A stretch of DNA of 64,000 nucleotides. Source: Bradyrhizobium guangzhouense (GTDB taxonomy: Bacteria > Pseudomonadota > Alphaproteobacteria > Rhizobiales > Xanthobacteraceae). The translations under genes were made by a program, and so were the position numbers. A model generated the notes under the pieces. That model was not told where the DNA came from. It searched no databases and saw only the letters and a program-made list of their open reading frames with translations. The stretch is from positions 6,138,001 through 6,202,000 of the forward strand of contig NZ_CP030053.1 in the NCBI RefSeq assembly GCF_004114955.1. Reading direction: 5' to 3'. This document shows, piece by piece, positions 1-64,000 of the stretch (its first letter is position 1; each line of letters starts with the position of its first letter).

Positions 1-30
1 AAAAGCCGGCGGCAACGCCGGCTTTTTTGT
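1..30 (+). terminator. Intrinsic terminator of a gene left of the window
   Basis: A GCCGGC/GCCGGC stem with a short GGCAAC loop is followed by a run of six T on the + strand. It would end a + strand transcript entering from outside the window. The A run on the 5' side means it could also work in the opposite direction. Confidence 0.8.
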
Positions 31-134
31 ATGAGCCGCAGCATGGTTGCGAGAGATGCCGGCGGTCCTCTTGAACGCCTGCGACGGGTCAACCGACCAA
101 AGATGATCGGACAATCAAAGAACGGACACGCACC

Positions 135-476
135 GTGTCGATCATCCTGCAATCCACCGTCGGCGGCTTCTCCGCCCAGTTCATGCGCAAGCTGCCGCAG
201 GTCGAGCAGGCCATGCGCGACCACGGCCTCGATCCCTCGGAGTTCGTGATCTCCAAGGACTATGCCTCGACCGCGACGATCCCGATCATGGGTCCGTTCT
301 TCTTCAATTACAGCGTCTACTTCGGTGAGGAGGAATTCACCGTCACCGAGCCGAACGACATGGTTTTTCTGGATTACTTCCTCAAGCGCGTGCTGGCCGC
401 GGACGGCCCGCCGGAGCTGCCTGAGCAGCCGGGATTGTTCCGGCGGCTGTTCGGCTGGATGTCGCAGCCGGTGTAA
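135..476 (+). CDS. Conserved hypothetical protein, 113 aa
   Basis: The frame opens with GTG at 135 and has alphaproteobacterial codon use. I recognise no domain. The product is soluble-looking, with a central segment rich in aromatic residues (GPFFFNYSVYFGEE) and a C-terminus ending in LFRRLFGWMSQPV that may be amphipathic. There is no signal peptide. The Shine-Dalgarno match before the GTG is weak, so an internal ATG at 183 is an alternative start. It stands alone between a terminator and a palindromic repeat. The function is unknown. Confidence 0.6.
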   Translation: MSIILQSTVGGFSAQFMRKLPQVEQAMRDHGLDPSEFVISKDYASTATIPIMGPFFFNYSVYFGEEEFTVTEPNDMVFLDYFLKRVLAADGPPELPEQPGLFRRLFGWMSQPV

Positions 477-480
477 CCCT

Positions 481-592
481 CGTCAGTCCGGGGCGCGCCC
501 CTTGGCGCGGGCCCGGAATCCATTCATCGACCGACTCTGCTGCGCGATGGTTTCCGGGTTCGCGACTTCGTCGCGCCCCGGAATGACGGCGG
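481..592. repeat. Palindromic intergenic repeat, family A (copy 1)
   Basis: Two inverted arms of the form CCGGGGCGCGC...GGAATCCAT and its complement flank a short variable centre. The same unit recurs at about 15921, 21432, 26572, 27842 and 63869, with a partial copy at 41318. It lies between convergent genes, where a transcribed hairpin could serve as a terminator. Confidence 0.75.
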
Positions 593-1213
593 CTACTCCC
601 CCCAAATCCTTGCAAGCGTCGCGAGCCAGCAGCCTTCGCAATAGCGGGCGTCCTTGAAGTCGATCCAGTTGTGGGCATAGACGTGGTCGAGCGGGATGCC
701 GTAGCGGGCGCGCAGGATCTGGACCAGGATCTTCCACGCCGCGACCTGCGCCTCGGTCGGCCCGATCGTGACATCGGGATAGTTGCCGGCAAACTCGACA
801 CCGATCGAATTGTCGCGCACGACCTGATGATAGGTCGTGCTGTTGTCGATGTATTTGTTGTCGTTGCGGTTGGCGCCGTCGGTATGGGTCGGCACCAAGG
901 TGTCCGCGACCGACCAGTAGACCGTGCCGTCGGTCTCGACCCAGACCATCACACCACGCCGGGTGGGATTTTTGAACTGCTCCTGCGCGCCGCCGCGCGC
1001 CGAGCCCGATGGCCCTTCGGTCTGGTGCACGATGATGTTGCGCCAGGCATGGGCATCAGCGACATCGCCCCACGGCGCCAGCCAGACGATCTTCAGGCCG
1101 GGAATATCGGGCGTGCCGGTGCTGCGCGCGAGTTTTGCGAGCCCGGCGTCCATGGCTGCGGCGGGAGAGACCAGGAGCGCGGCGAGAACCGCCGCAACGA
1201 GGCGAGATATCAT
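593..1213 (-). CDS. N-acetylmuramoyl-L-alanine amidase (Amidase_2/PGRP fold), exported
   Basis: It should cleave the amide bond between muramic acid and the stem peptide of peptidoglycan in the periplasm. The first 20 or so residues (MISRLVAAVLAALLVSPAAA) form a signal peptide. The family's zinc-site pattern is visible: an early His in NIIVHQTEG, a second His in YAHNWIDF and a Cys nearby in ARYCEG, which matches the His/His/Cys arrangement of T7-lysozyme-like amidases. I chose ATG 1213; a TTG four codons upstream is possible. The 206-residue length fits a single catalytic domain. It is followed upstream by a GGDEF gene on the same strand but with a gap. Confidence 0.85.
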   Translation of the reverse strand: MISRLVAAVLAALLVSPAAAMDAGLAKLARSTGTPDIPGLKIVWLAPWGDVADAHAWRNIIVHQTEGPSGSARGGAQEQFKNPTRRGVMVWVETDGTVYWSVADTLVPTHTDGANRNDNKYIDNSTTYHQVVRDNSIGVEFAGNYPDVTIGPTEAQVAAWKILVQILRARYGIPLDHVYAHNWIDFKDARYCEGCWLATLARIWGE

Positions 1214-1249
1214 CACAGGATCCAACAGCGGACCGTAAGCGTAGCAAAC

Positions 1250-2452
1250 TTACGCGAATTTACGCGCGGGTTCGACCGGCTCGGGCGAGAGCGGCGGGGC
1301 CTGATCGTAGATCGCAAAATCGTTCTTGCCGTTCTTCTTGGCGGCATAGAGGGCATGGTCGGCGTGGGCGATCAGCCGATCCGGGAATTGGCCGATGCCG
1401 CGATCCCATTCCGCAACGCCGATCGAGATCGCGATCGGGATGTCGTTGCCGGAGCAGCCGGCGGCATCCTGGCGGCAGACCTCGAGGATGCGGCGGGCAA
1501 TCAGCGCACCCTCGCGCAAGGACGAGGACGGCAGCACGACACAGAACTCGTCGCCGCCGGTCCGGGCAAGCATGTCGCCCGGCCGGAGGCGCGTCTGCGC
1601 CATCAGGGTGAAATGCCGGAGGCAGGCATCGCCCGCGGCGTGGCCATGGGTATCGTTGATCGTCTTGAAGCCGTCGAGATCGATCACCAGCAGCGAAAAC
1701 GGCTCGCCGCTGCGCTCCGATCGGGCGCATTCCTCGCTCAGCCGCTGCAACAGGTGGCGGCGGTTGGCGACGCCGGTGAGATCGTCGAGCAGCGCAAGAT
1801 CGGCGACCTCGTTGCGGAGGCGATCCATTGCCATCAGCAGGAATCCGAAATTGAGTGTCATCGACAGAAATAGAAGCCCGAGCAACATGACCCCATGGGC
1901 CTGAGTGCCGGCTATCGCCGAAAAGTCGCCGCCGAGCGAATTGCCGACCGCGCGGGCCACGAACACCGCGATGATGATGAGGATGACGATGCCGGACAGC
2001 CGCGCGCCGGGGCTGACACGGCCCTCCGGCGGCGACAGCAACAAGCGCAGCGACAGAGCCAGCGGCAGGCCCTGGCCGATCGTGTAGCTCAGCATACGCA
2101 GCTGCAGCTGGTTGAAGCCGATCTTGAACAGCACGACACCGACGACGCTGACAACCGCCGTCCCGACCATGAGGCGCAGATAGAGCGGGCGATCATAGAA
2201 GCGCTGGATGCCCATCGCCGAGAAGCAACTCGCCGCAATGATGCCGGCGGCCGCGAGCAGAAGTGGAATTGGAGAATCGACGAATAGGTGGACCAGCGCC
2301 GTCATCGCGCCGAGGGCCCCCAGGAAAGCCGATGCCATCCAGTAGCGCGCGGCTTCGAATTTCGGATAGGAGCGCGTCACATAGGCCCAGATCAGGCCCA
2401 GCGCCAGGAAGTTGACGACGAAGACCGTCCAAAGCGTCGGTACGTTCAGCAT
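1250..2452 (-). CDS. Membrane-bound diguanylate cyclase (GGDEF)
   Basis: It should make cyclic di-GMP from two GTP at the inner membrane. The N-terminal half holds about six or seven hydrophobic segments, starting with TLWTVFVVNFLALGLIWAYV, and probably senses a membrane or ligand signal. The C-terminal half is a complete GGDEF domain with the catalytic motif intact (ARTGGDEFCVVLP). The product-inhibition I-site RxxD is present as RPGD exactly five residues before GGDEF, so feedback inhibition is likely. There is no EAL domain. At 400 residues it is typical for this architecture. The target process cannot be told from the neighbours. Confidence 0.9.
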   Translation of the reverse strand: MLNVPTLWTVFVVNFLALGLIWAYVTRSYPKFEAARYWMASAFLGALGAMTALVHLFVDSPIPLLLAAAGIIAASCFSAMGIQRFYDRPLYLRLMVGTAVVSVVGVVLFKIGFNQLQLRMLSYTIGQGLPLALSLRLLLSPPEGRVSPGARLSGIVILIIIAVFVARAVGNSLGGDFSAIAGTQAHGVMLLGLLFLSMTLNFGFLLMAMDRLRNEVADLALLDDLTGVANRRHLLQRLSEECARSERSGEPFSLLVIDLDGFKTINDTHGHAAGDACLRHFTLMAQTRLRPGDMLARTGGDEFCVVLPSSSLREGALIARRILEVCRQDAAGCSGNDIPIAISIGVAEWDRGIGQFPDRLIAHADHALYAAKKNGKNDFAIYDQAPPLSPEPVEPARKFA

Positions 2453-2870
2453 GGCGTTCGCGATACGCGCAGCGTCCCGCCCCCTGTCCCCAGCAGAAGT
2501 TCGTCCATGACCCCGTCCCCGTGTTCTTGCGGAGGATCATGCGCGGGTTGCGCTTAACGGAACCTCACTGCGATCGTCGAAAGCGCGCCCTTGGTTTTGG
2601 ATTCATGAACGCCCCGTCTCGGTTATCGGATCGTTAGGCACGTCGTCGGCGTCGATGCGCGATCGCGTCGAAGCCGACCGCGAAGCGGATTCGCGGGCCA
2701 AAATCACCTAAAAACGCATCTGAGCTGTGGATAACGTAATGACACAGATGTGACAGCGCGGGGCATGGACGCGCGAATCTGCTGAGTTTGTCATCGAGGA
2801 TGTTGCGAGGCTGGCCCTCCGCCGAGCGATCCTCGTGTCGCGTTTCACCATTAACCCTTAAGAGGATCCT
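2453..2870. other. Non-coding divergent region
   Basis: This stretch separates the minus-strand GGDEF gene from the tiny Lys/Ala-rich gene on the plus strand and must hold promoters for both. I see no RNA gene, repeat or credible ORF in it. The last part before 2871 (TTAAGAGGATCCT) contains a good Shine-Dalgarno sequence. Confidence 0.5.
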
Positions 2871-2942
2871 ATGGCTAAGAAAGCGAAGAAGGCGAAGAAG
2901 GCGACGAAGAAAAAGGCCAAGAAGGCCGCGAAGAAGAAGTAG
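2871..2942 (+). CDS. 23-residue Lys/Ala-rich peptide, histone H1-tail-like
   Basis: The frame reads ATG GCT AAG AAA ... AAG AAG TAG and gives a 23-residue peptide with 14 Lys and 7 Ala, plus the initiator Met and one Thr. An AGAGGA Shine-Dalgarno sequence stands at the right distance before the ATG, and two hairpins follow, the second with a T run. This complete layout of ribosome site, ORF and terminator argues for a real gene although it is far below usual size cut-offs. The composition resembles the C-terminal tail of histone H1-like and HU-like proteins, so binding to nucleic acid or another polyanion is likely. The role is inferred only. Confidence 0.6.
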   Translation: MAKKAKKAKKATKKKAKKAAKKK

Positions 2943-2956
2943 CGCGGATGTTCTTT

Positions 2957-3050
2957 GCCCGGGTGGAGCTCGCTCCGCCCGGGCGTCGGGCAGGACTGGC
3001 GGGTAAAGCCGAGAGAGTTTGAAGATGGCGGGCGCGGGGCCCGCTTTTTT
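2957..3050 (+). terminator. Hairpin plus intrinsic terminator after the Lys-rich peptide gene
   Basis: The first hairpin (2957-2984) pairs GCCCGGGTGGAG with CTCCGCCCGGGC and lacks a T run. The second (3028-3044) pairs GCGGGC with GCCCGC and is followed by six T (3045-3050), a standard intrinsic terminator on the + strand that ends just before the convergent LysE gene. Confidence 0.75.
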
Positions 3051-3055
3051 AGTGC

Positions 3056-3667
3056 CTACCGCTCGGCGAAGGCCAGCTTGGCACCGAGCAGGGCGAACCC
3101 CGCCGCAAAGGAGCGGCGCAGCCACGCCATCACGCCGGGACGGGAAATGACGCGCGCGCGCACGGAGGCGGCGCAGAGGCCGTAGATGACGAACACCGCG
3201 AGGGTCATCGCCATGAATGCCCCGCTCAATTCCAGCATCCGCGCCAGCACATGCGCCTCGTCGACCGCGATGAACTGCGGCAGGAAGGCGAGGAAGAAGA
3301 TCGAGAGTTTCGGGTTGAGGATGTTGATCAGGAAGCCGGTGACGATGACCCGGCCGCTCGAGCGCTCCTTGATATCAGCCTCGACCGCGAGCGCCCCCGT
3401 CTCCCGCAGCGCCTGCCAGGACATGTAGAGCAGATAGGCCACGCCGCACCATTTCAGCGCGGCAAAGGCGAGCGCGCTGGTGTGGAGTACCGCAGCAAGG
3501 CCGAGCATCGCCGCGACCATGTGCGGCACGATCCCGAGCGTGCAGCCGAACGCCGCCGCCACGCTGGCGCGCGAACCGCGGGTGAGTGCCGCAGCCAGGG
3601 TGTAGAGCACGCCGGTGCCGGGCGAGGCGACGACGATGAGCGAGGTGAGCAGGAAGGACCAGGACAT
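3056..3667 (-). CDS. LysE/RhtB-family amino-acid exporter
   Basis: A 203-residue inner-membrane protein of the LysE/RhtB translocator superfamily, which exports amino acids or related small metabolites. About six hydrophobic helices are visible. The family's N-terminal signature region appears as LIVVASPGTGVLYTLAAALT, and the second conserved Pro stretch as GFLINILNPKLSIFFLAFLPQF. Length is normal for the family. The substrate cannot be told from sequence. It converges on the small Lys-rich gene and shares its strand with the response regulator upstream, 72 bp away. A paralogue lies at 17358-17978. Confidence 0.9.
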   Translation of the reverse strand: MSWSFLLTSLIVVASPGTGVLYTLAAALTRGSRASVAAAFGCTLGIVPHMVAAMLGLAAVLHTSALAFAALKWCGVAYLLYMSWQALRETGALAVEADIKERSSGRVIVTGFLINILNPKLSIFFLAFLPQFIAVDEAHVLARMLELSGAFMAMTLAVFVIYGLCAASVRARVISRPGVMAWLRRSFAAGFALLGAKLAFAER

Positions 3668-3739
3668 GCCCCGTCCCTACCATCCCTGACGCTTGCCGAG
3701 AAGTCACGACACGGTCAGCGCCGCCGCGCCGGGCGCGCT

Positions 3740-4114
3740 TCAATTCAGCTGGGCGATCTCGGCTTCGCGCAACACGTCCAGCGGCGCCCAGGGCTTGGCC
3801 CAGAATTTCGCGCCGTCGGGCAAGGCCTGCGCCAAGGGGCGGCCGGAGGTGACGACGACGTCGAGCTTCGGATTGCGGTCCTTGGCGACGTGGGCCAGCT
3901 CGACGCCGTTCATGCGTCCGGCCAGCTGCACGTCGGTCAGCATCAGGCAGAGCGCGGCGGCGTTCTTGTCCAGCACCCGCTCGGCGGCTTCCGCGCTCTC
4001 GCACTGGATGACCTGGTAGCCGCTCTCCTCGAGCAGGAGGCAGAGCATCTCCCGCTGCAACGCATCGTCCTCGACGATCAACGCGGTCGCTCGGTATGGC
4101 TGGGCCTGTCCCAT
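3740..4114 (-). CDS. Single-domain response regulator (CheY-like receiver)
   Basis: The 124 residues cover one receiver domain and nothing else. The acidic pair is in LIVEDDALQ, the phospho-acceptor Asp in LMLTDVQLAG, the conserved Ser/Thr in VVTSGRP and the Lys in FWAKPWAP, so all catalytic positions are present. With no output domain it should act by protein-protein contact in a phosphorelay or as a phosphate sink. No cognate kinase is adjacent. It is divergent from the SDR gene at 4241. Confidence 0.88.
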   Translation of the reverse strand: MGQAQPYRATALIVEDDALQREMLCLLLEESGYQVIQCESAEAAERVLDKNAAALCLMLTDVQLAGRMNGVELAHVAKDRNPKLDVVVTSGRPLAQALPDGAKFWAKPWAPLDVLREAEIAQLN

Positions 4115-4240
4115 CTGGCTGCTCCAATGCTCGCATCCGCTTCAAGTCACGAAGGTTAAGGAGGCGAGCGGCGATATGGTTCGGTTCCAGACTGAAAATA
4201 TGTACATTGAAGTTCCATTCGAGGATTGAGGGAGCTACCC

Positions 4241-5086
4241 ATGACTGCGATTCGCGGCGCCGCCGCCATCACCGGAGCGGCCAGCGGCATCGGCCGCGCC
4301 CTCGCAATTGAACTCGCACACCGCGGCTGCGATCTCGCGCTCGCCGATCGCGACGAGGCCGGGCTGAAATCGCTCGCCGCCGAGATCGGTGCACAGCGCA
4401 AGATCAGCGTGCATCGCGTCGATGTCGGCGAGCCCGACGACATCGCGCAATTCGCAGCCGAGGCGCTCGCGGCCCATCCCGCGCTCAACATCGTCATCAA
4501 CAATGCCGGCGTGGCGCTGATGGGGACGTTCGAGGAGATCGACCAGGCGCAGATGGACTGGCTGTTCGACATCAATTTCTGGGGCGTGGTGCACGGCACC
4601 CGCGCCTTCCTGCCGCATCTGAAGGCAAGGCCAGAAGCGCATATCGTCAACATCTCCTCGATCTTCGGCATCATCGCGCCGCCGGGACAATCGGCCTATG
4701 CGGCGGCCAAGTTCGCGGTGCGCGGCTTTTCCGAGAGCGTGCGGCACGAGCTCGCGGTCGCGGGAAGCCCTGTCAGGCTCTCGGTGGTTCATCCCGGCGG
4801 CGTCGCTACCTCCATCGCGCGCTCATCGCGCACCGGGGTCGGCGTCACCGACAATGCGCGCCGCGCGCAGGCGATCGACCGGTTCGAGAGCGCGGCGCGG
4901 ACGACGCCGAAGGACGCGGCGCTGCGCATCATCAGGGGCATCGAGCGCAACGAGCCGCGCATCCTGATCGGCAATGACGCGAGGTTCATGGACATCCTGC
5001 AGCGCTTCCGCCCGGGGACGTATTGGGCGCCGTTGCAAAGGCGGCTGGAGAAGATGACGAAAGGGAAGTCGTCAGGGACGCAATAG
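4241..5086 (+). CDS. Short-chain dehydrogenase/reductase (classical SDR)
   Basis: An NAD(P)-dependent oxidoreductase of 281 residues. The cofactor motif TGAASGIG sits near residue 10, NNAG near 90, the catalytic Ser in VNISSIFG, and the YxxxK pair in SAYAAAKFAVRG. The C-terminal 60 residues include a basic region (RRLEKMTKGKSS). ATG 4241 was chosen because GGGAG lies seven bases before it; a TTG at 4226 is in frame but less likely. The substrate is unknown. It is monocistronic, followed by a palindromic repeat. Confidence 0.88.
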   Translation: MTAIRGAAAITGAASGIGRALAIELAHRGCDLALADRDEAGLKSLAAEIGAQRKISVHRVDVGEPDDIAQFAAEALAAHPALNIVINNAGVALMGTFEEIDQAQMDWLFDINFWGVVHGTRAFLPHLKARPEAHIVNISSIFGIIAPPGQSAYAAAKFAVRGFSESVRHELAVAGSPVRLSVVHPGGVATSIARSSRTGVGVTDNARRAQAIDRFESAARTTPKDAALRIIRGIERNEPRILIGNDARFMDILQRFRPGTYWAPLQRRLEKMTKGKSSGTQ

Positions 5087-5103
5087 CGCCGCCCACACTC
5101 CGC

Positions 5104-5212
5104 TGTCTTGCCCCGGCTTGACCGGGGCATCCAGTACGCCGCGGCTCCTCGGTTCAATCACTGCCGTCTCTGGAATACTGGATCGCCCGATCAAGTCGGG
5201 CGATGACACCGC
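5104..5212. repeat. Palindromic intergenic repeat, family C (copy 1)
   Basis: The unit has arms of the form CCCGGCTTGACCGGGGCATCCAGTA and TACTGGATCGCCCGATCAAGTCGGGCGATGAC around a variable centre. A second copy is at 43558-43684. It lies between two convergent genes. Confidence 0.7.
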
Positions 5213-5220
5213 GTATGCGG

Positions 5221-6027
5221 TCACTGCCCCATCAGCCGGTCCGCGAAATAGCCGATCGTCTTGCGGTAGATCACCGCCCTGTTCCACTCGCGCATCGCTT
5301 CGAAATTGGCCGAGCCTTCGTCGTAGGGCTGGCCCATCTTGAAGCCGTTGGAGTGCAGCAGGTTCGCGGTCGAGGCCAGCACGTCGGCGACGCTGTGGCG
5401 GAGGTCGACATGGCCGTCGCCGTCGAAATCGACGCCGTATTTGATGTAGGACGACGGCAGGAACTGGGTCTGGCCGATCTCGCCGGCATAGGCGCCGATG
5501 AGGTCGCGCAACGGCAGGTCTCCGCGCTGCACGATCTTGAGCGCGGCGAGCAGCTCGCCCTGGAACAGCTCGGTGCGGCGGCAATCATGCGCGAGCGTGG
5601 TCAGGGTGCGGATCACGGGCAGCTTGCCCATGTCACCCTTGCCGAAATCGCTCTCCAGGCCCCAGATCGCGACCAGGATCTCCCTGGGCACGCCGAACTG
5701 CTGCTCGATGCGCGAGAGCAGCGCGGCATGACGCTGCAGCAGCGCGCGGCCGCCATTGATGCGGCCGGCGCCGACGCGGGTCGAGACGTATTGCTCGAAG
5801 GTCTTGTTGAAGGTGTAGCGCTGGCGCCGGTCGAAGGCGAGCACGGCGCCATCCTGGGTGATGCCGCTGAATGCCGCGCTGGTCACGCCCGCCGACACGC
5901 CAGCCGCCTGCGCCTCCGCACTCATGCTGGCGACGAAGCTGTTGAAGTCGCCACCGCAGCGCGCGGCCTGCGCCGATCCGCCGGCGAGCGTGACAAGGAC
6001 GGCGGCGGCGAAAAGCGGTCTCAACAT
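5221..6027 (-). CDS. Lytic murein transglycosylase, MltB family
   Basis: A periplasmic enzyme that cleaves the MurNAc-GlcNAc bond of peptidoglycan with formation of the 1,6-anhydro product. The catalytic Glu lies in the family motif AIWGLESDFGKG; GEIGQTQFLPSSYIKYGVDFDG and the following Asp-rich stretch are typical of the SltB/MltB domain. ATG 6027 gives an N-terminal signal peptide (MLRPLFAAAVLVTLAGGSAQA) and is preceded by GAGGA; longer reading frames upstream run into a repeat. No lipobox is evident, so the enzyme is probably soluble. With 268 residues it has only the catalytic domain, without a peptidoglycan-binding tail. Confidence 0.9.
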   Translation of the reverse strand: MLRPLFAAAVLVTLAGGSAQAARCGGDFNSFVASMSAEAQAAGVSAGVTSAAFSGITQDGAVLAFDRRQRYTFNKTFEQYVSTRVGAGRINGGRALLQRHAALLSRIEQQFGVPREILVAIWGLESDFGKGDMGKLPVIRTLTTLAHDCRRTELFQGELLAALKIVQRGDLPLRDLIGAYAGEIGQTQFLPSSYIKYGVDFDGDGHVDLRHSVADVLASTANLLHSNGFKMGQPYDEGSANFEAMREWNRAVIYRKTIGYFADRLMGQ

Positions 6028-6084
6028 CCGAAGGAGTTCCTCTGCAGTGACGCGAAGCGGAAGGCGATCATGCCCGGGAACGGG

Positions 6085-6210
6085 ATTCGCGTCAAAGCGA
6101 CGGCGGACTCGATGGCCGAAACAAAAACCGCAAAACAACCCCATGCACAGTAGGCGCGGCAGCGACTGCGATTTTTCCGAATAGATGTTGATCCGTCGGG
6201 CAAAACAGGG
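6085..6210 (+). repeat. Dispersed promoter-region repeat (copy 1)
   Basis: A 22-base block AAAACAACCCCATGCACAGTAG (6132-6153, split here only by spacing) and a 13-base block GTCGGGCAAAACA (6195-6207) recur in the same order and orientation at 43721-43742 and 43808-43820. This copy lies upstream of the minus-strand transglycosylase gene. Confidence 0.6.
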
Positions 6211-6501
6211 ATATAGTATCAGCATAGCAGGCTCCGGTCGTCGGCGGGGCAATCGCATATGGCGTGCACGATGCAGCGGCATCGGCGCTTGGCTCCCTCG
6301 CCCGCTTGCGGGAGAGGGTTGGGGAGAGGGTGTCTCCACAACGGGACAATCCCCCAGAGGAAAGAACCCTCACCCGCAAGCGGGAGAGGCGGAGCAAGCC
6401 CGCTGCCGGCTTGATCCGCATCAACATGCCTCAGGCCCTCGTTCATAGACTGGAGCAAACAGGAGCGCCTTGTCCAAGCATCCTGCCCAGGAGACCAGCC
6501 C
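6211..6501. repeat. Family B repeat, left arm of an inverted pair
   Basis: From 6239 to 6400 this region carries a GGCAATCGCATATGGCGTGC block followed by CTCGCCCGCTTGCGGGAGAGG-type sequence and its complement. The same composite unit occurs inverted at 7225-7376, so the gene at 6502 is bracketed by the two copies. Nothing else is seen in the gap; GGAGACC just before 6502 is the Shine-Dalgarno site of that gene. Confidence 0.7.
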
Positions 6502-7041
6502 ATGACCGGAATTACCCTGACCGCCGACCAGATCCGCAACGCGCCCGCACCGGTGCGGCAATGGATCGAGCAGGAGGTGATCAATTCGCTCGGACTTAAT
6601 TCGGCAGGACTTGCGCCGCGACCGCCCGTCGCCGCACCGGCTCAAGCCGCCCATCTCGTCGCCTGCAGCGTGGACGACGTCGCCGGTGTGCTCGAGCACA
6701 TCCGCGGCACCTTCCCGGCGGTGAACGTGCTGTTCGAGTTCGGCCGGCCCGGGATCACCTACGGCCAGCCCGCAGTGATGACGTTCCGCCTCATGGACAT
6801 CCTGCACCACACGCGGCTGCAGCAGATCGAGCAGGTCATGACCTCCCTGGAAATGATCAACCAGGCGCTGACCGTGGTCAGGAAAGACCCGTCCGCGCGG
6901 TTCTGCGGCTTCGACAATGAAGGCCATTGCCTGATCGCGCCGCAGACGCAGGCCAGCATCGCCACGCTCTGGCAGGACATGATGGCGCGTCAGCAGATGC
7001 AGCAGACCAAGCCGGACGAGCGGATCGCCCCGGCGGCGTGA
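6502..7041 (+). CDS. Conserved hypothetical protein, 179 aa
   Basis: A soluble, acidic-to-neutral protein with no signal peptide and no membrane segment. I recognise no domain. The N-terminus (ITLTADQIRNAPAPVRQWIE) looks helical, followed by a Pro/Ala-rich linker near residues 38-50 and a globular part with VDDVAGVLEHIRGTF and two further helix-like stretches. ATG 6502 has an AGGAGACC ribosome site. The gene is bracketed by inverted copies of a repeat of about 150 bp. The function is unknown. Confidence 0.7.
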   Translation: MTGITLTADQIRNAPAPVRQWIEQEVINSLGLNSAGLAPRPPVAAPAQAAHLVACSVDDVAGVLEHIRGTFPAVNVLFEFGRPGITYGQPAVMTFRLMDILHHTRLQQIEQVMTSLEMINQALTVVRKDPSARFCGFDNEGHCLIAPQTQASIATLWQDMMARQQMQQTKPDERIAPAA

Positions 7042-7415
7042 GACGGCGGCTCGGGTCGCCCCAACGGCAAGCAGGGCGATTGATATGGATTTTACGATTG
7101 TCGTGGGCTTGCTCCCGCCTCTCCCGCTTGCGGGAGAGCATAGGCCGCCTTCGGCGGCCGTCCTTCCGAAAGACGCCGAGGCGTAGCCTCGGCTATTGCA
7201 CGCCCCGGGCGATGCGAAGCATCGTCCCGCGCGTGGCGGGTGAGGGTTCTTTCCTTTTGGGGGTTGTCCCGACGTGGAGACACCCTCTCCCCAACCCTCT
7301 CCCGCAAGCGGGAGAGGGAGCGCAGGTGCACCAGGCCGCCCGCATCGTGCACGCCATATGCGATTGCCCTGCGCCGGCAAGGAGGGACGAGCGTAACATT
7401 TGTGGAGACTTCATC
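7042..7415. repeat. Family B repeat, right arm of an inverted pair
   Basis: The stretch 7109-7376 holds CTCCCGCTTGCGGGAGAG hairpins and, from about 7225, an inverted copy of the unit at 6239-6400, including the GCACGCCATATGCGATTGCC block. An extra segment (7140-7220) with GCATAGGCCGCC and GAGGCGTAGCCTC hairpins is inserted. TGGAGACTTCATC before 7416 is the ribosome site of the next gene. Confidence 0.7.
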
Positions 7416-7796
7416 GTGCCGAACACCGAACGACCAGCCGGGCCGCGGCCGTTCCGCCTGCTCCGCATCCCGCTGTTTCGCCTGCTCGCCATCAACCTTG
7501 CGATCGGCGCCTGCGCGGCCGCGCTCCTCGTCGGCGGACTGCTCTGGCTCAACCCCGGCCATCTGCGCGAGTTGATCCTGGCGGATCGCGCGCCCGGCAT
7601 CGGGCTGGTGTTGCTGCTGGCCTCGTTCGTCATCACCTTCGGCTCCGCCGCGATGGGCAGCGCGATCATGGCGCAGGGACGCAAGCAGGACGAGGGCGGA
7701 GGCGGTGGCGGGAGGCCCATCGCGATTGGCGATGCGGTCGTTGTCGCGGCGCGCACGGCCGACGGGAAAGGCGCTTCGCAACGCCAGAGCAGCTAA
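7416..7796 (+). CDS. Small membrane protein with two transmembrane helices
   Basis: A 126-residue protein with two clear hydrophobic helices, LAINLAIGACAAALLVGGLLW and IGLVLLLASFVITFGSAAMG, joined by a short polar loop. The C-terminal tail has a Gly run (DEGGGGGGRPIAIGD) and ends in a polar stretch. GTG 7416 was chosen because GGAG lies nine bases upstream and no ATG precedes the first helix; longer frames run back into the repeat. No family is recognised. It is probably an inner-membrane protein of unknown role. Confidence 0.65.
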   Translation: MPNTERPAGPRPFRLLRIPLFRLLAINLAIGACAAALLVGGLLWLNPGHLRELILADRAPGIGLVLLLASFVITFGSAAMGSAIMAQGRKQDEGGGGGGRPIAIGDAVVVAARTADGKGASQRQSS

Positions 7797-8259
7797 CCTA
7801 TGTTATTTTCAAGAGCATGCTCGCTTGCACTAATGGTTGAATTCGTTGCGCTGCGAAAAACTGCAAGATGAACAGAGTATTTCGATCATCGGAGCATCTG
7901 CTTTTCGACATCGCGGGAACCCGCTGACGACATCGTCTGCATATCTGATGCGCTCGCTGCGACATCGTCGCCATCACGATTTGCCTTGCCATCGCAGAGC
8001 GCAAGCGATAGCCTTCTATCTCAGGTTGTCGCCCTTGCCAGCCCCGGGCGACGCTGAAGAACCAATAAGCGGCGGGCTCACCGGCCCGCCGTTTATTGAG
8101 GTTCAGGGCCGCTCGGAGATGAGGGCCGCTCGCAGGCATCAGGCCGCTGCCGGCCGAAAGGCACGATCCAACGGCTCCGCTGGTATTCCGGTCGCGAAGG
8201 ACGTCGATATCTCGCGCGAAGTCATTTGACTGCGGCGCCCTGATCGACGACAAGCCGCC
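7797..8259. other. Intergenic region with an orphan hairpin
   Basis: No convincing gene is present. The frame 7837-8229 has poor composition and is rejected. A GGCGGGC/GCCCGCC hairpin at 8071-8090 is followed by GTTTATT, resembling a weak terminator with no gene before it, so an unannotated small RNA is possible but unsupported. Confidence 0.4.
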
Positions 8260-8496
8260 ATGGCCAAGAAACCCGGAACCAACCCGAAAGGCGAATTCGC
8301 CTTTTTCAACGTCGTCTACGAAGACGGCTCCCAACGCTCCAACCGCCGCGTGCCCTCCGAGCTGCTCGGCGGCCTCGACGGCGACGAACCCGCGCGCAAT
8401 TTCATCAGGGAGCAGGACCGCGAGATCGCGGAGAAGAGCGGCCGGCCGCCGCTGGAGATCAAGGAGATCGAGCGGGTTGGGGCGAAGAAAAAGTAA
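8260..8496 (+). CDS. Small conserved hypothetical protein, 78 aa
   Basis: A short, highly charged soluble protein: Lys-rich ends (MAKKPGTNPKG and GAKKK) around a core FFNVVYEDGSQRSNRRVP and an acidic helix AREQDREIAEKS-like region. I recognise no domain, but the codon use and the compact, well-bounded frame support a real gene. There is no signal peptide or membrane segment. It stands alone between an intergenic region and a repeat. The function is unknown. Confidence 0.7.
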   Translation: MAKKPGTNPKGEFAFFNVVYEDGSQRSNRRVPSELLGGLDGDEPARNFIREQDREIAEKSGRPPLEIKEIERVGAKKK

Positions 8497-8765
8497 CGCC
8501 GCGACGAGATTGGGCTGAACTGGTGCGGCATCGGGAGGTCACCTCTCCCTTGGGAGAGGTCGGCGCGTCCCGGGCGATGCGAAGCATCGTCCCGCGCGCC
8601 GGGTGACGGCTTACGGTCTCACCGTGTGCTGCTCCCCCTCACCCGATTTGCTCTGGACGATGCTTCGCATCGCCAGGGCAAATCGACCTCTCCCCGCCGG
8701 GGAGAGGTGTCGGAGCCCGCGGCCGGCCTATCGACTCAAACCAGAGCCGATGGCTTCAGGCGCGC
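8497..8765. repeat. Family B repeat
   Basis: Between 8538 and 8712 lie CCTCTCCCTTGGGAGAGGTCG and its inverted counterpart CCTCTCCCCGCCGGGGAGAGG, separated by GGGCGATGCGAAGCATCGTCC-type hairpins. This matches the repeat class at 6239, 7109, 24829 and 63033. It separates convergent genes. Confidence 0.65.
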
Positions 8766-9149
8766 TCACCCGCGCCCGCACCATTTATTCCAGGCAAACA
8801 GCAGATCGGCAAAACGATCGTAGACAAACCGCGTGACCGGCAGCGCCACGCGATTGCCTGACAGCGCCGCAAGCCACCCCTCGCCCGGCGTCAGCCTCCA
8901 CAGCGCAATCGCGACGTCAGCACCGACGATGAGCCGGCCAGCCTCGTCGGTCGCATGCAGACGGCGCCTGATGTCGTCGAGCGAGGCGCCGAAGTGCGCC
9001 AGCGCATCGGGCTCTTCGTTGATGTCCTTGAACTCGACGGCACCGCTGCGCACCAGCGCCAAAAGCTTGTTGCGCTGCCAGTCGATCCCGGCGTCACAGA
9101 CGGGACAGCGGGTGTTGTAGTAGACGGTGAGGTGATGAGCACTCGACAT
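8766..9149 (-). CDS. DCC/DUF393-family thiol-disulfide oxidoreductase-like protein
   Basis: A 127-residue protein with a thioredoxin-like fold of the DCC (YuxK, DUF393) family. The family's N-terminal YDGxCxxC motif appears as VYYNTRCPVCDAG, with both Cys kept but the DG replaced by NT. The middle has the usual pattern IALWRLTPGEGWL and a C-terminal VTRFVYDRFADLLFAWNKW. It is probably a cytoplasmic redox protein; the physiological partner is unknown for the family. It is divergent from the three-Cys-motif gene at 9296. Confidence 0.82.
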   Translation of the reverse strand: MSSAHHLTVYYNTRCPVCDAGIDWQRNKLLALVRSGAVEFKDINEEPDALAHFGASLDDIRRRLHATDEAGRLIVGADVAIALWRLTPGEGWLAALSGNRVALPVTRFVYDRFADLLFAWNKWCGRG

Positions 9150-9295
9150 GGCTGGGTAAGGCGAAGCAGAACTCTAGAATCTTGGATCGAACGAACTCGC
9201 ATTGCGCGCAGGCTTACGTTAACTCAAGGTAGTGCTCATTTTTGATACGTCTTTATAGGTTTGACTAAGTTCTCTTTTTGTTCTATGGTGGATAT

Positions 9296-10048
9296 ATGGC
9301 TGCCTCGACCCAGATTGAGTGGACTGACGCCACGTGGAATCCGGTCACCGGATGCACAAAGATTACACGTGGCTGCGACCTCTGCTACGCCGAGCGGTTT
9401 TCGGAACGATTTAGAGGCGTGCCTGATCATCCATTCGAATCCGGCTTTGATCTTAAGCTGCGCCCAGAACGGCTAGAGCAACCGCTTAGTTGGCGTCAGC
9501 CGCGACGCATCTTCGTTAATTCCATGAGTGACCTCTTTCACAAAGAGATACCGAAATCATTCATCGACTCCATCTTCGAGACGATGGAGACCGCCAATTG
9601 GCATACATTTCAGGTACTGACAAAACGCAGTTCGCTGATGACGCGATATCTCCTGAATCGATATCGCGCGGAAGAGGCCCCTCCTCACATTTGGTTAGGC
9701 GTGTCTATCGAGGACGCCCAGAACGCTGTTCGACTAAAGCATCTCCACGCCGCGCGTGCATCGACGAAGTTCGTTTCGTTCGAGCCCCTGCTTGGTCCTG
9801 TCGGCAAGCTTAACCTCGAAGGAATCGATTGGGCGATCGTGGGCGGTGAAAGCGGCCCGCGCGCACGACCAATGGCGGAGGATTGGGCAATCGAAATTCG
9901 CGATCAGTGTCGAAGCGCGAAGGTCGCTTTCTTCTTCAAGCAATGGGGCGGCACCCGACCGAAGTCTGGTGGGCGGCTCCTGCAGGGCCGTGAATGGAAT
10001 CAGTACCCCCGGATTTCTCGAACCAGACTATTAGAGGCAGCCGAATAG
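9296..10048 (+). CDS. Three-Cys-motif (Gp37/Gp68, DUF5131) protein
   Basis: A 250-residue protein of the phage Gp37/Gp68 family. The three-Cys motif is clear near residue 20: NPVTGCTKITRGCDLCYAE, which resembles the iron-sulfur site of radical SAM enzymes. Further family marks are VNSMSDLFHK, FQVLTKR and WAIVGGESGPRARP. ATG 9296 is supported by family alignment. A promoter-like TTGACT (9261) and TATGGT (9284) with 17-bp spacing would place transcription start at about the ATG. It overlaps no gene and is followed after 11 bp by its TcmP partner. The biochemical activity is not established for the family; nucleic-acid repair or modification is a guess. Confidence 0.88.
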   Translation: MAASTQIEWTDATWNPVTGCTKITRGCDLCYAERFSERFRGVPDHPFESGFDLKLRPERLEQPLSWRQPRRIFVNSMSDLFHKEIPKSFIDSIFETMETANWHTFQVLTKRSSLMTRYLLNRYRAEEAPPHIWLGVSIEDAQNAVRLKHLHAARASTKFVSFEPLLGPVGKLNLEGIDWAIVGGESGPRARPMAEDWAIEIRDQCRSAKVAFFFKQWGGTRPKSGGRLLQGREWNQYPRISRTRLLEAAE

Positions 10049-10059
10049 AGAGGTTAGTT

Positions 10060-11211
10060 GTGACCGATCCTTACTTCGGTCGCGAGCAGACCAAGGCCAA
10101 GCATTTCATCTTGAAGAGCTACCTTCAGGCGCTCGCGTTTAAGGTATTGAATTTTTCTGATGTAACGTATGTCGACGGCTTTTCAGGTCCGTGGGAATCC
10201 AAGACCACCGACTTTAGCGACTCATCTTTCATGATCGCAATCCGCGTCTTGAAGGACGCTCAAAGCCAAGTGCTAACGCGAACCGGAAAAAGACGACGGA
10301 TCAAATGTTTCTTTTCCGAGAAGAACGCAAAGGCGTATTCCCTGCTAGCGAGCGCGGTTGCTGAATTCCATAAACCTGAGGACGGCTTCGAAATAAAGAC
10401 TTACGAAGGAAACTTCGAGGATGCGATCGACATCATTCGATCTTTCGTTGGCACATCCTTCCCTCTGATATTCATCGACCCCACCGGATGGAAAGGATAT
10501 CCATTCGACAAGATCAGACCTCTGTTTGCGCGGGCCAAGTGCGAGGTACTGATCAACTTCATGTACGACTTTATCAATCGATTTGCATATAGCCCGGACC
10601 CTGAAACCATTGAGTCGTTGGCCCCCATTTTGGGCGGGCCTGATTGGCCCAATCGTCTCGATCGAGATATTCCTCGCGGCCTCGCCGTCGAAAAGCTATT
10701 TCGCGATACACTCCGAAAAGCGGGAAACTTCGACTTCGTGATATCCACGAAAATCGACAAGGCAACAGCCGAGCGCCCGCATTTCTTCATCGCATACGGA
10801 ACCAAGAGCGCTGAAGGATTGAAGACGTTCCGTGAGATTGAATACGACGCACTGCGAAGGCACGCGAAAAGTAGGGCAGACGCAATAGAAGCAAAGAGAG
10901 AGGAGCGATTAAACGTTACCGATTTGTTTGCAAATCAGCGTGCCGAATTAAGCGAGGCAACCGTTGAGGAAATCGTTGGCGAACAAAAACGATTGGCCGC
11001 AGGTTACATATTGGAGTTACTTATTCAACATGGGACACTCAAGTTTTCGAAACTTGTTCCTGCCCTGCTGCAACCATTCATGTTGCGGGAAACAAACGTG
11101 AAGGACATTTGTGTCGACCTTGCCAAGGCCGGTCAGATCGAAAATGTATGGGGTAGCGGTAATCGAAAGCCGCGCGACGAAGACGTTATCCGGCTACGCC
11201 CACAGCAATGA
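10060..11211 (+). CDS. tcmP: Three-Cys-motif partner protein TcmP
   Basis: A 383-residue protein matching the TcmP family, which is known from its constant pairing with Gp37-like three-Cys-motif proteins. Characteristic parts are VTDPYFGREQTKAKHFILKS at the N-terminus, VTYVDGFSGPW near residue 45 and PLIFIDPTGWKGY near 155; the last two resemble the motifs of a Rossmann-type methyltransferase or nuclease core. The C-terminal 90 residues may be a winged helix (LIQHGTLKFSKLVPALL). GTG 10060 was chosen because AGAGAGG precedes it and it avoids a long overlap with the upstream gene. The pair forms a two-gene operon lower in GC than its surroundings, which suggests acquisition. Confidence 0.85.
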   Translation: MTDPYFGREQTKAKHFILKSYLQALAFKVLNFSDVTYVDGFSGPWESKTTDFSDSSFMIAIRVLKDAQSQVLTRTGKRRRIKCFFSEKNAKAYSLLASAVAEFHKPEDGFEIKTYEGNFEDAIDIIRSFVGTSFPLIFIDPTGWKGYPFDKIRPLFARAKCEVLINFMYDFINRFAYSPDPETIESLAPILGGPDWPNRLDRDIPRGLAVEKLFRDTLRKAGNFDFVISTKIDKATAERPHFFIAYGTKSAEGLKTFREIEYDALRRHAKSRADAIEAKREERLNVTDLFANQRAELSEATVEEIVGEQKRLAAGYILELLIQHGTLKFSKLVPALLQPFMLRETNVKDICVDLAKAGQIENVWGSGNRKPRDEDVIRLRPQQ

Positions 11212-11218
11212 TCCAAAA

Positions 11219-11246
11219 GAAACGGCGGGCTCACGCCCGCCGTTCT
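11219..11246 (-). terminator. Bidirectional terminator between tcmP and rpoD
   Basis: AACGGCGGGC pairs with GCCCGCCGTT around a four-base loop. On the minus strand the stem is followed by TTTCTTTTGG, which fits the end of the rpoD transcript; on the + strand it ends tcmP with a shorter T tract. Confidence 0.75.
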
Positions 11247-11269
11247 GGATTCCAATAATGGCCTTCGGC

Positions 11270-13405
<2,136 letters not shown>

Positions 13406-13776
13406 CCATTGCTCCTAAACGCGTTTCATGCGGGACGTTGCGCGCGCCCGCGTGAAATCACTTGAACCTGTTGCTCGACGCTCTCGCTTCGCCAGATCTC
13501 GACACGGAAAGGGCGGCGCGCACAGATCTCGCCACCCCGACCTTTCACTCGCCGGATTTGCCTAACGCTTCGTGAGCCTCTTTGTCGCGGCGATGCAGGT
13601 GAAGTGCCAACAGCTGTTGCGCGGATTCATTCCTGACGCGTCTGTTCTGCCTGCGGCCGCGGGGCCAAAGTGCTACAAGACCGTTAAGCCTCGATTAACC
13701 CTGTTTTTGCCGCCAAACCTTGGATTTGGCGAGTCTTTTAGCGGTACCGGCGGCGTCCGTCCGCATGATTCTTTCA
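13406..13776. other. dnaG-rpoD intergenic region
   Basis: No gene is seen. The length and AT-rich patches (around 13683-13740, including a run GTTTTTGCC and an imperfect inverted repeat CCAAACCTTGGATTTGG) suggest an rpoD promoter region and possibly a dnaG terminator on the minus strand. Confidence 0.45.
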
Positions 13777-15807
13777 TCACACGCTCTTCTGGAACCGGCC
13801 CGACAGCTCGCCAAAGCCCTCGATCAGGGCCTCGGTACCGTCGACCTCTCCTATCCGAGCCTTGACGTCACGCAGCCATGCCAAATTGGCCTCGCTGGGG
13901 TCCTCCCCCAAGGCCAGCTCGGCGTCTTTCAGCTCTCTAAGTAGTGAATGCCATTGCCGATGCAAGGCAACGAGCTGATGCCAGGTGGCAAGAACATCGT
14001 CCCTGGCGGCGCCCTCGCGGGCGCCCCACACCGCCGCGGTGGTGATTGCGCCCTCAACCCGTTGAAGAACCTGAGAAAAACCGCCCTTATCGAGGTCGCC
14101 GCGCATCTTCTCGGCCTGCTCCTCGGGGTCCGGCGAGTGGTAATGGTCGTTGACGAAGGCGCTGATGATGGCGGCCCGGAGCTTGTGGGCCTCGGGATGG
14201 GCGATCTCCAGGGCCGCCACCTCCTCGAGATGGTCGTGCAGCAGCCAGGGGTGGTTGATCAGGCTCTGCAGGATCAGGGCCTCGCGGCGGGAGATGGCGC
14301 TGCGCTGCCCGCGCATGATCGGGCTCGCCGCCAGCTGGGGGCTTGCCGCCTGGTAGGGGCCTGAGGGCAGCAGGGCCGGCCCGGGCGGACCGCCGCGGCG
14401 GCCTCCGCCGAATCCTTGCCCGAATCCTTGCCCACCGAATCGATTCGGGGACGCACCGCGGGGCTGGAACGAGCGGCCGCCGCCGCCTTGCCGGAAATTG
14501 CCCCTGTTAGCAAAACCGCCGCGGCTGCCATCAGGCGAGAAGGTGCGCTGCAGCCGCTCGATGAACTCGTCGCGATAATAGCGCCTGACAACCTCGTCGC
14601 GGATGCCGTTGGAGAGCTCCTTGATGCGGGCTTCCAGCGCGGCGCGGCGCTCGGGCGTGGCAAAGTTGCCGCCTTCGAGCTCGCGCGACCACAGCATGTC
14701 GGCGAGCGGACGCGCCGCCGCGATCACCTCTTCCATCGCGCCGCGGCCACCGGAGCGGACGAGATCGTCGGGGTCCTGGCCCTCCGGCAGCAGCGCGAAA
14801 CGAAGACTCTTGCCGGGTGCGAGAAACGGCAAGGCAAGGTCCGCAGCACGATAAGCGGCCTTCTGGCCGGCGCGGTCGCCGTCGAAGCAGAGGATCGGCT
14901 CGTCCGCCATCTTCCAGAGCAGCGCGAGCTGGCTTTCGGTCAACGCCGTTCCGAGTGGCGCAACGGCGCCGGAAAAGCCCGCGGTGACCATGGCGATGAC
15001 GTCGACATAGCCCTCGACCACGATCAGCGAGGCGCCGTCATGGGTGGCTTTGCGGGCGGTCTGGTGATTGTAGAGATTGTCGCCCTTGTGGAAGAGCGGC
15101 GTCTCCGGCGAATTCAGGTACTTGGCCGGAACGTCCTTCTCCAGCGCGCGTCCGCCGAAGGCGATGACGCGGCCGCGTAAGTCAGCGATCGGGAACATCA
15201 CGCGATCGCGGAAGCGATCATAGGGCACCGGAATGTCGTCGCCGCCGACCAAGAGGCCGGTCTCGACCATGTCCTCGACGGAGACACCGAGCTTGCCGAG
15301 ATGCTCCTTCAGCGCGAAGCGATCGGGCGAGGCATAGCCGAGGCGGAACTGCACTTGCGTCGCCGGCGAGATGGCGCGGTCGGCCAGATAGCCGCGCGCC
15401 TTCGCGCCGAGGCGCGAGGCCAAGACTTCCGAAAAATACTTGGCGGCGAGCTCCATGACGTCATGCAGCGTGCGGCGGCGCTGTTCCTGCCGCGCCGCAT
15501 CCGGCGTCACCGCCGGCAGCGGCAGCCCGGCCATGCCGGCGAGCCGCTCGACGGCTTCGGCGAACGGCACGCCGTCGGTCTCCATCACGAAGCTGATGAT
15601 GTCGCCGTGCTTGCCGGAGGAGAAGTCGTGGTAAAAACCCTTCTGGTCGTTGACGTAGAAGGACGGCGTCTTTTCTTGCTGAAACGGCGACAGCCCCTTC
15701 CACTCCCGCCCCGCCTTCTTCAGCTTGACGCGTTTGCCCACGACCTCGGAGACCGAAAGCCGGGCACGAAGCTCGTCGAGGAACTGGGGCGTGAAGCGCA
15801 TGGCCAT
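13777..15807 (-). CDS. dnaG: DNA primase DnaG with a degenerate zinc-binding domain
   Basis: It makes RNA primers for chromosome replication. Domains in order: a zinc-finger-like region at residues 5-100, the RNA polymerase/TOPRIM core at about 170-360 with IVVEGYVDVIAM (Glu) and ILCFDGDRAG (DGD), a Gly/Arg/Phe-rich linker at about 425-475, and a C-terminal DnaB-binding helical region. The zinc ligands are missing: the usual CPFH is SPFQ (residues 40-43) and HCFGC is HDFSS (60-64). Length is normal (676). Met3 could also be the start. It is essential in all relatives, so the loss of ligands is presumably a lineage trait and not inactivation. Confidence 0.97.
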   Translation of the reverse strand: MAMRFTPQFLDELRARLSVSEVVGKRVKLKKAGREWKGLSPFQQEKTPSFYVNDQKGFYHDFSSGKHGDIISFVMETDGVPFAEAVERLAGMAGLPLPAVTPDAARQEQRRRTLHDVMELAAKYFSEVLASRLGAKARGYLADRAISPATQVQFRLGYASPDRFALKEHLGKLGVSVEDMVETGLLVGGDDIPVPYDRFRDRVMFPIADLRGRVIAFGGRALEKDVPAKYLNSPETPLFHKGDNLYNHQTARKATHDGASLIVVEGYVDVIAMVTAGFSGAVAPLGTALTESQLALLWKMADEPILCFDGDRAGQKAAYRAADLALPFLAPGKSLRFALLPEGQDPDDLVRSGGRGAMEEVIAAARPLADMLWSRELEGGNFATPERRAALEARIKELSNGIRDEVVRRYYRDEFIERLQRTFSPDGSRGGFANRGNFRQGGGGRSFQPRGASPNRFGGQGFGQGFGGGRRGGPPGPALLPSGPYQAASPQLAASPIMRGQRSAISRREALILQSLINHPWLLHDHLEEVAALEIAHPEAHKLRAAIISAFVNDHYHSPDPEEQAEKMRGDLDKGGFSQVLQRVEGAITTAAVWGAREGAARDDVLATWHQLVALHRQWHSLLRELKDAELALGEDPSEANLAWLRDVKARIGEVDGTEALIEGFGELSGRFQKSV

Positions 15808-15920
15808 GGTGTAGCGCGAACCGGGGTGAGTCGGGCGAAGGATCAGGGATATAGGTGCGGGATCGCCAGAAGTCAGGTTTGGCCGGGTTATCCCGACTAT
15901 TCGACCTATGCACAGGGGCG

Positions 15921-16026
15921 CGTCATTCCGGGGCGCCCGGAAGGGGCGAGCCCGGAATCCATCGAGCCGCCGGAATGCTGGCAGGAATGGATTCCGGGCT
16001 CGCGCTGCGCGCGCCCCGGAATGACA
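15921..16026. repeat. Palindromic intergenic repeat, family A (copy 2)
   Basis: CGTCATTCCGGGGCGCC...CGGAATCCATCGAG is followed by AATGGATTCCGGGCTCGCGC...CCCCGGAATGAC. Both arms are complete. It lies downstream of the gamma-glutamylcyclotransferase gene and upstream of dnaG. Confidence 0.75.
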
Positions 16027-16066
16027 GGGCCGCTTGGACCCCGAGAAGCGGAGCAGGCGCCCGCTG

Positions 16067-16465
16067 TCAATGCTCCAAAAACCGGCCGGACTCGATGTGC
16101 GGCAGGCCCGTCACCGGCCAGTTGTAGACATAGGTCCAGGCCGGCGCCGTCAGGCCATCCGCACCTGTGACGTCGACGAGGCAGCGCAGATATTCGGTCG
16201 GCTCCGGAAAGCCCTCGCCGCAGGCCTCATACATGTCGAGCTCGCGCAGGAGCTCGTCGCCGGCGCGCAAGGCGAAGAGCTCGCCGTGCACGACGTCCGA
16301 TGACAGCTCGGACAGCAGCAATCCCGGATAATGCTTGACGAGGACGAGCCGGCCGCGGCAGCGCGCCTCGCCCAGGAAATCCGCATGCTGCGCGAGCAGC
16401 CGCGCCATCGGATGGTCGAAGCCGCGCATCAGGGTGCCGTAGACGAAGAGACGATCGGAGGTCAT
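16067..16465 (-). CDS. Gamma-glutamylcyclotransferase-like protein (AIG2/GGCT fold)
   Basis: A 132-residue protein of the AIG2/GGCT family, which releases 5-oxoproline from gamma-glutamyl compounds. The substrate-binding loop is plain at the N-terminus (LFVYGTLMRGFDHP), and the catalytic Glu is probably in RELDMYEACGEGFPEPTEY. ATG 16465 is preceded by AGGACAAAC and lines up with the family start; longer frames upstream cross the promoter region of the divergent gene. The neighbour is an N-formylglutamate amidohydrolase-like gene, so both act on glutamyl compounds, although they are not co-transcribed. Confidence 0.85.
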   Translation of the reverse strand: MTSDRLFVYGTLMRGFDHPMARLLAQHADFLGEARCRGRLVLVKHYPGLLLSELSSDVVHGELFALRAGDELLRELDMYEACGEGFPEPTEYLRCLVDVTGADGLTAPAWTYVYNWPVTGLPHIESGRFLEH

Positions 16466-16541
16466 GTTTGTCCTGACGTTGCGGCGTCGATGTAATGGGG
16501 CTACTCCGTTTAGACGAGATATCGTTTGATAGGCAATCAGG

Positions 16542-17345
16542 ATGGACCTGCACGCAGCCGAGGCGACGGATCGACTTCTTGGCGACGGCGACATTCCGCC
16601 AGTGCATGAGGTGAATGCGGCGGGCACATCGCCCTTCCTGCTCACATCGGACCATTACGGCCGTATTCTGCCGCGCGTGCTCGGCGATCTCGGCGTATCG
16701 GAAAGCGAGCTCGTCAGGCATATCGCATGGGACATCGGCATCGCCGGCGTCGCCGAGCGGCTCGCAAACATGCTCAACGCGCATTTGATCGCACAGCGCT
16801 ATTCGCGGCTCGTGATCGACTGCAACCGCCCGCCCGGTGTGGCGAGCTCGATCCCCGTGATGTCGGAAGCGACCGCGATCCCGCGCAACGAAGGCATCCC
16901 GGACGGCGAGCGCGCGGCCCGGCGGCGCGAGATCTTCGAGCCCTATCATCGGCGCATCGACGCGGTGATCGACAGCCGGATCCAGGCGAAGCAGCCGACG
17001 GTGCTGGTGTCGCTGCACAGCTTCACGCCCGTCTATGCCGGCGTCGCGCGGCCCTGGCACATCGGCGCGCTCTACAATCGCGACAAGGTGCTGCCGCAGC
17101 TGCTGCTGAAACATCTACGCGCCGAGGGCGACCTCGTCGTCGGCGACAACGAGCCCTATGCGGTGAGCGATCTCAGCGACTACACCATTCCCGTCCATGG
17201 CGAGGCGCGCGGCCTCGTCAACACCGGCATCGAGATCCGTCAGGATCTGATCGCGGATCAATCCGGCGAGCAGCAATGGGCGGAGCGGCTGGCAAGGATC
17301 TTTGCGGAGATCGAGGTGGAGTTGAAGCCGGCGCTGCTGGTGTAA
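16542..17345 (+). CDS. N-formylglutamate amidohydrolase family protein
   Basis: A 267-residue zinc-hydrolase-like protein of the FGase family (HutG-type), which splits N-formylglutamate into formate and glutamate in histidine breakdown. Family marks are LLTSDHYGRILP near residue 33 (with the His of the metal site), HIAWDIGIAGVAERLA, RLVIDCNRPPG and LVSLHSFTPVYAG. No hut genes are nearby, so a role in histidine use is only one possibility; distant members act on other N-acyl or peptide substrates. It is divergent from the AIG2-like gene with a 76-bp shared promoter region. Confidence 0.85.
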   Translation: MDLHAAEATDRLLGDGDIPPVHEVNAAGTSPFLLTSDHYGRILPRVLGDLGVSESELVRHIAWDIGIAGVAERLANMLNAHLIAQRYSRLVIDCNRPPGVASSIPVMSEATAIPRNEGIPDGERAARRREIFEPYHRRIDAVIDSRIQAKQPTVLVSLHSFTPVYAGVARPWHIGALYNRDKVLPQLLLKHLRAEGDLVVGDNEPYAVSDLSDYTIPVHGEARGLVNTGIEIRQDLIADQSGEQQWAERLARIFAEIEVELKPALLV

Positions 17346-17357
17346 GACACGCTGCCT

Positions 17358-17978
17358 TCACTTGGCGCGGATCAACGCCAGCCAGATGCCGCCGCCGATC
17401 ATGAAGCCGCCGGAGACGCGCGACACCAGGCGGGTGCGGCGCGCCGAGAAAAAGCCGCGGACCTGCCCTGCCAGCAGCGCGTAGATTCCGTCGGTCAATC
17501 CGGCCAGCACCATGAAGGTGACACCGAGCAGCAGGACCTGCGAGAGGTGATCCTTGCTCATGTCCATGAATTGCGGAATGAACGCGCCGAAGAACACCAA
17601 GAGCTTCGGGTTCGACAACGCGACGACGAAGCCCTGCAACAGGAAGCCGCCCCGCGGGGGCGGCGGCGGCGCGTTGGCGTCGACGCCCTCGACCGGAGAA
17701 CGGATCAGCTTGATGCCGAGCCAGACCAGATAGGCCGCGCCCGCAAAGCGCACCCAGTTGAACCAATAGCCCATCGTCGCCATCAAGGTGGTGAGGCCGA
17801 CCGCAAGGACGCCGATCACGATCAACAGACCCATCTGCACGCCGAGAATGTTGGTCAGCGCTGCGCGCGTGCCGTGGCGCAGGCCGTTGGCGATGACGAG
17901 GGTCACGATCGGCCCCGGCAGCAGCGCGAGCGCAATGCAGGCGGCGATAAAGGCGAGATAGGCTTGCATGGACATCAT
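17358..17978 (-). CDS. LysE-family translocator
   Basis: A 206-residue inner-membrane exporter of the LysE/RhtB superfamily, with six hydrophobic segments. Conserved parts are IALALLPGPIVTLVIANGLR at the N-terminus and FVVALSNPKLLVFFGAFIPQF in the middle. A Pro run (PPPPPPRG) lies in the loop before the fourth helix. I chose ATG 17978 (MMSMQAYLAF), which gives the usual length; a longer frame to 18026 adds an unlikely polar leader. The substrate is unknown. It is paralogous to 3056-3667. Confidence 0.88.
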   Translation of the reverse strand: MMSMQAYLAFIAACIALALLPGPIVTLVIANGLRHGTRAALTNILGVQMGLLIVIGVLAVGLTTLMATMGYWFNWVRFAGAAYLVWLGIKLIRSPVEGVDANAPPPPPRGGFLLQGFVVALSNPKLLVFFGAFIPQFMDMSKDHLSQVLLLGVTFMVLAGLTDGIYALLAGQVRGFFSARRTRLVSRVSGGFMIGGGIWLALIRAK

Positions 17979-18026
17979 GGGGAAGACCCTGCTCGATGGC
18001 GTTTCGCCGGCATTAATGCATGGCAC

Positions 18027-18572
18027 CTAGTTTCCGTCCAGCGCCGCCGTCATCCACGTTCTCATTTCCCGCGTCTTGAGGAATGCGAGCGCCGCATGCT
18101 GCATGGCGCCTGCGTCGCCGCGCCCCTGCGCCACCGCGACGAAGAGATCGCAGCGCCGCGACAGCGCAACGCCGACCGCGGCGCGGCCCGCACCGTCATG
18201 GATGGCGAGATCATAGCGGCGCGCCCGACCGCGCAACTCGCCGACATGCACGACCTCACCCTGTGCGGCGGCCGTGAAGCGCGGGGTGATCAGATCGATA
18301 TCGGCGACACGATCGACCTCATCGTCATCGGCAACGCCGCTCTCGCAATTGCAGAAGCCGCGCTTGGCGCGCAGATAGAGCTCGGCGCCGTCGCAGGCAC
18401 CGCCCTCGCAGCGAAAGGCACGGCCCGCGGGCCAGCCGTCGCGCGGAAACGGCCAGGCCGTCTCGCGCCATCCAGCAGATGGCGGCGCGGACGACGGAGC
18501 CAGCTGATAGGCGCCGACGCCGAACGCGCCGAGCGCGATCAGAGTGACCGCAATCGTCGCCGCACGCCGCAT
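18027..18572 (-). CDS. Hypothetical protein with N-terminal membrane anchor
   Basis: A 181-residue protein starting with a hydrophobic helix (TIAVTLIALGAFGVGAYQL) that is either a signal anchor or a signal peptide, followed by a globular domain with four Cys (RCEGGACDG, FCNCESG) that could form disulfides outside the cytoplasm. I recognise no family. Its ATG lies two bases after the stop of the LVIVD-repeat gene, so the two genes are translationally coupled and probably act together in the periplasm. Confidence 0.75.
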   Translation of the reverse strand: MRRAATIAVTLIALGAFGVGAYQLAPSSAPPSAGWRETAWPFPRDGWPAGRAFRCEGGACDGAELYLRAKRGFCNCESGVADDDEVDRVADIDLITPRFTAAAQGEVVHVGELRGRARRYDLAIHDGAGRAAVGVALSRRCDLFVAVAQGRGDAGAMQHAALAFLKTREMRTWMTAALDGN

Positions 18573-18574
18573 CG

Positions 18575-20020
18575 TCAATTCTTCGGCAGTCCGGCGACGG
18601 CGCGCGCCGCTCCGGTCAATTCGAGGATATGCAGGCCGGTGTTGGCGCGATCGACGATGTAGATGTAGCCGCGGTCGTCGGTCTCGACATTGTTGGTCTG
18701 GATCGCGACCTTGCAGCGCTCGCCGCCCTCCACCGGAATGCAGCGCTTGTCGGTCGCGCTGGTGATCGCCGGAATGAAATAGCCGACTTCCCTGGGATGA
18801 TAGGGATCGCGGATGTCGAGCGCGCGCACGCCGGCATTGAAGAAGGCGATGAAGGCCATCTTCTTGTAATAGACCGGCGCCATGCTCTCGTTGGAGGAAT
18901 GCGAGCCGAAGCGGCCGCCGCGCTGGCAGAACTGCCCGCTCGCCTCCGGCACGGTGTAGCTCGAGATCATCATCGGCCGGGTCTCGGTGGTGACGTCGGC
19001 GAACCACACCATCTGCCTGGCCTCGCCGCATTCGTTGAGGATCGCCTCGTCCACGATCATGACGATGTCGCGCGTCTTGCCGTCCTTGTCCTCGGCGAAC
19101 TCGGCGACGGGCATGTCGAGCATCGGAAACGTCGTGTGCGCGCCGTTGAAGGCGGACATCGGCAGCCGCGATATCTCGGGAAAGCGCAGATTGTCCGGCG
19201 TCGGCTCCTTCGGCCCGTTCAGCAGCTTCTCGCGATCGACGATCTGCAGGATGCCGCCCTTGTTGGTGCCGTAGCCGAAATAGACGCGGTTGCCGTTCGG
19301 CCCGGTCGAGATCGGTCCATGCAATTCGGTCGGCACCGCGCCGGTCGCGCCGGGCTCCTGACCGGGCAGGCCGAAATCGCGGATCTTTTGCGGATGCGCG
19401 GGATCGGAGAGATCGTAGATCTGCGTCATGCGCCGCGTGCGCCAGTCCGGCGCCCCCGAGACCAGATAGGCAATGCCGGTGTCGCATTCCCACCAGCTCT
19501 TGTGCGTGTCCTTCAAGCCACCGAGGCGCGTGATCAGCACGGGATTGGCGGGGTCAGCGACGTTCCAGATCTCATGCGCCTGGCTGCCGAAGGTGCGCAA
19601 CATGTAGACCGCGTTGGGATCGCCCTTCGGCAACGACTTGCCGTCGCACACGCGCACCATCTGCGCGCCGCCGGATTCGTATTTGCCCTCCTGCCCCGGC
19701 AGATGCCTGAGATATTTCGGATGCGCGGGATCGGTCACGTCGAGGATCGAGGTGCCGTTCGGCTCCGCGTTGCCCGTCATCGGATTGACGGGATCAGGCA
19801 CGTCGTCGGTGCCGCCATGATGACCGATATAGGCGATCCAGCGGTCGCCCTGGTGATGGATGGTCGGCTGATAGGCGCTGCGCGCCTGAAGATCGTTGAA
19901 CCCGACCAGCTTCATGTTTGATGCTTCGGGCGGCGCGCCGATCGTCTGCTTCTGCGCGTGAGCAGACGGGCTGCCGGCAAAAAGGACGAGGGCGGCAGCA
20001 GTCAAGACGCAACGGAACAT
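18575..20020 (-). CDS. Secreted LVIVD-repeat (beta-propeller-like) protein
   Basis: A 481-residue exported protein with a signal peptide (MFRCVLTAAALVLFAGSPSAHAQ). The rest consists of LVIVD-type repeats, the units found in putative beta-propeller surface proteins: GTSILDVTDPAHPKYLRHLP, HEIWNVADPANPVLITRLG, QIYDLSDPAHPQKIRDFG and RALDIRDPYHPREVGYF can be seen. ATG 20020 has GGAGGA eight bases upstream. A ligand or enzymatic activity is not established for such proteins. It forms an operon with the small anchored protein downstream and is divergent from the ArsR operon. Confidence 0.85.
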   Translation of the reverse strand: MFRCVLTAAALVLFAGSPSAHAQKQTIGAPPEASNMKLVGFNDLQARSAYQPTIHHQGDRWIAYIGHHGGTDDVPDPVNPMTGNAEPNGTSILDVTDPAHPKYLRHLPGQEGKYESGGAQMVRVCDGKSLPKGDPNAVYMLRTFGSQAHEIWNVADPANPVLITRLGGLKDTHKSWWECDTGIAYLVSGAPDWRTRRMTQIYDLSDPAHPQKIRDFGLPGQEPGATGAVPTELHGPISTGPNGNRVYFGYGTNKGGILQIVDREKLLNGPKEPTPDNLRFPEISRLPMSAFNGAHTTFPMLDMPVAEFAEDKDGKTRDIVMIVDEAILNECGEARQMVWFADVTTETRPMMISSYTVPEASGQFCQRGGRFGSHSSNESMAPVYYKKMAFIAFFNAGVRALDIRDPYHPREVGYFIPAITSATDKRCIPVEGGERCKVAIQTNNVETDDRGYIYIVDRANTGLHILELTGAARAVAGLPKN

Positions 20021-20100
20021 CAAAGTCCTCCCCGGAACCAATCTGCGTTGGCTGAGCTGCGACGCTAGCACAACCGCTCGCGCGCGCCAAAGACATCATC

Positions 20101-20130
20101 TTGACATGCAACCATTTGGTTGCCTATTAT
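20101..20130 (+). promoter_or_regulatory. Promoter with an ArsR-type operator between -35 and -10
   Basis: A perfect TTGACA (20101-20106) and TATTAT (20125-20130) are 18 bp apart. The spacer is almost filled by an inverted repeat, GCAACCA-TT-TGGTTGC (20108-20123), the obvious operator for the ArsR product encoded just downstream. Binding would block RNA polymerase directly. Transcription should start about seven bases after the -10 box, at the ATG itself. Confidence 0.75.
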
Positions 20131-20137
20131 CGCCGCC

Positions 20138-20452
20138 ATGGATGAAGTCTTCAAAGCGCTCGCCGATGCCTCGCGACGGTCGCTGCTGGACCGGCTTCAC
20201 GCCAGGAACGGCCAGACGTTGAACGAGCTCTGCGACGGCCTCGCGATGACGCGCCAGGCCGTGACAAAACACCTGGCCATCCTGGAAGAGGCCAATCTGG
20301 TCACGGCCATCAAGCATGGCCGCGAGAAGCTGCACTATCTCAACCCGGTGCCGATCCATCAGATCGGCGAACGCTGGATCAGGAAATTCGAGCGCGGCAA
20401 GCTCGCCGCACTCGGCGAGTTGAAACGCCAACTGGAGAAGCGTGATGAGTAA
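20138..20452 (+). CDS. ArsR-family winged-helix repressor
   Basis: A 104-residue ArsR/SmtB-type regulator. The wHTH is visible: EVFKALADASRRSLLDRLH, NGQTLNELCDGLAMTRQAVTKHLAIL and the wing TAIKHGREKLHYLN. There is no Cys cluster for metal binding, so it belongs to the ArsR group that controls SRPBCC (AHSA1) genes and not metal resistance. ATG 20138 is the only start downstream of the promoter's -10 box. It leads an operon with two SRPBCC genes, with overlaps of 8 and 4 bp, and should autoregulate through the inverted repeat at 20108-20123. Confidence 0.9.
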   Translation: MDEVFKALADASRRSLLDRLHARNGQTLNELCDGLAMTRQAVTKHLAILEEANLVTAIKHGREKLHYLNPVPIHQIGERWIRKFERGKLAALGELKRQLEKRDE

Positions 20453-20915
20453 GCCGCAATTCGTCTATGTCACCTACATCGAGACCACGCCAGAAAAGCT
20501 GTGGCAGGCGCTGACGTCGAGCGAGTTCACCAGGCAATACTGGTTCGGCGCCGAGGTCCGCTCCGACTGGAAGGTCGGCTCGCCGTTTGCGCTTGCGCTG
20601 GACGGCGAGGTCACCGATTCGGGCGAAATCCTCGAGGCCGATCCGCCGCGACGGCTGTCCTACAGCTTCAAGCATCACAAATATGAAGAACTGCGTGGCG
20701 AGCCGATCTCGCGCGTCGTCTTCACCCTCGAACCTTTCGGCCCGGTCGTGCGTTTGACCGTGCTGCATGATGGCTTCGTCGAGGGCGGCAAATATCTCGG
20801 CGCCGTCTCCAACGGCTGGCCGGCGATCCTGTCGCAGCTCAAGAGCCTGCTCGAGACCGGCAAGCTGCTCAACATCACGCGCGCAGCCCTCAACAAGGGA
20901 TTCGACGCAAAATGA
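20445..20915 (+). CDS. SRPBCC (AHSA1-like) domain protein 1
   Basis: A 156-residue START-like helix-grip protein of the AHSA1/CalC group, with a hydrophobic cavity for an unknown ligand. Typical marks are YIETTPEKLWQALTSSEFTRQYWFG, then VTDSGEILEADPPRRLSYSF and a C-terminal SNGWPAILSQLKSLLETG. ATG 20445 overlaps the ArsR stop by eight bases. It is clearly paralogous to the next gene. The pairing ArsR plus SRPBCC is common in rhizobia and suggests response to a small hydrophobic compound, which is inference. Confidence 0.88.
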   Translation: MSKPQFVYVTYIETTPEKLWQALTSSEFTRQYWFGAEVRSDWKVGSPFALALDGEVTDSGEILEADPPRRLSYSFKHHKYEELRGEPISRVVFTLEPFGPVVRLTVLHDGFVEGGKYLGAVSNGWPAILSQLKSLLETGKLLNITRAALNKGFDAK

Positions 20916-21424
20916 GCCTCGACCAGTTCAAGCCGCTGACGGTCTACACCATTTACATCGCCTCCACGCCGGAGAAGGTCTGGGAGGCGCTGACCTCGGC
21001 CGAGTTCAGCAAGCAATATTTCTTCGGCAACGCCGTGGAGGTCGAGCCGCGGCTTGGCGGTGCCTTCATCGTGCGCACGCCCGACGGCGCCCTGCATATC
21101 AGCGGCGAGGTGCTCGCCTACGATCCGCCGCGCAAGCTTGCGGTGACGTTCAACGTCAACTGGCCCGAGCTGATCGAGAAGCTGGGGCCGACCCTCGTGA
21201 CCTACGACATCGAGCAAACAGGCGACGCCGTCAGGCTCACCATGAGCGAGGGCCACGATCGCGAGCTCAGCGACGACATTCTCGCCGGCGGCCGGTCGGG
21301 CTGGCCCGCGATCCTGTCCAGCCTCAAGAGCCTGCTCGAGACCGGCAAGCCACTCGTCGTCAAGCTCGGTCCGCCCCAGCGGATGCTGGATGCGCTGAAG
21401 GCGATGGGGATCAAGACGCCGTAG
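20912..21424 (+). CDS. SRPBCC (AHSA1-like) domain protein 2
   Basis: A 170-residue paralogue of the preceding gene and joined to it by an ATGA overlap. Matching blocks are IYIASTPEKVWEALTSAEFSKQYFFG, GEVLAYDPPRKLAVTFNVNW and SGWPAILSSLKSLLETGKPL. The N-terminus is longer by a few residues and the C-terminus adds a short helix (QRMLDALKAMGI). It is a product of tandem duplication within the operon. The ligand is unknown. Confidence 0.88.
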   Translation: MSLDQFKPLTVYTIYIASTPEKVWEALTSAEFSKQYFFGNAVEVEPRLGGAFIVRTPDGALHISGEVLAYDPPRKLAVTFNVNWPELIEKLGPTLVTYDIEQTGDAVRLTMSEGHDRELSDDILAGGRSGWPAILSSLKSLLETGKPLVVKLGPPQRMLDALKAMGIKTP

Positions 21425-21429
21425 GGGCT

Positions 21430-21537
21430 GACCTGTCATTCCGGGGCGCGCGCAGCGCGAGCCCGGAATCCATCGCGCAGCCGCGTTGGCGGATGAATGG
21501 ATTCCGGGTTCGCCCTGCGGGCGCCCCGGAATAACGA
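21430..21537. repeat. Palindromic intergenic repeat, family A (copy 3)
   Basis: CTGTCATTCCGGGGCGCGCG...GGAATCCATCGCG and the inverted arm ATGGATTCCGGGTTCGCCC...CGCCCCGGAATAACG are both present. It lies between the convergent SRPBCC and DUF2189 genes. Confidence 0.75.
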
Positions 21538-22314
21538 CTAGGAGGCCACCGGCACCACCAACCGCCGATAAAGATGCCATGTCGCGTGTCCGAGCACCGG
21601 CAGCGTCACCACGAGACCGAGGAAATACGGCAGCGCCGACACGATCAGCAGCATCACGATGACGGCGGCCCAGCCGATCATCGGCAGCGGGCTCGTCACC
21701 ACCGCGCGCACGCTCGTCACCATGGCGGTGACGAAATCGACCTCGCGATCGAGCAGCAGCGGAAACGACGCCACGGTCAGTGAAAACAGGATCAGCGACA
21801 GCGCCGCGCCGACCGCATTGCCGACCGCGAGGAACAGCAAGCCCTCATTGGTGGTCAGCACCACGGTCATGAATTCCTGCAAGCTCGAGAAAGAGGCGTG
21901 CAGGCCGAGCAAGAGCGCGATCAACAGCCGCACCTGGTACATCCAGATCACGAATACGAACAGCGTAACGAAGGCCATCCAGCCGATTTCGCTACGCGAG
22001 CGTATCGCCGACCAGATCGCGCCGAAAGACACGGGCTCGCCGCGCTCGCGGCGGCGGCTCACCTCGTAAAGACCGATCGCGACGAATGGCCCGATCAGCG
22101 CAAAACCGGCCGCCAGCGGATAGACGAGATAGACCATGCCGAAGGCGGTGAGGCAGAGCATGATGGTGATGCCGCCGACGGCGTAGAGCGCGCCGAAGCA
22201 GAGCCCGTAGAGCGGCAGCGCCTGGAAATCACGCAGGCCTTCGACCAGCGACTCGGCGATGTCGGTCGCCGCAACGGGCCGCACCACCGGATCGACCTTG
22301 CCCGAGATGGACAT
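21538..22314 (-). CDS. DUF2189 family integral membrane protein
   Basis: A 258-residue inner-membrane protein with about six helices, matching the DUF2189 family common in alphaproteobacteria. Visible segments include GITIMLCLTAFGMVYLVYPLA, GWMAFVTLFVFVIWMYQVRLL and AVIVMLLIVSALPYFLGLVVTLPVLGHATWHLYR-like C-terminal sequence. The N-terminus is polar (MSISGKVDPVVRPVAATDIAES). ATG 22314 has GAGGAAGC just upstream. The family has no known function; some members lie near cytochrome oxidase genes, which is not the case here. Confidence 0.82.
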   Translation of the reverse strand: MSISGKVDPVVRPVAATDIAESLVEGLRDFQALPLYGLCFGALYAVGGITIMLCLTAFGMVYLVYPLAAGFALIGPFVAIGLYEVSRRRERGEPVSFGAIWSAIRSRSEIGWMAFVTLFVFVIWMYQVRLLIALLLGLHASFSSLQEFMTVVLTTNEGLLFLAVGNAVGAALSLILFSLTVASFPLLLDREVDFVTAMVTSVRAVVTSPLPMIGWAAVIVMLLIVSALPYFLGLVVTLPVLGHATWHLYRRLVVPVAS

Positions 22315-22554
22315 CAGCTTCCTCCGCACATCGGCGCGATCTTTCGTCGCACGCGGATCGCGATATTAGCGCCCCTTCGCGCAAGCGCAACTTGAGGCGA
22401 ACGACGAGTAGATCGTGGCGGCACCGCAATGCACGCGCCGGGAATCTTTGCCATCGGTATGATTTTCCAGCCGGGAGCTATGGACTGCGCAGACGATCGT
22501 GCCGCAGATTGTACCTTCGAAGACAAACGCGCGAGCAGCGGACCCGTCCGAGCG

Positions 22555-24783
22555 ATGAGCCTGCGTACCCGGTTACTGATCCTCGTCATCGCGGCCATGC
22601 TGGTGCCGGCGAGCCTCGTCGGCCTGCGCTTCGTGCAGAATCGCACCAGCGAGATCAACGCTGCGCTGGCCAATCTCGCTGCTTCGGCCGACGATATCGC
22701 GAGCGATCTCGACGAGAAGATCCAGGGCACGGCCCAGCTTGACTACGGCCTTGCCCGCGCCCGGGATCTCGACACAAGAGACAAGGCGGCGTGCTCTGCG
22801 TTTCTGTCCGATGTGCGCGAGGAATATCCGCAGTTCACGGGAATCTTGACGATCGATCCCGACGGCAGCCTGTTCTGCGACTCGCTCCGCAGCAACCGCA
22901 CGCTCGATCTGAATGATCGTGCCTATTTCAGGCAGGCAAAGGTCTCGCAAGGTACCGTCGCGCTGGAGCCGGTGTTCGGCCGCCTGACCGGACTGTCGGT
23001 CCTCCAGATTGCCTATCCGGTGCGCTCCGAGGCCGGCGCGCTGAAATTCGTCCTGCTCGCCTCGTTCAACCTGAACAAGTTCGCGGAGTTTCACGACAGG
23101 CGCTTGCTCGCCGAGAAGGACATCCTGTTCGTCGACAGCAAGGGTACGGTGCTGGTCGCCCCCAGGGGAGGCGGCTGGAGCGGTTCGGTCGGCGCGTCGA
23201 TCGCTGGCTCCGATCTGTTCCGCTTTGCGGCGTCGCCCGATCACGAACCGTCTCGCGAGGTCACCAATCGCGACGGTCGCACGCAGGTCTGGGCCGTCTC
23301 CCGGTCGCCCTCGATCAGCAAGGCCGGCCTCTACATCATGGTCGGACGCTCCAAGGACGGACTGGTCGCGGCCGCCAACCGCCGGCTCTACGAGGATCTG
23401 GCGATCCTCGCTGTGGCCTCGCTGCTGCTGCTCGCCGGTGTCTGGATCCTCGCGACCGTCAGCGTCGGACGCCAGGTCGGCCGCCTCGCCGCGATGGCGA
23501 AGCGGCTCGGGCTCGGCGATCTCAGCGCTCGTATTCCGCCGCCGCATCCGCGCGGGGAACTCGGCGGATTGATGATGCTGCTCAACGGCACCGCCGAGTC
23601 GCTCGAGCAGCAGCGCGCCGCCATCGCCGATCTCAGCCACAAGCTCAGCCAATCCCAGAAGATGGAGGCGATGGGCCAGCTCACCGGCGGCGTGGCCCAT
23701 GATTTCAACAATCTCCTGACCGTCATCCTGGGCAACTCCGAACATCTCGCCGACAGGCTGGCGGACAACAAGGAATTGCACCGGATCGCAAGCGACATCG
23801 CGACCGCGGCCGAGCGCGGCTCCGACCTGACGCGGAGCCTGCTGGCCTTCGCGCGCAAGCAGCCGCTGCGGCCGCGCCAAATCGACATCGCCGAGAAGGT
23901 CGTCGGCATGGAGCAGTTGCTGCGCCGGTCGCTCGGCGAGCACATCGAATGCAGCTTCGCGTTCGGAGCCGCCCTGTGGCCGGCCAGCGTCGATCCAGGC
24001 CAGCTCGCAACCGCCTTGCTCAACCTCGTGCTCAACGCGCGCGATGCCATGCCTGACGGCGGCAGACTGACGGTCGAGGTGCGCAATGTTTCGCTGGGCT
24101 CGTCCGATCTCGACGTCAACGGCGAGCCGCGGCCGGGCGACTACGTCATGGTGGCCGTGACCGACACCGGCTGCGGCATGGCAGCCGATGTCGCCAACCG
24201 CGCATTCGAGCCGTTCTTCACCACCAAGGAGGTCGGCAAGGGCACAGGCCTCGGCCTGAGCATGGTGTACGGCTTTGCGCAACAGTCCGGCGGACTCGTG
24301 CAGCTACAGTCTCAGCCGGGCGACGGAAGCGTCGTCAGGCTGTTCTTCCCGCGTGTCGCTTCGGCGCCGAACGAGGAGCCGGCTCCCGCGGAACCGATCG
24401 TCGCGCCCGCGGCAAGCGAGACCATTCTCGTGGTCGAGGACGACGACATGGTGCGCGCCTATGTCGAGAGCGAACTCAGAACGCTCGGCTACCGCGTCAT
24501 CGCGACGTCGAACGGGCCCGCGGCACTGGAGTTGCTGCGCCAATCCGGGGATATCCATCTGCTCTTTACCGACGTCGTGATGCCCGGCGGCATGTTCGGA
24601 CCGGAACTTGCGCGGCAAGCCGCAGTGCTGCGACCTGGCCTCAAGGTGCTGTTCACCTCCGGCTACAGCCAGACTCCGGTCAAGACGCCCGACGGGGTCG
24701 ACGCCCGCGTTCTGACCAAGCCGTTCAAGCGGCAGGATCTCGCCGCGATGCTCCGGTCCGCGCTGTCGGCGCCGCTGCGGTAA
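22555..24783 (+). CDS. Hybrid sensor histidine kinase with C-terminal receiver
   Basis: A 742-residue inner-membrane kinase. Order: first helix near residues 7-27 (LLILVIAAMLVPASLVGL), a Cache-like periplasmic sensor to about 280, second helix (LAILAVASLLLLAGVWILA), HAMP, dimerisation domain with phospho-acceptor His382 in GGVAHDFNNLLT, ATPase domain (NARDAMPDGG, DTGCGM, GKGTGLGLSMVYGFA) and a receiver with Asp673 in LLFTDVVMPGG. It belongs to the HWE-free, GGVAHDFNN class that usually passes phosphate to its own receiver. No partner regulator is adjacent. ATG 22555 was preferred because it sits just before the first helix; a start at 22429 would add 42 unlikely residues. Confidence 0.9.
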   Translation: MSLRTRLLILVIAAMLVPASLVGLRFVQNRTSEINAALANLAASADDIASDLDEKIQGTAQLDYGLARARDLDTRDKAACSAFLSDVREEYPQFTGILTIDPDGSLFCDSLRSNRTLDLNDRAYFRQAKVSQGTVALEPVFGRLTGLSVLQIAYPVRSEAGALKFVLLASFNLNKFAEFHDRRLLAEKDILFVDSKGTVLVAPRGGGWSGSVGASIAGSDLFRFAASPDHEPSREVTNRDGRTQVWAVSRSPSISKAGLYIMVGRSKDGLVAAANRRLYEDLAILAVASLLLLAGVWILATVSVGRQVGRLAAMAKRLGLGDLSARIPPPHPRGELGGLMMLLNGTAESLEQQRAAIADLSHKLSQSQKMEAMGQLTGGVAHDFNNLLTVILGNSEHLADRLADNKELHRIASDIATAAERGSDLTRSLLAFARKQPLRPRQIDIAEKVVGMEQLLRRSLGEHIECSFAFGAALWPASVDPGQLATALLNLVLNARDAMPDGGRLTVEVRNVSLGSSDLDVNGEPRPGDYVMVAVTDTGCGMAADVANRAFEPFFTTKEVGKGTGLGLSMVYGFAQQSGGLVQLQSQPGDGSVVRLFFPRVASAPNEEPAPAEPIVAPAASETILVVEDDDMVRAYVESELRTLGYRVIATSNGPAALELLRQSGDIHLLFTDVVMPGGMFGPELARQAAVLRPGLKVLFTSGYSQTPVKTPDGVDARVLTKPFKRQDLAAMLRSALSAPLR

Positions 24784-24828
24784 GGCGGAATGTGTTTTGG
24801 TTGAATCGGTTTGATCCGCGGCCTCCGA

Positions 24829-24852
24829 ACACCTCTCCCGTAGGGAGAGGTG
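24829..24852. repeat. Short family B hairpin
   Basis: CACCTCTCCCGTAGGGAGAGGTG is a perfect hairpin related to the family B repeats. It lies in the convergent gap between the kinase and acyl-CoA synthetase genes and may act as a terminator. Confidence 0.6.
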
Positions 24853-24886
24853 CTCCGAGGCAGCCGATCTTCGCCATCCTCGGAAG

Positions 24887-26497
24887 CTAACCTCTCGCCC
24901 GCAGTTCGCGCCGCAGCACCTTTCCCGTAGCGGTCATCGGCAGTGTCTCGGCGAACTCCACGTAGCGCGGATATTCGTGCGCCGCGAGTTGCACCTTGAC
25001 GAACTCCTGTATTTCGCGCGCGAGCGCATCATCAGCGGCAAAGCCCGGGCGCAGCACGATCCAGGCCTTGATCGATTCGGTGCGGATCGGATCGGGAATG
25101 CCGACCACGGCCGCCATCGCCACCGATGGATGCTTCATCAGCGTATGCTCGATCTCGGACGGACCGACGCGATAGCCGGCCGTGGTGATGACGTCGTCCT
25201 CGCGGCTCACATACCAGAAATAGCCGTCGTCATCCTGCACGCCGAGATCGCCGGTCAGCAAGAACTCGCCGGCATATTTCTTCGCCGTCGCCTCCGGATT
25301 GTGCCAGTATTCGAGCATGGTCACGGGGCATGGCTGGCGCACGCCGATGATGCCGCGCTGGCCGCGCGGCTGTTCCTCGCCCTTGTCGTTGACGATGCGG
25401 ACATCGAAGCCCGGCGTCGCCTTACCCATTGAACCGGGCCGGATCGGAAACAGATTGGAGTTGCTGCCGATCACGAGATTGCACTCGGTCTGACCGAACA
25501 CTTCGTGCGCATCGATGCTGAAGGTCTGGCGCACCCAGCCGAGCAGCTCGCCGCCGAGCGATTCACCGCCGGTGAAAATACTGCGCAGCTTGACGCTCGC
25601 GTGTCTGACGCCCGCCTGCCGCATCAGTTTCAGCGCGGTCGGCGGCAGGAAGACGTTGCGGACGCCGAGATCGGCCATCATCTGCATCGCCGCCTGCGGC
25701 TCGAATTTTCGCGCGCGATGTCCGACCAGCGGAATGCCGTGATACCAGAACGCGAACAGGCCGTTGATGAGACCGCCGATCCAGGCCCAGTCGGCCGGCG
25801 TCCACATCAGGTCGCCGGGGCGCGGCAGGAAGTTGTGGCACATCTCCACGTTCGGGAGATGGCCGAGCACGACGCGATGCGCGTGTAGCGCGCCCTTGGG
25901 ATTACCGGTGGTACCTGAAGTGTAGATGATCAGCGCGGGATCGTCGGCGGAGGTGTCGACGTCGGCAAAATCCTCGGACGCGGCTTCGATTGCCGACCAG
26001 AACGGTTTCGCGCCGGCGTGGACGGCGCCGCTCGTGACGTAGATGTCCTGCAGATAAGGCAGCCGATCGCGGATTTTCGTGAGTTTTTCCCAGCCTGCCT
26101 CATCGGTGACGATCGCCTTGGCTTGCGAATTCGACAGGCGGAATTCGAGCGCATCCTCGCCGAACAGCGCAAACAGGGGGATCGAGATCAGCCCGGAGCG
26201 GAACGCCGCCATATGCGCGATCGGCAGCTCCAGCGACTGCGACAGGAAGACCGCGACGCGATCGCCACGCGAAAGCCCGTCCGCCTTCAGCACATTGGCG
26301 AAGCGGCGCGACATTTCCGCGACCTCGTCGAAAGAGGTGCGTGTGGTGGCACCGATCTCGTCGACATAAACAAGCGCGAGGCGACCGGTGCCGTCGGCGT
26401 GCCGGTCGCAGCACGCTTCTGCGATGTTGAAGCGCGCCGGAATGTCCCAGCGGAAATTGCGATAGAGCTCGTCGTAGGTCGCGGCTTCGGTGAGCAT
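24887..26497 (-). CDS. Acyl-CoA synthetase (AMP-binding, acetyl/medium-chain type)
   Basis: A 536-residue ANL-superfamily ligase that activates a carboxylic acid via an acyl-adenylate and transfers it to CoA. The phosphate-binding loop is IYTSGTTGNPKG (residues 191-202), the A5 region HEVFGQTECN, the hinge FLLTGDLGVQDDDGYFWYVSREDD and the catalytic Lys near 527 in TATGKVLRRE. DWAWIGGL in the middle is typical of the acetyl/medium-chain acyl-CoA synthetases of rhizobia. The exact acid is unknown. It shares its strand with the hydrolase gene upstream, but a repeat lies between them. Confidence 0.9.
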   Translation of the reverse strand: MLTEAATYDELYRNFRWDIPARFNIAEACCDRHADGTGRLALVYVDEIGATTRTSFDEVAEMSRRFANVLKADGLSRGDRVAVFLSQSLELPIAHMAAFRSGLISIPLFALFGEDALEFRLSNSQAKAIVTDEAGWEKLTKIRDRLPYLQDIYVTSGAVHAGAKPFWSAIEAASEDFADVDTSADDPALIIYTSGTTGNPKGALHAHRVVLGHLPNVEMCHNFLPRPGDLMWTPADWAWIGGLINGLFAFWYHGIPLVGHRARKFEPQAAMQMMADLGVRNVFLPPTALKLMRQAGVRHASVKLRSIFTGGESLGGELLGWVRQTFSIDAHEVFGQTECNLVIGSNSNLFPIRPGSMGKATPGFDVRIVNDKGEEQPRGQRGIIGVRQPCPVTMLEYWHNPEATAKKYAGEFLLTGDLGVQDDDGYFWYVSREDDVITTAGYRVGPSEIEHTLMKHPSVAMAAVVGIPDPIRTESIKAWIVLRPGFAADDALAREIQEFVKVQLAAHEYPRYVEFAETLPMTATGKVLRRELRARG

Positions 26498-26571
26498 GGG
26501 CTTGGTCGTCTTCGCGGTGTCTTGTCGCTATTGTCCAGTCTAGAGCCGTGGGGGCTCGGAACAAGCCCTGC

Positions 26572-26680
26572 GGCGTCATTCTGGGGCGCCCGAAGGGCGA
26601 GCCCGGAATCCATCGAGCCGCAGAGAACGTCGCACGATGGATTCCGGGTTCGACGCTGACGCGTCGCCCCGGAATGAAGG
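26572..26680. repeat. Palindromic intergenic repeat, family A (copy 4)
   Basis: CGTCATTCTGGGGCGCCCGAAGGGCGAGCC is followed after a variable centre by ATGGATTCCGGGTTCGACGC...CGCCCCGGAATGAAG. It lies between two genes on the minus strand. Confidence 0.75.
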
Positions 26681-26681
26681 C

Positions 26682-27821
26682 CTATCGCACCGTCGCAAAA
26701 AATTTCCTGACGTCGCGCACGAACAGCTCCGGCTGCTCGAAGGCAGCAAAGTGCCCGCCCCGCTCCATCTCGCTCCAATGCGTGATGTTGGCGAAGTTCG
26801 GCTCCATCCAGCGCCGCACCGGTGTGATGATCTCCTTGGGAAACACGGCGACGCCGGTCGGCACCGTTACCTTTGGCGTCGTGCGGCGCTTGCCAAAGCT
26901 CTCCCAATAGAGCCGCGCGGACGAGGTGGCCGTCTCCGTCGTCCAGTAAAGCATGACGTTGTCGAGCAGTTCGTCCTTGGTGAAGATGTCTTCGGGATGG
27001 CCGTTGCAGTCGGTCCAGGCCCAGAATTTTTCCAGGATCCAGGCCGCCTGCCCGCTCGGCGAATCCGTCAACCCATAACCGAGCGTCTGCGGCCGCGTCG
27101 ATTGCTGTTTGGAATAGCCGGAATCGAGATCGACGTAATGCTTGAGGCCGGCGAGCGCACGCTTCTCTTCCGGTGTCGGCTCGCCCTCGACCTTCGGCGC
27201 GGCGTTGAAGGCGAGCGTGATGTGGATGCCGGCGCAATGCTCCGCATCCCGCGCGCCGAGCGAGGTCGTCACCGCCGAGCCCCAGTCGCCGCCTTGCGCG
27301 CCGTAACTGATGTAGCCGAGCCGGTCCATCAGCTTTGCCCATGTCGCTGCGATGCGGTCGACACCCCAGCCGGTGGTTTTGGGCTTTGCCGAGAAACCAA
27401 AACCCGGCAGCGAGGGGCAGATCAGATGAAACGCGTCCGCTGGATTGCCGCCATGGGCGGCGGGATCGGTGAGCGGTGCAATCACCTTTTGGAATTCCAC
27501 GATCGAGCCGGGCCAGCCGTGGGTGATGATCAGCGGCAGCGCGTCGGGCTCCTTCGAGCGCACGTGCAGGAAATGGATGTCCTGCCCGTCGATCTCGGTG
27601 GTGAATTGCTCGAAGCGATTGAGTTTTGCTTCACGCGCGCGCCAGTCGTAACCGTTGGCCCAGTAGGTGCACATCTCCTGGATCCATGTCAGCGGCGCGC
27701 CCTGGCTCCAGTCATCGACCAATTCCGCCTCCGGCCAGCGCGTGCGTGCGAGGCGTGATTTGAGGTCGGAGAGAATGTCGTCGCTGATGGCGATGCGGAA
27801 CGGCTTGATGGCGCTGGTCAT
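26682..27821 (-). CDS. Epoxide hydrolase-like protein (EHN domain plus alpha/beta hydrolase)
   Basis: A 379-residue protein with the N-terminal epoxide-hydrolase domain (IAISDDILSDLKSRLARTRWP) and an alpha/beta-hydrolase core. The oxyanion-hole motif is ITHGWPGSIVEF, the nucleophile Asp lies in YGAQGGDWGSAVTT, and the catalytic His in ERGGHFAAFEQPE near the end. These fit microsomal-type epoxide hydrolases, which open epoxides by a covalent ester route, though many relatives have other substrates. ATG 27821 matches the family start; an upstream extension would read through a repeat. No signal peptide is seen. Confidence 0.88.
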   Translation of the reverse strand: MTSAIKPFRIAISDDILSDLKSRLARTRWPEAELVDDWSQGAPLTWIQEMCTYWANGYDWRAREAKLNRFEQFTTEIDGQDIHFLHVRSKEPDALPLIITHGWPGSIVEFQKVIAPLTDPAAHGGNPADAFHLICPSLPGFGFSAKPKTTGWGVDRIAATWAKLMDRLGYISYGAQGGDWGSAVTTSLGARDAEHCAGIHITLAFNAAPKVEGEPTPEEKRALAGLKHYVDLDSGYSKQQSTRPQTLGYGLTDSPSGQAAWILEKFWAWTDCNGHPEDIFTKDELLDNVMLYWTTETATSSARLYWESFGKRRTTPKVTVPTGVAVFPKEIITPVRRWMEPNFANITHWSEMERGGHFAAFEQPELFVRDVRKFFATVR

Positions 27822-27841
27822 CAGTTGGCTCCCCATTCTTG

Positions 27842-27950
27842 CTGTCATTCCGGGGCGCGCCACTTGGCGCGAACCCGGAATCCATTTGGCAACAGAGCCG
27901 GTGGCACGATGGATTCCGGGTTCACGCTGCGCGTGCCCGGGAATGACGAC
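27842..27950. repeat. Palindromic intergenic repeat, family A (copy 5)
   Basis: GCTGTCATTCCGGGGCGCGCC...GGAATCCATTTGG and its inverted arm ATGGATTCCGGGTTCACGC...GCCCGGGAATGACG. It lies between the YqeY and hydrolase genes. Confidence 0.75.
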
Positions 27951-28406
27951 CTAGCCCGACAGCGCAGCCTTCACCAGCCCGCTGGCCTTGCCGAAATCCA
28001 TCTGTCCCGCGTACTTCGCGCGCAACACCGCGATCACCTTGCCCATGTCCTTCATGCCGGCCGCGCCGGTCTCGGTGATGGCATCCGAGATCGCTTTCCT
28101 GACCTCGTCGTCCGACATCTGCTTCGGCAGATAGGCCGAGATCACGGCGATCTCCTCGCGCTCCTGCGCGGCAAGCTCGGCGCGGCCGCCCTTGTCGTAG
28201 AGTTCGACCGACTCCTGCCGCTGCTTGATCATCTTCTGAAAGACCCCGAGCAGGTCGGCGTCCGACAGCGGCGGCTTGCCTTGGCCGCGGGCATCGATGT
28301 CGGCATTCTTGATGGTCGAATTGACCATGCGCAGCGTGGAGAGCTTGCGCTCGTCCTTGGCCTTCATGGCCTCCTTGACCGCATTGTTGATGTCGTCGCG
28401 CAGCAT
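27951..28406 (-). CDS. GatB/YqeY domain protein
   Basis: A 151-residue protein equal to the helical YqeY domain found at the C-terminus of the GatB subunit of glutamyl-tRNA amidotransferase. Typical sequence includes LRDDINNAVKEAMKAKDERK at the start, STLRMVNSTIKNADID, EEIAVISAYLPKQMSDDE and GKVIAVLRAKYAGQMDFGKAS. As a stand-alone protein it is thought to bind tRNA or assist amidotransferase-like reactions; its role is not settled. ATG 28406 is the conserved family start. It is divergent from carA, a linkage common in Bradyrhizobium relatives. Confidence 0.92.
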   Translation of the reverse strand: MLRDDINNAVKEAMKAKDERKLSTLRMVNSTIKNADIDARGQGKPPLSDADLLGVFQKMIKQRQESVELYDKGGRAELAAQEREEIAVISAYLPKQMSDDEVRKAISDAITETGAAGMKDMGKVIAVLRAKYAGQMDFGKASGLVKAALSG

Positions 28407-28636
28407 GATCGTCACCCTCTCAATCTCTAGCCCTGATCTAAGCCGTTCGCTGGAAAGAGGCCAGTGCGGACCGGTGACCGGGGGTTCATTGTTTCCCGCC
28501 TGACGGCCAAAACGGCGCAAAATTTCAGGACGTAACCCTAAGTCCCTGAACAGACCTGTCAAATATGCAAAAACGCATGTGAATCCGGCGTTTCCCGCTT
28601 TGACGGGCGCGCGTGGGGGGCTTATGAAGCGGGCTC

Positions 28637-29827
28637 ATGACACAACATGACAACGATCCCGCCTGGCCGGACCACAAACCGACCGCGCTCCTCGTGCTCG
28701 CCGATGGCACGGTGCTCGAGGGCTTTGGTCTCGGCGCCGAAGGCCACGCCGTCGGTGAAGTCTGCTTCAACACCGCGATGACCGGCTATGAGGAGATCCT
28801 CACCGATCCCTCCTATGCCGGCCAGCTCATCACCTTCACCTTCCCGCATATCGGCAATGTCGGTACCAACGAGGAAGACATCGAGACCGTGAACATGGCC
28901 GCGACGCCAGGCGCGCGCGGCGTGATCCTGCGCACCGCGATCACCGATCCCTCTAACTACCGCGCCACCAAGCATCTCGATGCCTGGCTGAAGGCACGCG
29001 GCATCATCGGCCTCTCCGGCATCGACACCCGCGCGCTGACCGCGCTGATCCGCAGCAAGGGCATGCCCAATGCCGTGATTGCGCACGCCAAGAACGGCGA
29101 GTTCGATCTGCATGGCCTGAAGGAAGAAGCGCGCGAATGGCCCGGCCTGGAAGGCATGGACCTGGTGCCGATGGTCACGTCGGGCCAGCGCTTCACCTGG
29201 GACGAGACGCCGTGGCTGTGGGACAAGGGTTTTGGCCGTCAGGACAAGGCCGAGTTCAACGTCGTCGCGATCGACTACGGCATCAAGCGCAACATCCTGC
29301 GCCTGCTCGCCGGCGTCGGCTGCAAGGTGACGGTGGTGCCGGCGACGACGTCGTCCGAAGACATTCTGGCGATGAAGCCGGACGGCGTGTTCCTGTCGAA
29401 CGGCCCGGGCGATCCGGCCGCGACAGGCAAATACGCGGTGCCCGTGATTCAGGACGTCATCAAATCGGGCACGCCGACCTTCGGCATTTGCCTCGGCCAC
29501 CAGATGCTTGGCCTTGCCGTCGGCGCGAAGACGAAGAAGATGCATCAGGGCCATCACGGCGCCAATCATCCGGTGAAGGACGAGACCACCGGCAAGGTCG
29601 AGATCACCTCGATGAACCACGGCTTCGCCGTCGACGAGACGACGCTGCCAAAAGGCGCGACCCAGACCCACATCTCGCTGTTCGACGGATCCAATTGCGG
29701 CATCCAGCTCGACGGCAAGCCGGTATTCTCGGTGCAGTACCACCCCGAAGCTTCGCCGGGTCCGCGCGACTCGCACTATCTGTTCCAGCGCTTCGCCGAT
29801 TTGATGCGGCAGAAGAAGCGGGCGTAA
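28637..29827 (+). CDS. carA: Carbamoyl-phosphate synthase small subunit
   Basis: The glutaminase subunit that supplies ammonia to CarB for carbamoyl phosphate, the precursor of pyrimidines and arginine. The N-terminal domain has [20 protein letters not shown] and [18 protein letters not shown]; the class I amidotransferase domain carries the nucleophile Cys285 in [11 protein letters not shown] and the His/Glu pair in [11 protein letters not shown]. It is complete at 396 residues. carB lies 2.8 kb downstream, with a cupin gene, dps, a methyltransferase and a tRNA-like sequence between them, so the two are not one operon. Confidence 0.98.
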
Positions 29828-29834
29828 GCTAGTC

Positions 29835-29972
29835 TCCCGTGCCCCGGGCGCAGTGCATCACGCCGCTCCTCGCGGCGAGATGCGCTGCTGAACCGGGGCC
29901 TATACCGCGGCACTCTGGGTCCCGGCTCTGCGACGCAGCGTTGCACGCTGCATCGCGTCCGGGACACGAGAG
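29835..29972. repeat. Palindromic intergenic repeat, family D
   Basis: The segment contains GCAGTGCATCACGCCGC/GCGGCGAGATGCGCTGC arms and a second hairpin GTCCCGGCTCTGCGACG...CGCGTCCGGGAC. It has the look of another dispersed Bradyrhizobium repeat. It follows carA and could end its transcript. Confidence 0.6.
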
Positions 29973-30031
29973 GAACACCCTCGCCGGATTAAATGTTGTC
30001 CCGGTGCATGTGTGCACTCGGAGTCCCTCCC

Positions 30032-30553
30032 ATGTCCATCGTCCGCGACTTTGCCGAGCCGCTCGCCATCGTGTTCGAGGATGACGGGCTCGTGCCGAAC
30101 AACACCCTTCCTTTCCTTGTCTACCAGGGCGCGGTGACGCTCGATCGGAAGCAGCCCGAACAGACCATCGAAAACCTGTTCGAGACCAACGGATGGGGCG
30201 GCACGTGGCGCAACGGCGTTTACGATTATCTGCACTACCACGCGACCGTGCATGAGGTGCTCGGCGTCGCGCGCGGCCATGCCCGCGTTCGCTTCGGCGG
30301 CGATCGCGGCCAGGAATTGGAGATCAAGGCCGGCGATATCGCGATTTTGCCGGCCGGCACAGGCCATCAATGCATCAAGGCAAGCGACGATTTCTGCGTG
30401 ATCGGCGCCTATCCGCCGGGATCGAAGATGGAGATCACGCGGGCGACGCCGGAGAACCATGCCAAGGCGCTGAAGACGATTCCGAACGTCGCGCGGCCGC
30501 CGGCCGATCCGGTGACGGGGAAGCACGGGGCGTTGATGCGGCTGTGGCGGTAG
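30032..30553 (+). CDS. Cupin-domain protein
   Basis: A 173-residue protein with a single cupin barrel. The first cupin motif is visible as YLHYHATVHEVLGVARGHARV (metal ligands His, His and Glu), and the second as IKAGDIAILPAGTGHQCI (with His). Its length and the sequence NGVYDYLHYHATVHEVL place it in a group of YjlB-like small cupins of unknown substrate. ATG 30032 is preceded by GGAGTCCCTCC; an earlier start at 29993 is in frame but less likely. It is followed by a strong inverted repeat that may end the transcript. Confidence 0.85.
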   Translation: MSIVRDFAEPLAIVFEDDGLVPNNTLPFLVYQGAVTLDRKQPEQTIENLFETNGWGGTWRNGVYDYLHYHATVHEVLGVARGHARVRFGGDRGQELEIKAGDIAILPAGTGHQCIKASDDFCVIGAYPPGSKMEITRATPENHAKALKTIPNVARPPADPVTGKHGALMRLWR

Positions 30554-30567
30554 CGACAACGACGGCG

Positions 30568-30659
30568 CCGTAGGGTGGATTAGCGAAGCGTAATCCACCT
30601 CTTCCTTTCCCGTGGAAACAGACGTGGTGGATTACGCCTTCGGCCAATCCACCCTACGG
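30568..30659. repeat. Large inverted repeat (REP-like)
   Basis: CCGTAGGGTGGATTAGCG...TAATCCACC at 30568-30599 is repeated inverted at 30625-30659 (GGTGGATTACGCC...AATCCACCCTACGG), around a centre of about 25 bp. Elements with GTAGGGTGGATTA ends are widespread in bacterial genomes. It lies between convergent genes. Confidence 0.75.
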
Positions 30660-30669
30660 CAGCTCGGCG

Positions 30670-31194
30670 TTACGCCTCGTTGCCGCCTTCCTGGCGCGTC
30701 GCTTCGAACAGGAACCATGTCCGTCGCTCGGTCTCGTCGATGAAGTTCTCCAAAATGCTGGCGCTGGCGACGTCGCCGGCGTCGTCGCAGACCTCGTGCG
30801 CCTTGCGCATCGCGTTCGCGACATGTTTGTTGTCCTGCATCAGCTCGCGCAGCATCTCGCGCGGCGGGACGTAATCCTCGTTGTTGTCCTTGATGGTCTG
30901 GAGCTTGGCGACCTGGCCGATCGACTTCAGCGTGGTGCCGCCGATCTTACGGACGCGCTCGGCGAGCTGGTCGGTGGTGGCGAAGATCTGATCGGACTGC
31001 TCGTCCAGCAGCAGGTGATAATCGCGGAAATGCCGGCCGCTGATGTGCCAGTGGAAATTCTTGGTCTTGAGATAGAGCGCGAAGGCGTCGGCCAGAAGCA
31101 CGTTGAGCGCCTCGGAAACCTTTTTGACCGCCTGGGGCTGCAGATCGGTGGGGGTGTCGAGATCGGGCGAGACCTTGCTGGGGGCTTTGCTCAC
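30670..31194 (-). CDS. dps: Dps-family DNA-protecting ferritin-like protein
   Basis: A 174-residue Dps protein that should form a dodecamer, oxidise and store iron, and protect DNA in starved or stressed cells. The ferroxidase-site residues are visible: KTKNFHWHISGRHFRDYHLLLDEQSD has the His, His, Asp and Glu positions of the inter-subunit site. The C-terminal DETERRTWFLFEATRQ is typical. GTG 31194 was chosen because AGGAAGG stands six bases before it and gives the usual Dps N-terminal tail (SKAPSKVSPDLDTP), which includes Lys residues that may touch DNA. Confidence 0.93.
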   Translation of the reverse strand: MSKAPSKVSPDLDTPTDLQPQAVKKVSEALNVLLADAFALYLKTKNFHWHISGRHFRDYHLLLDEQSDQIFATTDQLAERVRKIGGTTLKSIGQVAKLQTIKDNNEDYVPPREMLRELMQDNKHVANAMRKAHEVCDDAGDVASASILENFIDETERRTWFLFEATRQEGGNEA

Positions 31195-31298
31195 GGGAAA
31201 CCTTCCTGTTAGGACGCGGACATTGACGGCGCGCCGTCGCACCCCTAACGCAAGGCGGGCAGCGCGGTTCCCGGACAGGAACCGCCAGGCGGGATATC

Positions 31299-32000
31299 AT
31301 GGAAGATTGGATCGATTATTACGACTCGACGCACACGATCTATGTCAGCAAATTGCATCGCGATTTGCACTTCCAGATCATCGCGCGGGACATCATCGGC
31401 TACATCACCTCGCCCGACGCGACGGTGCTCGACTATGCCTGCGGTGAGGCGCTCTCGGCGAGCCAGGTGGCGTCGGCCTGTGGGCAGCTGATTCTGGCCG
31501 AGCCCGCGCCGGGCGTGCGAGGCCGGCTGATCGCACGCTTTGCGCCGGACACCAAGATCCGCGTCCGCTCGCTCGACGATGTCCGCAACATGCAGGACCA
31601 AACGATCGACCTCGTCGTGATGAACTCGGTCGCGCAATATATGACGTCCGAGGAGCTCGATGCCGCGCTCCGCAATGTCAGACGGATCCTGAAGCCGACC
31701 GGCAAGCTGGTGCTCGGCGACATCCTTCAACCGCATGTCGGCATGGCAAGGGACGTAACGGCGCTGCTGTCCTTCGGACTGCGTCATGGCTTCCTGAAAG
31801 ATGCGCTGGTCGGTCTCGTCAGCACCGCGCTGTCGGACTATCGTCATTTGCGCTCGCGCATCGGATTGCAGCGCTACAGTGAGGGCGAGATCACGGCCAA
31901 GCTGAAGGCAGCGGGCTTCGCCAGCCAGCGCGCCACCACCAATATCGGCCACAACCGCTGGCGCATGACCTTCATCGCCCGGCCGCCGCTGACGCGTTAA
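31299..32000 (+). CDS. Class I SAM-dependent methyltransferase
   Basis: A 233-residue Rossmann-fold methyltransferase. Motif I is VLDYACGEALSAS (a variant of DxGxGxG), the acidic loop LILAEPAP, and motif IV/post-I LVVMNSVAQYM followed by VRRILKPTGKLVLGD, which is typical of Methyltransf_11 proteins. A hydrophobic stretch near residues 150-175 could let the protein touch a membrane or a lipid substrate. The C-terminus (FASQRATTNIGHNRWRMTFIA) resembles enzymes that act on small or lipid-linked molecules. The substrate is unknown. It is divergent from dps. Confidence 0.85.
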   Translation: MEDWIDYYDSTHTIYVSKLHRDLHFQIIARDIIGYITSPDATVLDYACGEALSASQVASACGQLILAEPAPGVRGRLIARFAPDTKIRVRSLDDVRNMQDQTIDLVVMNSVAQYMTSEELDAALRNVRRILKPTGKLVLGDILQPHVGMARDVTALLSFGLRHGFLKDALVGLVSTALSDYRHLRSRIGLQRYSEGEITAKLKAAGFASQRATTNIGHNRWRMTFIARPPLTR

Positions 32001-32054
32001 GCATAACCACCACCTGAGGTGGCTTGTCGCACCTCTATCGGACATGATCGCCGC

Positions 32055-32130
32055 GGCCCGGTGGCGGAAGCGTCCACGCGAGAGCAGTGCATTGCTCTTT
32101 ATCCTGGTTCAAATCCAGGCCGGGTCTCCA
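32055..32130 (+). tRNA. tRNA-like sequence with an unusual anticodon arm
   Basis: Exactly 76 bases form a cloverleaf outline: acceptor GGCCCGG pairs with CCGGGTC, followed by T and an encoded CCA; the T-arm CCTGG-TTCAAAT-CCAGG is perfect; a three-pair D-stem GCG/CGC closes a GAAGCGTCCA loop. The anticodon arm is odd: AGAGCA pairs with TGCTCT and leaves a six-base GTGCAT loop (or five pairs and eight bases), so no standard seven-base loop exists. T-GCA in the loop and the U73 discriminator recall tRNA-Cys, but the identity cannot be set. It may be a pseudogene or a non-canonical tRNA. Confidence 0.5.
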
Positions 32131-32554
32131 GCCTTCGCTGGCTGCGCCAGCTTCGGCCAGGCAAGCCCTGTCGCGGCGAAGCCCGAAGGGCGAGGCTGGG
32201 CGTGGCGTGCGGCTCATGATCCGGCAATGCAGCCCCAACGTTCAATAGTTCTTGAACTGGTTGACTCCGGAATCACTTCTTGAGGCCTGCCGGGCTGGGC
32301 GTTCTATCTGGCCCAGATCGCCAGCGGGGCACTAGGCGGCGCGGTGCTAGCCGCCCCCTCGCCTGATGACCTCGGCCGGATTGGCGGATCAGGCCTTGCC
32401 GCCTCGCTTCTGATGCATCTCGCCAGTGGCTGGCAGGCGCGGCCAAAACCCGACAAAATTGCCGGTTGATGGGCGTTTTTCGGGGTTTCGCCGCCCCGAA
32501 AACTGGTCTAAGACCCACCCGCGCGCGAGGGAGACCCCCGCGCTCTCGGCTTAG

Positions 32555-32583
32555 GGGACGCGCGGCAAGCGCGCCCTTTTTTT
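32555..32583 (+). terminator. Terminator-like hairpin just upstream of carB
   Basis: GGG-A-CGCGC pairs with GCGCG-CCC (one bulged A) around GGCAA and is followed by seven T (32577-32583). The T run ends only 28 bases before the carB ATG. It either ends an upstream transcript or acts as an attenuator in the carB leader. No leader-peptide gene is obvious. Confidence 0.65.
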
Positions 32584-32611
32584 GTGCCCAAAATCCAGCC
32601 CGCGAGCGGTG

Positions 32612-36076
<3,465 letters not shown>

Positions 36077-36136
36077 TCGCTTGCGAAAGGCCGGGCCCTG
36101 AGGGTGAAGCCTTGCGCTAAGTGATTGGCAATCAAG

Positions 36137-36180
36137 CCACAATGGCCGGAGGAACTGTCCGGCCATGTGGTTGTTTTGTT
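36137..36180 (+). terminator. carB terminator
   Basis: CCACAATGGCCGGA pairs with TCCGGCCATGTGG around GGAACTG with one mismatch, followed by TTGTTTTGTT. It ends the carB transcript and leaves greA with its own promoter. Confidence 0.75.
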
Positions 36181-36299
36181 CCGGCGCCAGCCCACTTAAC
36201 GTTCCGGTGGCCGTGTGGTCGGGTCCGGAAAGCACTGACGAATCAGGTTTGCCGCGCCCTCCGTTTTGGCGGGCGCGCGACCGGAAGACGAGAGAAGAG

Positions 36300-36773
36300 A
36301 TGGAAAAGGTTCCGATGACTGCGAGCGGCTTTGCCGCGCTCGGGGAAGAATTGAAGAAGCGCCAGTCCGAGGACCGTCCGCGCATCATCGAACATATCGC
36401 GGAGGCGCGCTCTCACGGCGACCTCTCCGAAAACGCGGAATACCATGCCGCGAAGGAAGAGCAGTCCCACAATGAAGGCCGCATCGCCGAGCTCGAGGAC
36501 AAGCTCGCGCGGGCCGACATCATCGACATCTCCAAGCTCTCCGGCGACACCATCAAGTTCGGCGCCACCGTGACGCTGGTCGACGAGGACACCGAAAAGA
36601 AGACGGTGTGGCAGATCGTCGGCGAGGTCGAGGCCGACGCCAAGAAGGGCCGCATCTCCATCACCTCGCCGCTGGCGCGCGCGCTGATCGGCAAGAAGAA
36701 AGGCTCGACCGTCGAGGTCAACGCCCCCGGCGGGGCCAAGGCCTACGAGATCACCAAGGTGGAGTGGCGGTAG
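36300..36773 (+). CDS. greA: Transcription elongation factor GreA
   Basis: A 157-residue factor that rescues backtracked RNA polymerase by promoting cleavage of the nascent RNA. The N-terminal coiled coil is visible ([44 protein letters not shown] stretch, residues 18-57) with the tip motif DLSENAEYH that reaches the active site, and the C-terminal FKBP-like domain ends [21 protein letters not shown] 36300 has AGAGAAGAG before it. A terminator follows directly. Confidence 0.97.
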
Positions 36774-36796
36774 TCCAATCCGCGCAAGATTGCCTG

Positions 36797-36824
36797 AAAA
36801 GCCGCGCCTTGCGCGGCTTTTCTG
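36797..36824 (+). terminator. greA terminator
   Basis: AAAAGCCGCGC-CTT-GCGCGGCTTTTCTG forms a perfect seven-pair GC stem with flanking A and T runs, 24 bases after the greA stop. It can work in both directions. Confidence 0.88.
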
Positions 36825-36908
36825 TTTCGCAATCTGCCCGGCGTACGATTGTGAAGCGCACTGTCATCCGTCATGCTCGGCGCTGCCGTTCGAGCACGGG
36901 AGGACACA

Positions 36909-37304
36909 ATGGACACCGATCGCATCGCCGCGCAAAGCCAGCCTTATCTGCTCAGCCTCTTCCGCTTCGTCATCGGGCTAATGTTCTTCCACTACGGCGT
37001 AGCCAAGCTGTTCAAGTTTCCGCCGGTGGAGATGTTTGCCGACGTCACGCCGTTGTCGCTCTGGGGCGTCGCCGGCATGTTCGAGTTCGTGCTCGGCGGT
37101 CTCTTGATGATCGGCCTCTTCACCCGCTTCGCCGCCTTCATCCTGTCCGGTGAGATGGCCTTCGCCTATTTCATCGAGCACATGCCGCACAGCTTCTTTC
37201 CCGTCGTCAACGACGGCGCGCTGGCGATCGTGCTGTGCTTTGCGTGCCTGTTCCTGGCGGCCGCCGGAAGCGGCCCGATCAGCGTGGACGCGCTGCGGCG
37301 GTGA
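36909..37304 (+). CDS. DoxX family membrane protein
   Basis: A 131-residue inner-membrane protein with four helices, matching the DoxX family: LSLFRFVIGLMFFHYGVAKLF at the start, WGVAGMFEFVLGGLLMIGLFTRF in the middle and FPVVNDGALAIVLCFACLFLAA near the end. Family members are linked to redox or thiosulfate-related quinone processes in some organisms, but most have no proven role. ATG 36909 has GGGAGGACACA upstream. It converges on the Lrp-type gene with ten bases between them. Confidence 0.88.
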   Translation: MDTDRIAAQSQPYLLSLFRFVIGLMFFHYGVAKLFKFPPVEMFADVTPLSLWGVAGMFEFVLGGLLMIGLFTRFAAFILSGEMAFAYFIEHMPHSFFPVVNDGALAIVLCFACLFLAAAGSGPISVDALRR

Positions 37305-37314
37305 CCGTTCGTTT

Positions 37315-37794
37315 CTACCGCCGCCCCTTGACGTCGAGCGGCACCGCCGCCTCGTACTTCGAATTGTGCAGCACCAATGACGTCCGCACGTTGCGCACAT
37401 GGGGCGCCGCGGTCAGGTGCGTCACAAAGTCCTGGAAGGTCGCCATGTCGGGGGCGACGCATTTCAGGATGAAATCGACCTCGCCGGACAGCATCCAGCA
37501 TTCCCGCACCAGCGGCTCGGCGCGGACGAACTCCTCGAAAGCGCGCAAATCCGCTTCCGCCTGGCTGGAGAGATGCACGGCGGCGAACACCGTGACGTCG
37601 AAGCCGAGCTTTCGCGCATCCAGCAGGCCGCGGTAGCCATGGATATAGCCCTCTTCTTCCAGCGCCCGGACCCGGCGCAGGCAGGGCGGGGGTGAGATTC
37701 CGACTCGTTTGGCGAGCTCGACATTGGTGATTCGACCGTCGGCCTGGATCTCGGACAGAATCTTGAGGTCGATCTCGTCTAGGTTCCGCGACAC
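37315..37794 (-). CDS. Lrp/AsnC-family transcriptional regulator
   Basis: A 159-residue Lrp-type regulator with an N-terminal helix-turn-helix (LDEIDLKILSEIQADGRITN, then AKRVGISPPPCLRRVRALEE) and a C-terminal RAM domain that binds amino acids and sets the oligomeric state. GTG 37794 gives the standard family start (SRNLDEIDLKIL) and has AGGAG upstream; a longer form from ATG 37851 is possible but lacks a ribosome site. It is divergent from trxB. The perfect palindrome at 37870-37886 in the shared region is a good candidate for its own operator. Confidence 0.9.
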   Translation of the reverse strand: MSRNLDEIDLKILSEIQADGRITNVELAKRVGISPPPCLRRVRALEEEGYIHGYRGLLDARKLGFDVTVFAAVHLSSQAEADLRAFEEFVRAEPLVRECWMLSGEVDFILKCVAPDMATFQDFVTHLTAAPHVRNVRTSLVLHNSKYEAAVPLDVKGRR

Positions 37795-37869
37795 GTGATT
37801 GGAACTCCTGGCCTTATCGGCGGTATTGGGTGGGTCTGTCGCAATCCTCATAACCAGTCTGCGCCAAAT

Positions 37870-37886
37870 GCGCAATTTTATTGCGC
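37870..37886. promoter_or_regulatory. Palindrome, candidate Lrp-type operator
   Basis: GCGCAAT-TTT-ATTGCGC is a perfect seven-base inverted repeat 76 bases before the regulator's GTG, in the divergent region shared with trxB. A related half GCGCAAT follows at about 37892. AT-centred inverted repeats of this size are usual Lrp-family sites. Confidence 0.5.
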
Positions 37887-38060
37887 GTGCAGCGCAATCG
37901 ACTTTTGTTCCTTGTTGGAAAAATCCGCCGGCAGGGAATGCAATTCTTGCATAGCTCACCAGAACGCTTAGATTAGCACTGATATTTCAGCGCCTCCGCG
38001 AGGCCTCCCGGCACGTTCCGCGCCCGCGCTGCAAATCCCCCGTGAAAGGCGTCCGTAAAT

Positions 38061-39026
38061 ATGTCCGCTCCCGTTCATGCAAAGGTCGTCATCATTGGCT
38101 CCGGCCCCGCCGGCTACACCGCCGCGATCTACGCTGCGCGCGCGATGCTCGAGCCGATCCTGATCCAGGGCATGCAGGCCGGCGGCCAGCTCACCATCAC
38201 CACCGACGTCGAGAACTACCCGGGCTTCGCCGACGTGATCCAGGGCCCCTGGCTGATGGAGCAGATGGAGAAGCAGGCGGTGCATGTCGGCACCAGGATC
38301 GTCACGGACCTGGTGGTCAAGCTCGACACCTCGCAGCGGCCGTTCCGGCTTACCTGCGACTCCGGCGATGTCTATCTCGCCGACACCGTGATCCTCGCCA
38401 CCGGCGCACAGGCGCGCTGGCTCGGGCTGCCTTCTGAAGCAAAGTTCCAGGGCGGCGGCGTCTCGGCCTGCGCCACCTGCGACGGCTTCTTCTACCGCAA
38501 CAAGGAGGTCGTGGTGGTCGGCGGCGGCAATACCGCGGTCGAGGAAGCGCTGTACCTGACCAACCACGCCTCGCAGGTCACGATCGTGCATCGTCGCGAC
38601 CACTTCCGCGCCGAGCGCATCCTGCAGGAGCGCCTGTTCAAGCATCCGAAGATCAGGGTGATCTGGGACTCCGCGGTCGACGAGATCTGCGGCACCGAGA
38701 ACCCGAACAAGGTCACCCATGTGCGCCTCAAGAACGTCAAGACCGGCGCGCTGTCGGATGTGAAGACCGACGGCGTGTTCATCGCCATCGGCCACGCCCC
38801 GGCGACCGAGCTGGTGAAAGACGCCGTCAAGCTGAAACCGTCGGGCTATGTCGAGGTGGCCCCGAACTCGACGGCGACTTCCGTGCCCGGCCTGTTCGCC
38901 GCCGGCGACGTCGCTGACGAAACCTATCGCCAGGCCGTGACGGCCGCAGGCCTCGGCTGCATGGCAGCGCTCGAGGCCGAACGTTTCTTGGCCCTGCGCG
39001 CCAGCGAGCGCGCGGCAGCGGAATAA
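38061..39026 (+). CDS. trxB: Thioredoxin-disulfide reductase
   Basis: A 321-residue flavoenzyme that uses NADPH to reduce thioredoxin. The FAD-binding GSGPAGYTAAIYAARA lies near residue 11, the redox-active CATC at Cys137/Cys140 (VSACATCDGFF), the NADPH site GGGNTAVEEALYL near 155 and the C-terminal FAD motif GLFAAGDVADETYRQ. Length and domain order fit the low-molecular-weight bacterial type. A LysR-type gene follows directly on the same strand, an order that is common in this genus. Confidence 0.97.
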   Translation: MSAPVHAKVVIIGSGPAGYTAAIYAARAMLEPILIQGMQAGGQLTITTDVENYPGFADVIQGPWLMEQMEKQAVHVGTRIVTDLVVKLDTSQRPFRLTCDSGDVYLADTVILATGAQARWLGLPSEAKFQGGGVSACATCDGFFYRNKEVVVVGGGNTAVEEALYLTNHASQVTIVHRRDHFRAERILQERLFKHPKIRVIWDSAVDEICGTENPNKVTHVRLKNVKTGALSDVKTDGVFIAIGHAPATELVKDAVKLKPSGYVEVAPNSTATSVPGLFAAGDVADETYRQAVTAAGLGCMAALEAERFLALRASERAAAE

Positions 39027-39061
39027 CGATCATGCCCCGAACACGCGACGGATTTACGGAT

Positions 39062-39955
39062 ATGGACTGGGACAAGCTGAAGGTATTTCACGCTGCGGCA
39101 GAAGCGGGCAGCTTCACGCATGCGGGAGAGCAGCTCGGCCTGTCGCAATCGGCGGTGTCACGCCAGGTCTCGGCACTGGAGCAGGAGCTCTCGGTCTCGC
39201 TGTTCCACCGCCATGCCCGCGGCCTGATCCTCACGGAGCAGGGCGACCTGTTGTTCCGCACCGCGCATGACGTGTTCATGCAGCTGCAGGCGGCGCGTGC
39301 CAAACTGACCGACAGCCGCGAGCGGCCGAGCGGCGATCTCAAGATCACCACCACGCCCGGCGTCGGCATCAACTGGCTGATCCCGCGGCTCGGCGAATTC
39401 ACCGCACTCTACCCGGAAATCCGGATTTCGCTGATCGTCACCGACGAGGAGCTGGATCTCTCCATGCGCGAGGCCGACGTTGCGATCCGGACCCGCAAGC
39501 CGACGCAGCCGGATCTCATCCAGCGCAAGCTTTTCGCGATGGGCTTCCACGCCTATTGCTCGCCTGATTACATCAAGCGCTTCGGCACGCCGCGCACGCT
39601 GGAGGAGCTCGACTCCCACCGCATCATCACGCTCTCCGACGGCAACTTCGCGCCGCATTTGCAGAACCGCAATTGGCTGGTCGAAGCTGCGCGCAACGGC
39701 TCGGGTCCGCGCGAGGCCTATTTCAAGGTCAACAACATCCTCGGTCTGGTGCGCGCCTGCCAGCAGGGTCTCGGCATCGCCGCGCTGCCGGATTATTTGA
39801 TCGAAGAACAGAGCCGCCTCGTACAACTGTTCGGCGAATCGGATTCGATCCAGCTCGATACCTACTTCGTCTATCCGGAAGAGCTGAAGACGGTCGCACG
39901 CGTGCAGGTGTTCCGCGACTTCGTGGTGAGCAAGGCGCAGCGCTGGCCGTCCTGA
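39062..39955 (+). CDS. LysR-family transcriptional regulator
   Basis: A 297-residue LysR-type regulator with N-terminal winged helix (MDWDKLKVFHAAAEAGSFTH, then LGLSQSAVSRQVSALEQEL) and a periplasmic-binding-protein-like effector domain (GDLKITTTPGVGINWLIPRL onward). It resembles the GcvA-like/TrxB-linked regulators of rhizobia. ATG 39062 fits the usual family start; an ATG at 39032 would add ten residues. It lies 35 bp behind trxB and may be co-transcribed with it. The effector is unknown. Confidence 0.9.
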   Translation: MDWDKLKVFHAAAEAGSFTHAGEQLGLSQSAVSRQVSALEQELSVSLFHRHARGLILTEQGDLLFRTAHDVFMQLQAARAKLTDSRERPSGDLKITTTPGVGINWLIPRLGEFTALYPEIRISLIVTDEELDLSMREADVAIRTRKPTQPDLIQRKLFAMGFHAYCSPDYIKRFGTPRTLEELDSHRIITLSDGNFAPHLQNRNWLVEAARNGSGPREAYFKVNNILGLVRACQQGLGIAALPDYLIEEQSRLVQLFGESDSIQLDTYFVYPEELKTVARVQVFRDFVVSKAQRWPS

Positions 39956-40009
39956 TTTCCGCATGACTGACATGCGGCCTCGGCTGTTGCTGCATGGCGC
40001 TCGTCAAGC

Positions 40010-40156
40010 TCATACTACTTGAACGCTGAGCCTTCGCGTTGCGCATTTGTCCCCCTCCTCCAGTGGCGCGGGAGTTCAGTAATCCCTCTTGGAAGGTGAT
40101 TGTGTCGGCCTCACGTGGCCAATACCTAAGCCGGGCCTTCGGGTCCGGCTTTTTTT
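40010..40156 (+). ncRNA. Candidate small RNA with anti-Shine-Dalgarno-like tract
   Basis: The 3' end is an excellent terminator: AGCCGGGCC-TTCG-GGTCCGGCT followed by T (40129-40156). No protein gene precedes it for 170 bp. Upstream lie a GGCC/GGCC hairpin (GGCCTCACGTGGCC) and a single-stranded-looking CCCCCTCCTCC tract near 40051, a sequence complementary to Shine-Dalgarno sites that is typical of several alphaproteobacterial trans-acting small RNAs. The 5' end is a guess. Confidence 0.4.
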
Positions 40157-40327
40157 CTGCCCAATCAGGCCTTCGCCCTCCGCGTGTATTGACAGTTTTG
40201 GACATACACCGCATCATTTCCCAATGATCACGAAGTCGTGCGCCATCATCTCGAAAAAAGGCCCCCATCCGGGGACCTCGGATTTTTGCGCGCGCTAGGC
40301 TGACTTTGTCATCGCTGCCAAATCCCG

Positions 40328-40356
40328 AAAACCCCGCCACCTGGACGGGGTTTTTT
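40328..40356. terminator. Intrinsic terminator before the DapA-like gene
   Basis: AAAACCCCG pairs with CGGGGTTTTTT around a nine-base loop. It can end transcripts on both strands and insulates the gene at 40402, which follows after 45 bp. Confidence 0.75.
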
Positions 40357-40401
40357 CATGTGCCTCCGTCTCAGGTCCATCACTGAGAAGGAGATAGGAA
40401 C

Positions 40402-41310
40402 ATGACTGATTTGCGAACTCGCATGCATGGGCTGTGGCTGCCGCTGGTGACGCCGTTTCGGAACGGTCGTCTCGACGAGAACTCGCTGCGGCGGCTGACG
40501 CGGCACTACGCCACGCAAAGCATCGACGGCTTCATCCTGGGGGCGACCTCGGGCGAAGGCATGACGCTGCGCGAGGCCGAGCTCGAACGCCTCGTCGCCA
40601 TCGTCCGCGACGAGATGGCGGCCGGCCTCCGCAATGTTCCGATCGGCCTCGGGCTCTCGGGCGCGGACACCTCGCGGATGAAGGAGCGGCTCGACGCGAC
40701 CGCGGACTGGCCGATCGACTTCTATCTGATCGCGAGCCCCTATTACGTGCGGCCGTCGCAGCGCGGCATCCTGGCGCATTTCGAGGCGCTGGCCGATCAC
40801 GCCGCCTGGCCGCTCGCGCTCTACAACATCCCCTATCGCTGCGCCGTCGGCATCACCAACCAGAGCCTGCTGCGGCTCGCCGAGCATCCCAACATCGTCG
40901 GCCTGAAGGATTGCGGCGCGAGCCGCGAGCAGTCGATCGCATTGCTGCGCGACCGGCCGAAGGGCTTTGGCGTCCTCACCGGCGAGGACGCGAACTACTT
41001 CGAGGCGCTCGGCGACGGCGCCGACGGCGGCATCCTGCTGTCCGCGCATCTGGAGACCGCGACCTTCGCGGCGGTCTATAGCGAGATCAAGCAAGGCAAC
41101 CACGATGCGGCAGAGGCGCGCTGGCAGGAGGTCGCGGAGCTGACGCGGCTGCTGTTCACCGAGCCGAGCCCGGCGCCGGCAAAGTACTGGCTGTGGCGGA
41201 CAGGCCTGATCGACAGCCCCGAGGTGCGGCTTCCCATGGTGGAAGTCAGCAGCGAACTCGCCGCCGCGCTCGACCGCGAGATCGCGCGGCGGGTCAAGGT
41301 TGCGGCGTAA
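40402..41310 (+). CDS. Dihydrodipicolinate synthase (DapA) family protein
   Basis: A 302-residue class I aldolase of the DapA/NAL family. The Schiff-base Lys is Lys169 in IVGLKDCGA and the conserved Tyr is Tyr141 in LYNIPYRC, with the Arg three residues later; the pocket motif is GATSGEGMTL near residue 48, which replaces the usual GTTGE. These fit either 4-hydroxy-tetrahydrodipicolinate synthase of lysine biosynthesis or a related aldolase acting on other 2-oxo acids. The gene stands alone and not next to lysine genes, so a paralogue with another substrate is plausible. AGGAG lies just before ATG 40402. Confidence 0.88.
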   Translation: MTDLRTRMHGLWLPLVTPFRNGRLDENSLRRLTRHYATQSIDGFILGATSGEGMTLREAELERLVAIVRDEMAAGLRNVPIGLGLSGADTSRMKERLDATADWPIDFYLIASPYYVRPSQRGILAHFEALADHAAWPLALYNIPYRCAVGITNQSLLRLAEHPNIVGLKDCGASREQSIALLRDRPKGFGVLTGEDANYFEALGDGADGGILLSAHLETATFAAVYSEIKQGNHDAAEARWQEVAELTRLLFTEPSPAPAKYWLWRTGLIDSPEVRLPMVEVSSELAAALDREIARRVKVAA

Positions 41311-41317
41311 CCGTTTC

Positions 41318-41358
41318 CGGTCATTCCGGGGCGCGCGGAGCGCGAACCCGGAATGACG
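41318..41358. repeat. Partial family A repeat
   Basis: GGTCATTCCGGGGCGCGCGG and the adjacent GCGCGAACCCGGAATGACG form a compact hairpin. It is a shortened copy without the variable centre and follows the DapA-like gene. Confidence 0.7.
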
Positions 41359-41501
41359 TCGGAGAAGGGAAGTGACGCAGCGCGCTCATAGTTAACCACG
41401 CACCAACGTGCTTCGCAGCCGCCGCATGGCGCATCCACGTCTCGTTTACGCAATGGCGCCTATCGTTCCCCCTCGACGTCTTTCAAAAAGAGGGAATGAC
41501 C

Positions 41502-41648
41502 ATGAGGCAACGCGTTCGCCCGACCGCGGCGGAAATGTTCGCGCCTGCCGATCTTTTGCAGGGGATCTTGGTGGTGTCGTCGTTCGGCTTCTGGGCCGTC
41601 ATGCTCGGCCTGATGCCGGTGCTGCTGTTCAGGGTCTGGCTCGCCTGA
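41502..41648 (+). CDS. 48-residue single-helix membrane protein 1
   Basis: A small frame with an AGGGA ribosome site six bases before ATG 41502. The N-terminus is basic (MRQRVRPTAAEMF) and is followed by ADLLQGILVVSSFGFWAVML and a hydrophobic tail ending VWLA, so a single inner-membrane helix with the N-terminus inside is likely. The length equals that of the next small gene, and the pattern D-L-x(n)-W-x-V-x-L-x-L-x-PV-x-x-F is shared by both. No family is recognised. Confidence 0.65.
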   Translation: MRQRVRPTAAEMFAPADLLQGILVVSSFGFWAVMLGLMPVLLFRVWLA

Positions 41649-41780
41649 TCACGCAAGGCCGCGGCGATGGTTAATCCGTGGTGGCAAATGCGCTCAAAAT
41701 GCGAGCGTGGCGCTGAGCCGGAATTTTAAAACATCCCGCGTATCGTTCTGCCCATAAGCGAAGAAATCGCGGGGGCTATC

Positions 41781-41927
41781 TTGAACAATCAGAATGATGC
41801 GGCGTCGCATTCCGACGCCGAGCAGCAGGGCTTTTCCACCGGAGACATTCTCTGGGCCGTCGGCGTCTGGTCGGTGATCCTGACGCTGTCGCCGGTGATC
41901 GTGTTCTACATGCTGATGGTCGCGTAA
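41781..41927 (+). CDS. 48-residue single-helix membrane protein 2
   Basis: The frame starts with TTG 41781 after GGGGG and gives a polar N-terminus (NNQNDAASHSDAEQQGF) and one helix (ILWAVGVWSVILTLSPVIVF). It shares length and hydrophobic pattern with the gene 133 bp upstream, so the two are probably tandem paralogues. A perfect terminator follows at 41955. The start codon is not certain, but the frame is clean and the composition fits a real membrane peptide. The function is unknown. Confidence 0.6.
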   Translation: MNNQNDAASHSDAEQQGFSTGDILWAVGVWSVILTLSPVIVFYMLMVA

Positions 41928-41954
41928 CTTCCTCGTCAGTCCCTGAAAACGCAA

Positions 41955-41977
41955 AACGCGCAGGACCCTGCGCGTTT
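41955..41977. terminator. Bidirectional terminator between the small membrane gene and parA-like gene
   Basis: AACGCGCAGG pairs perfectly with CCTGCGCGTT around AC, with AAAA before and TTTG after. It serves the two convergent genes. Confidence 0.8.
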
Positions 41978-42003
41978 GTCGTCCGGGGAAATGATTGATG
42001 AAA

Positions 42004-42681
42004 TTATGCCGCCTGCTTGTGCATGGCGCCCGATGCCGACGCCGTGCCGCGAATGGCCTTCACTGAACGCTCGATCGCCGCCCACAGTCTCGCAATTTCC
42101 TGGGCCGCACGGCTTTCGGCCTGATACTCACGCGCGCCTTCGCCGTGGCTGAGTGCCATCAACAAATCCGAACGATTGGTGATCTGACCGCCCCAGACCG
42201 GAGCGCGGAACTTGGCCAGCGCCTCGCGGGCGATGGTGACGATCGGGCTTTCGGACTCGTCGCGGCGCGCCGGAGCGCCGTTGAGCACGACCGCGTACGG
42301 CTTGCGCGCTGCGCGGCACATCTGGATGGTTTCCTGCACCGCGTTGACGTCGAACACGCCGGGCCTTGCCGGGATGACGACCATCGTGGCGTTCTTGATC
42401 GCGTCGTCGACCACGGCCGAGAGATTCGGCGGCGTGTCGATCAGCACCCACTCGTAACCGTCGCGCTTGGCCGCGGAGACGATGCCGCTGACCGAGTTCA
42501 CGGCCGCCTTGATCGGCGGCTCGTTGGTGCCGCGCAGCTTGTGCCACAGCGTCAGCGAACCTTGCGGATCCGCATCCACCAGCATCACCTGCTTGCTCGC
42601 CTTGATCTGCGCAGCGAGATGTGCGGCCAGGGTACTCTTGCCCGAGCCGCCTTTACGCGATGCAAAAACAATAACGTTCAT
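42004..42681 (-). CDS. ParA/MinD-like Walker ATPase
   Basis: A 225-residue deviant-Walker ATPase of the ParA family. The P-loop is FASRKGGSGKSTLAAHLAAQ (residues 6-25) with the signature Lys at the start of the motif, followed by LVDADPQGSLTLW and VLIDTPPNLS. It lacks the N-terminal DNA-binding domain of large ParA proteins, and no ParB or parS-like site is adjacent, so it is an orphan that may place proteins or plasmid-like cargo in the cell. ATG 42681 was chosen because it lies directly before the conserved strand (MNVIVFASRKGG). Confidence 0.88.
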   Translation of the reverse strand: MNVIVFASRKGGSGKSTLAAHLAAQIKASKQVMLVDADPQGSLTLWHKLRGTNEPPIKAAVNSVSGIVSAAKRDGYEWVLIDTPPNLSAVVDDAIKNATMVVIPARPGVFDVNAVQETIQMCRAARKPYAVVLNGAPARRDESESPIVTIAREALAKFRAPVWGGQITNRSDLLMALSHGEGAREYQAESRAAQEIARLWAAIERSVKAIRGTASASGAMHKQAA

Positions 42682-43087
42682 ACCTCTGGCCTCCAGATTG
42701 ACCCCAGGTCGCGAAAATGAATCACCGCGCTGATTCGTGAAAGAAAAATTTATCGGCAGTTGCGTCGGCGCCACGAAATAACAAGACGTGTTGGCTTTTG
42801 AGTCACACTGCCTTGTGCGACTGACGACATGTCAGTCATGAATCGCTGTTCACGGCGGCAATCCCGTATCTTTTCAAGCACTCACGCGGAAAAGGCCGCG
42901 CCACAACCTCGCCGCGCAAAGCGTAGCGGCGCTTTTTTCGGCAGAGCGAAGCGCAATTGCTGCAAGCCGGTGCGCAGCCTTGCGCGAACAAAACGAGTCC
43001 GGTGGCTGGCGCGAGGCTGGTGTCGCTCGCGTCACATTGACGCGCGGGGCATGACGAGGTTTCGCGAAGGGAACGCCGGAGGGGCGC
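42682..43087. other. Intergenic region with an orphan terminator
   Basis: The region upstream of the ParA-like gene. On the + strand CGCCGC (42910-42915) pairs with GCGGCG (42926-42931) and is followed by six T, a terminator shape without a + strand gene before it. A small RNA on that strand is possible. No ORF is credible. Confidence 0.4.
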
Positions 43088-43435
43088 CTAGCCGTCGTCG
43101 GTTTTCTTCTTCTTGGCCTTCGGCTTGGCCTTCTTGGCGACAACCGGCTTGATGTTGGTGGGTTGACCGGCAACCGGCTCCGGGCCGCGGCGGAAGAACA
43201 CCGCGCATTGCGGCGACAGCTGCGCCTTCTTCTGGACCATGCAGGCGGTGATGGCATCGACGTTGGGCACGAACTCGCCGCACAGCCGCATCGCATCCGG
43301 CGAGCAGGCCTGCTGCTGCTCGGGCGTGTAGGCAAGGCTGGTGCCCGGCTGGACCAGAACGGCGAGCGCAACCCCGAGAGCCGCAGCCGCCATCGACTTG
43401 GTGGCCTTGGACGTCGTGACACGAGATACCGGCAT
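43088..43435 (-). CDS. Secreted Cys-rich-repeat protein with Lys-rich tail
   Basis: A 115-residue protein with a signal peptide (MAAAALGVALAVLVQPGTSLA preceded by a basic n-region). The mature part begins YTPEQQQACSPDAMRLCGEF and has four Cys spaced as in the short cysteine-rich GLG1-like repeat (C-x7-C...C-x12-C), likely two disulfides in the periplasm. The tail VVAKKAKPKAKKKKTDDG is strongly basic. ATG 43435 is preceded by GGGGGGA. Similar small exported proteins are common in Bradyrhizobium and have no known role. Confidence 0.75.
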   Translation of the reverse strand: MPVSRVTTSKATKSMAAAALGVALAVLVQPGTSLAYTPEQQQACSPDAMRLCGEFVPNVDAITACMVQKKAQLSPQCAVFFRRGPEPVAGQPTNIKPVVAKKAKPKAKKKKTDDG

Positions 43436-43889
43436 CGGTCCCCCCAAAATGTCGAACAGGATGGGAGTGTGGGTGAACGGGCGTTGGTTGGCAACGAGGG
43501 GGCAGGCGAAAGGTCGGACCTGTGCGGTCTCGGCAACAGGGCTGGGCTTGCCGGCTTCTCCGCCGTCATCGCCCGGCTTGACCGGGCGATCCAGTACTCC
43601 GAGGCGGTTGTGATGGAGCCGAAGGGCCGCGGCGTACTGGATCCCCCGCCTTCGCGGGGGATGACGGCGGTGGGTGGGGGATGACGGCGGTGGATTTGGT
43701 TGGCCTCCCGTAAAATCGCGAAAACAACCCCATGCACAGTAGCCAGGCCCCTGCCTCGCCTCGCGAATTCCCGCCATTTGCGGATTTTACGAATTTTCCT
43801 TTGACTTGTCGGGCAAAACACCGGCATGATGGCAGCATCGAGAGGCGCGTGGGGTGGTCGGCCGAAATCCCCGTGAGGGGGAGGACCGC
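43436..43889. repeat. Intergenic region with family C repeat and dispersed promoter-region repeat (copy 2)
   Basis: The family C palindrome runs from about 43558 to 43684 (CGCCCGGCTTGACCGGGCG and its partners). From 43705 to 43830 lies the second copy of the dispersed repeat found at 6085-6210, including the blocks at 43721-43742 and 43808-43820. A TTGACT at 43801 within this copy could be a -35 box for the transporter gene at 43890. Confidence 0.6.
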
Positions 43890-44834
43890 ATGGCCACCGT
43901 GTTGATCGTCGCGCCGGTGTTTGCACTGATCGCGGCCGGCTATGCATCGGTGCTGTTTCGCTTCGTCTCCGAGGGCGCGCACAAGGGCATCTCCGAATTC
44001 GCCTTCAGCATCGCGATCCCCGCGCTGCTGTTCCGCACCATCGTCGTCTCGGAATTCCCCGACGTCAGCCCGTGGCGCATGTGGGGCGCCTATTACGGCG
44101 CGCTCGCCCTCACCTGGATCGCGGCGCTTGCGATCTCCGCGCTGATCCGCGAACGGCGCGAGGACCGCGAGGACGGCGTCGTGTTCGCGATCGGCTCGGT
44201 CTACGGCAACATCGTCATGCTGGGGATTCCGCTGGTGCTCTCCGCACTCGGCAACGAGGCCGCCGGCCCGATGTCGCTGATCCTGTCGGTGAACACGCCG
44301 CTGCTCTGGCTGTGCGGCATCCTGCAGATGGAGCTGGTCAGCCGCAAGCGCACCGGCTCCGTGCTCTCGGTGATCTGGCCGATCCTGGCGGATCTCGCGA
44401 AGAACCCGCTGATGCTCGGCATCGGCTTCGGCGTGATCTGGCGCTTTACTGGTCTGGGCCTCAACCCCGTCGTCGACAAGACGATCGAGCTGCTCGCGCA
44501 GGCGGGCTCGCCGGCCGCCCTGATCGCGCTCGGCATCACGCTGTTTCGGTTCGAGGTGAAAGGTGAGATGACAAGCGTCGCCGCGATCAGCGCACTCAAG
44601 CTGCTGGCGATGCCGGCAGTGGCCTTCGCGCTGGCCAAGCTCTTGAACCTGCCTCCAATCGTAACAGGCGTCGTCGTGCTGTTCGCGGCGATGCCGACGG
44701 GCGCCAATGCGTACATCTTCGCGGTTCAGTATCAGCGGATGGTGAACCCCGTGTCCGGCGCGGTGGCGCTGTGCACGCTGCTGGCGGCGGCGACGTTGCC
44801 GGTGGTGGTGATGGTGGTGGCGGGGGTGAGGTAG
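43890..44834 (+). CDS. AEC-family transporter (auxin efflux carrier-like)
   Basis: A 314-residue inner-membrane transporter with ten helices in two halves, matching the AEC/MdcF family of the BART superfamily. Marks include FALIAAGYASVLFRFVSEGA at the start, IAIPALLFRTIVVSEFP, GSVYGNIVMLGIPLVLSALG in the middle and PTGANAYIFAVQYQ in the second half. Members export or import small carboxylates such as malonate; the substrate here is unknown. ATG 43890 has GGGGGAGGACC upstream. A repeat-borne promoter may drive it. Confidence 0.88.
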   Translation: MATVLIVAPVFALIAAGYASVLFRFVSEGAHKGISEFAFSIAIPALLFRTIVVSEFPDVSPWRMWGAYYGALALTWIAALAISALIRERREDREDGVVFAIGSVYGNIVMLGIPLVLSALGNEAAGPMSLILSVNTPLLWLCGILQMELVSRKRTGSVLSVIWPILADLAKNPLMLGIGFGVIWRFTGLGLNPVVDKTIELLAQAGSPAALIALGITLFRFEVKGEMTSVAAISALKLLAMPAVAFALAKLLNLPPIVTGVVVLFAAMPTGANAYIFAVQYQRMVNPVSGAVALCTLLAAATLPVVVMVVAGVR

Positions 44835-44933
44835 GGCGGGCGTCCGCCGGCCCGGCCGATGGCGGTGGCGGGATTTGCGTTCTGGTAGCTAGGAACTACA
44901 TTTTGCCGGTCAATGGACGCTTGGAGGCCTGGA

Positions 44934-45173
44934 ATGAGCCAGACCAACCAGATCATCGCAATGCTGTTTCCGCTGCTTGCACTCGTCGTTGCGGGCTTCA
45001 CGGCGCTCGTGGTCAGGAAGCCCTGGCGCCAGAAGGCACTCCGCGATGTTCAGAGCACGGGCACGACAACGGTTGTCGCTGTCGCCGGAACGGACTTCCT
45101 GGTTGCGGCCAAAGACCTGGAACGCCGCGCGCACGACCTTGCCCAGGATCTGCAACGAACTCTCGTTCGCTAA
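44934..45173 (+). CDS. Small hypothetical protein with one transmembrane helix
   Basis: A 79-residue protein with an N-terminal helix (IIAMLFPLLALVVAGFTALVV), a basic stretch (RKPWRQKALRD) that should stay in the cytoplasm and a C-terminal amphipathic helix (AAKDLERRAHDLAQDLQRTL) that may form a coiled coil. ATG 44934 has GGAGGCC in front. No family is recognised. It ends four bases before the convergent tenA stop. Confidence 0.6.
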   Translation: MSQTNQIIAMLFPLLALVVAGFTALVVRKPWRQKALRDVQSTGTTTVVAVAGTDFLVAAKDLERRAHDLAQDLQRTLVR

Positions 45174-45177
45174 CGAC

Positions 45178-45867
45178 TTACAGGCGCAACAGGCTTTCAA
45201 CAGGCTGGCCCGCGCGCCAGGCCATCTCCCAGAAGTCGGCCTCCAGCCGGGTGGCTTCCTTGAAGATCGCAATCAGCTCGGCCTCGCGGGCCGGCGTGGC
45301 GTAGCGATCGGCAAGATGCTCCATATGCGCCCGCGCCTTGGCCGCGACCTCCTGGTACGGCACGCCGGCGTACTCGGCGATCCAGACGCGGTAGGCGTTC
45401 GTGGTAGCGTCCGCGAGGGGGAGCGAGGCGAGCCGCGTTGCGATCTCCGCGTAGCCGATCACGCAAGGCGCGAGCGCCACCTTGAGCGCCAGCAGATCGC
45501 CGCGCATTCCTGCATCTAGCACGTAGCGTGTATAGGCCAGCATCTCGGCCGCCGGAGGGGCCTGTTCAAGATCGGCCGGGGACAGACCCCAACCGGCGCA
45601 GAGCTTCACATGCAGGTCCATCTCGACATCGAGGATGGCCGAAAGGCCGGCTGCTGCTTCACGCATGTCGGCAAGTCTGGGCGACTTGTAGACCGCGAGC
45701 GCGTAGGCGCGGGCAAACTCGATGAGGAACAGATAGTCCTGAACGAGGTAGTGACGGAACGCCGCTTCGGGGAGCGAGCCGTCCGCCAACCCGTTCGTGA
45801 AGGGATGCTCGGTGTAGGCCCGCCACTCAGCGGAGGCTGCTGTCTTGAGACGCTCGAAGAAACTCAC
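45178..45867 (-). CDS. tenA: TenA-family thiaminase II / aminopyrimidine aminohydrolase
   Basis: A 229-residue all-helical TenA protein that hydrolyses aminopyrimidines for thiamine salvage. The catalytic Cys135 lies in ALAPCVIGYAEIA at the same position as in the Bacillus enzyme; the conserved Asp in LVQDYLFL and the C-terminal Glu in RLEADFWEMAW complete the active site. Length is normal. No thiamine genes and no TPP riboswitch are seen nearby. A large double-hairpin repeat lies directly upstream. Confidence 0.92.
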   Translation of the reverse strand: MSFFERLKTAASAEWRAYTEHPFTNGLADGSLPEAAFRHYLVQDYLFLIEFARAYALAVYKSPRLADMREAAAGLSAILDVEMDLHVKLCAGWGLSPADLEQAPPAAEMLAYTRYVLDAGMRGDLLALKVALAPCVIGYAEIATRLASLPLADATTNAYRVWIAEYAGVPYQEVAAKARAHMEHLADRYATPAREAELIAIFKEATRLEADFWEMAWRAGQPVESLLRL

Positions 45868-46205
45868 GATCTTTCCTGCCTAAAGCGCGATGAGATTGAG
45901 TTGAATCGTCATCGCGCTTTAGCTCTTTGTTTGAGCATGATCTTTTCGGAAAACCGCTTCACACTTTTCCGGATCATGCTCTAGCTTGCCATGAACGTCC
46001 TTGGCTCGCTACCGATATCGCATTGCGTGGCGAGGAGCTACGGTGCCGCGCACGAAACCGGCATTGAGAAGCGTTGCAGATAGGGCACTCGCCGCGTCGC
46101 GCGTTTTGTGTGCTGTCACCGTAGTCCCTGCAGGCGCAGCAGGATCTGCGCACGCCACGCGATAGCCATTTTGGTCTGGCTCATTTCGGCCGGAAGACCG
46201 CATCT
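45868..46205. repeat. Double-hairpin repeat in an intergenic region
   Basis: Hairpin one (45880-45922) pairs CTAAAGCGCGATGA with TCATCGCGCTTTAG. Hairpin two (45933-45981) pairs GAGCATGATC...CGGAAAA with TTTTCCGGATCATGCTC. This composite is a frequent intergenic element in Bradyrhizobium and relatives. Between 45982 and 46205 no gene is seen; a TTTTGTGTGCTGTCACCGTA motif at 46104 recurs at about 47711. Confidence 0.7.
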
Positions 46206-46565
46206 GTGGTGGCTCGCGTGATCACCCCGGGTAGATATTCCGTTTGGTTCAAGACGCCGGTCGGCGAAGGCGCTGGTGTGGTCGAGTTCGGCCCTGACGG
46301 GACACTCGTCGGCGGCGATTCCACATTTGCCTATGCGGGACACTGGACGCAACAGGGCGAGCACTTCAAAGCCAGCCTTTCCGCCCGACGCGTATCGCCG
46401 GGGCCGCCCGGTGTCTTCGGATTGGATGAGATCGACATCGTGGTGGCGGGACGGTCGGTGGATGGCTCGTCGACGTTGTGCACGGGATTTGCGAAGCAAT
46501 CGCCCGGCTTGAGGCTCGAAGTGGAGTTGGTGCGGATTGTTGGCGATCATGGCGAAGGTGCGTAA
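46206..46565 (+). CDS. GrlR-like regulatory protein
   Basis: A 119-residue protein resembling the GrlR family, small calycin-like barrels first described as negative regulators of type III secretion. The pattern PGRYSVWFKTPVGEGAGVVEF, then LVGGDSTFAYAGHWTQQGEHF and VFGLDEIDIVVAGRSVDGS matches the short rhizobial members. Starts are GTG at 46206 or 46215; no strong ribosome site helps to decide. No type III genes are in the window, so any regulatory target is elsewhere. Confidence in the family is moderate. Confidence 0.7.
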   Translation: MVARVITPGRYSVWFKTPVGEGAGVVEFGPDGTLVGGDSTFAYAGHWTQQGEHFKASLSARRVSPGPPGVFGLDEIDIVVAGRSVDGSSTLCTGFAKQSPGLRLEVELVRIVGDHGEGA

Positions 46566-46748
46566 ATCGGACTTAGCCGGCGTTTGCACGTGCTCGGGAG
46601 GATCGGGAGTTAAGGGTTCTCGATCCGGCAATCACGCTTGAACCGGGACTGACCTGTCGTCGACAAATTGGCTGCATACGCGCGTTGCTGATGGCACAAC
46701 GCCCGCTATCTTGCGCTCGGTCGATGATTGAACGGACGGAGACGGATC

Positions 46749-47657
46749 TTGCGCCTGCCATGGCCGCTTCTGTTCGGATATGCCGTCGTCAACAATTGGT
46801 TCGTGACCATACCGCTGGCGCTCGCGTTGGCATTTTCGGCCTGGTATGGCTCGCCCTGGATCGACGGACTGCGCTTTGTATTGATCGCTTGCGCCGCCTT
46901 TCTGACATTGCCATTTCCCGCGGCCGGCGCCCTCTATCTCTACCAAAGCTACGACGCAACCAGATACTGGCGCACTCTCGAGACCGCCGAGACCGTCGCT
47001 GATTTGCCTTTGCCGGCCGGCAGCAAAATCCAGTTCGCCGACAAGGCGCATTCCATCGTCGTCTTGATCGAGCTGCCGCAGGTGACCGAGATTCTCGGCA
47101 TGCGGCTGACAGGAACTCTCAAGCCGTGGAAGAGACAAGGCAATGACGTCACGCATTGGGGAGGCGATCTCCACGGCTATCAAATCATCGACGGATTGCC
47201 ATGCAAGGGTGGACCCTACGCGAATGACCGCTTCGGCGGCGTGCTGTTCGATAAGGCCGGGACACTCCACCGCTTCACGCTCGGTGCGCCGCACGAGCTG
47301 CTCGGGCTGAAGCTGCCGGCCCACACCACGATCCGGCGCGGCAACGACATGGAGCCCTGGACCTTTCTTCTCTCGGCGGGCGAAGCCTACATCCCGTTGC
47401 TGGACACGATGGCCCCGGTCGGAGTTACGCTGGAGGTTGCGGATGACGGCCGGCTGGTTCGCATCCGCTCGGGACACGGCCAGACCATCGTCCTTCGCGG
47501 TGCGCCCTTGAACAGCGGGAGCTTCGAGGTGCGGGGCGACACCGTCGTCTCACAGCTCGCCGAACCATTCGCCGTCGCTGGAGACATGCGACCGGCCGGC
47601 ACCTCGGTGCGGATCGGTTTGGATACGGGCGAGATGTCGGTCATGAGCGAGCGATGA
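46749..47657 (+). CDS. Membrane-anchored hypothetical protein, 302 aa
   Basis: The N-terminus has two hydrophobic helices, LLFGYAVVNNWFVTIPLALALAFSAWY and LRFVLIACAAFLTLPFPAAGALYL, and the remaining 230 residues form a beta-rich domain that should lie on one side of the membrane (HWGGDLHGYQIIDGLPCKGG, FLLSAGEAYIPLLDTMAPVG). I recognise no family. TTG 46749 has GGAG eight bases before it; TTG 46728 is an alternative. The gene is the last of normal GC content before the AT-richer accessory region. The function is unknown. Confidence 0.65.
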   Translation: MRLPWPLLFGYAVVNNWFVTIPLALALAFSAWYGSPWIDGLRFVLIACAAFLTLPFPAAGALYLYQSYDATRYWRTLETAETVADLPLPAGSKIQFADKAHSIVVLIELPQVTEILGMRLTGTLKPWKRQGNDVTHWGGDLHGYQIIDGLPCKGGPYANDRFGGVLFDKAGTLHRFTLGAPHELLGLKLPAHTTIRRGNDMEPWTFLLSAGEAYIPLLDTMAPVGVTLEVADDGRLVRIRSGHGQTIVLRGAPLNSGSFEVRGDTVVSQLAEPFAVAGDMRPAGTSVRIGLDTGEMSVMSER

Positions 47658-47890
47658 GATCTCCCAGTGTCGGGTGCATGGCGAATAACGAATAACGGTG
47701 AACGGCACGACAGAATTTTGTGGACTGTCACCGTAATCACAATTTGTGAGGAGCGCGCCAGACAATCAGCTCAGGCTTTGTGTCCTTCCCTTTGACCCGA
47801 GACATAAGAAGGCTTCGCTTGGGATCTACCCCTTCGAGCCTCGCCGCCATGAAACTCCCCAACCTCTGGGTCGAGCGCAAATCACCGTTC

Positions 47891-48967
47891 TCAAGCTTTC
47901 AAACGACGCTCCACAGACTTTGGCGAGAGCAAGCTGTATTTTTTTGCATGCAGCAAGAAGCATTTGCCAATCTGCCTGGCCATTAGCGGCGGCACCGCGT
48001 TCCCTACTTGCTCGGCCTTAGATGAGGCCGTACCGACAAACCTGTACTTGCGAGGAAACGTCTGCAGGCAGGCAGCTTCGCGGATCGTGATGGCTCGGTG
48101 TTGTTCTGGATGACCAAACCGACCGTTTGAATAGCTTATACATCGCGTCGTAAGCCCGGACGCTGGACGGTCCCATGCTAGACGTCCGTAGACATCAGAG
48201 TGCCCGTCGTGCCCCCGATGGCAGTCGAGCCAAAGCTCGTCAGGCCAGCTTTCTCTCCCTCCGCCTTCAGGTGTAGCGACAATCCTCCGCATATTGGTGT
48301 CGGAGAGCGTGGCGGCCCAGTGATCAGGATCGCGAGGATGCACCGCTCCCGCATTCACTCGCGGAAGATCGCCGATCCAATCGCGAACAGTAGCATAAGG
48401 CCGACGACCTGGCCCGTGGGTTGCTTTTGGTAACGCAATTGCGCTGTGCTTGCTTGCTATAAGAATTAGGCGATCTCTCTTCTGGGGTACTCCAAACCAC
48501 AGAGCCGGCAGCACTCCCATGGATGTGCTGTAGTTGTGTTGTTTGAGAAACTGAACGAACGAGTAGAGAGGTCCATCCTCCCCCTCGCTCACGCGCTGCA
48601 TGCCTGGCACGTTTTCCACGAGTATAAAGTCCGGCAACCAGCGATCGACAAAGCGCTCAAACTCTGCCAAGAGCGTCCGTCGCGGATCGTCGGACGTCAT
48701 ATGACGATTTTGCTTAGAAAATGGCTGACATGGAGCACATCCGCTAAAAAGGATTGGGCGAGTTCGACCAACGAAAAGCGGAGCGAGTGCTTCAACAGAG
48801 ATCTGGCGGATGTCTCGTTCAATAAATCTGGCGTTCGGAAAGTTGGCCCGAAAAGTAGCCGATGCGCTCGGATCATTGTCGAGCCCAAGCACGATCTGAA
48901 GGCCGGCCTGCTCCAAGCCGGTGCTGGTTCCTCCACATCCAGAGAAAAAGTCGACCACGTCAATCAC
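47891..48967 (-). CDS. C5-cytosine DNA methyltransferase
   Basis: A 358-residue DNA methyltransferase that should make 5-methylcytosine at a specific site. Motif I is DFFSGCGGTSTGLEQAG (residues 6-22), motif IV has the catalytic Cys80 in SGCAPCQPFSKQN, motif VI is ILVENVPG, motif VIII is PQKRDRLILIA, and motifs IX and X end in EQVGNAVPPLMAR. The target-recognition region between VIII and IX is about 100 residues. It overlaps the upstream ATPase gene by four bases (ATGA), so both are translated together. GC content is lower than in the flanking chromosome. No very-short-patch repair gene and no standard type II endonuclease are adjacent. Confidence 0.92.
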   Translation of the reverse strand: MIDVVDFFSGCGGTSTGLEQAGLQIVLGLDNDPSASATFRANFPNARFIERDIRQISVEALAPLFVGRTRPILFSGCAPCQPFSKQNRHMTSDDPRRTLLAEFERFVDRWLPDFILVENVPGMQRVSEGEDGPLYSFVQFLKQHNYSTSMGVLPALWFGVPQKRDRLILIASKHSAIALPKATHGPGRRPYATVRDWIGDLPRVNAGAVHPRDPDHWAATLSDTNMRRIVATPEGGGRESWPDELWLDCHRGHDGHSDVYGRLAWDRPASGLTTRCISYSNGRFGHPEQHRAITIREAACLQTFPRKYRFVGTASSKAEQVGNAVPPLMARQIGKCFLLHAKKYSLLSPKSVERRLKA

Positions 48968-50745
48968 GAGGATCTCTCAACAGCTTTTCTGGCCAATTCT
49001 CTAATCGCTTCGAATACCGGGTGACTCGTCGGGATCGTAGCCAATCGTCTCCTTTGCGTAGACAAGATGTCGTTCCCGTCAAGCGGCTGAAAATGCGCCA
49101 GAGCCAAATCTTGACGTGTCAAGTCATCAAATGCCTTCTTGAAGTCATTGTTTATCACCTGAGGTTCAATTCCGGTTTTTTGCATGTTTGTCCAGATGAA
49201 CTCCTCTGGCGAACTGACGGGCAGATACTGAACACAATTGCGACTCCAGTCGACAATTGTGCGGACCGCATTTTCGATCTGGGTTTGATTTCCACCGCTG
49301 TCGCCCCCATCAACGTTTATCTTGATAGTCGTGCCAGCAACCTCGCGCAGCTGCTTGTGCAACTGAGGGAAATCGTGGGCCGAAACGGTGTTGGCGGGCG
49401 GGAGCGGCTTTACTGGCGATTTGTCGCCATCGAGCAACACAACAACGTCCTTTCGTCCTTCGGCCGAAAACACCGGCACGTAATGTCCCCATATCGTTTC
49501 CGCACCACCTGGAAAAAATCTAGTCTGGAATTGGCTAGCAAAGGCTTCATCGAAGGAAAGCGCTCGATGGACAAGATGCTCCGCCAAGATGTCTTCGACA
49601 ACAATCTGTATGCGGCCAGCTATCGGCTCCCCAATATGGAAGAACGCCTCATTAGCGGCAGCTTTCTGACTAGGGATGATGTTCTTTCCTGTCTTGTGAT
49701 CGACTAAGATTACTTTGATGGCTTCTGGTGGCAGATGCCGGATGATGGCCGGGGAGTGGGTCGAGACGACGACCTGATGCTTGTGTTTCTTGATCTGCTC
49801 GAAAACAAATTCGACCAGCCTTTCCTGCGCACCTGGGTGCAATGAGACCTCCGGTTCATCCAATAGGATCAAAGAGGTCGGCTTCGCACCTAGGATGTCA
49901 ATGACGAGCCGTACAACAGCGAACTCGCCACTGCCTGCAAAAGCCTCCGTGTAATTCAGAGCAGAGGTCTTGAGCACACATGTCGCTCCGGCCACGTTAA
50001 AGAACGTGTGACGTAACCACCTAATCTCCGTATAGGTCCGACCTAGTATTTTGGAGACAGCAGCAACTTCGGCGGGACTGAGGCTCCTATTCTCCTGAAT
50101 TCTCTCCGAGCCGTGCCAGCTGTACGTCGTGAGGTTGTAGGAGATCGCCCTCTTCAGAAGCGGGGATCGGCGCCTTATAAATTCTTTGCGGTCTTGAAAG
50201 TTGGAGCCTGCACCGTAGTAAAAACTTCGATCATAGGCACTCAAGGTTTGCCGAAAGTCGATGTAGACGACCGGTTTATCTATCGTATCCCATCGAGTTT
50301 TTCCTTTGTTACCCGGCGCCGCAGCGGGATCGAAAGGCTCCATATCGTAGCGCCTGATCGGACGCGATGGCTCCCAATAATCCGGATTGTTCTGAATGTT
50401 CACGCGTGTCTTTAGAACCTCGACAATTTTTTGAACGCCGGGATGAAGATAACCGTAGACGAAGCACGGCTTGTCGTTCCCTCGGTCGCTAATCTCGTCG
50501 GTGCTCGTTGAAAACCAATAGAGCCCAAGACTGCTTTGCCCTGGCGTGCTCTGGATGGCTCGCAAAACCGAACTTTTGTTCGTCCCGTTCATGCCAACGA
50601 TGGCAGTAAAGGGAAACAGGAAATCGATCCGAGTATTCTGTTCCAAATTGCGGAAATAGGGGAACCTGATGTGCCGGACGAACGGCTCCAGTTTGTTCGT
50701 CAACATAAGCTGACGGACGGCTTCCCTATCCGACTCGAAGGTCAT
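48964..50745 (-). CDS. AAA/ABC-type ATPase with C-terminal TOPRIM-like domain (OLD-like)
   Basis: A 593-residue SMC/ABC-like ATPase. Walker A is GMNGTNKSS (residues 51-59, GxxGxNKS with Asn in place of the third Gly), a GSGE signature lies near 271, Walker B is SLILLDEPE (291-299) and the H-loop VVSTHSP follows. After residue 375 a TOPRIM-like domain can be read: Glu384 in VVEDILAEHL and the DxD pair 439/441 in VVLLDGDKS. This is the arrangement of OLD-family nucleases and related phage-defence effectors. It is coupled by ATGA to a C5 methyltransferase, which suggests a restriction-like or abortive defence module. It starts 157 bp left of the att site of the neighbouring element. Confidence 0.82.
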   Translation of the reverse strand: MTFESDREAVRQLMLTNKLEPFVRHIRFPYFRNLEQNTRIDFLFPFTAIVGMNGTNKSSVLRAIQSTPGQSSLGLYWFSTSTDEISDRGNDKPCFVYGYLHPGVQKIVEVLKTRVNIQNNPDYWEPSRPIRRYDMEPFDPAAAPGNKGKTRWDTIDKPVVYIDFRQTLSAYDRSFYYGAGSNFQDRKEFIRRRSPLLKRAISYNLTTYSWHGSERIQENRSLSPAEVAAVSKILGRTYTEIRWLRHTFFNVAGATCVLKTSALNYTEAFAGSGEFAVVRLVIDILGAKPTSLILLDEPEVSLHPGAQERLVEFVFEQIKKHKHQVVVSTHSPAIIRHLPPEAIKVILVDHKTGKNIIPSQKAAANEAFFHIGEPIAGRIQIVVEDILAEHLVHRALSFDEAFASQFQTRFFPGGAETIWGHYVPVFSAEGRKDVVVLLDGDKSPVKPLPPANTVSAHDFPQLHKQLREVAGTTIKINVDGGDSGGNQTQIENAVRTIVDWSRNCVQYLPVSSPEEFIWTNMQKTGIEPQVINNDFKKAFDDLTRQDLALAHFQPLDGNDILSTQRRRLATIPTSHPVFEAIRELARKAVERSS

Positions 50746-50901
50746 TGGTTTTCCCCCCGCGAGAAATAGCGGGAAGCAACTTAAAGCAGCAAGCCAATTT
50801 CGGTTTGTTCTGTGGATGAGCGCTCTTGTCGTAGCGGCTATCTAAATCGCTACCCAAGAGGGTCGGACAAATCAGGTACGATGCTAAGAGTTTGAAATCA
50901 T

Positions 50902-50918
50902 TGGTACAGTTGGGTGGG
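50902..50918 (+). other. Left attachment site of the integrative element
   Basis: TGGTACAGTTGGGTGGG is identical to 62776-62792, the complement of the 3' end of tRNA-His (T-stem, acceptor strand, A73 and CCA). The bases on both sides differ between the two copies. Confidence 0.85.
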
Positions 50919-50980
50919 TACCGCCAATAGCCAGCTTCGGCTTTGAAAAACTTGACGAATTTGCGCTCTCTCGCGCCGGC

Positions 50981-51003
50981 TTTGTAGCAGCCTTTTGTAT
51001 TTG
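50981..51003 (+). repeat. Left arm-like repeat of the element
   Basis: TTTGTAGC-A-GCCTTTTGTATTT matches TTTGTAGC-GCCTTTTGTATTT at 62690-62711 with one extra base. The copies lie 62 bases inside the left core and 64 bases inside the right core, in the same orientation. Confidence 0.55.
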
Positions 51004-51287
51004 CGCAAGACGATGCCAACGATACCCCGACAGCGCCGACGTTGATTTCGTTCCCAATCAAGCCAACGTGGGCAGCGTTTGGGATGACAAAACTATGCAA
51101 CCGGCATTCTCAATCCCGAAGCGTCAACCTTACGTCTTTCGCACGCATTGAACCTGAAATGGCTCCGACCGACGCAGGTTTTTGCCTCACGAGCCTTCAC
51201 ATAAGCAGCAGCCGCGGCGGCCAAAATCCAGTCTCTGAGAACGAAACGAGGGGGACGGCACGTCTTTCGCGATTTGTGAGCCCCAGC

Positions 51288-52133
51288 TCAATGCAAAATA
51301 CGAAATGGATCGTTACGTTGCTCCCAAGCCCTAATCTCCGCGTAAACTTTTGTCTTCGAGAAATCCTCGCGTGAGAAACCTAGGCGCAACTTCGACTCAA
51401 GCTCTGGCACCGAACAGTGAACGGCGTTTCTCGAACCGATCACGGATTGAAGTGCAACCCCTAGCGCAGCGATGAGATCGTGACCGCAAACAAGGTGATT
51501 TAGGTCCACCTCTGCAAAAGTGAAGTTCGTTATGAACGCTTTCGCCTCATCGAGCCCCGTGTGCTTGTTCGAGTGATCAAATACTTCTTTGACAATTTCG
51601 TCCAAATCAATCTCGAGCTTCCTCCCGAGGAACCTATACTTCAAGCCCTTGAATTTGAGATTAGCGTTCGTCTTCTGCGAGTACAGCCTCAAGCAACCAA
51701 GTTGCGAGCAGGCGTGGATAAGAAAGGCACGAACGGTTGTCGTCTGCTGAAGCTTCTTAATTTTATCTTTCGAGCCGTCTTCAATCAGGAGTCGATCCAA
51801 GGCGGAGGAATTGAACAGAACAACTTCGAAATCGTGGAAATCACTCTGAACAATATTCGGGGACGTAAAAGTCGTTTCAAGTATAGCCGCAAAATCAGCA
51901 TCAACGATTGCGAGTACACCTCGAAGACCGCTTTGATCGACCAAATCGATGGTCAGCAGAACATTTTCCTTCCCAAAACAGTTCACCAGGTTGCTTATGT
52001 CGACCTCCAGCAAACCTTCAAAGAGCCGGACATCAGAGTCGCCTTCTAGCAAGACAATTGACGACTCTGGGGTCTGTGTTCGCAGGAACAACACTTCGGC
52101 AGCCAGTGCTTCAGGCGTAATATCTTCGAACAT
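51288..52133 (-). CDS. ariB: DUF4435 (TOPRIM-type) protein, AriB-like effector of a PARIS system
   Basis: A 281-residue DUF4435 protein. The TOPRIM-like residues are Glu30 and Asp32/Asp34 in IVLLEGDSDVRLFEGLL, the pair Asp78/Asp80 in GVLAIVDADFA, and the family block SDFHDFEVVLFNSSALD near residue 97. In known PARIS systems the DUF4435 subunit AriB is the toxic nuclease released by the ATPase AriA when a phage anti-restriction protein is sensed, and it attacks tRNA. Here it starts one base after the stop of the ATPase gene. The size fits AriB. The assignment rests on gene pairing plus motifs. Confidence 0.75.
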   Translation of the reverse strand: MFEDITPEALAAEVLFLRTQTPESSIVLLEGDSDVRLFEGLLEVDISNLVNCFGKENVLLTIDLVDQSGLRGVLAIVDADFAAILETTFTSPNIVQSDFHDFEVVLFNSSALDRLLIEDGSKDKIKKLQQTTTVRAFLIHACSQLGCLRLYSQKTNANLKFKGLKYRFLGRKLEIDLDEIVKEVFDHSNKHTGLDEAKAFITNFTFAEVDLNHLVCGHDLIAALGVALQSVIGSRNAVHCSVPELESKLRLGFSREDFSKTKVYAEIRAWEQRNDPFRILH

Positions 52134-52134
52134 G

Positions 52135-53460
52135 CTATTTCGAGGCCGGTGCTTTGAGAGTTTCGATCAAACCCAAGCTACCGCTTGCTAGTTGCGGCGA
52201 ATGCGTCGCCAAAATTACGTCCATCGGAGCAAGCGAGATGATCTGCTTCAGGTCAGGCAGCACATGTTTCTGCCAAGCGATGTGAAGGGATATCTCCGGC
52301 TCATCGATCAACAGCAGAGAGTTTGGCTTAGTCTTGAAAAGCAGCTCGTAGATCAACACCAGCTCGTGCTGTTCTCCAGAGGACAGATCATTTGGCTCCA
52401 GCGACTCTCCTCTGAAGTCGATCAGCACGAAGCCCTTGTCCTTGTCCAAAGCGAGCTGCTTGAATTGAAAGCGCCTATTGATAATGCCCAAAAAGGTTTC
52501 GATTTTCGCCAATAGCTCGTTGAAGACTTCCAGCTTTTGAACGGAGTCAAACAAGTAAAGCGTCAAGATGCGACGGGTGTTGTGGTCGAACGCAACAGGG
52601 GACAACACCGTGTCTTCTTCACCTTTGTCCAGCAGACCTGCTTTCCGCAAGCGGGCACGGAGCTTTAGCAAATCTGCCAACCTCGCGCGGAGCGGGCCTT
52701 CCGGCAACGGCTTGAACGTACCCTTACCGCGAGCCAATAGGCGATTGGGGAAAGTTTGATCCAAGGATTGGGTTATGGCTGCCGATTGTTGGATTGCGTT
52801 TTTGATCGCTTGCGACACATCCTGAGAGAAGGTGAGAACAGCAGGTATGAAGTCGATTTTTGCATCCGGACGACTACTCGTGCGATCTGAACGCACCATC
52901 AAACGCTGTGTGTCTATCAGGCGGCAGTCAAATAGTTGACGCGTTTCTTCGATCCTCTTAGGCAGAGATGCCCTGTGCGCACGCGGATAAAAATGGGCGA
53001 AGCGTTCCCAAGCCTCTGCTGGGTCAAGAACCTGTCCCGTTCTAGGATCACGAAGCAGGCGACCATCGGAAACGGCGATGTCGTATCTCAGCCGCTCTGG
53101 AAGATCCTCCAAGTTTTTCTGATCCCACGGCGACCATCTTTCAAGCTCTCCGCCGTCTAAATCAAAATAAAGGTCATAGCGTCGTTCATAGGGGCGGCGC
53201 CTGTCGTTCGTCTCAACTGTAGTTTGCTCAATCCGGACGGATCTTCCATCGCTGAAGATGAAACGAGCTACAGAAAATTCGTACTGTCGAAATACGAGAA
53301 GCGAGCCTCCAAAAAAACCCGCGATCATCTTTAGAACGGCCGTTTTACCGAACCCGTTCGGCGCATGAATGATTGTTATGCGCTCTTTGGTTCTGAACGT
53401 AATGCGGTGATTGAAGAGGCCAAAAAGGCCATCGACTTCGAAATAAGAAAGCTGGATCAA
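52135..53460 (-). CDS. ariA: SMC/ABC-type AAA ATPase, AriA-like sensor of a PARIS system
   Basis: A 441-residue ABC-type ATPase of the AAA_15/AAA_21 group. Walker A is APNGFGKT (33-40), the signature LSSGEQHEL (359-367), Walker B LLLIDEPEISLH (382-393) and the H-loop LATHSP (418-422). The middle is a helical insertion with a Lys/Arg-rich stretch at 255-275. Size, domain order and the DUF4435 gene directly behind it fit AriA of the PARIS defence system. The start is a TTG (53460) after GAGGG. A gap of 107 bp separates it from the pentapeptide-repeat gene upstream on the same strand, so co-transcription is possible. Confidence 0.75.
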   Translation of the reverse strand: MIQLSYFEVDGLFGLFNHRITFRTKERITIIHAPNGFGKTAVLKMIAGFFGGSLLVFRQYEFSVARFIFSDGRSVRIEQTTVETNDRRRPYERRYDLYFDLDGGELERWSPWDQKNLEDLPERLRYDIAVSDGRLLRDPRTGQVLDPAEAWERFAHFYPRAHRASLPKRIEETRQLFDCRLIDTQRLMVRSDRTSSRPDAKIDFIPAVLTFSQDVSQAIKNAIQQSAAITQSLDQTFPNRLLARGKGTFKPLPEGPLRARLADLLKLRARLRKAGLLDKGEEDTVLSPVAFDHNTRRILTLYLFDSVQKLEVFNELLAKIETFLGIINRRFQFKQLALDKDKGFVLIDFRGESLEPNDLSSGEQHELVLIYELLFKTKPNSLLLIDEPEISLHIAWQKHVLPDLKQIISLAPMDVILATHSPQLASGSLGLIETLKAPASK

Positions 53461-53567
53461 TTTGCAGCACCCTCAGCCCGTCCTAGAACCTTTCTTCAAC
53501 ACGGCACAAGAGAAAGCAAGCTGCAATGCAACCAAATCACTACGACCTTGTGAGCAGAACTTCCTCC

Positions 53568-54674
53568 TTACCCACCTCTAGCCACCGCCTTGCTCAGCTC
53601 TCGGGTAAGCTCCCGTTTGAACTCGACTAGCGGCTTCCCAACCCACTCTGCCATCCATTGCGTCATAGTTTCATCGATGTGAATGCGGCCACCAGACGCC
53701 ACACCTATGCGCCGAACTAACCGCCCAATGTCTTCCTCGGCAGTCAAAGGCTCGCCGATAGAATAACGGGGGATCGCAACGCGCCGCCAATGAAGCCCTT
53801 TGCCGCGCAGATACTCCGGTTGCCAATTGGATGAGCAAAGAAAAATGAGGTACAGTCGGCCAGAGATGTTTTCACGGAGCTGCTCGTAAAATCGCTTCGA
53901 GATGGGTGGGAAACCAGAAAAAATGAGCATGCTCCTGTCCTTGGCCCTGCTCCCATTCAAGACACGCATCTCTAGCTCTCTCCGGAGACCCCGAACGAAT
54001 TCGCTCCGCATCTGATCATAGGTGCCTGGATGAACCCCGTCGCGGATGCGCTCTATGGCAGACTGATTGGCCCTGTATGGATAGATCCCGATATCTGCGG
54101 ACTTGTTACTCGAACGCAGGGTTTCGAAGAACGACTTATCTAGCGAGGCGGGGTTCAGCTTGAATTGAGAGCGCTCTGCTTTCGAGTAAAACCAAAGCAG
54201 CTTCGTCCCAGAGGCGTGAGCATTGAAGCCTTCTTGTACATGCGAACCATCGCCGAAATGGGCACACACACGCTTAGTTAGCAGATCCTGCTCCGCGGCC
54301 GTGTGGTAAAATGCCAATACTGGCGAGGCGTGATTTTCAGTGACCGACTGAAAGATTTGATTGATGGCCCAATCGGCGTTTTGGTAACGCGAGATTGCAG
54401 TGAGCACTTCTACAAGTGGGCCAACAGGACTTCCGGTCGCGGAGCCGTCCACGCCAATGATGCTTCGGCACCTCACTTTCGTGAGGTTAGCTCCACTTAG
54501 TTCGGCTCCAGTCAAATTGAGCGTATCAGCCTTCAAGGCACCAAAATCGACGCCCGTCAGATCACAATTTTGCAGATCTATAGCCGGATCGATGCCGAAA
54601 CGCTCTGCGAGCCTGCCAAAATCCTCTTCTTCAGTCTCCAACAGTGCAAATAGCGCCCTCAATGAGTCAGTCAT
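53568..54674 (-). CDS. Pentapeptide-repeat protein with a C-terminal domain of unknown function
   Basis: A 368-residue soluble protein. The N-terminal 35-75 region is a short pentapeptide-repeat stretch (QNCDLTGVDF, ADTLNLTGAELSGANLT) forming a beta-helix of two or three coils. The C-terminal 290 residues are unfamiliar: they include ASPVLAFYHTAAEQDLL, HASGTKLLWFYSK, RSMLIFSGFPPISKRFYEQL and RLYLIFLCSSNWQPEYL, strands and helices that look like a Rossmann- or nuclease-type alpha/beta domain but show no catalytic motif I can name. Its start overlaps the end of the gene upstream by eight bases. Its position beside the PARIS-like pair hints at defence, which is inference only. Confidence 0.75.
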   Translation of the reverse strand: MTDSLRALFALLETEEEDFGRLAERFGIDPAIDLQNCDLTGVDFGALKADTLNLTGAELSGANLTKVRCRSIIGVDGSATGSPVGPLVEVLTAISRYQNADWAINQIFQSVTENHASPVLAFYHTAAEQDLLTKRVCAHFGDGSHVQEGFNAHASGTKLLWFYSKAERSQFKLNPASLDKSFFETLRSSNKSADIGIYPYRANQSAIERIRDGVHPGTYDQMRSEFVRGLRRELEMRVLNGSRAKDRSMLIFSGFPPISKRFYEQLRENISGRLYLIFLCSSNWQPEYLRGKGLHWRRVAIPRYSIGEPLTAEEDIGRLVRRIGVASGGRIHIDETMTQWMAEWVGKPLVEFKRELTRELSKAVARGG

Positions 54675-55566
54675 CGCTCTTCACATCGCCTGCGAGCACT
54701 GAAGTCCAGCCTACGATTGATGACACGCCGGCTTTCTCGGTTGCTTGGTTGATTTCTCGGAGATGCTTGGCCAACAACACTTTCGCAATAGCAGTTTGGT
54801 TCGGAGACTTTTTGAAGCGGTCAATGAACGAAGCAGGAGCTTCGACATCTATCAAGACAATATCCTTCGGCAAAAACGTGAGGCGTCCTTCCACCTTTAC
54901 GCTTCGTGATGTAACGCGCAATTTGCAGAGTGCCTCATCGCCGGCGTAACGCGATTGCATATAGTCATCCACCACCGCAGAGAACCGCCAGCGATTTCCT
55001 GACATCGCTACGACCGGCTCCTCACGCAAATCCGCGGTTTGAGTTTCAGTTGTCGCAGCTCGGCTATCCTTCGCAGCTCCGACGCTAAAAGCTAGACTAC
55101 CTTCGCCCCGCGCAGACGCCGTTCCCTTAACACCCACTCCCAGAGAGCCCTTGCCGCTGGTGTGGCTACTCGCAACAGACGCTTGCGTATGCTGAACATG
55201 GGTCTTTGCAGAACTGGGTTTTCTATCGCCGAACCGATGCGCTGCAGGATCAACTTCACAGCCGTTGAGTTCCAAACCCAACGTCGCTCGCGCCAAACCA
55301 ATCTCCACCGATTTCGACCAGTCTTCCGAAGAGACTGTCATAGTGCCAAAGCGAACATCAGCACCAAGCAGAAAGTCTTGCTCATTGGCGCCTTGAGGCA
55401 CAAACAGAGCGACCTCAAGCAGTTCACCGCATCCCGCTTGCGCGATTTGCTCTAGCACAATTGGTTTCGGCTTCTTCGAGGCCACTGCTGCCCCCTCGGC
55501 CACAGGTTGTGGGACATGAGAGTATAAGACCACTGCGCAAAGAAAAGAGGCCCGGAACATAGTCAT
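54667..55566 (-). CDS. Putative exported protein of unknown function
   Basis: A 299-residue protein whose N-terminus (MTMFRASFLCAVVLYSHVPQPVAEGA) looks like a weak signal peptide. The middle is low complexity, rich in Ser, Gly, Ala and Thr (SVASSHTSGKGSLGVGVKGT, ARGEGSLAFSVGAAKDS), and the C-terminal 100 residues look globular (VDDYMQSRYAGDEALCKLRV). I recognise no family. Its stop overlaps the start of the pentapeptide-repeat gene by eight bases, so both are one translational unit. It is divergent from the serine recombinase gene. Confidence 0.65.
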   Translation of the reverse strand: MTMFRASFLCAVVLYSHVPQPVAEGAAVASKKPKPIVLEQIAQAGCGELLEVALFVPQGANEQDFLLGADVRFGTMTVSSEDWSKSVEIGLARATLGLELNGCEVDPAAHRFGDRKPSSAKTHVQHTQASVASSHTSGKGSLGVGVKGTASARGEGSLAFSVGAAKDSRAATTETQTADLREEPVVAMSGNRWRFSAVVDDYMQSRYAGDEALCKLRVTSRSVKVEGRLTFLPKDIVLIDVEAPASFIDRFKKSPNQTAIAKVLLAKHLREINQATEKAGVSSIVGWTSVLAGDVKSDD

Positions 55567-55649
55567 CGGAACGCGGGCGTCGGCAGATTGACAGCCAAGC
55601 CGATTGTATCTATTTCTCAGGAATAAGATACGAAAGAGGCACGCAAGTC

Positions 55650-56378
55650 ATGGTAAAATCGTCCAAATCTGTCAAGGCATTTGCCTATCTGAGGACCTCA
55701 TCAGCGGCGAACATTGGCGAGGACAAGGACAGCGGCCGTAGGCAGCTCCAAGCCATCGAAGCCTTCGCAAGACGCAGCGGTATCGAGTTGGTCGGGACCT
55801 ACCATGATGAGGCTGTGAAGGGTTCTGACCCTATCGACACTCGCCCCGGCTTCGCTGGTATGCTTGAGGCCTTAGAAGCTAACGGCACCAAGACCATAAT
55901 CGTCGAGACGGCCAATCGCTTCGCGCGTGACCTGATGGTGCAGGAGGTTGGCTTCGCGATGCTGAAGGCCAGAGGCTTCGACTTGATCGCCGCCGATAGC
56001 CCTACGTCGTTCCTGGACGACACGCCCACCGCACGGCTTATCAGACAGGTGCTCGGAGCCATCTCAGAATTTGAGAAGGCGATGCTCGTGGCTAAACTGA
56101 AAGGTGCTCGGGATCGGAAGCGTCGCACCGGATTGAAGGTCGAGGGACGCAAGTCCATTGGCGAGGAACGCCCCGAGACGGTTGAGCTTGCCCGCAGGCT
56201 GGCCCGCACGAGGCCGAAGGGTGGCAAACGGTCACTCAGGGAAATCTCGACCGCGCTTGCAGAGGCTGGGCACACCACGAAGACAGGAAGACCGTACGCT
56301 CCAACGGCAATCAAGCTGATGCTCGCACGGGCCTCTGGACGCGTCATCAGCGACACAGCGGAGGGACAAGGCAAATGA
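55650..56378 (+). CDS. Serine recombinase (resolvase/invertase family)
   Basis: A 242-residue site-specific recombinase. The catalytic Ser lies in FAYLRTSSAANIG, the Arg cluster in VETANRFARDLMVQEVGF, and the helix E region in LIRQVLGAISEFEKAMLVAKLKGARDRK-like sequence. The C-terminal part (SLREISTALAEAGHTTKTGRP) is a helix-turn-helix for DNA binding. It lacks the large C-terminal domains of phage-type large serine integrases, so it is more likely a resolvase or invertase. Its substrate in this element may be the direct repeats flanking the cyclase gene; that is a guess. It is divergent from the exported-protein gene. Confidence 0.88.
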   Translation: MVKSSKSVKAFAYLRTSSAANIGEDKDSGRRQLQAIEAFARRSGIELVGTYHDEAVKGSDPIDTRPGFAGMLEALEANGTKTIIVETANRFARDLMVQEVGFAMLKARGFDLIAADSPTSFLDDTPTARLIRQVLGAISEFEKAMLVAKLKGARDRKRRTGLKVEGRKSIGEERPETVELARRLARTRPKGGKRSLREISTALAEAGHTTKTGRPYAPTAIKLMLARASGRVISDTAEGQGK

Positions 56379-56661
56379 GCCCCCTCTGGTCGCAGCGGTG
56401 TTCAGCGCGCTCAGTCTGGTCTTCCGGCCATGGCAGGCAGACGACTGAAAAGAGCGCCGTTGAGGCTCCCTTGATGAGCCTCTCCGAAGGCACTGGATCC
56501 TAAATCGGCCAAGCCGGCGCCCCCATTTCAAAATCTTCGGCTTCAAGGGGCAAGCCGCCGCCGAGGTTCACAGGGCGCGTGGTCGCCACAGGAAGCAACG
56601 TCGTCCACGGGATCACTCGGGCAAGCCCCCTATTCGAAGCCCCTGAAGCGGGGTGTAGCGG
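56379..56661. repeat. Left copy of the direct repeat flanking the cyclase gene
   Basis: The repeat runs from about 56475 to 56567 and matches 58546-58638. The best part is 32 bases without mismatch, starting CCCCCATTTCAAAATCTTCG at 56521 and 58591. Both ends of the repeat share ATGAGCCTCTCCGA and GCCGAGGT. Before and after it no gene is seen in this gap. Confidence 0.75.
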
Positions 56662-58422
56662 CTATTCTGGGAGCCCAACTTCTCGGAATGCTCGAGCCAT
56701 GCGCTCAAGCCAAGCGGTATCCTTTGTCAGGCACAGCTGAAGAGTGTCTCTGACCGTCAAATCTGGACGAAAGCGCAGCATTTTTGACAGCGCATCGCGG
56801 GCCTCGATCATTCGTCCTGCCGGGACAGCGTTGATGACTAAGTATGCGAGCGTGTACATGAGCGGGTGTGCTTCGACGGCCTTCATGGCCCACTGAAAGC
56901 CTGTCTCGTACTGCTCCAGAGCGTTATAGGCACACGCAAGGCCAGTCCAAGCGTAGGCTTGGTGTGGGTCGAGAGGATCAAGTCTGAGAACCCTCATGAA
57001 ACATTCGATAGCCGCTTCCGCCTCACCATAATTGATCGACACCCAGCCTCTCGACATCCAACAGTAGCCATGACTGGGGTTCAGGGTCACGGCACGATCA
57101 GCAAGCTCCTTCGCCAAGTCATACTGTTGGCCGATGAAAGACAGGATATGAGCCGCTCTCGCCAACGCATGAGCGTCCTCGTGAGGCAGCGTAGCTACCT
57201 TCTGGGCCAACCCGAGTGCCTCGGACCGAACTTCCGGTGGGATGGGTGAGCCGTAGGAAATGTGTTGAAAGCAGAGGGTATAGCCAGCCATCGCGTAAGC
57301 AGCCGCGTAACCGGGGTCTAAGGTAAAAGCCTGAACAAAAAGACGGTATGCCTCTTCGAAACGCCGCTCATACCGTTGCAAGGCCATGCCCTTGACGTAA
57401 AGCTCATAGGCATCAAGGTCCGTTGTCGGCTTTGTTCTTACTCGTTCGAGTTCAGCCTTCTCTACCCAAAGAGAAACTGAGTTGACAATCTTGGCGGTCA
57501 GCGCATCTTGAAGATCGAAAATATCGCCGATGTCACCATCGAGCCTTTCGGCCCAAACATGCTTGTTGTGTGCCGCGTCGATCAGTTGAGCGGTGATCCG
57601 CAGACGGCCTCCAGCTCGCCTGATACTGCCTTCGAGTACATATCGAACTCCGAGTTCGCGTCCGACATGCCGTACATCGACGGACTTGCCCTTGAATGTG
57701 AAGCTCGAATTTCGGGCAATTACGAACAAGGTCGTGAACCGGGAGAGCGCGGTGATGATGTCCTCCGCCATACCGTCAGCGAAGTATTCCTGCTCGGGAT
57801 CACCGCTCATGTTCTGGAAGGGCAACACGGCCAATGAGGGCTTGTCAGGCAGCGGGAGGGTGCCTGAGTGTTCGACCGTTGGCCCGACATCCACTACTGA
57901 TCCAATCTGATAAACTCTGATCGGCTCGTCGATGTTCTTCACCTGTTGCGAACCGAGGTCTGTAAAGGTCAGCGGCAGGACTTTCCTCACTTGGTCGTAA
58001 GCAGCCCCCGAAATGCACACGGTGCCCGCCTTGGCTAACGTCTGCAGCCGTGCCGCAATGTTCACGCCGTCACCGAACAGGTCCCCTGCCCGCACCATCA
58101 CGTCACCAATGTGGACACCCATGCGGAAGTTGATCCGCTTGTCGAACGGGACACCTGCGTTCGCTTCAGCCAGCGCTGCCTGAGCCTCCACCGCACACTG
58201 CACCGCATCCACTGCGCTCCCGAACTCAGCAAGAACGCTGTCGCCCGCCGTGTTGGCTATGCGGCCCCTGTTGTCACCAATGAGCTTGTCGAGGATCGTG
58301 CGTCGCTCGGTGAGCCCCTTTAGCGTGCCGACCTCATCGGTGCCCATGAGCCGACTGTAGCCCTCCACGTCCGCTGCGAAGACTGCGACGAGCTTACGGC
58401 TGACCTCGCCAAGGTCTGACAT
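56662..58422 (-). CDS. Class III adenylate/guanylate cyclase with TolB-like and TPR domains
   Basis: A 586-residue protein of an architecture abundant in Bradyrhizobium. The cyclase domain covers residues 10-170: FAADVEGYSRLMGTDE holds the first metal Asp and ANTAGDSVLAEFGS the second. A TolB-N-like domain follows (SLAVLPFQNMSGDPEQEYFA, VLEGSIRRAGGRLRITAQLI), then TPR repeats to the end (ALQRYERRFEEAYRLFVQAF and others). It should make cAMP in the cytoplasm in response to a partner bound by the TPRs. ATG 58422 has GGGGCAG in front; the frame upstream runs into the repeat. The gene is bracketed by direct repeats. Confidence 0.88.
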   Translation of the reverse strand: MSDLGEVSRKLVAVFAADVEGYSRLMGTDEVGTLKGLTERRTILDKLIGDNRGRIANTAGDSVLAEFGSAVDAVQCAVEAQAALAEANAGVPFDKRINFRMGVHIGDVMVRAGDLFGDGVNIAARLQTLAKAGTVCISGAAYDQVRKVLPLTFTDLGSQQVKNIDEPIRVYQIGSVVDVGPTVEHSGTLPLPDKPSLAVLPFQNMSGDPEQEYFADGMAEDIITALSRFTTLFVIARNSSFTFKGKSVDVRHVGRELGVRYVLEGSIRRAGGRLRITAQLIDAAHNKHVWAERLDGDIGDIFDLQDALTAKIVNSVSLWVEKAELERVRTKPTTDLDAYELYVKGMALQRYERRFEEAYRLFVQAFTLDPGYAAAYAMAGYTLCFQHISYGSPIPPEVRSEALGLAQKVATLPHEDAHALARAAHILSFIGQQYDLAKELADRAVTLNPSHGYCWMSRGWVSINYGEAEAAIECFMRVLRLDPLDPHQAYAWTGLACAYNALEQYETGFQWAMKAVEAHPLMYTLAYLVINAVPAGRMIEARDALSKMLRFRPDLTVRDTLQLCLTKDTAWLERMARAFREVGLPE

Positions 58423-58545
58423 TCGCTGCCCCGATGCCACCTGTGTTGCAGGTAGTATCATTTCGCAGGCGGTAGAATGGCGCAAGGGTTCCCCGGCGAG
58501 CAGATGGCTGGAAGGATCGGACCCCTGCAATGTTCGCCGCCCTTC

Positions 58546-58638
58546 ATGAGCCTCTCCGACACACCCGGATCCTATTTTGCCGCCCTGCCGCCCCCATTTC
58601 AAAATCTTCGGCTTCAAGGGGCTCGCCGTCGCCGAGGT
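58546..58638 (+). repeat. Right copy of the direct repeat flanking the cyclase gene
   Basis: It matches 56475-56567, with an identical 32-base part starting at 58591. Because the repeat contains stop-free sequence, reading frames on the minus strand extend through it from the cyclase gene without being coding. Confidence 0.75.
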
Positions 58639-58662
58639 GACAACAGTGCGAGCCCAGTCAGG

Positions 58663-59316
58663 CTAAGCTGCGGAAAACAGGTCGATGGCGGGAACGCCGA
58701 ACTTTTCCGGACAATCACCGCTCTGAATGGAAAGGTAAGGACTGCGGCCTTTCAGCAGTTGCTGGACCTCCTGTTCACCGTACCCCAATTGAGCCATGTA
58801 GGTGTTCAGGCGCTTCCCAGAGGCGACGGCACGCGCCAAAAGCTGCTCAATGATGTCTCTGTCCGGATGCCGCGGCTCCAAATCAACGGCCAAATCAACA
58901 TCGCCGACTTCCGGTGCATCGCTCGCATACGACCCGAACGCACGAACCCGCTTGACCCGGAAGACAAGCTCGTCTCGCTCGTTGATTTCAGTCACGCGCT
59001 CCAACATCTGTGCTACCAAGGCATCCGCTTTGGCCCGAGTGATCCGCTTAACGAACCGGGCTACACACAGGCGTGAACCAAGGGCTGTCAGGGAGTACTT
59101 TCCCCCAACTCCGCCGCCCTGCACTTCCTGCTTGGCCTCAATGAACCCGGCGTCGGCAATCGCTTGAAGAACGGTCTGGGCTTGGGCGGACGTGAGCCCC
59201 AAGTCGGCTTCTGCAGAAGCAGCGGTGATGTTGTGCCCTTGAGGGTAGTTTCGCAGGAAGTCGCGTATTTTGATCAAGGGAAGTCCGGCGAGGGTATCGT
59301 TCTTGCTGACATGCAT
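58663..59316 (-). CDS. Winged-helix plus minimal nucleotidyltransferase fusion
   Basis: A 217-residue protein. Residues 10-80 form a winged helix (IKIRDFLRNYPQGHNITAAS, LTSAQAQTVLQAIADAGFIE), and residues 110-190 a minimal nucleotidyltransferase domain with the motif AFGSYASDAPEVGDVDLAVDL (GS...DxD). Related MNT proteins act with HEPN toxins and AMPylate them, but no HEPN gene is adjacent here, so it may be an orphan antitoxin-like enzyme, a defence component or an element regulator. ATG 59316 is clear of other genes. It is the first gene after the replication-related block of the element. Confidence 0.8.
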   Translation of the reverse strand: MHVSKNDTLAGLPLIKIRDFLRNYPQGHNITAASAEADLGLTSAQAQTVLQAIADAGFIEAKQEVQGGGVGGKYSLTALGSRLCVARFVKRITRAKADALVAQMLERVTEINERDELVFRVKRVRAFGSYASDAPEVGDVDLAVDLEPRHPDRDIIEQLLARAVASGKRLNTYMAQLGYGEQEVQQLLKGRSPYLSIQSGDCPEKFGVPAIDLFSAA

Positions 59317-59650
59317 GGTCGTTACGTCACCTCTGGGGTGCTTCTCGGAGGCCTTAGGAAGGCCCGTGGTTCAATTTTGGATACTGGGAGTCAACCAGCC
59401 GGGGCCGCAGGTGGAGGCTCAGGGGGGCCCTGCTCAGGCGGCTGAGCGTAGCACCCCACCCGGTCATTGACTTCTCGGGGTGCCTCGGGTCCACCGGAGC
59501 CGCAACCGACAACACTCCCAATGGTCATAAACTGATAAAACGTTTCCAGTGTACCTGTGTAGCTCCTCTGCCTTCTCTACCATCATCAATCACCATTCCC
59601 CCTCTCCCTTGTATCCCCCCTGTGGCTTCCCCTCTTGCCCCCCTGTCTTC
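59317..59650. other. Intergenic region with a long pyrimidine tract
   Basis: No gene is seen. From about 59566 to 59653 the + strand is almost all C and T (purine-rich on the minus strand). The tract ends at the stop of the polymerase-like gene. It may be a terminator-like or replication-related feature; nothing firmer can be said. Confidence 0.45.
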
Positions 59651-60991
59651 TCAGGGAAGAGTTGGACGGTTGATTTTTAACAGAGGTGTTGCTTCCAACT
59701 GAGACCGAAACGTTTCCTTGAGTATCTCATGTGCTGTATCGGCTTTGTGGGCCGGTACGATCAGGCTGTCGTGGACGCTCAGGCTCGGTATCTGATGTTC
59801 CCTCTTCAACTGCAACATCGTCGTAATCATCACATTGCTTTCAAACCACATCAGACCCGCCCAGCCGTTGGTGGCATGGCGAAGTGGTTGGCCCCAAGTC
59901 TCAAGAGCGGGATACTTGGCAAGAGCCGCTTTCGTGATGGTTGAGACGCGGTGTTGCTTCAGCTCCGGGAACTTCTGAAGCATGCGCGGTGGCCATCGAA
60001 CGATGGGTTTCGCATTGCCGAACGTAGCAACCATCCAAGCCTTCACTGAGCTGCGGTGCTCAGGCCCAAGGCCGGGCAGCTCATAAGGATCACCTTCGGG
60101 CAGCTGGACGCCACGCAAAGACAGGAAGATTGTGAGGTAGCTTGCCCGAATGTCTATCTCCGCGACCGGCTCACCATCGATAGTCATCTTCAGCCGTTTG
60201 TGACCGCTCATAACCTGGTAGCTGTCGGAGAAGTGCTGGCTATAGAGCCGCCCGCCCATGTTCCAAAAGAAGCTGGGATCATCGCCATTGTGGAAGATCC
60301 GCACGTAGCCATGGTGCTCACCACCGCGCAGCTTGTGTTGCGCGAAGAATTCGTTCAGCTCCCGCACATTGCCTTCGATAGCGCTGGTTATGCCATCTCT
60401 CTCGAACGGCATTGGCTTTCCCGGTGGCCTACTCGTCGCCCAGTAAGAGACTTCCTTGGCCGCTCGAAGCTCCAACACCACCTTCGGGAGGTCATACTCG
60501 AACTCGAAGTGATCATGCACGCTCGCAGGATTGACAGACCGTTCCTTCGAAAAGCACAGCAGAGCGGGTGTTGCACGAAAACGAGCCGCGAACTTTCCCC
60601 TGTCATCCCTGGAGACCTTGTGGCCGTCGATGTGTTCGAGCAGCGCGAGACGCTGGAAGCCATCCACGAGCTGCACGAAGGTTCGGAAGGAAACCTTGGC
60701 TCCCGTAAAGGACTTTGCGTGCATGCTTCGATAGACCCACGGGTTGGGGTCTGGCTCATTCTGGCCGTACGGCCGAAGAAGGTCCGCCAAGAACGCCCCA
60801 ACGGCATACCTGAGTTTTTCCGTGGTGCTCTGCCGCTTGTTGGTTCGTGCACCCGTCGCAAGAGCATGCTCGTCCACCATGTTCGCTAAGGAGCTAACGA
60901 GCAGCTCGGCCTCTTCTGAGATGGGATGTGCGCGCAAGCGGGCGTGTTTCGCGGCTTGAAGTTCTTCTTGGTCGATTGAAGCTGAAGTCAT
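59651..60991 (-). CDS. Putative family-A polymerase-like (palm-domain) protein
   Basis: A 446-residue protein without an annotated family that I can name. Three motifs occur in the order of family-A polymerases: motif A EIDIRASYLTI (278-288, Asp280), a motif-B-like helix R313-SSV-K317-AWMVAT-F324-G325, and motif C LSVHDSLIVP (404-413, His407/Asp408). Before motif A, NMGGRLYSQ (244-252) resembles the DxxGR motif of single-subunit polymerases. There is no 3'-5' exonuclease domain. ATG 60991 has AGGAAGAA upstream; a TTG at 61063 is less likely. It lies directly behind the integrase gene, so it probably serves replication or maintenance of the element. Confidence 0.6.
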   Translation of the reverse strand: MTSASIDQEELQAAKHARLRAHPISEEAELLVSSLANMVDEHALATGARTNKRQSTTEKLRYAVGAFLADLLRPYGQNEPDPNPWVYRSMHAKSFTGAKVSFRTFVQLVDGFQRLALLEHIDGHKVSRDDRGKFAARFRATPALLCFSKERSVNPASVHDHFEFEYDLPKVVLELRAAKEVSYWATSRPPGKPMPFERDGITSAIEGNVRELNEFFAQHKLRGGEHHGYVRIFHNGDDPSFFWNMGGRLYSQHFSDSYQVMSGHKRLKMTIDGEPVAEIDIRASYLTIFLSLRGVQLPEGDPYELPGLGPEHRSSVKAWMVATFGNAKPIVRWPPRMLQKFPELKQHRVSTITKAALAKYPALETWGQPLRHATNGWAGLMWFESNVMITTMLQLKREHQIPSLSVHDSLIVPAHKADTAHEILKETFRSQLEATPLLKINRPTLP

Positions 60992-61064
60992 TTCTTCCTG
61001 TCGTCGTGGATTTTCTTTGTTTGCCTGCGGTTGGTGCGCAAGCAGCCCCTGATGGACGACCAAT

Positions 61065-62690
61065 TCATTCCAGAGAGTAGCGCGGGAACTTCTTTAGAGC
61101 GTCTGCCATCGCGGTCACATTGGGCGTCCCGTACTTCCGCCCTTCAGTGGCTTGTGTATGACCCGTGATGGCGTCGTTCATCTTCTCCGGTATCCCGGCT
61201 TCGTCAGCAATGCGCTTGAACGTGTGACGCCAAGCATGGTTCGGGCTGATGTGAGGATCATCGACACCCAACTCACGAACCCAAGTTCCCAGATGAGCGC
61301 GCGCGGTGTCAGACCGAGGCCGCGGGGGCTTCAGCGGATCTACAATGGGCCGTTGCGGTGTCTTGTCATTGTAGAACAGTGCACCCTTCCCAACCTGCTT
61401 GATCATCTCAATGAAACCTTGAGCAATCAGGTGTTCGTGGATGGGCACAACACGCGGCTTTCCGGTCTTGATCGTGCCGGCCTCGGGCGTCAGCTTCATT
61501 ACGTAGAGGCCCTTACGATCCTCAATGTCGATCCCGCGCAACTGCGTGATTTCGCCCGGTCTTGCCCCGGAGTACGCACAAAGCCAAGGCACCCAGCGGC
61601 GAGTTCTCTCTGTGGGCGTGATAGGCTTCTCAATGGCCAAGCTGGCGTTGAGGATGATCTTTGCCTCAGCGTCCGTGAAGCTCCGGCCATCTTCTCGTGT
61701 CTGCGCCTTGCGCGGAACATCGACGCGAACTTCCTTGAACGGATTTTGTCCAATTTTCTTGTGCTCGCGCGCCCAGCCGAACACACGACGGGCAGAGGAC
61801 AACCAAATCTCACGAACAGTTATGGCCTGACGTTCTTCGCCGATCAGGCCCCGTATCCAGTCGCGCGCAGCGTCCTCCGTGATGCCATTTGCGCCGACCT
61901 CGGCAAACTGGCGTTGCATCTCAAGGAACACGGCACGCCATCTGATCACCGTCTTGTCGGCGGGCTTGACCGCAAGGACGAACGCTTCAAACAATTCCCA
62001 GCAGCTCACGCCCGAAGCTCTCACGGGGCCATCGGTGAATGCCGGGAAAGTGTCCGGGTTGTCATCGCGTGAGTAGTCACCGCTCGCGCGCTTTTGCAGC
62101 ACTGAGATAGCGGGCATCAAGTTGTCGCTTACGGCGTCCACGAACAGCGCATAGGCGGTCGAGTTGAGCGCCATTCCTTCGCCGGCTAGGAAGGTCGCTA
62201 CGCGCGCCAGCTCGGCTACTTGCGGCCTCACCGCCTCGCGCACCTCCGGCTCCTTCGCCCACTCCCAATTACGATCAGCCTTGGAATTTTCGAGGAAGCT
62301 GTCGGGCGCCTCAGGATAGAGGACATTCCACGTGAGGTGGTCACCGAATTCCTTCCAGTATTTTACTGGACCGGGATTGGCCTCGTGTTGCCTCACGAAC
62401 CAAACGTACCAGCGGCCTGCAAGAGCTATAGCGTTGAGACGAGTAAGCGGTTGACCCTCACCATTCTGCTGCGCTCGAAGCGCCGCGATGCGCGTTTCAA
62501 TCTCGGCCAACCACTCGCCGTGCTGAGTCTTCGCGAAGGGAGCCGGAGTGCCTGCGGGGATGCGAAGCTGTGCTTCCCATCGGACCTTGTACAGGCGCGC
62601 GTACTCATCACGGACGTCGGCAGGGATGCTCTTGCGAGCAACGAAGCCGCCACCTTTTGCTCGAACCAGACCGACCATACGCAATGCCAT
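61065..62690 (-). CDS. Tyrosine integrase of the tRNA-His element
   Basis: A 541-residue tyrosine recombinase, long for the family because of an N-terminal extension that may carry an arm-binding and coiled region. The catalytic domain has the first Arg in CAYSGARPGEITQLRG, the box II pattern HAWRHTFKRIADEAG (His, Arg), GHTQATEGRKYG with the presumed nucleophile Tyr, and conserved Lys in AGTIKTGKPRVVPIHEH. It starts 86 bp from the right att core at tRNA-His, as usual for tRNA-targeting integrases, and the polymerase-like gene follows on the same strand. Confidence 0.92.
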   Translation of the reverse strand: MALRMVGLVRAKGGGFVARKSIPADVRDEYARLYKVRWEAQLRIPAGTPAPFAKTQHGEWLAEIETRIAALRAQQNGEGQPLTRLNAIALAGRWYVWFVRQHEANPGPVKYWKEFGDHLTWNVLYPEAPDSFLENSKADRNWEWAKEPEVREAVRPQVAELARVATFLAGEGMALNSTAYALFVDAVSDNLMPAISVLQKRASGDYSRDDNPDTFPAFTDGPVRASGVSCWELFEAFVLAVKPADKTVIRWRAVFLEMQRQFAEVGANGITEDAARDWIRGLIGEERQAITVREIWLSSARRVFGWAREHKKIGQNPFKEVRVDVPRKAQTREDGRSFTDAEAKIILNASLAIEKPITPTERTRRWVPWLCAYSGARPGEITQLRGIDIEDRKGLYVMKLTPEAGTIKTGKPRVVPIHEHLIAQGFIEMIKQVGKGALFYNDKTPQRPIVDPLKPPRPRSDTARAHLGTWVRELGVDDPHISPNHAWRHTFKRIADEAGIPEKMNDAITGHTQATEGRKYGTPNVTAMADALKKFPRYSLE

Positions 62691-62711
62691 TTGTAGCGCC
62701 TTTTGTATTTT
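62690..62711 (+). repeat. Right arm-like repeat of the element
   Basis: The partner of 50981-51003, overlapping the integrase start region. Position and orientation suit an arm-type integrase site that could also let the integrase control its own promoter. Confidence 0.5.
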
Positions 62712-62775
62712 GCAAGGCGCAAAAACGTCAGGTCTATCAGCAAGATACTGGAACTGCAGGGTGATTTAGCAGTGG

Positions 62776-62792
62776 TGGTACAGTTGGGTGGG
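62776..62792 (+). other. Right attachment site (inside tRNA-His)
   Basis: The 17 bases equal 50902-50918. They span the CCA, the discriminator base, the acceptor 3' strand and part of the T-stem. Confidence 0.85.
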
Positions 62793-62852
62793 CTCGAACC
62801 ACCGACCTCCTGTTCCACAGACAGGCGCTCTAACCAACTGAGCTACAACTGC
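62776..62852 (-). tRNA. tRNA-His (anticodon GTG)
   Basis: A 77-base tRNA on the minus strand: acceptor GCAGTTG with CAACTGT, D-arm GCTC-AGTTGGTTA-GAGC, anticodon arm CCTGT-CTGTGGA-ACAGG with anticodon GTG, T-arm GGTGG-TTCGAGC-CCACC and encoded CCA. The discriminator base is A73 and no extra G is encoded at -1, a feature known for alphaproteobacterial tRNA-His. The 3' end serves as the integration site, and insertion has kept the tRNA intact. Confidence 0.95.
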
Positions 62853-63179
62853 ATCCTTGCGAGCCGCGCCTTGGGGCTGCCTGAAAAGGCCTGACGCCTA
62901 AGGGGGCTGGACGGGGCGGAAACTAGGTGCAACGGGGGTTTTTGGCAAGGCCGCAGAGGGTCGAAAAACCGGGGTAAATTGCGGTCTGCGCGATAAAAAT
63001 CGGGGTTGATGGCGGCCGTGGGGTTGTTCTGCTCGTCTCGCCTGCTTGTGGAGAAAATCCCCCAGAGGAGAGAGCCCTCACCCGCGCCTTCGGCGCGACC
63101 TCTCCCGCAGGCGGGAGAGGTAAGAAAAACCCGGGCCTTTGGGCCCGGGTTTCCTAACTTGCTCGATCCGCCGGTTTGA
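62853..63179. repeat. Intergenic region with family B repeat and phasin terminator
   Basis: At 63033-63121 lies a family B repeat with CCTCTCCCGCAGGCGGGAGAGG at its end. At 63125-63153 AAACCCGGGCC-TTTG-GGCCCGGGTTT forms a perfect bidirectional terminator just behind the phasin stop. The rest, next to the tRNA, should hold the tRNA promoter. Confidence 0.65.
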
Positions 63180-63611
63180 TCAGGCGGCCGGGTAGAACTT
63201 CGAGGCGGAGGCCTTGATCGGCTCGGCGGTCGCGCTGGCGGAACGCTGGGCGATCTCGAACAGCTCCTTGGCCTGGGCCTGAAGGGTCTCGAGCTGAGTC
63301 TTGGCGTGGCCGGTCCAGAGCTGGAACGCATCGGTCGGCGACTTCATGCCGAGCAGCTCCTGGGTGAAATCCATATGGGCCGTGGTATTGGCCTTGGCGA
63401 ATTCCATCAGCTTGGCGGTGTACTCGTTCGCACCCTTTTGAACGGAGGCGAACACGGCCTCGATGGTGCCGTTGTGGGTCTCAGCCGCGTCCTTGAACTT
63501 GGCGTAGTTTTCGCGGGCCTGCGAAACGCCCTTTTCGGCGAATGCGCGCACCTGCTCGGGAACCTCGAACGGGATGATCGAGGCAGAAAACGGATCAGTC
63601 GCACCTGTCAT
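63180..63611 (-). CDS. Phasin family protein
   Basis: A 143-residue phasin, which coats polyhydroxyalkanoate granules in the cytoplasm. It is almost wholly helical and amphipathic (EKGVSQARENYAKFKDAAETHNGTIE, ANEYTAKLMEFAKANTTAHMDF, LLGMKSPTDAFQLWTGHAKTQLET-like heptads), the pattern of the Phasin_2 family. The C-terminus (SASATAEPIKASASKFYPAA) is typical of Bradyrhizobium members. A strong terminator follows. Accumulation of carbon polymer fits the organism group. Confidence 0.9.
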   Translation of the reverse strand: MTGATDPFSASIIPFEVPEQVRAFAEKGVSQARENYAKFKDAAETHNGTIEAVFASVQKGANEYTAKLMEFAKANTTAHMDFTQELLGMKSPTDAFQLWTGHAKTQLETLQAQAKELFEIAQRSASATAEPIKASASKFYPAA

Positions 63612-64000
63612 GTTGGTCCCTCACGCTAAAGAAAAATGGAGTGAGCCTTCTGGCGCGCCCGCCGGCCAACCGGGGCCATTTCTTGTTACGAGGTGGCGGG
63701 TACGACGACTGGATACGCAGAACTACCCAAGATGGCTCGTCCAGCGCCAGTATTGTGGCTCACTAACATGTCAACATTGTGCGGCGCAATGTGATCCGCG
63801 GGTGCGTTGCGAAAATTTAATCCCAGGGGTGAGGTTCCCGGGGTGGGGCACCGGGGGTTGAGGTGCGCACGTCATTCCGGGGCCTGAGCGGAGCGAGGGA
63901 GCTCGGAATCCATCGGGCCTCGGAGACAGTGGAGAAATGGATTCCGGGCTCGCGACTTCGTCGCGCCCCGCAATGACGAAGGCGTTGTGCCGCGCCTTGC
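63612..64000. repeat. Upstream region of the phasin gene with family A repeat (copy 6)
   Basis: The first part should hold the phasin promoter and ribosome site (AAAATGGAGTGAG on the + strand is not on the coding strand and is not a signal). From about 63869 to 63978 lies a complete family A palindrome. No ORF is credible in the remaining bases. Confidence 0.6.

Follow-up and report, generated by a model that had tools for sequence, protein, structure and literature searches.

The window, the 64-kb stretch of DNA analysed here, contains an 11.9-kb integrative element with exact borders at a tRNA-His gene. The original prediction placed its ends at exact 17-bp att repeats, and these are present: the core TGGTACAGTTGGGTGGG lies on the plus strand at 50902-50918 (attL) and 62776-62792 (attR), with 0 mismatches between the copies. 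attR sits within a tRNA-His(GTG) gene (62776-62852, minus strand; ARAGORN, with an Rfam tRNA score of 71 bits), the integration target, which is kept intact, while attL is an exact copy of the tRNA 3' end. At up to 3 mismatches the window holds just one further match (34707, 3 mismatches), compared with a mean of 0.10 in shuffled sequences. In the whole genome (G000; 8,138,177 bases), the two copies are the only matches at up to 1 mismatch, and the random recurrence of the core that the prediction had considered is thus not seen across 8.1 Mb.

The arm-like repeats proposed inside both cores are equally real. The left arm-type site has the form TTTGTA-N6-TTTTGTATTT in the window (50981-51003, plus strand). 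As TTTGTA-N6-TTTTGTATT it recurs in all six left ends compared, where TTTTGTATT stands at +91 relative to the left core. Comparison of element right ends places the right arm-type site at 62690-62711 (plus strand), a similar pair with a 5-base gap (some with TTTGTG) and TTTTGTATT at -73 to -75 relative to the right core in five of five two-ended elements. The original prediction had proposed a search for an empty site. When the window flanks are joined (50781-50918 and 62793-62900), they align cleanly through the core to the unoccupied tRNA-His sites of two other species of the genus, G013 (190 columns, 87%) and G083 (178 columns, 89%). In G083, about 2.3 kb separate tenA from tRNA-His; tenA and phasin are the only matches there to the 15 window proteins compared. 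A strain-level empty site that includes the methyltransferase (MTase)/OLD flank was not found among the genomes compared, one per species.

This flank appears to be distinct from the element. Low-GC DNA runs on to the left of 50902 to about 48 kb, but the left core excludes the MTase and OLD-like genes (47891-50745), and these were rejected as parts of the element. In the relative G027, a match to 46154-46529 sits about 80 bases from a match to 50837 onward, which suggests that the region of about 46.6-50.8 kb is a separate insertion or, in this comparison with one relative, a loss in G027. The OLD-like protein occurs in no other of 195 genomes of the genus at E ≤ 1e-30.

The first gene inside the tRNA end encodes a tyrosine integrase (61065-62690, minus strand; Pfam Phage_integrase 1.2e-6, PHROG integrase 1e-23). 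It adjoins the tRNA as predicted, its frame starting 85 bases inside the tRNA edge. Behind it lies P (59651-61063, minus strand), a 470-aa open frame with a likelier ATG start at 60991. P is an A-family polymerase with TV-Pol hallmarks, as seen from its residue pattern, structural model, and fold and profile comparisons. In a 48-row alignment (A3), R261, R279, G286, D293, K330 and D421 are invariant, and D314, R326 and H420 are present in at least 90% of rows. These residues include the TV-Pol palm Asp pair (D293 and D421), the β-hairpin Arg ahead of the palm (R261, aligned with TGRL of PolA), and the fingers Asp (D314) with the RxxxK after the first palm strand (R326 and K330). A3 comprises window P and 47 of 57 frames (L112, L115, L116, L120, L122, L139, L147, L148, L150 and L153 were left out); the fused L111 frame lies outside the 57-frame list.

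The predicted structure of P (pLDDT 82) gives Taq-type, Pol nu and Bst polymerases as its first Foldseek matches in the PDB (best E 1.5e-5). The PolA fold is matched in part (TM about 0.15-0.33), and the top 50 also include some B-family chains. Profile alignment with 23 PolA domains (from 24 loci, one without an open frame; one of the 23 is a 159-aa piece) pairs GGRL with TGRL, motif A, and VHDS with VHDE (P-value 5.4e-6). This comparison worked with A3 alone (Prob 85.7) and failed (Prob 1.3) with the narrow alignment A1 of 17 P sequences, which left out L096 and the L102 fragment and did not use the fragments of L097 and L098. By sequence, P gave nothing meaningful among PDB chains, and kinship on this basis was dropped; Pfam has no family for window P. 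The model also shows a weak fold match (E 1.2e-3) to the Zamilon virus replication protein, a virophage TV-Pol; the TV-Pol assignment is made from residue pattern and fold rather than from a named TV-Pol sequence.

A short motif, AGGTACACTGGAAAC (59542-59556, minus strand), follows 94 bases behind the P frame and is found in six of six elements with the P clade of the window; the 8.1-Mb genome holds one exact copy. The motif tracks the P clade and not the tRNA target, spanning three tRNA targets, and is a candidate origin of replication or priming site. Seven tails formed the clade-B control (L092, L094 and L095 were left out), and both tail motifs are absent from the element sequences L088, L096, L099 and L108. 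The tails look palindromic, and a structured RNA behind P was considered and rejected. For eight tails, most folding energies fall inside the range given by mononucleotide shuffles (z -2.3 to +1.8, one at +4.5), a consensus fold of 12 of 18 tails is weak (about -10 kcal/mol), and Rfam gives no entry near the window P tail at E up to 5. We therefore claim no RNA here.

On the plus strand, a small serine recombinase of resolvase type (55650-56378; Pfam Resolvase 1.7e-23) is preceded by the inverted repeat GTATCT-N14-AGATAC (55606-55631, plus strand), a candidate resolution site. Similar sequences precede the gene for this type of recombinase in L083, L086 and L089. The palindrome GGAATC-N5-GATTCC, found upstream of the recombinase in six siblings and absent from the window and G000, was dropped as a general signal.

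The cargo had been described as defence-like and unexplained. The defence part of this description stands, but the unexplained gene beside the integrase is the TV-Pol-like polymerase; the identities of this gene and of the plus-strand serine recombinase were missed, although both belong with the integrase to the common genes of the family. At the left end, an AriA-like ATPase (52135-53460, minus strand; PADLOC AriA 3.9e-23, next PtuA 5.5e-21) adjoins an AriB-like effector (51288-52133, minus strand; PADLOC AriB 3.9e-13 over 25-229), as PARIS requires. Against the PDB, the ATPase matches AriA 8ux9 at 6.6e-16 and PtuA at 1.7e-5. The effector has no PDB match at E ≤ 1 and no Pfam DUF4435 match at E ≤ 0.01 (DUF3226 alone appears, at 0.0079 and under the cut-off), and because of the missing DUF4435 match we call the pair PARIS-like. 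A two-gene operon starts with a gene for which four libraries list no family (54667-55566, minus strand). It overlaps by 8 bases with a gene of no assigned family that has an N-terminal pentapeptide stretch (53568-54674, minus strand) and occurs in no other of the 195 genus genomes at E ≤ 1e-8. An adenylate-cyclase/TPR-type gene (56662-58617, minus strand; scanned against NCBIfam alone) has direct repeats at its borders, is not in the 19 other element sequences, and may be cargo or a later insertion. The NTP-transferase-like gene behind P (58663-59316, minus strand; Pfam NTP_transf_2 0.0023, under the cut-off) has a 68% relative next to the P fragment in L102 and is not common to the siblings.

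The same core and arm site occur in elements of five further genomes (L083, L086, L087, L088 and L089 have the core at their left end), four of them complete, 9.6-17.0 kb long and with the core at both ends. Across 20 element sequences, where genes were called by longest ORF with a minimum of 80 aa, no protein cluster other than Int/P and the serine recombinase occurs in more than three. The latter is present in 15 and not seen in five, some of which are incomplete. The common genes of this Bradyrhizobium family are the tyrosine integrase, the TV-Pol-like polymerase and mostly also the small serine recombinase, while the cargo varies. Sibling cargo is rich in defence genes (38 of 54 sibling ORFs scanned, leaving out Int, P, Res and one 136-aa frame; best 25 of 86 and best 25 of 42 families). 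P lies at most 540 bases behind an integrase, or is fused to it in frame, at 18 of 58 P loci, a count in which 10 of the 18 loci with the integrase directly upstream are seeds of the 11-integrase profile used. No integrase is found at another 18 of the 58 in the DNA examined.

Integrase and polymerase re-assort within this family, the integrase being swapped beside a near-constant P. In L093 and L095, the P DNA is 97.7% identical from 14 bases ahead of the P start, whereas the integrases are 21% identical and the tRNA targets differ. The tRNA target changes nine times on the P tree (shuffled mean 8.0) and three times, the minimum, on the Int tree. In L092, a single open frame of 1046 aa encodes both Int and P. 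Exchange has its limits, since in the 14-element subset with Res there is a weak positive correlation between Int and P (rho 0.17, p 0.09), and that between Res and Int is 0.26 (p 0.03).

Beyond the directly observed ends, empty site, siblings, active-site pattern and fold kinship of P, and Int/P re-assortment, we consider it quite probable that this is a non-conjugative element that replicates as an excised circle. The integrase would excise the circle by recombination of the 17-bp cores; the TV-Pol would prime and copy it, perhaps starting at the tail motif beyond the P gene. Dimers would be resolved by the serine recombinase, and the circle would reinsert at tRNA-His. As attP lies directly ahead of int in the circle, the two would form one contiguous exchangeable cassette, and its swapping by recombination at the int/P border could redirect one and the same replication module to a different tRNA. 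Defence genes, here the PARIS-like pair, may be the payment of the element to its host. The absence of conjugation and capsid genes had been noted, and we find no relaxase among the window proteins scanned (Pfam, PHROG, NCBIfam) and no capsid or packaging PHROG among 10 window proteins. With no recognised transfer genes of its own, the element would have to pass between cells on the machinery of others. A bolder extension, which is possible but doubtful, is that P and its short tail suffice as a minimal replicon. The A-family primase-polymerase would work from its cognate origin with neither a helicase nor an SSB encoded alongside, and would stay constant while attP-int cassettes swap in the circular form. 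Such a module would roam tRNA-His, tRNA-Glu and tRNA-Arg, and Int-Pol fusions would be single-protein integrase-replicases.

Alternatively, this could be an ordinary tRNA genomic island, with a real integrase and att sites, copied only with the chromosome and carrying P as a relic or cargo. Family scans of the window proteins (Pfam, PHROG, NCBIfam) recognise no helicase, SSB or replication-initiator gene, in keeping with such an island. We nevertheless regard it as unlikely, given the position of P behind or fused to the integrase at 18 of 58 P loci, the catalytic residues kept through 48 rows, and the fixed tail motif that accompanies P over three tRNA targets, a conservation that the cargo lacks. 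That P acts in integration itself, for example in copying or repairing ends during strand exchange, would account for the Int-P adjacency and the L092 fusion. This is very unlikely, because P is paired with unrelated integrases, the conserved DNA motif lies behind P and not at the att ends, and tyrosine recombinases require no DNA synthesis.

A phage satellite of P4, PICI or PLE type, with P as satellite replicase and the circle packaged by a helper phage, appears quite unlikely. The siblings widely share no gene besides Int, P and Res, and the 10 window proteins lack capsid and packaging matches. Nor do these 10 proteins give a PHROG match to packaging or regulatory genes that exploit a helper, and none is common to the siblings, although the unassigned cargo leaves room for such functions. 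The size of 10-17 kb, the tRNA site and the defence cargo fit a satellite, and PARIS is known from the P4-like satellites described in PMC9122126. The fold of P is also similar to that of phage proteins of 400-450 aa (E as low as 1.6e-19), but its sequence matches are few: two weak ones in 50,697 phage records, two in 72,556 plasmid records and two confirmed out of 45 viral-contig stretches that matched the pattern.

The preferred reading, a circle copied by its own TV-Pol, recalls the mobile elements that Iyer, Abhiman and Aravind proposed in 2008 (PMC2579912). Their proposal drew chiefly on gene neighbourhoods and recorded repeats in a Brucella element. As set out in the parts of that account used here, those elements share the minimal A-family polymerase and its residue pattern, gene neighbourhoods that include γδ resolvase and lambda-type integrase, and integration hot spots near restriction-modification operons. 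Relative to the same parts, what differs here is that the borders, the empty site and the arm sites have been defined, and that integrase exchange is shown, as well as a P-linked tail motif and a fusion of Int with the polymerase. Part of the TV-Pol family has a D5-like helicase nearby (PMC2579912), whereas Pfam gives no helicase family in the 10 window proteins; a D5_N match at 0.011 appears in one of the 48 P rows. Elements with precise borders, an unoccupied site and a candidate origin now stand behind this largely neighbourhood-based proposal, and their host is a tractable soil bacterium. Two questions become directly testable: whether an A-family polymerase can replicate an island after excision when the island brings neither helicase nor SSB, and by what means integrative elements switch chromosomal target.

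The CCPol-MP primase of SCCmec and the PolA-SSB primases, in the portions of PMC7581432 and PMC10061031 drawn on here, likewise combine an A-family polymerase, a chromosomal cassette, a site-specific recombinase and conflict genes, and SCCmec has a preferred priming site downstream of the helicase gene. Those systems, of which all that were surveyed came from Bacillota, mostly rely on large serine recombinases along with a helicase and an OB-fold SSB; our element, from Alphaproteobacteria, has a tyrosine integrase and no recognised helicase or SSB. Sequence-family scans did not find a PolA-SSB operon (OB-fold SSB and helicase), and window P is followed by the NTP-transferase-like gene. CCPol requires its MP partner for priming, and the window element has no recognised helicase or SSB gene, so the activity of P by itself may be limited to primer extension.

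Like P4-like satellites, the element carries an AriA/AriB pair as cargo, but in contrast to the PARIS-bearing satellites described in PMC9122126 it has no recognised satellite gene. Pipolins, as portrayed in the relevant parts of PMC7385651, also combine their own polymerase with a tyrosine recombinase, att repeats in a tRNA gene and variable cargo. Their polymerase is of family B (piPolB), whereas P aligns with A-family PolA and the tRNA target here shifts with the exchanged integrase. The family described here is a further carrier of anti-phage systems besides phage satellites and pipolins.

The element is bounded by two identical copies of the predicted 17-bp core, at 50902-50918 and 62776-62792, and the core has no further copy at up to one mismatch in the 8.1-Mb genome; the adjoining tRNA-His is intact. 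The tyrosine integrase (Int; 61065-62690, minus strand) lies directly inside the tRNA end, where the original prediction had placed it, and matches the Phage_integrase domain. The arm-like repeats also prove to be beyond chance. In six left ends (the window and relatives' loci L083 and L086-L089), TTTTGTATT stands exactly +91 from the core within largely diverged surrounding DNA; relative to the right core, its position is -73 to -75 in the five elements for which both ends are available. Elsewhere in the window (32055-32130), ARAGORN reports a tRNA whose type is undefined and whose anticodon has two bases.

An empty tRNA-His site was expected in relatives. With the left flank and core as query, 194 of 195 genus genomes match at E ≤ 10, many by the core alone; the best match outside the window's own genome is in G013 (79% over 50828-50918). 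When the window's left flank was computationally joined to tRNA-His (core at query 122-138), the joined flanks aligned through the core in two relatives, as anticipated: G013 (query 48-231, 87%, E 1e-58) and G083 (query 62-237, 89%, E 5e-59). G083 has tenA at a distance of about 2.3 kb from tRNA-His; tenA and phasin are its only matches among 15 window proteins compared. Both relatives are other species, so emptiness is demonstrated for the site and not for the same strain. The ends of the element, its empty site and its siblings are established. In all 20 relatives compared, tRNA-His is conserved starting at the core and the DNA to its left is variable, which marks the locus as an insertion hot spot. 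In locus L040 (G077), two core copies with adjoining tRNA-His sequence stand 12.3 kb apart (positions 1017 and 13359), and this element may bring its own tRNA end. Locus L203 (G027) holds an eroded element, with cores 3.1 kb apart and an integrase matched over residues 1-117 only.

Low GC extends left of the element to about 48 kb. There, beyond the core and outside the element, a C5 DNA methyltransferase gene (47891-48967) and an OLD/HEC-04-like ATPase gene (48964-50745) form one operon (47891-50745); the OLD-like protein is absent from the other genomes at E ≤ 1e-30 (195 genus genomes). In one relative, G027, only about 80 bases separate the match to 46154-46529 from the one that begins at 50837, so that the low-GC stretch at about 46.6-50.8 kb is most simply, and probably, a separate insertion in the window.

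Proteins were clustered for the elements at 20 loci; contig ends truncate some of these sequences, and some include host flank. Int and the polymerase-like gene P (59651-61063, minus strand) fall in a single cluster through a fusion in L092 (G129, tRNA-Glu), where they form one 1046-aa open frame; this cluster is present in 20/20 sequences, in L108 as P only. A small serine recombinase (Res) occurs in 15/20, although L092 has just a 94-aa fragment of it. Of the remaining clusters, no more than two reach 3/20. A tyrosine integrase lies at most 540 bases upstream of P on the same strand, or in the same frame, at 18 of 58 P loci; it is found anywhere in the available DNA at 40 and is absent from that of 18, several of which have short flanks. 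Among the largest frames upstream of P (52 proteins, including the window integrase and the L111 fusion), 20 match Phage_integrase in Pfam and 5 match Resolvase. The adjoining tRNAs are tRNA-His, tRNA-Glu(CTC) and tRNA-Arg(ACG). A GGAATC-N5-GATTCC palindrome stands within a longer conserved context in L087, L088, L089, L096, L112 and L113, mostly immediately upstream of Res, and was not found in the window's genome.

Int and P re-assort among elements. Their identities are uncorrelated over 18 pairs (rho -0.02, Mantel p 0.53). Among 14 elements with the serine recombinase, the correlation is 0.17 for Int-P (p 0.09), 0.00 for Res-P (p 0.48) and 0.26 for Res-Int (p 0.03), the last pointing to some linkage between Int and Res. 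Between L093 (His) and L095 (Arg), the DNA is 97.7% identical starting 14 bases ahead of the P start, with 97% identity continuing to about 600 bases beyond its stop, whereas their integrases are 21% identical. With L119 scored as His by its core and L112 entered without a target, the P tree requires 9 target changes (minimum possible 3, shuffled mean 8.0) and the Int tree 3, matched by 0/200 shuffles; in the Int tree, most forks among the His members lack resolution. In an excised circle, attP would adjoin int, so that the two could be exchanged as one cassette.

Past P, on its strand, elements whose DNA is otherwise largely unalike share a short motif, a candidate origin or priming site. AGGTACACTGGRAMC occurs in 6/6 clade-A elements (L085 with one mismatch), its far edge 44-186 bases past the P frame, and at 59542-59556 in the window. 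CCATATCGTGGAACGAATGTTTG occurs in nine clade-B elements, eight at no more than one mismatch and L112 at four; L092 has five. Each of these elements carries one copy at these thresholds, His, Glu and Arg targets are represented in both clades, and 20 background loci (382,420 bases) contain neither motif, as do L088, L096, L099 and L108. The exact clade-A motif is single-copy in the genome; at one mismatch its three matches are at control level (two for the reversed pattern). The best common 18-mer has at most 4 mismatches in six clade-A tails (at least 6 in 60 shuffles) and 3 in seven clade-B tails (at least 7 in shuffles). We propose that Int excises the element, P would replicate the excised form, Res would resolve it, and the element would then reinsert.

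The window's cargo includes a PARIS-like AriA/AriB pair, an NTP-transferase-like gene, a cyclase/TPR gene and an operon of two overlapping genes of no known family (53568-55566), a candidate new two-gene system; among 195 genus genomes, its first gene has no match at E ≤ 1e-8 outside the window's own. The cyclase/TPR gene is bracketed by direct repeats at 56468-56567 and 58540-58638, consisting of a 35-nt block (80%) and a 50-nt block (94%) within about 100 bp; this arrangement resembles a duplication or an insertion within the element. For 38 sibling cargo proteins, the families listed (best 25 of 86 and best 25 of 42) include McrBC, Mrr, GmrSD, DrmA, PifA, KAP, a DRT-type protein and MTase/Vsr families.

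P encodes 470 aa, starting one base past the integrase frame. It has no match in Pfam, PADLOC or NCBIfam; in PHROGs it matches a family with no assigned function (8.5e-19) and, weakly, an RNA-polymerase family (0.035). Relatives at E ≤ 1e-5 occur in 32/195 genus genomes, in 15 of them below 1e-40, the window's own counted. A PDB search with the structure model (pLDDT 82) places Taq-type, Pol nu and Bst polymerases at the top (best E 1.5e-5, TM about 0.3), with 66 matches at E ≤ 0.001 and B-family chains among the best 50. In a viral library, the first 11 matches are proteins of 400-450 aa, one of them named DNA polymerase, and each alignment covers most of the protein (E 1.6e-19 to 8.4e-15); the Zamilon virus replication protein matches at 1.2e-3. 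A profile of 48 P sequences matches 23 PolA domains at a P-value of 5.4e-6, and a narrower one of 17 sequences gave nothing against them. Kinship of P to A-family polymerases is well supported, and its fold kinship and active-site pattern are established.

In the titles and abstract openings of open-access literature on TV-Pol, tRNA-His islands in Bradyrhizobium, A-family polymerases on integrative or defence islands, integrase-polymerase fusions and pipolins, we found no description of such elements beyond the TV-Pol and CCPol papers; comparison drew on PMC2579912 (TV-Pol), PMC10061031, PMC7581432 (CCPol/PolA primases), PMC7385651 (pipolins) and PMC9122126 (PARIS). The assignment of P to TV-Pol is based on its residue pattern, its context and its fold rather than on a direct sequence link. 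R261, R279, G286, D293, K330 and D421 are invariant across 48 aligned P sequences; at least 90% of these keep D314, R326 and H420. These residues correspond to the pattern outlined for TV-Pol in PMC2579912, namely a template-contacting Arg, two palm Asp, a fingers Asp and RxxxK.
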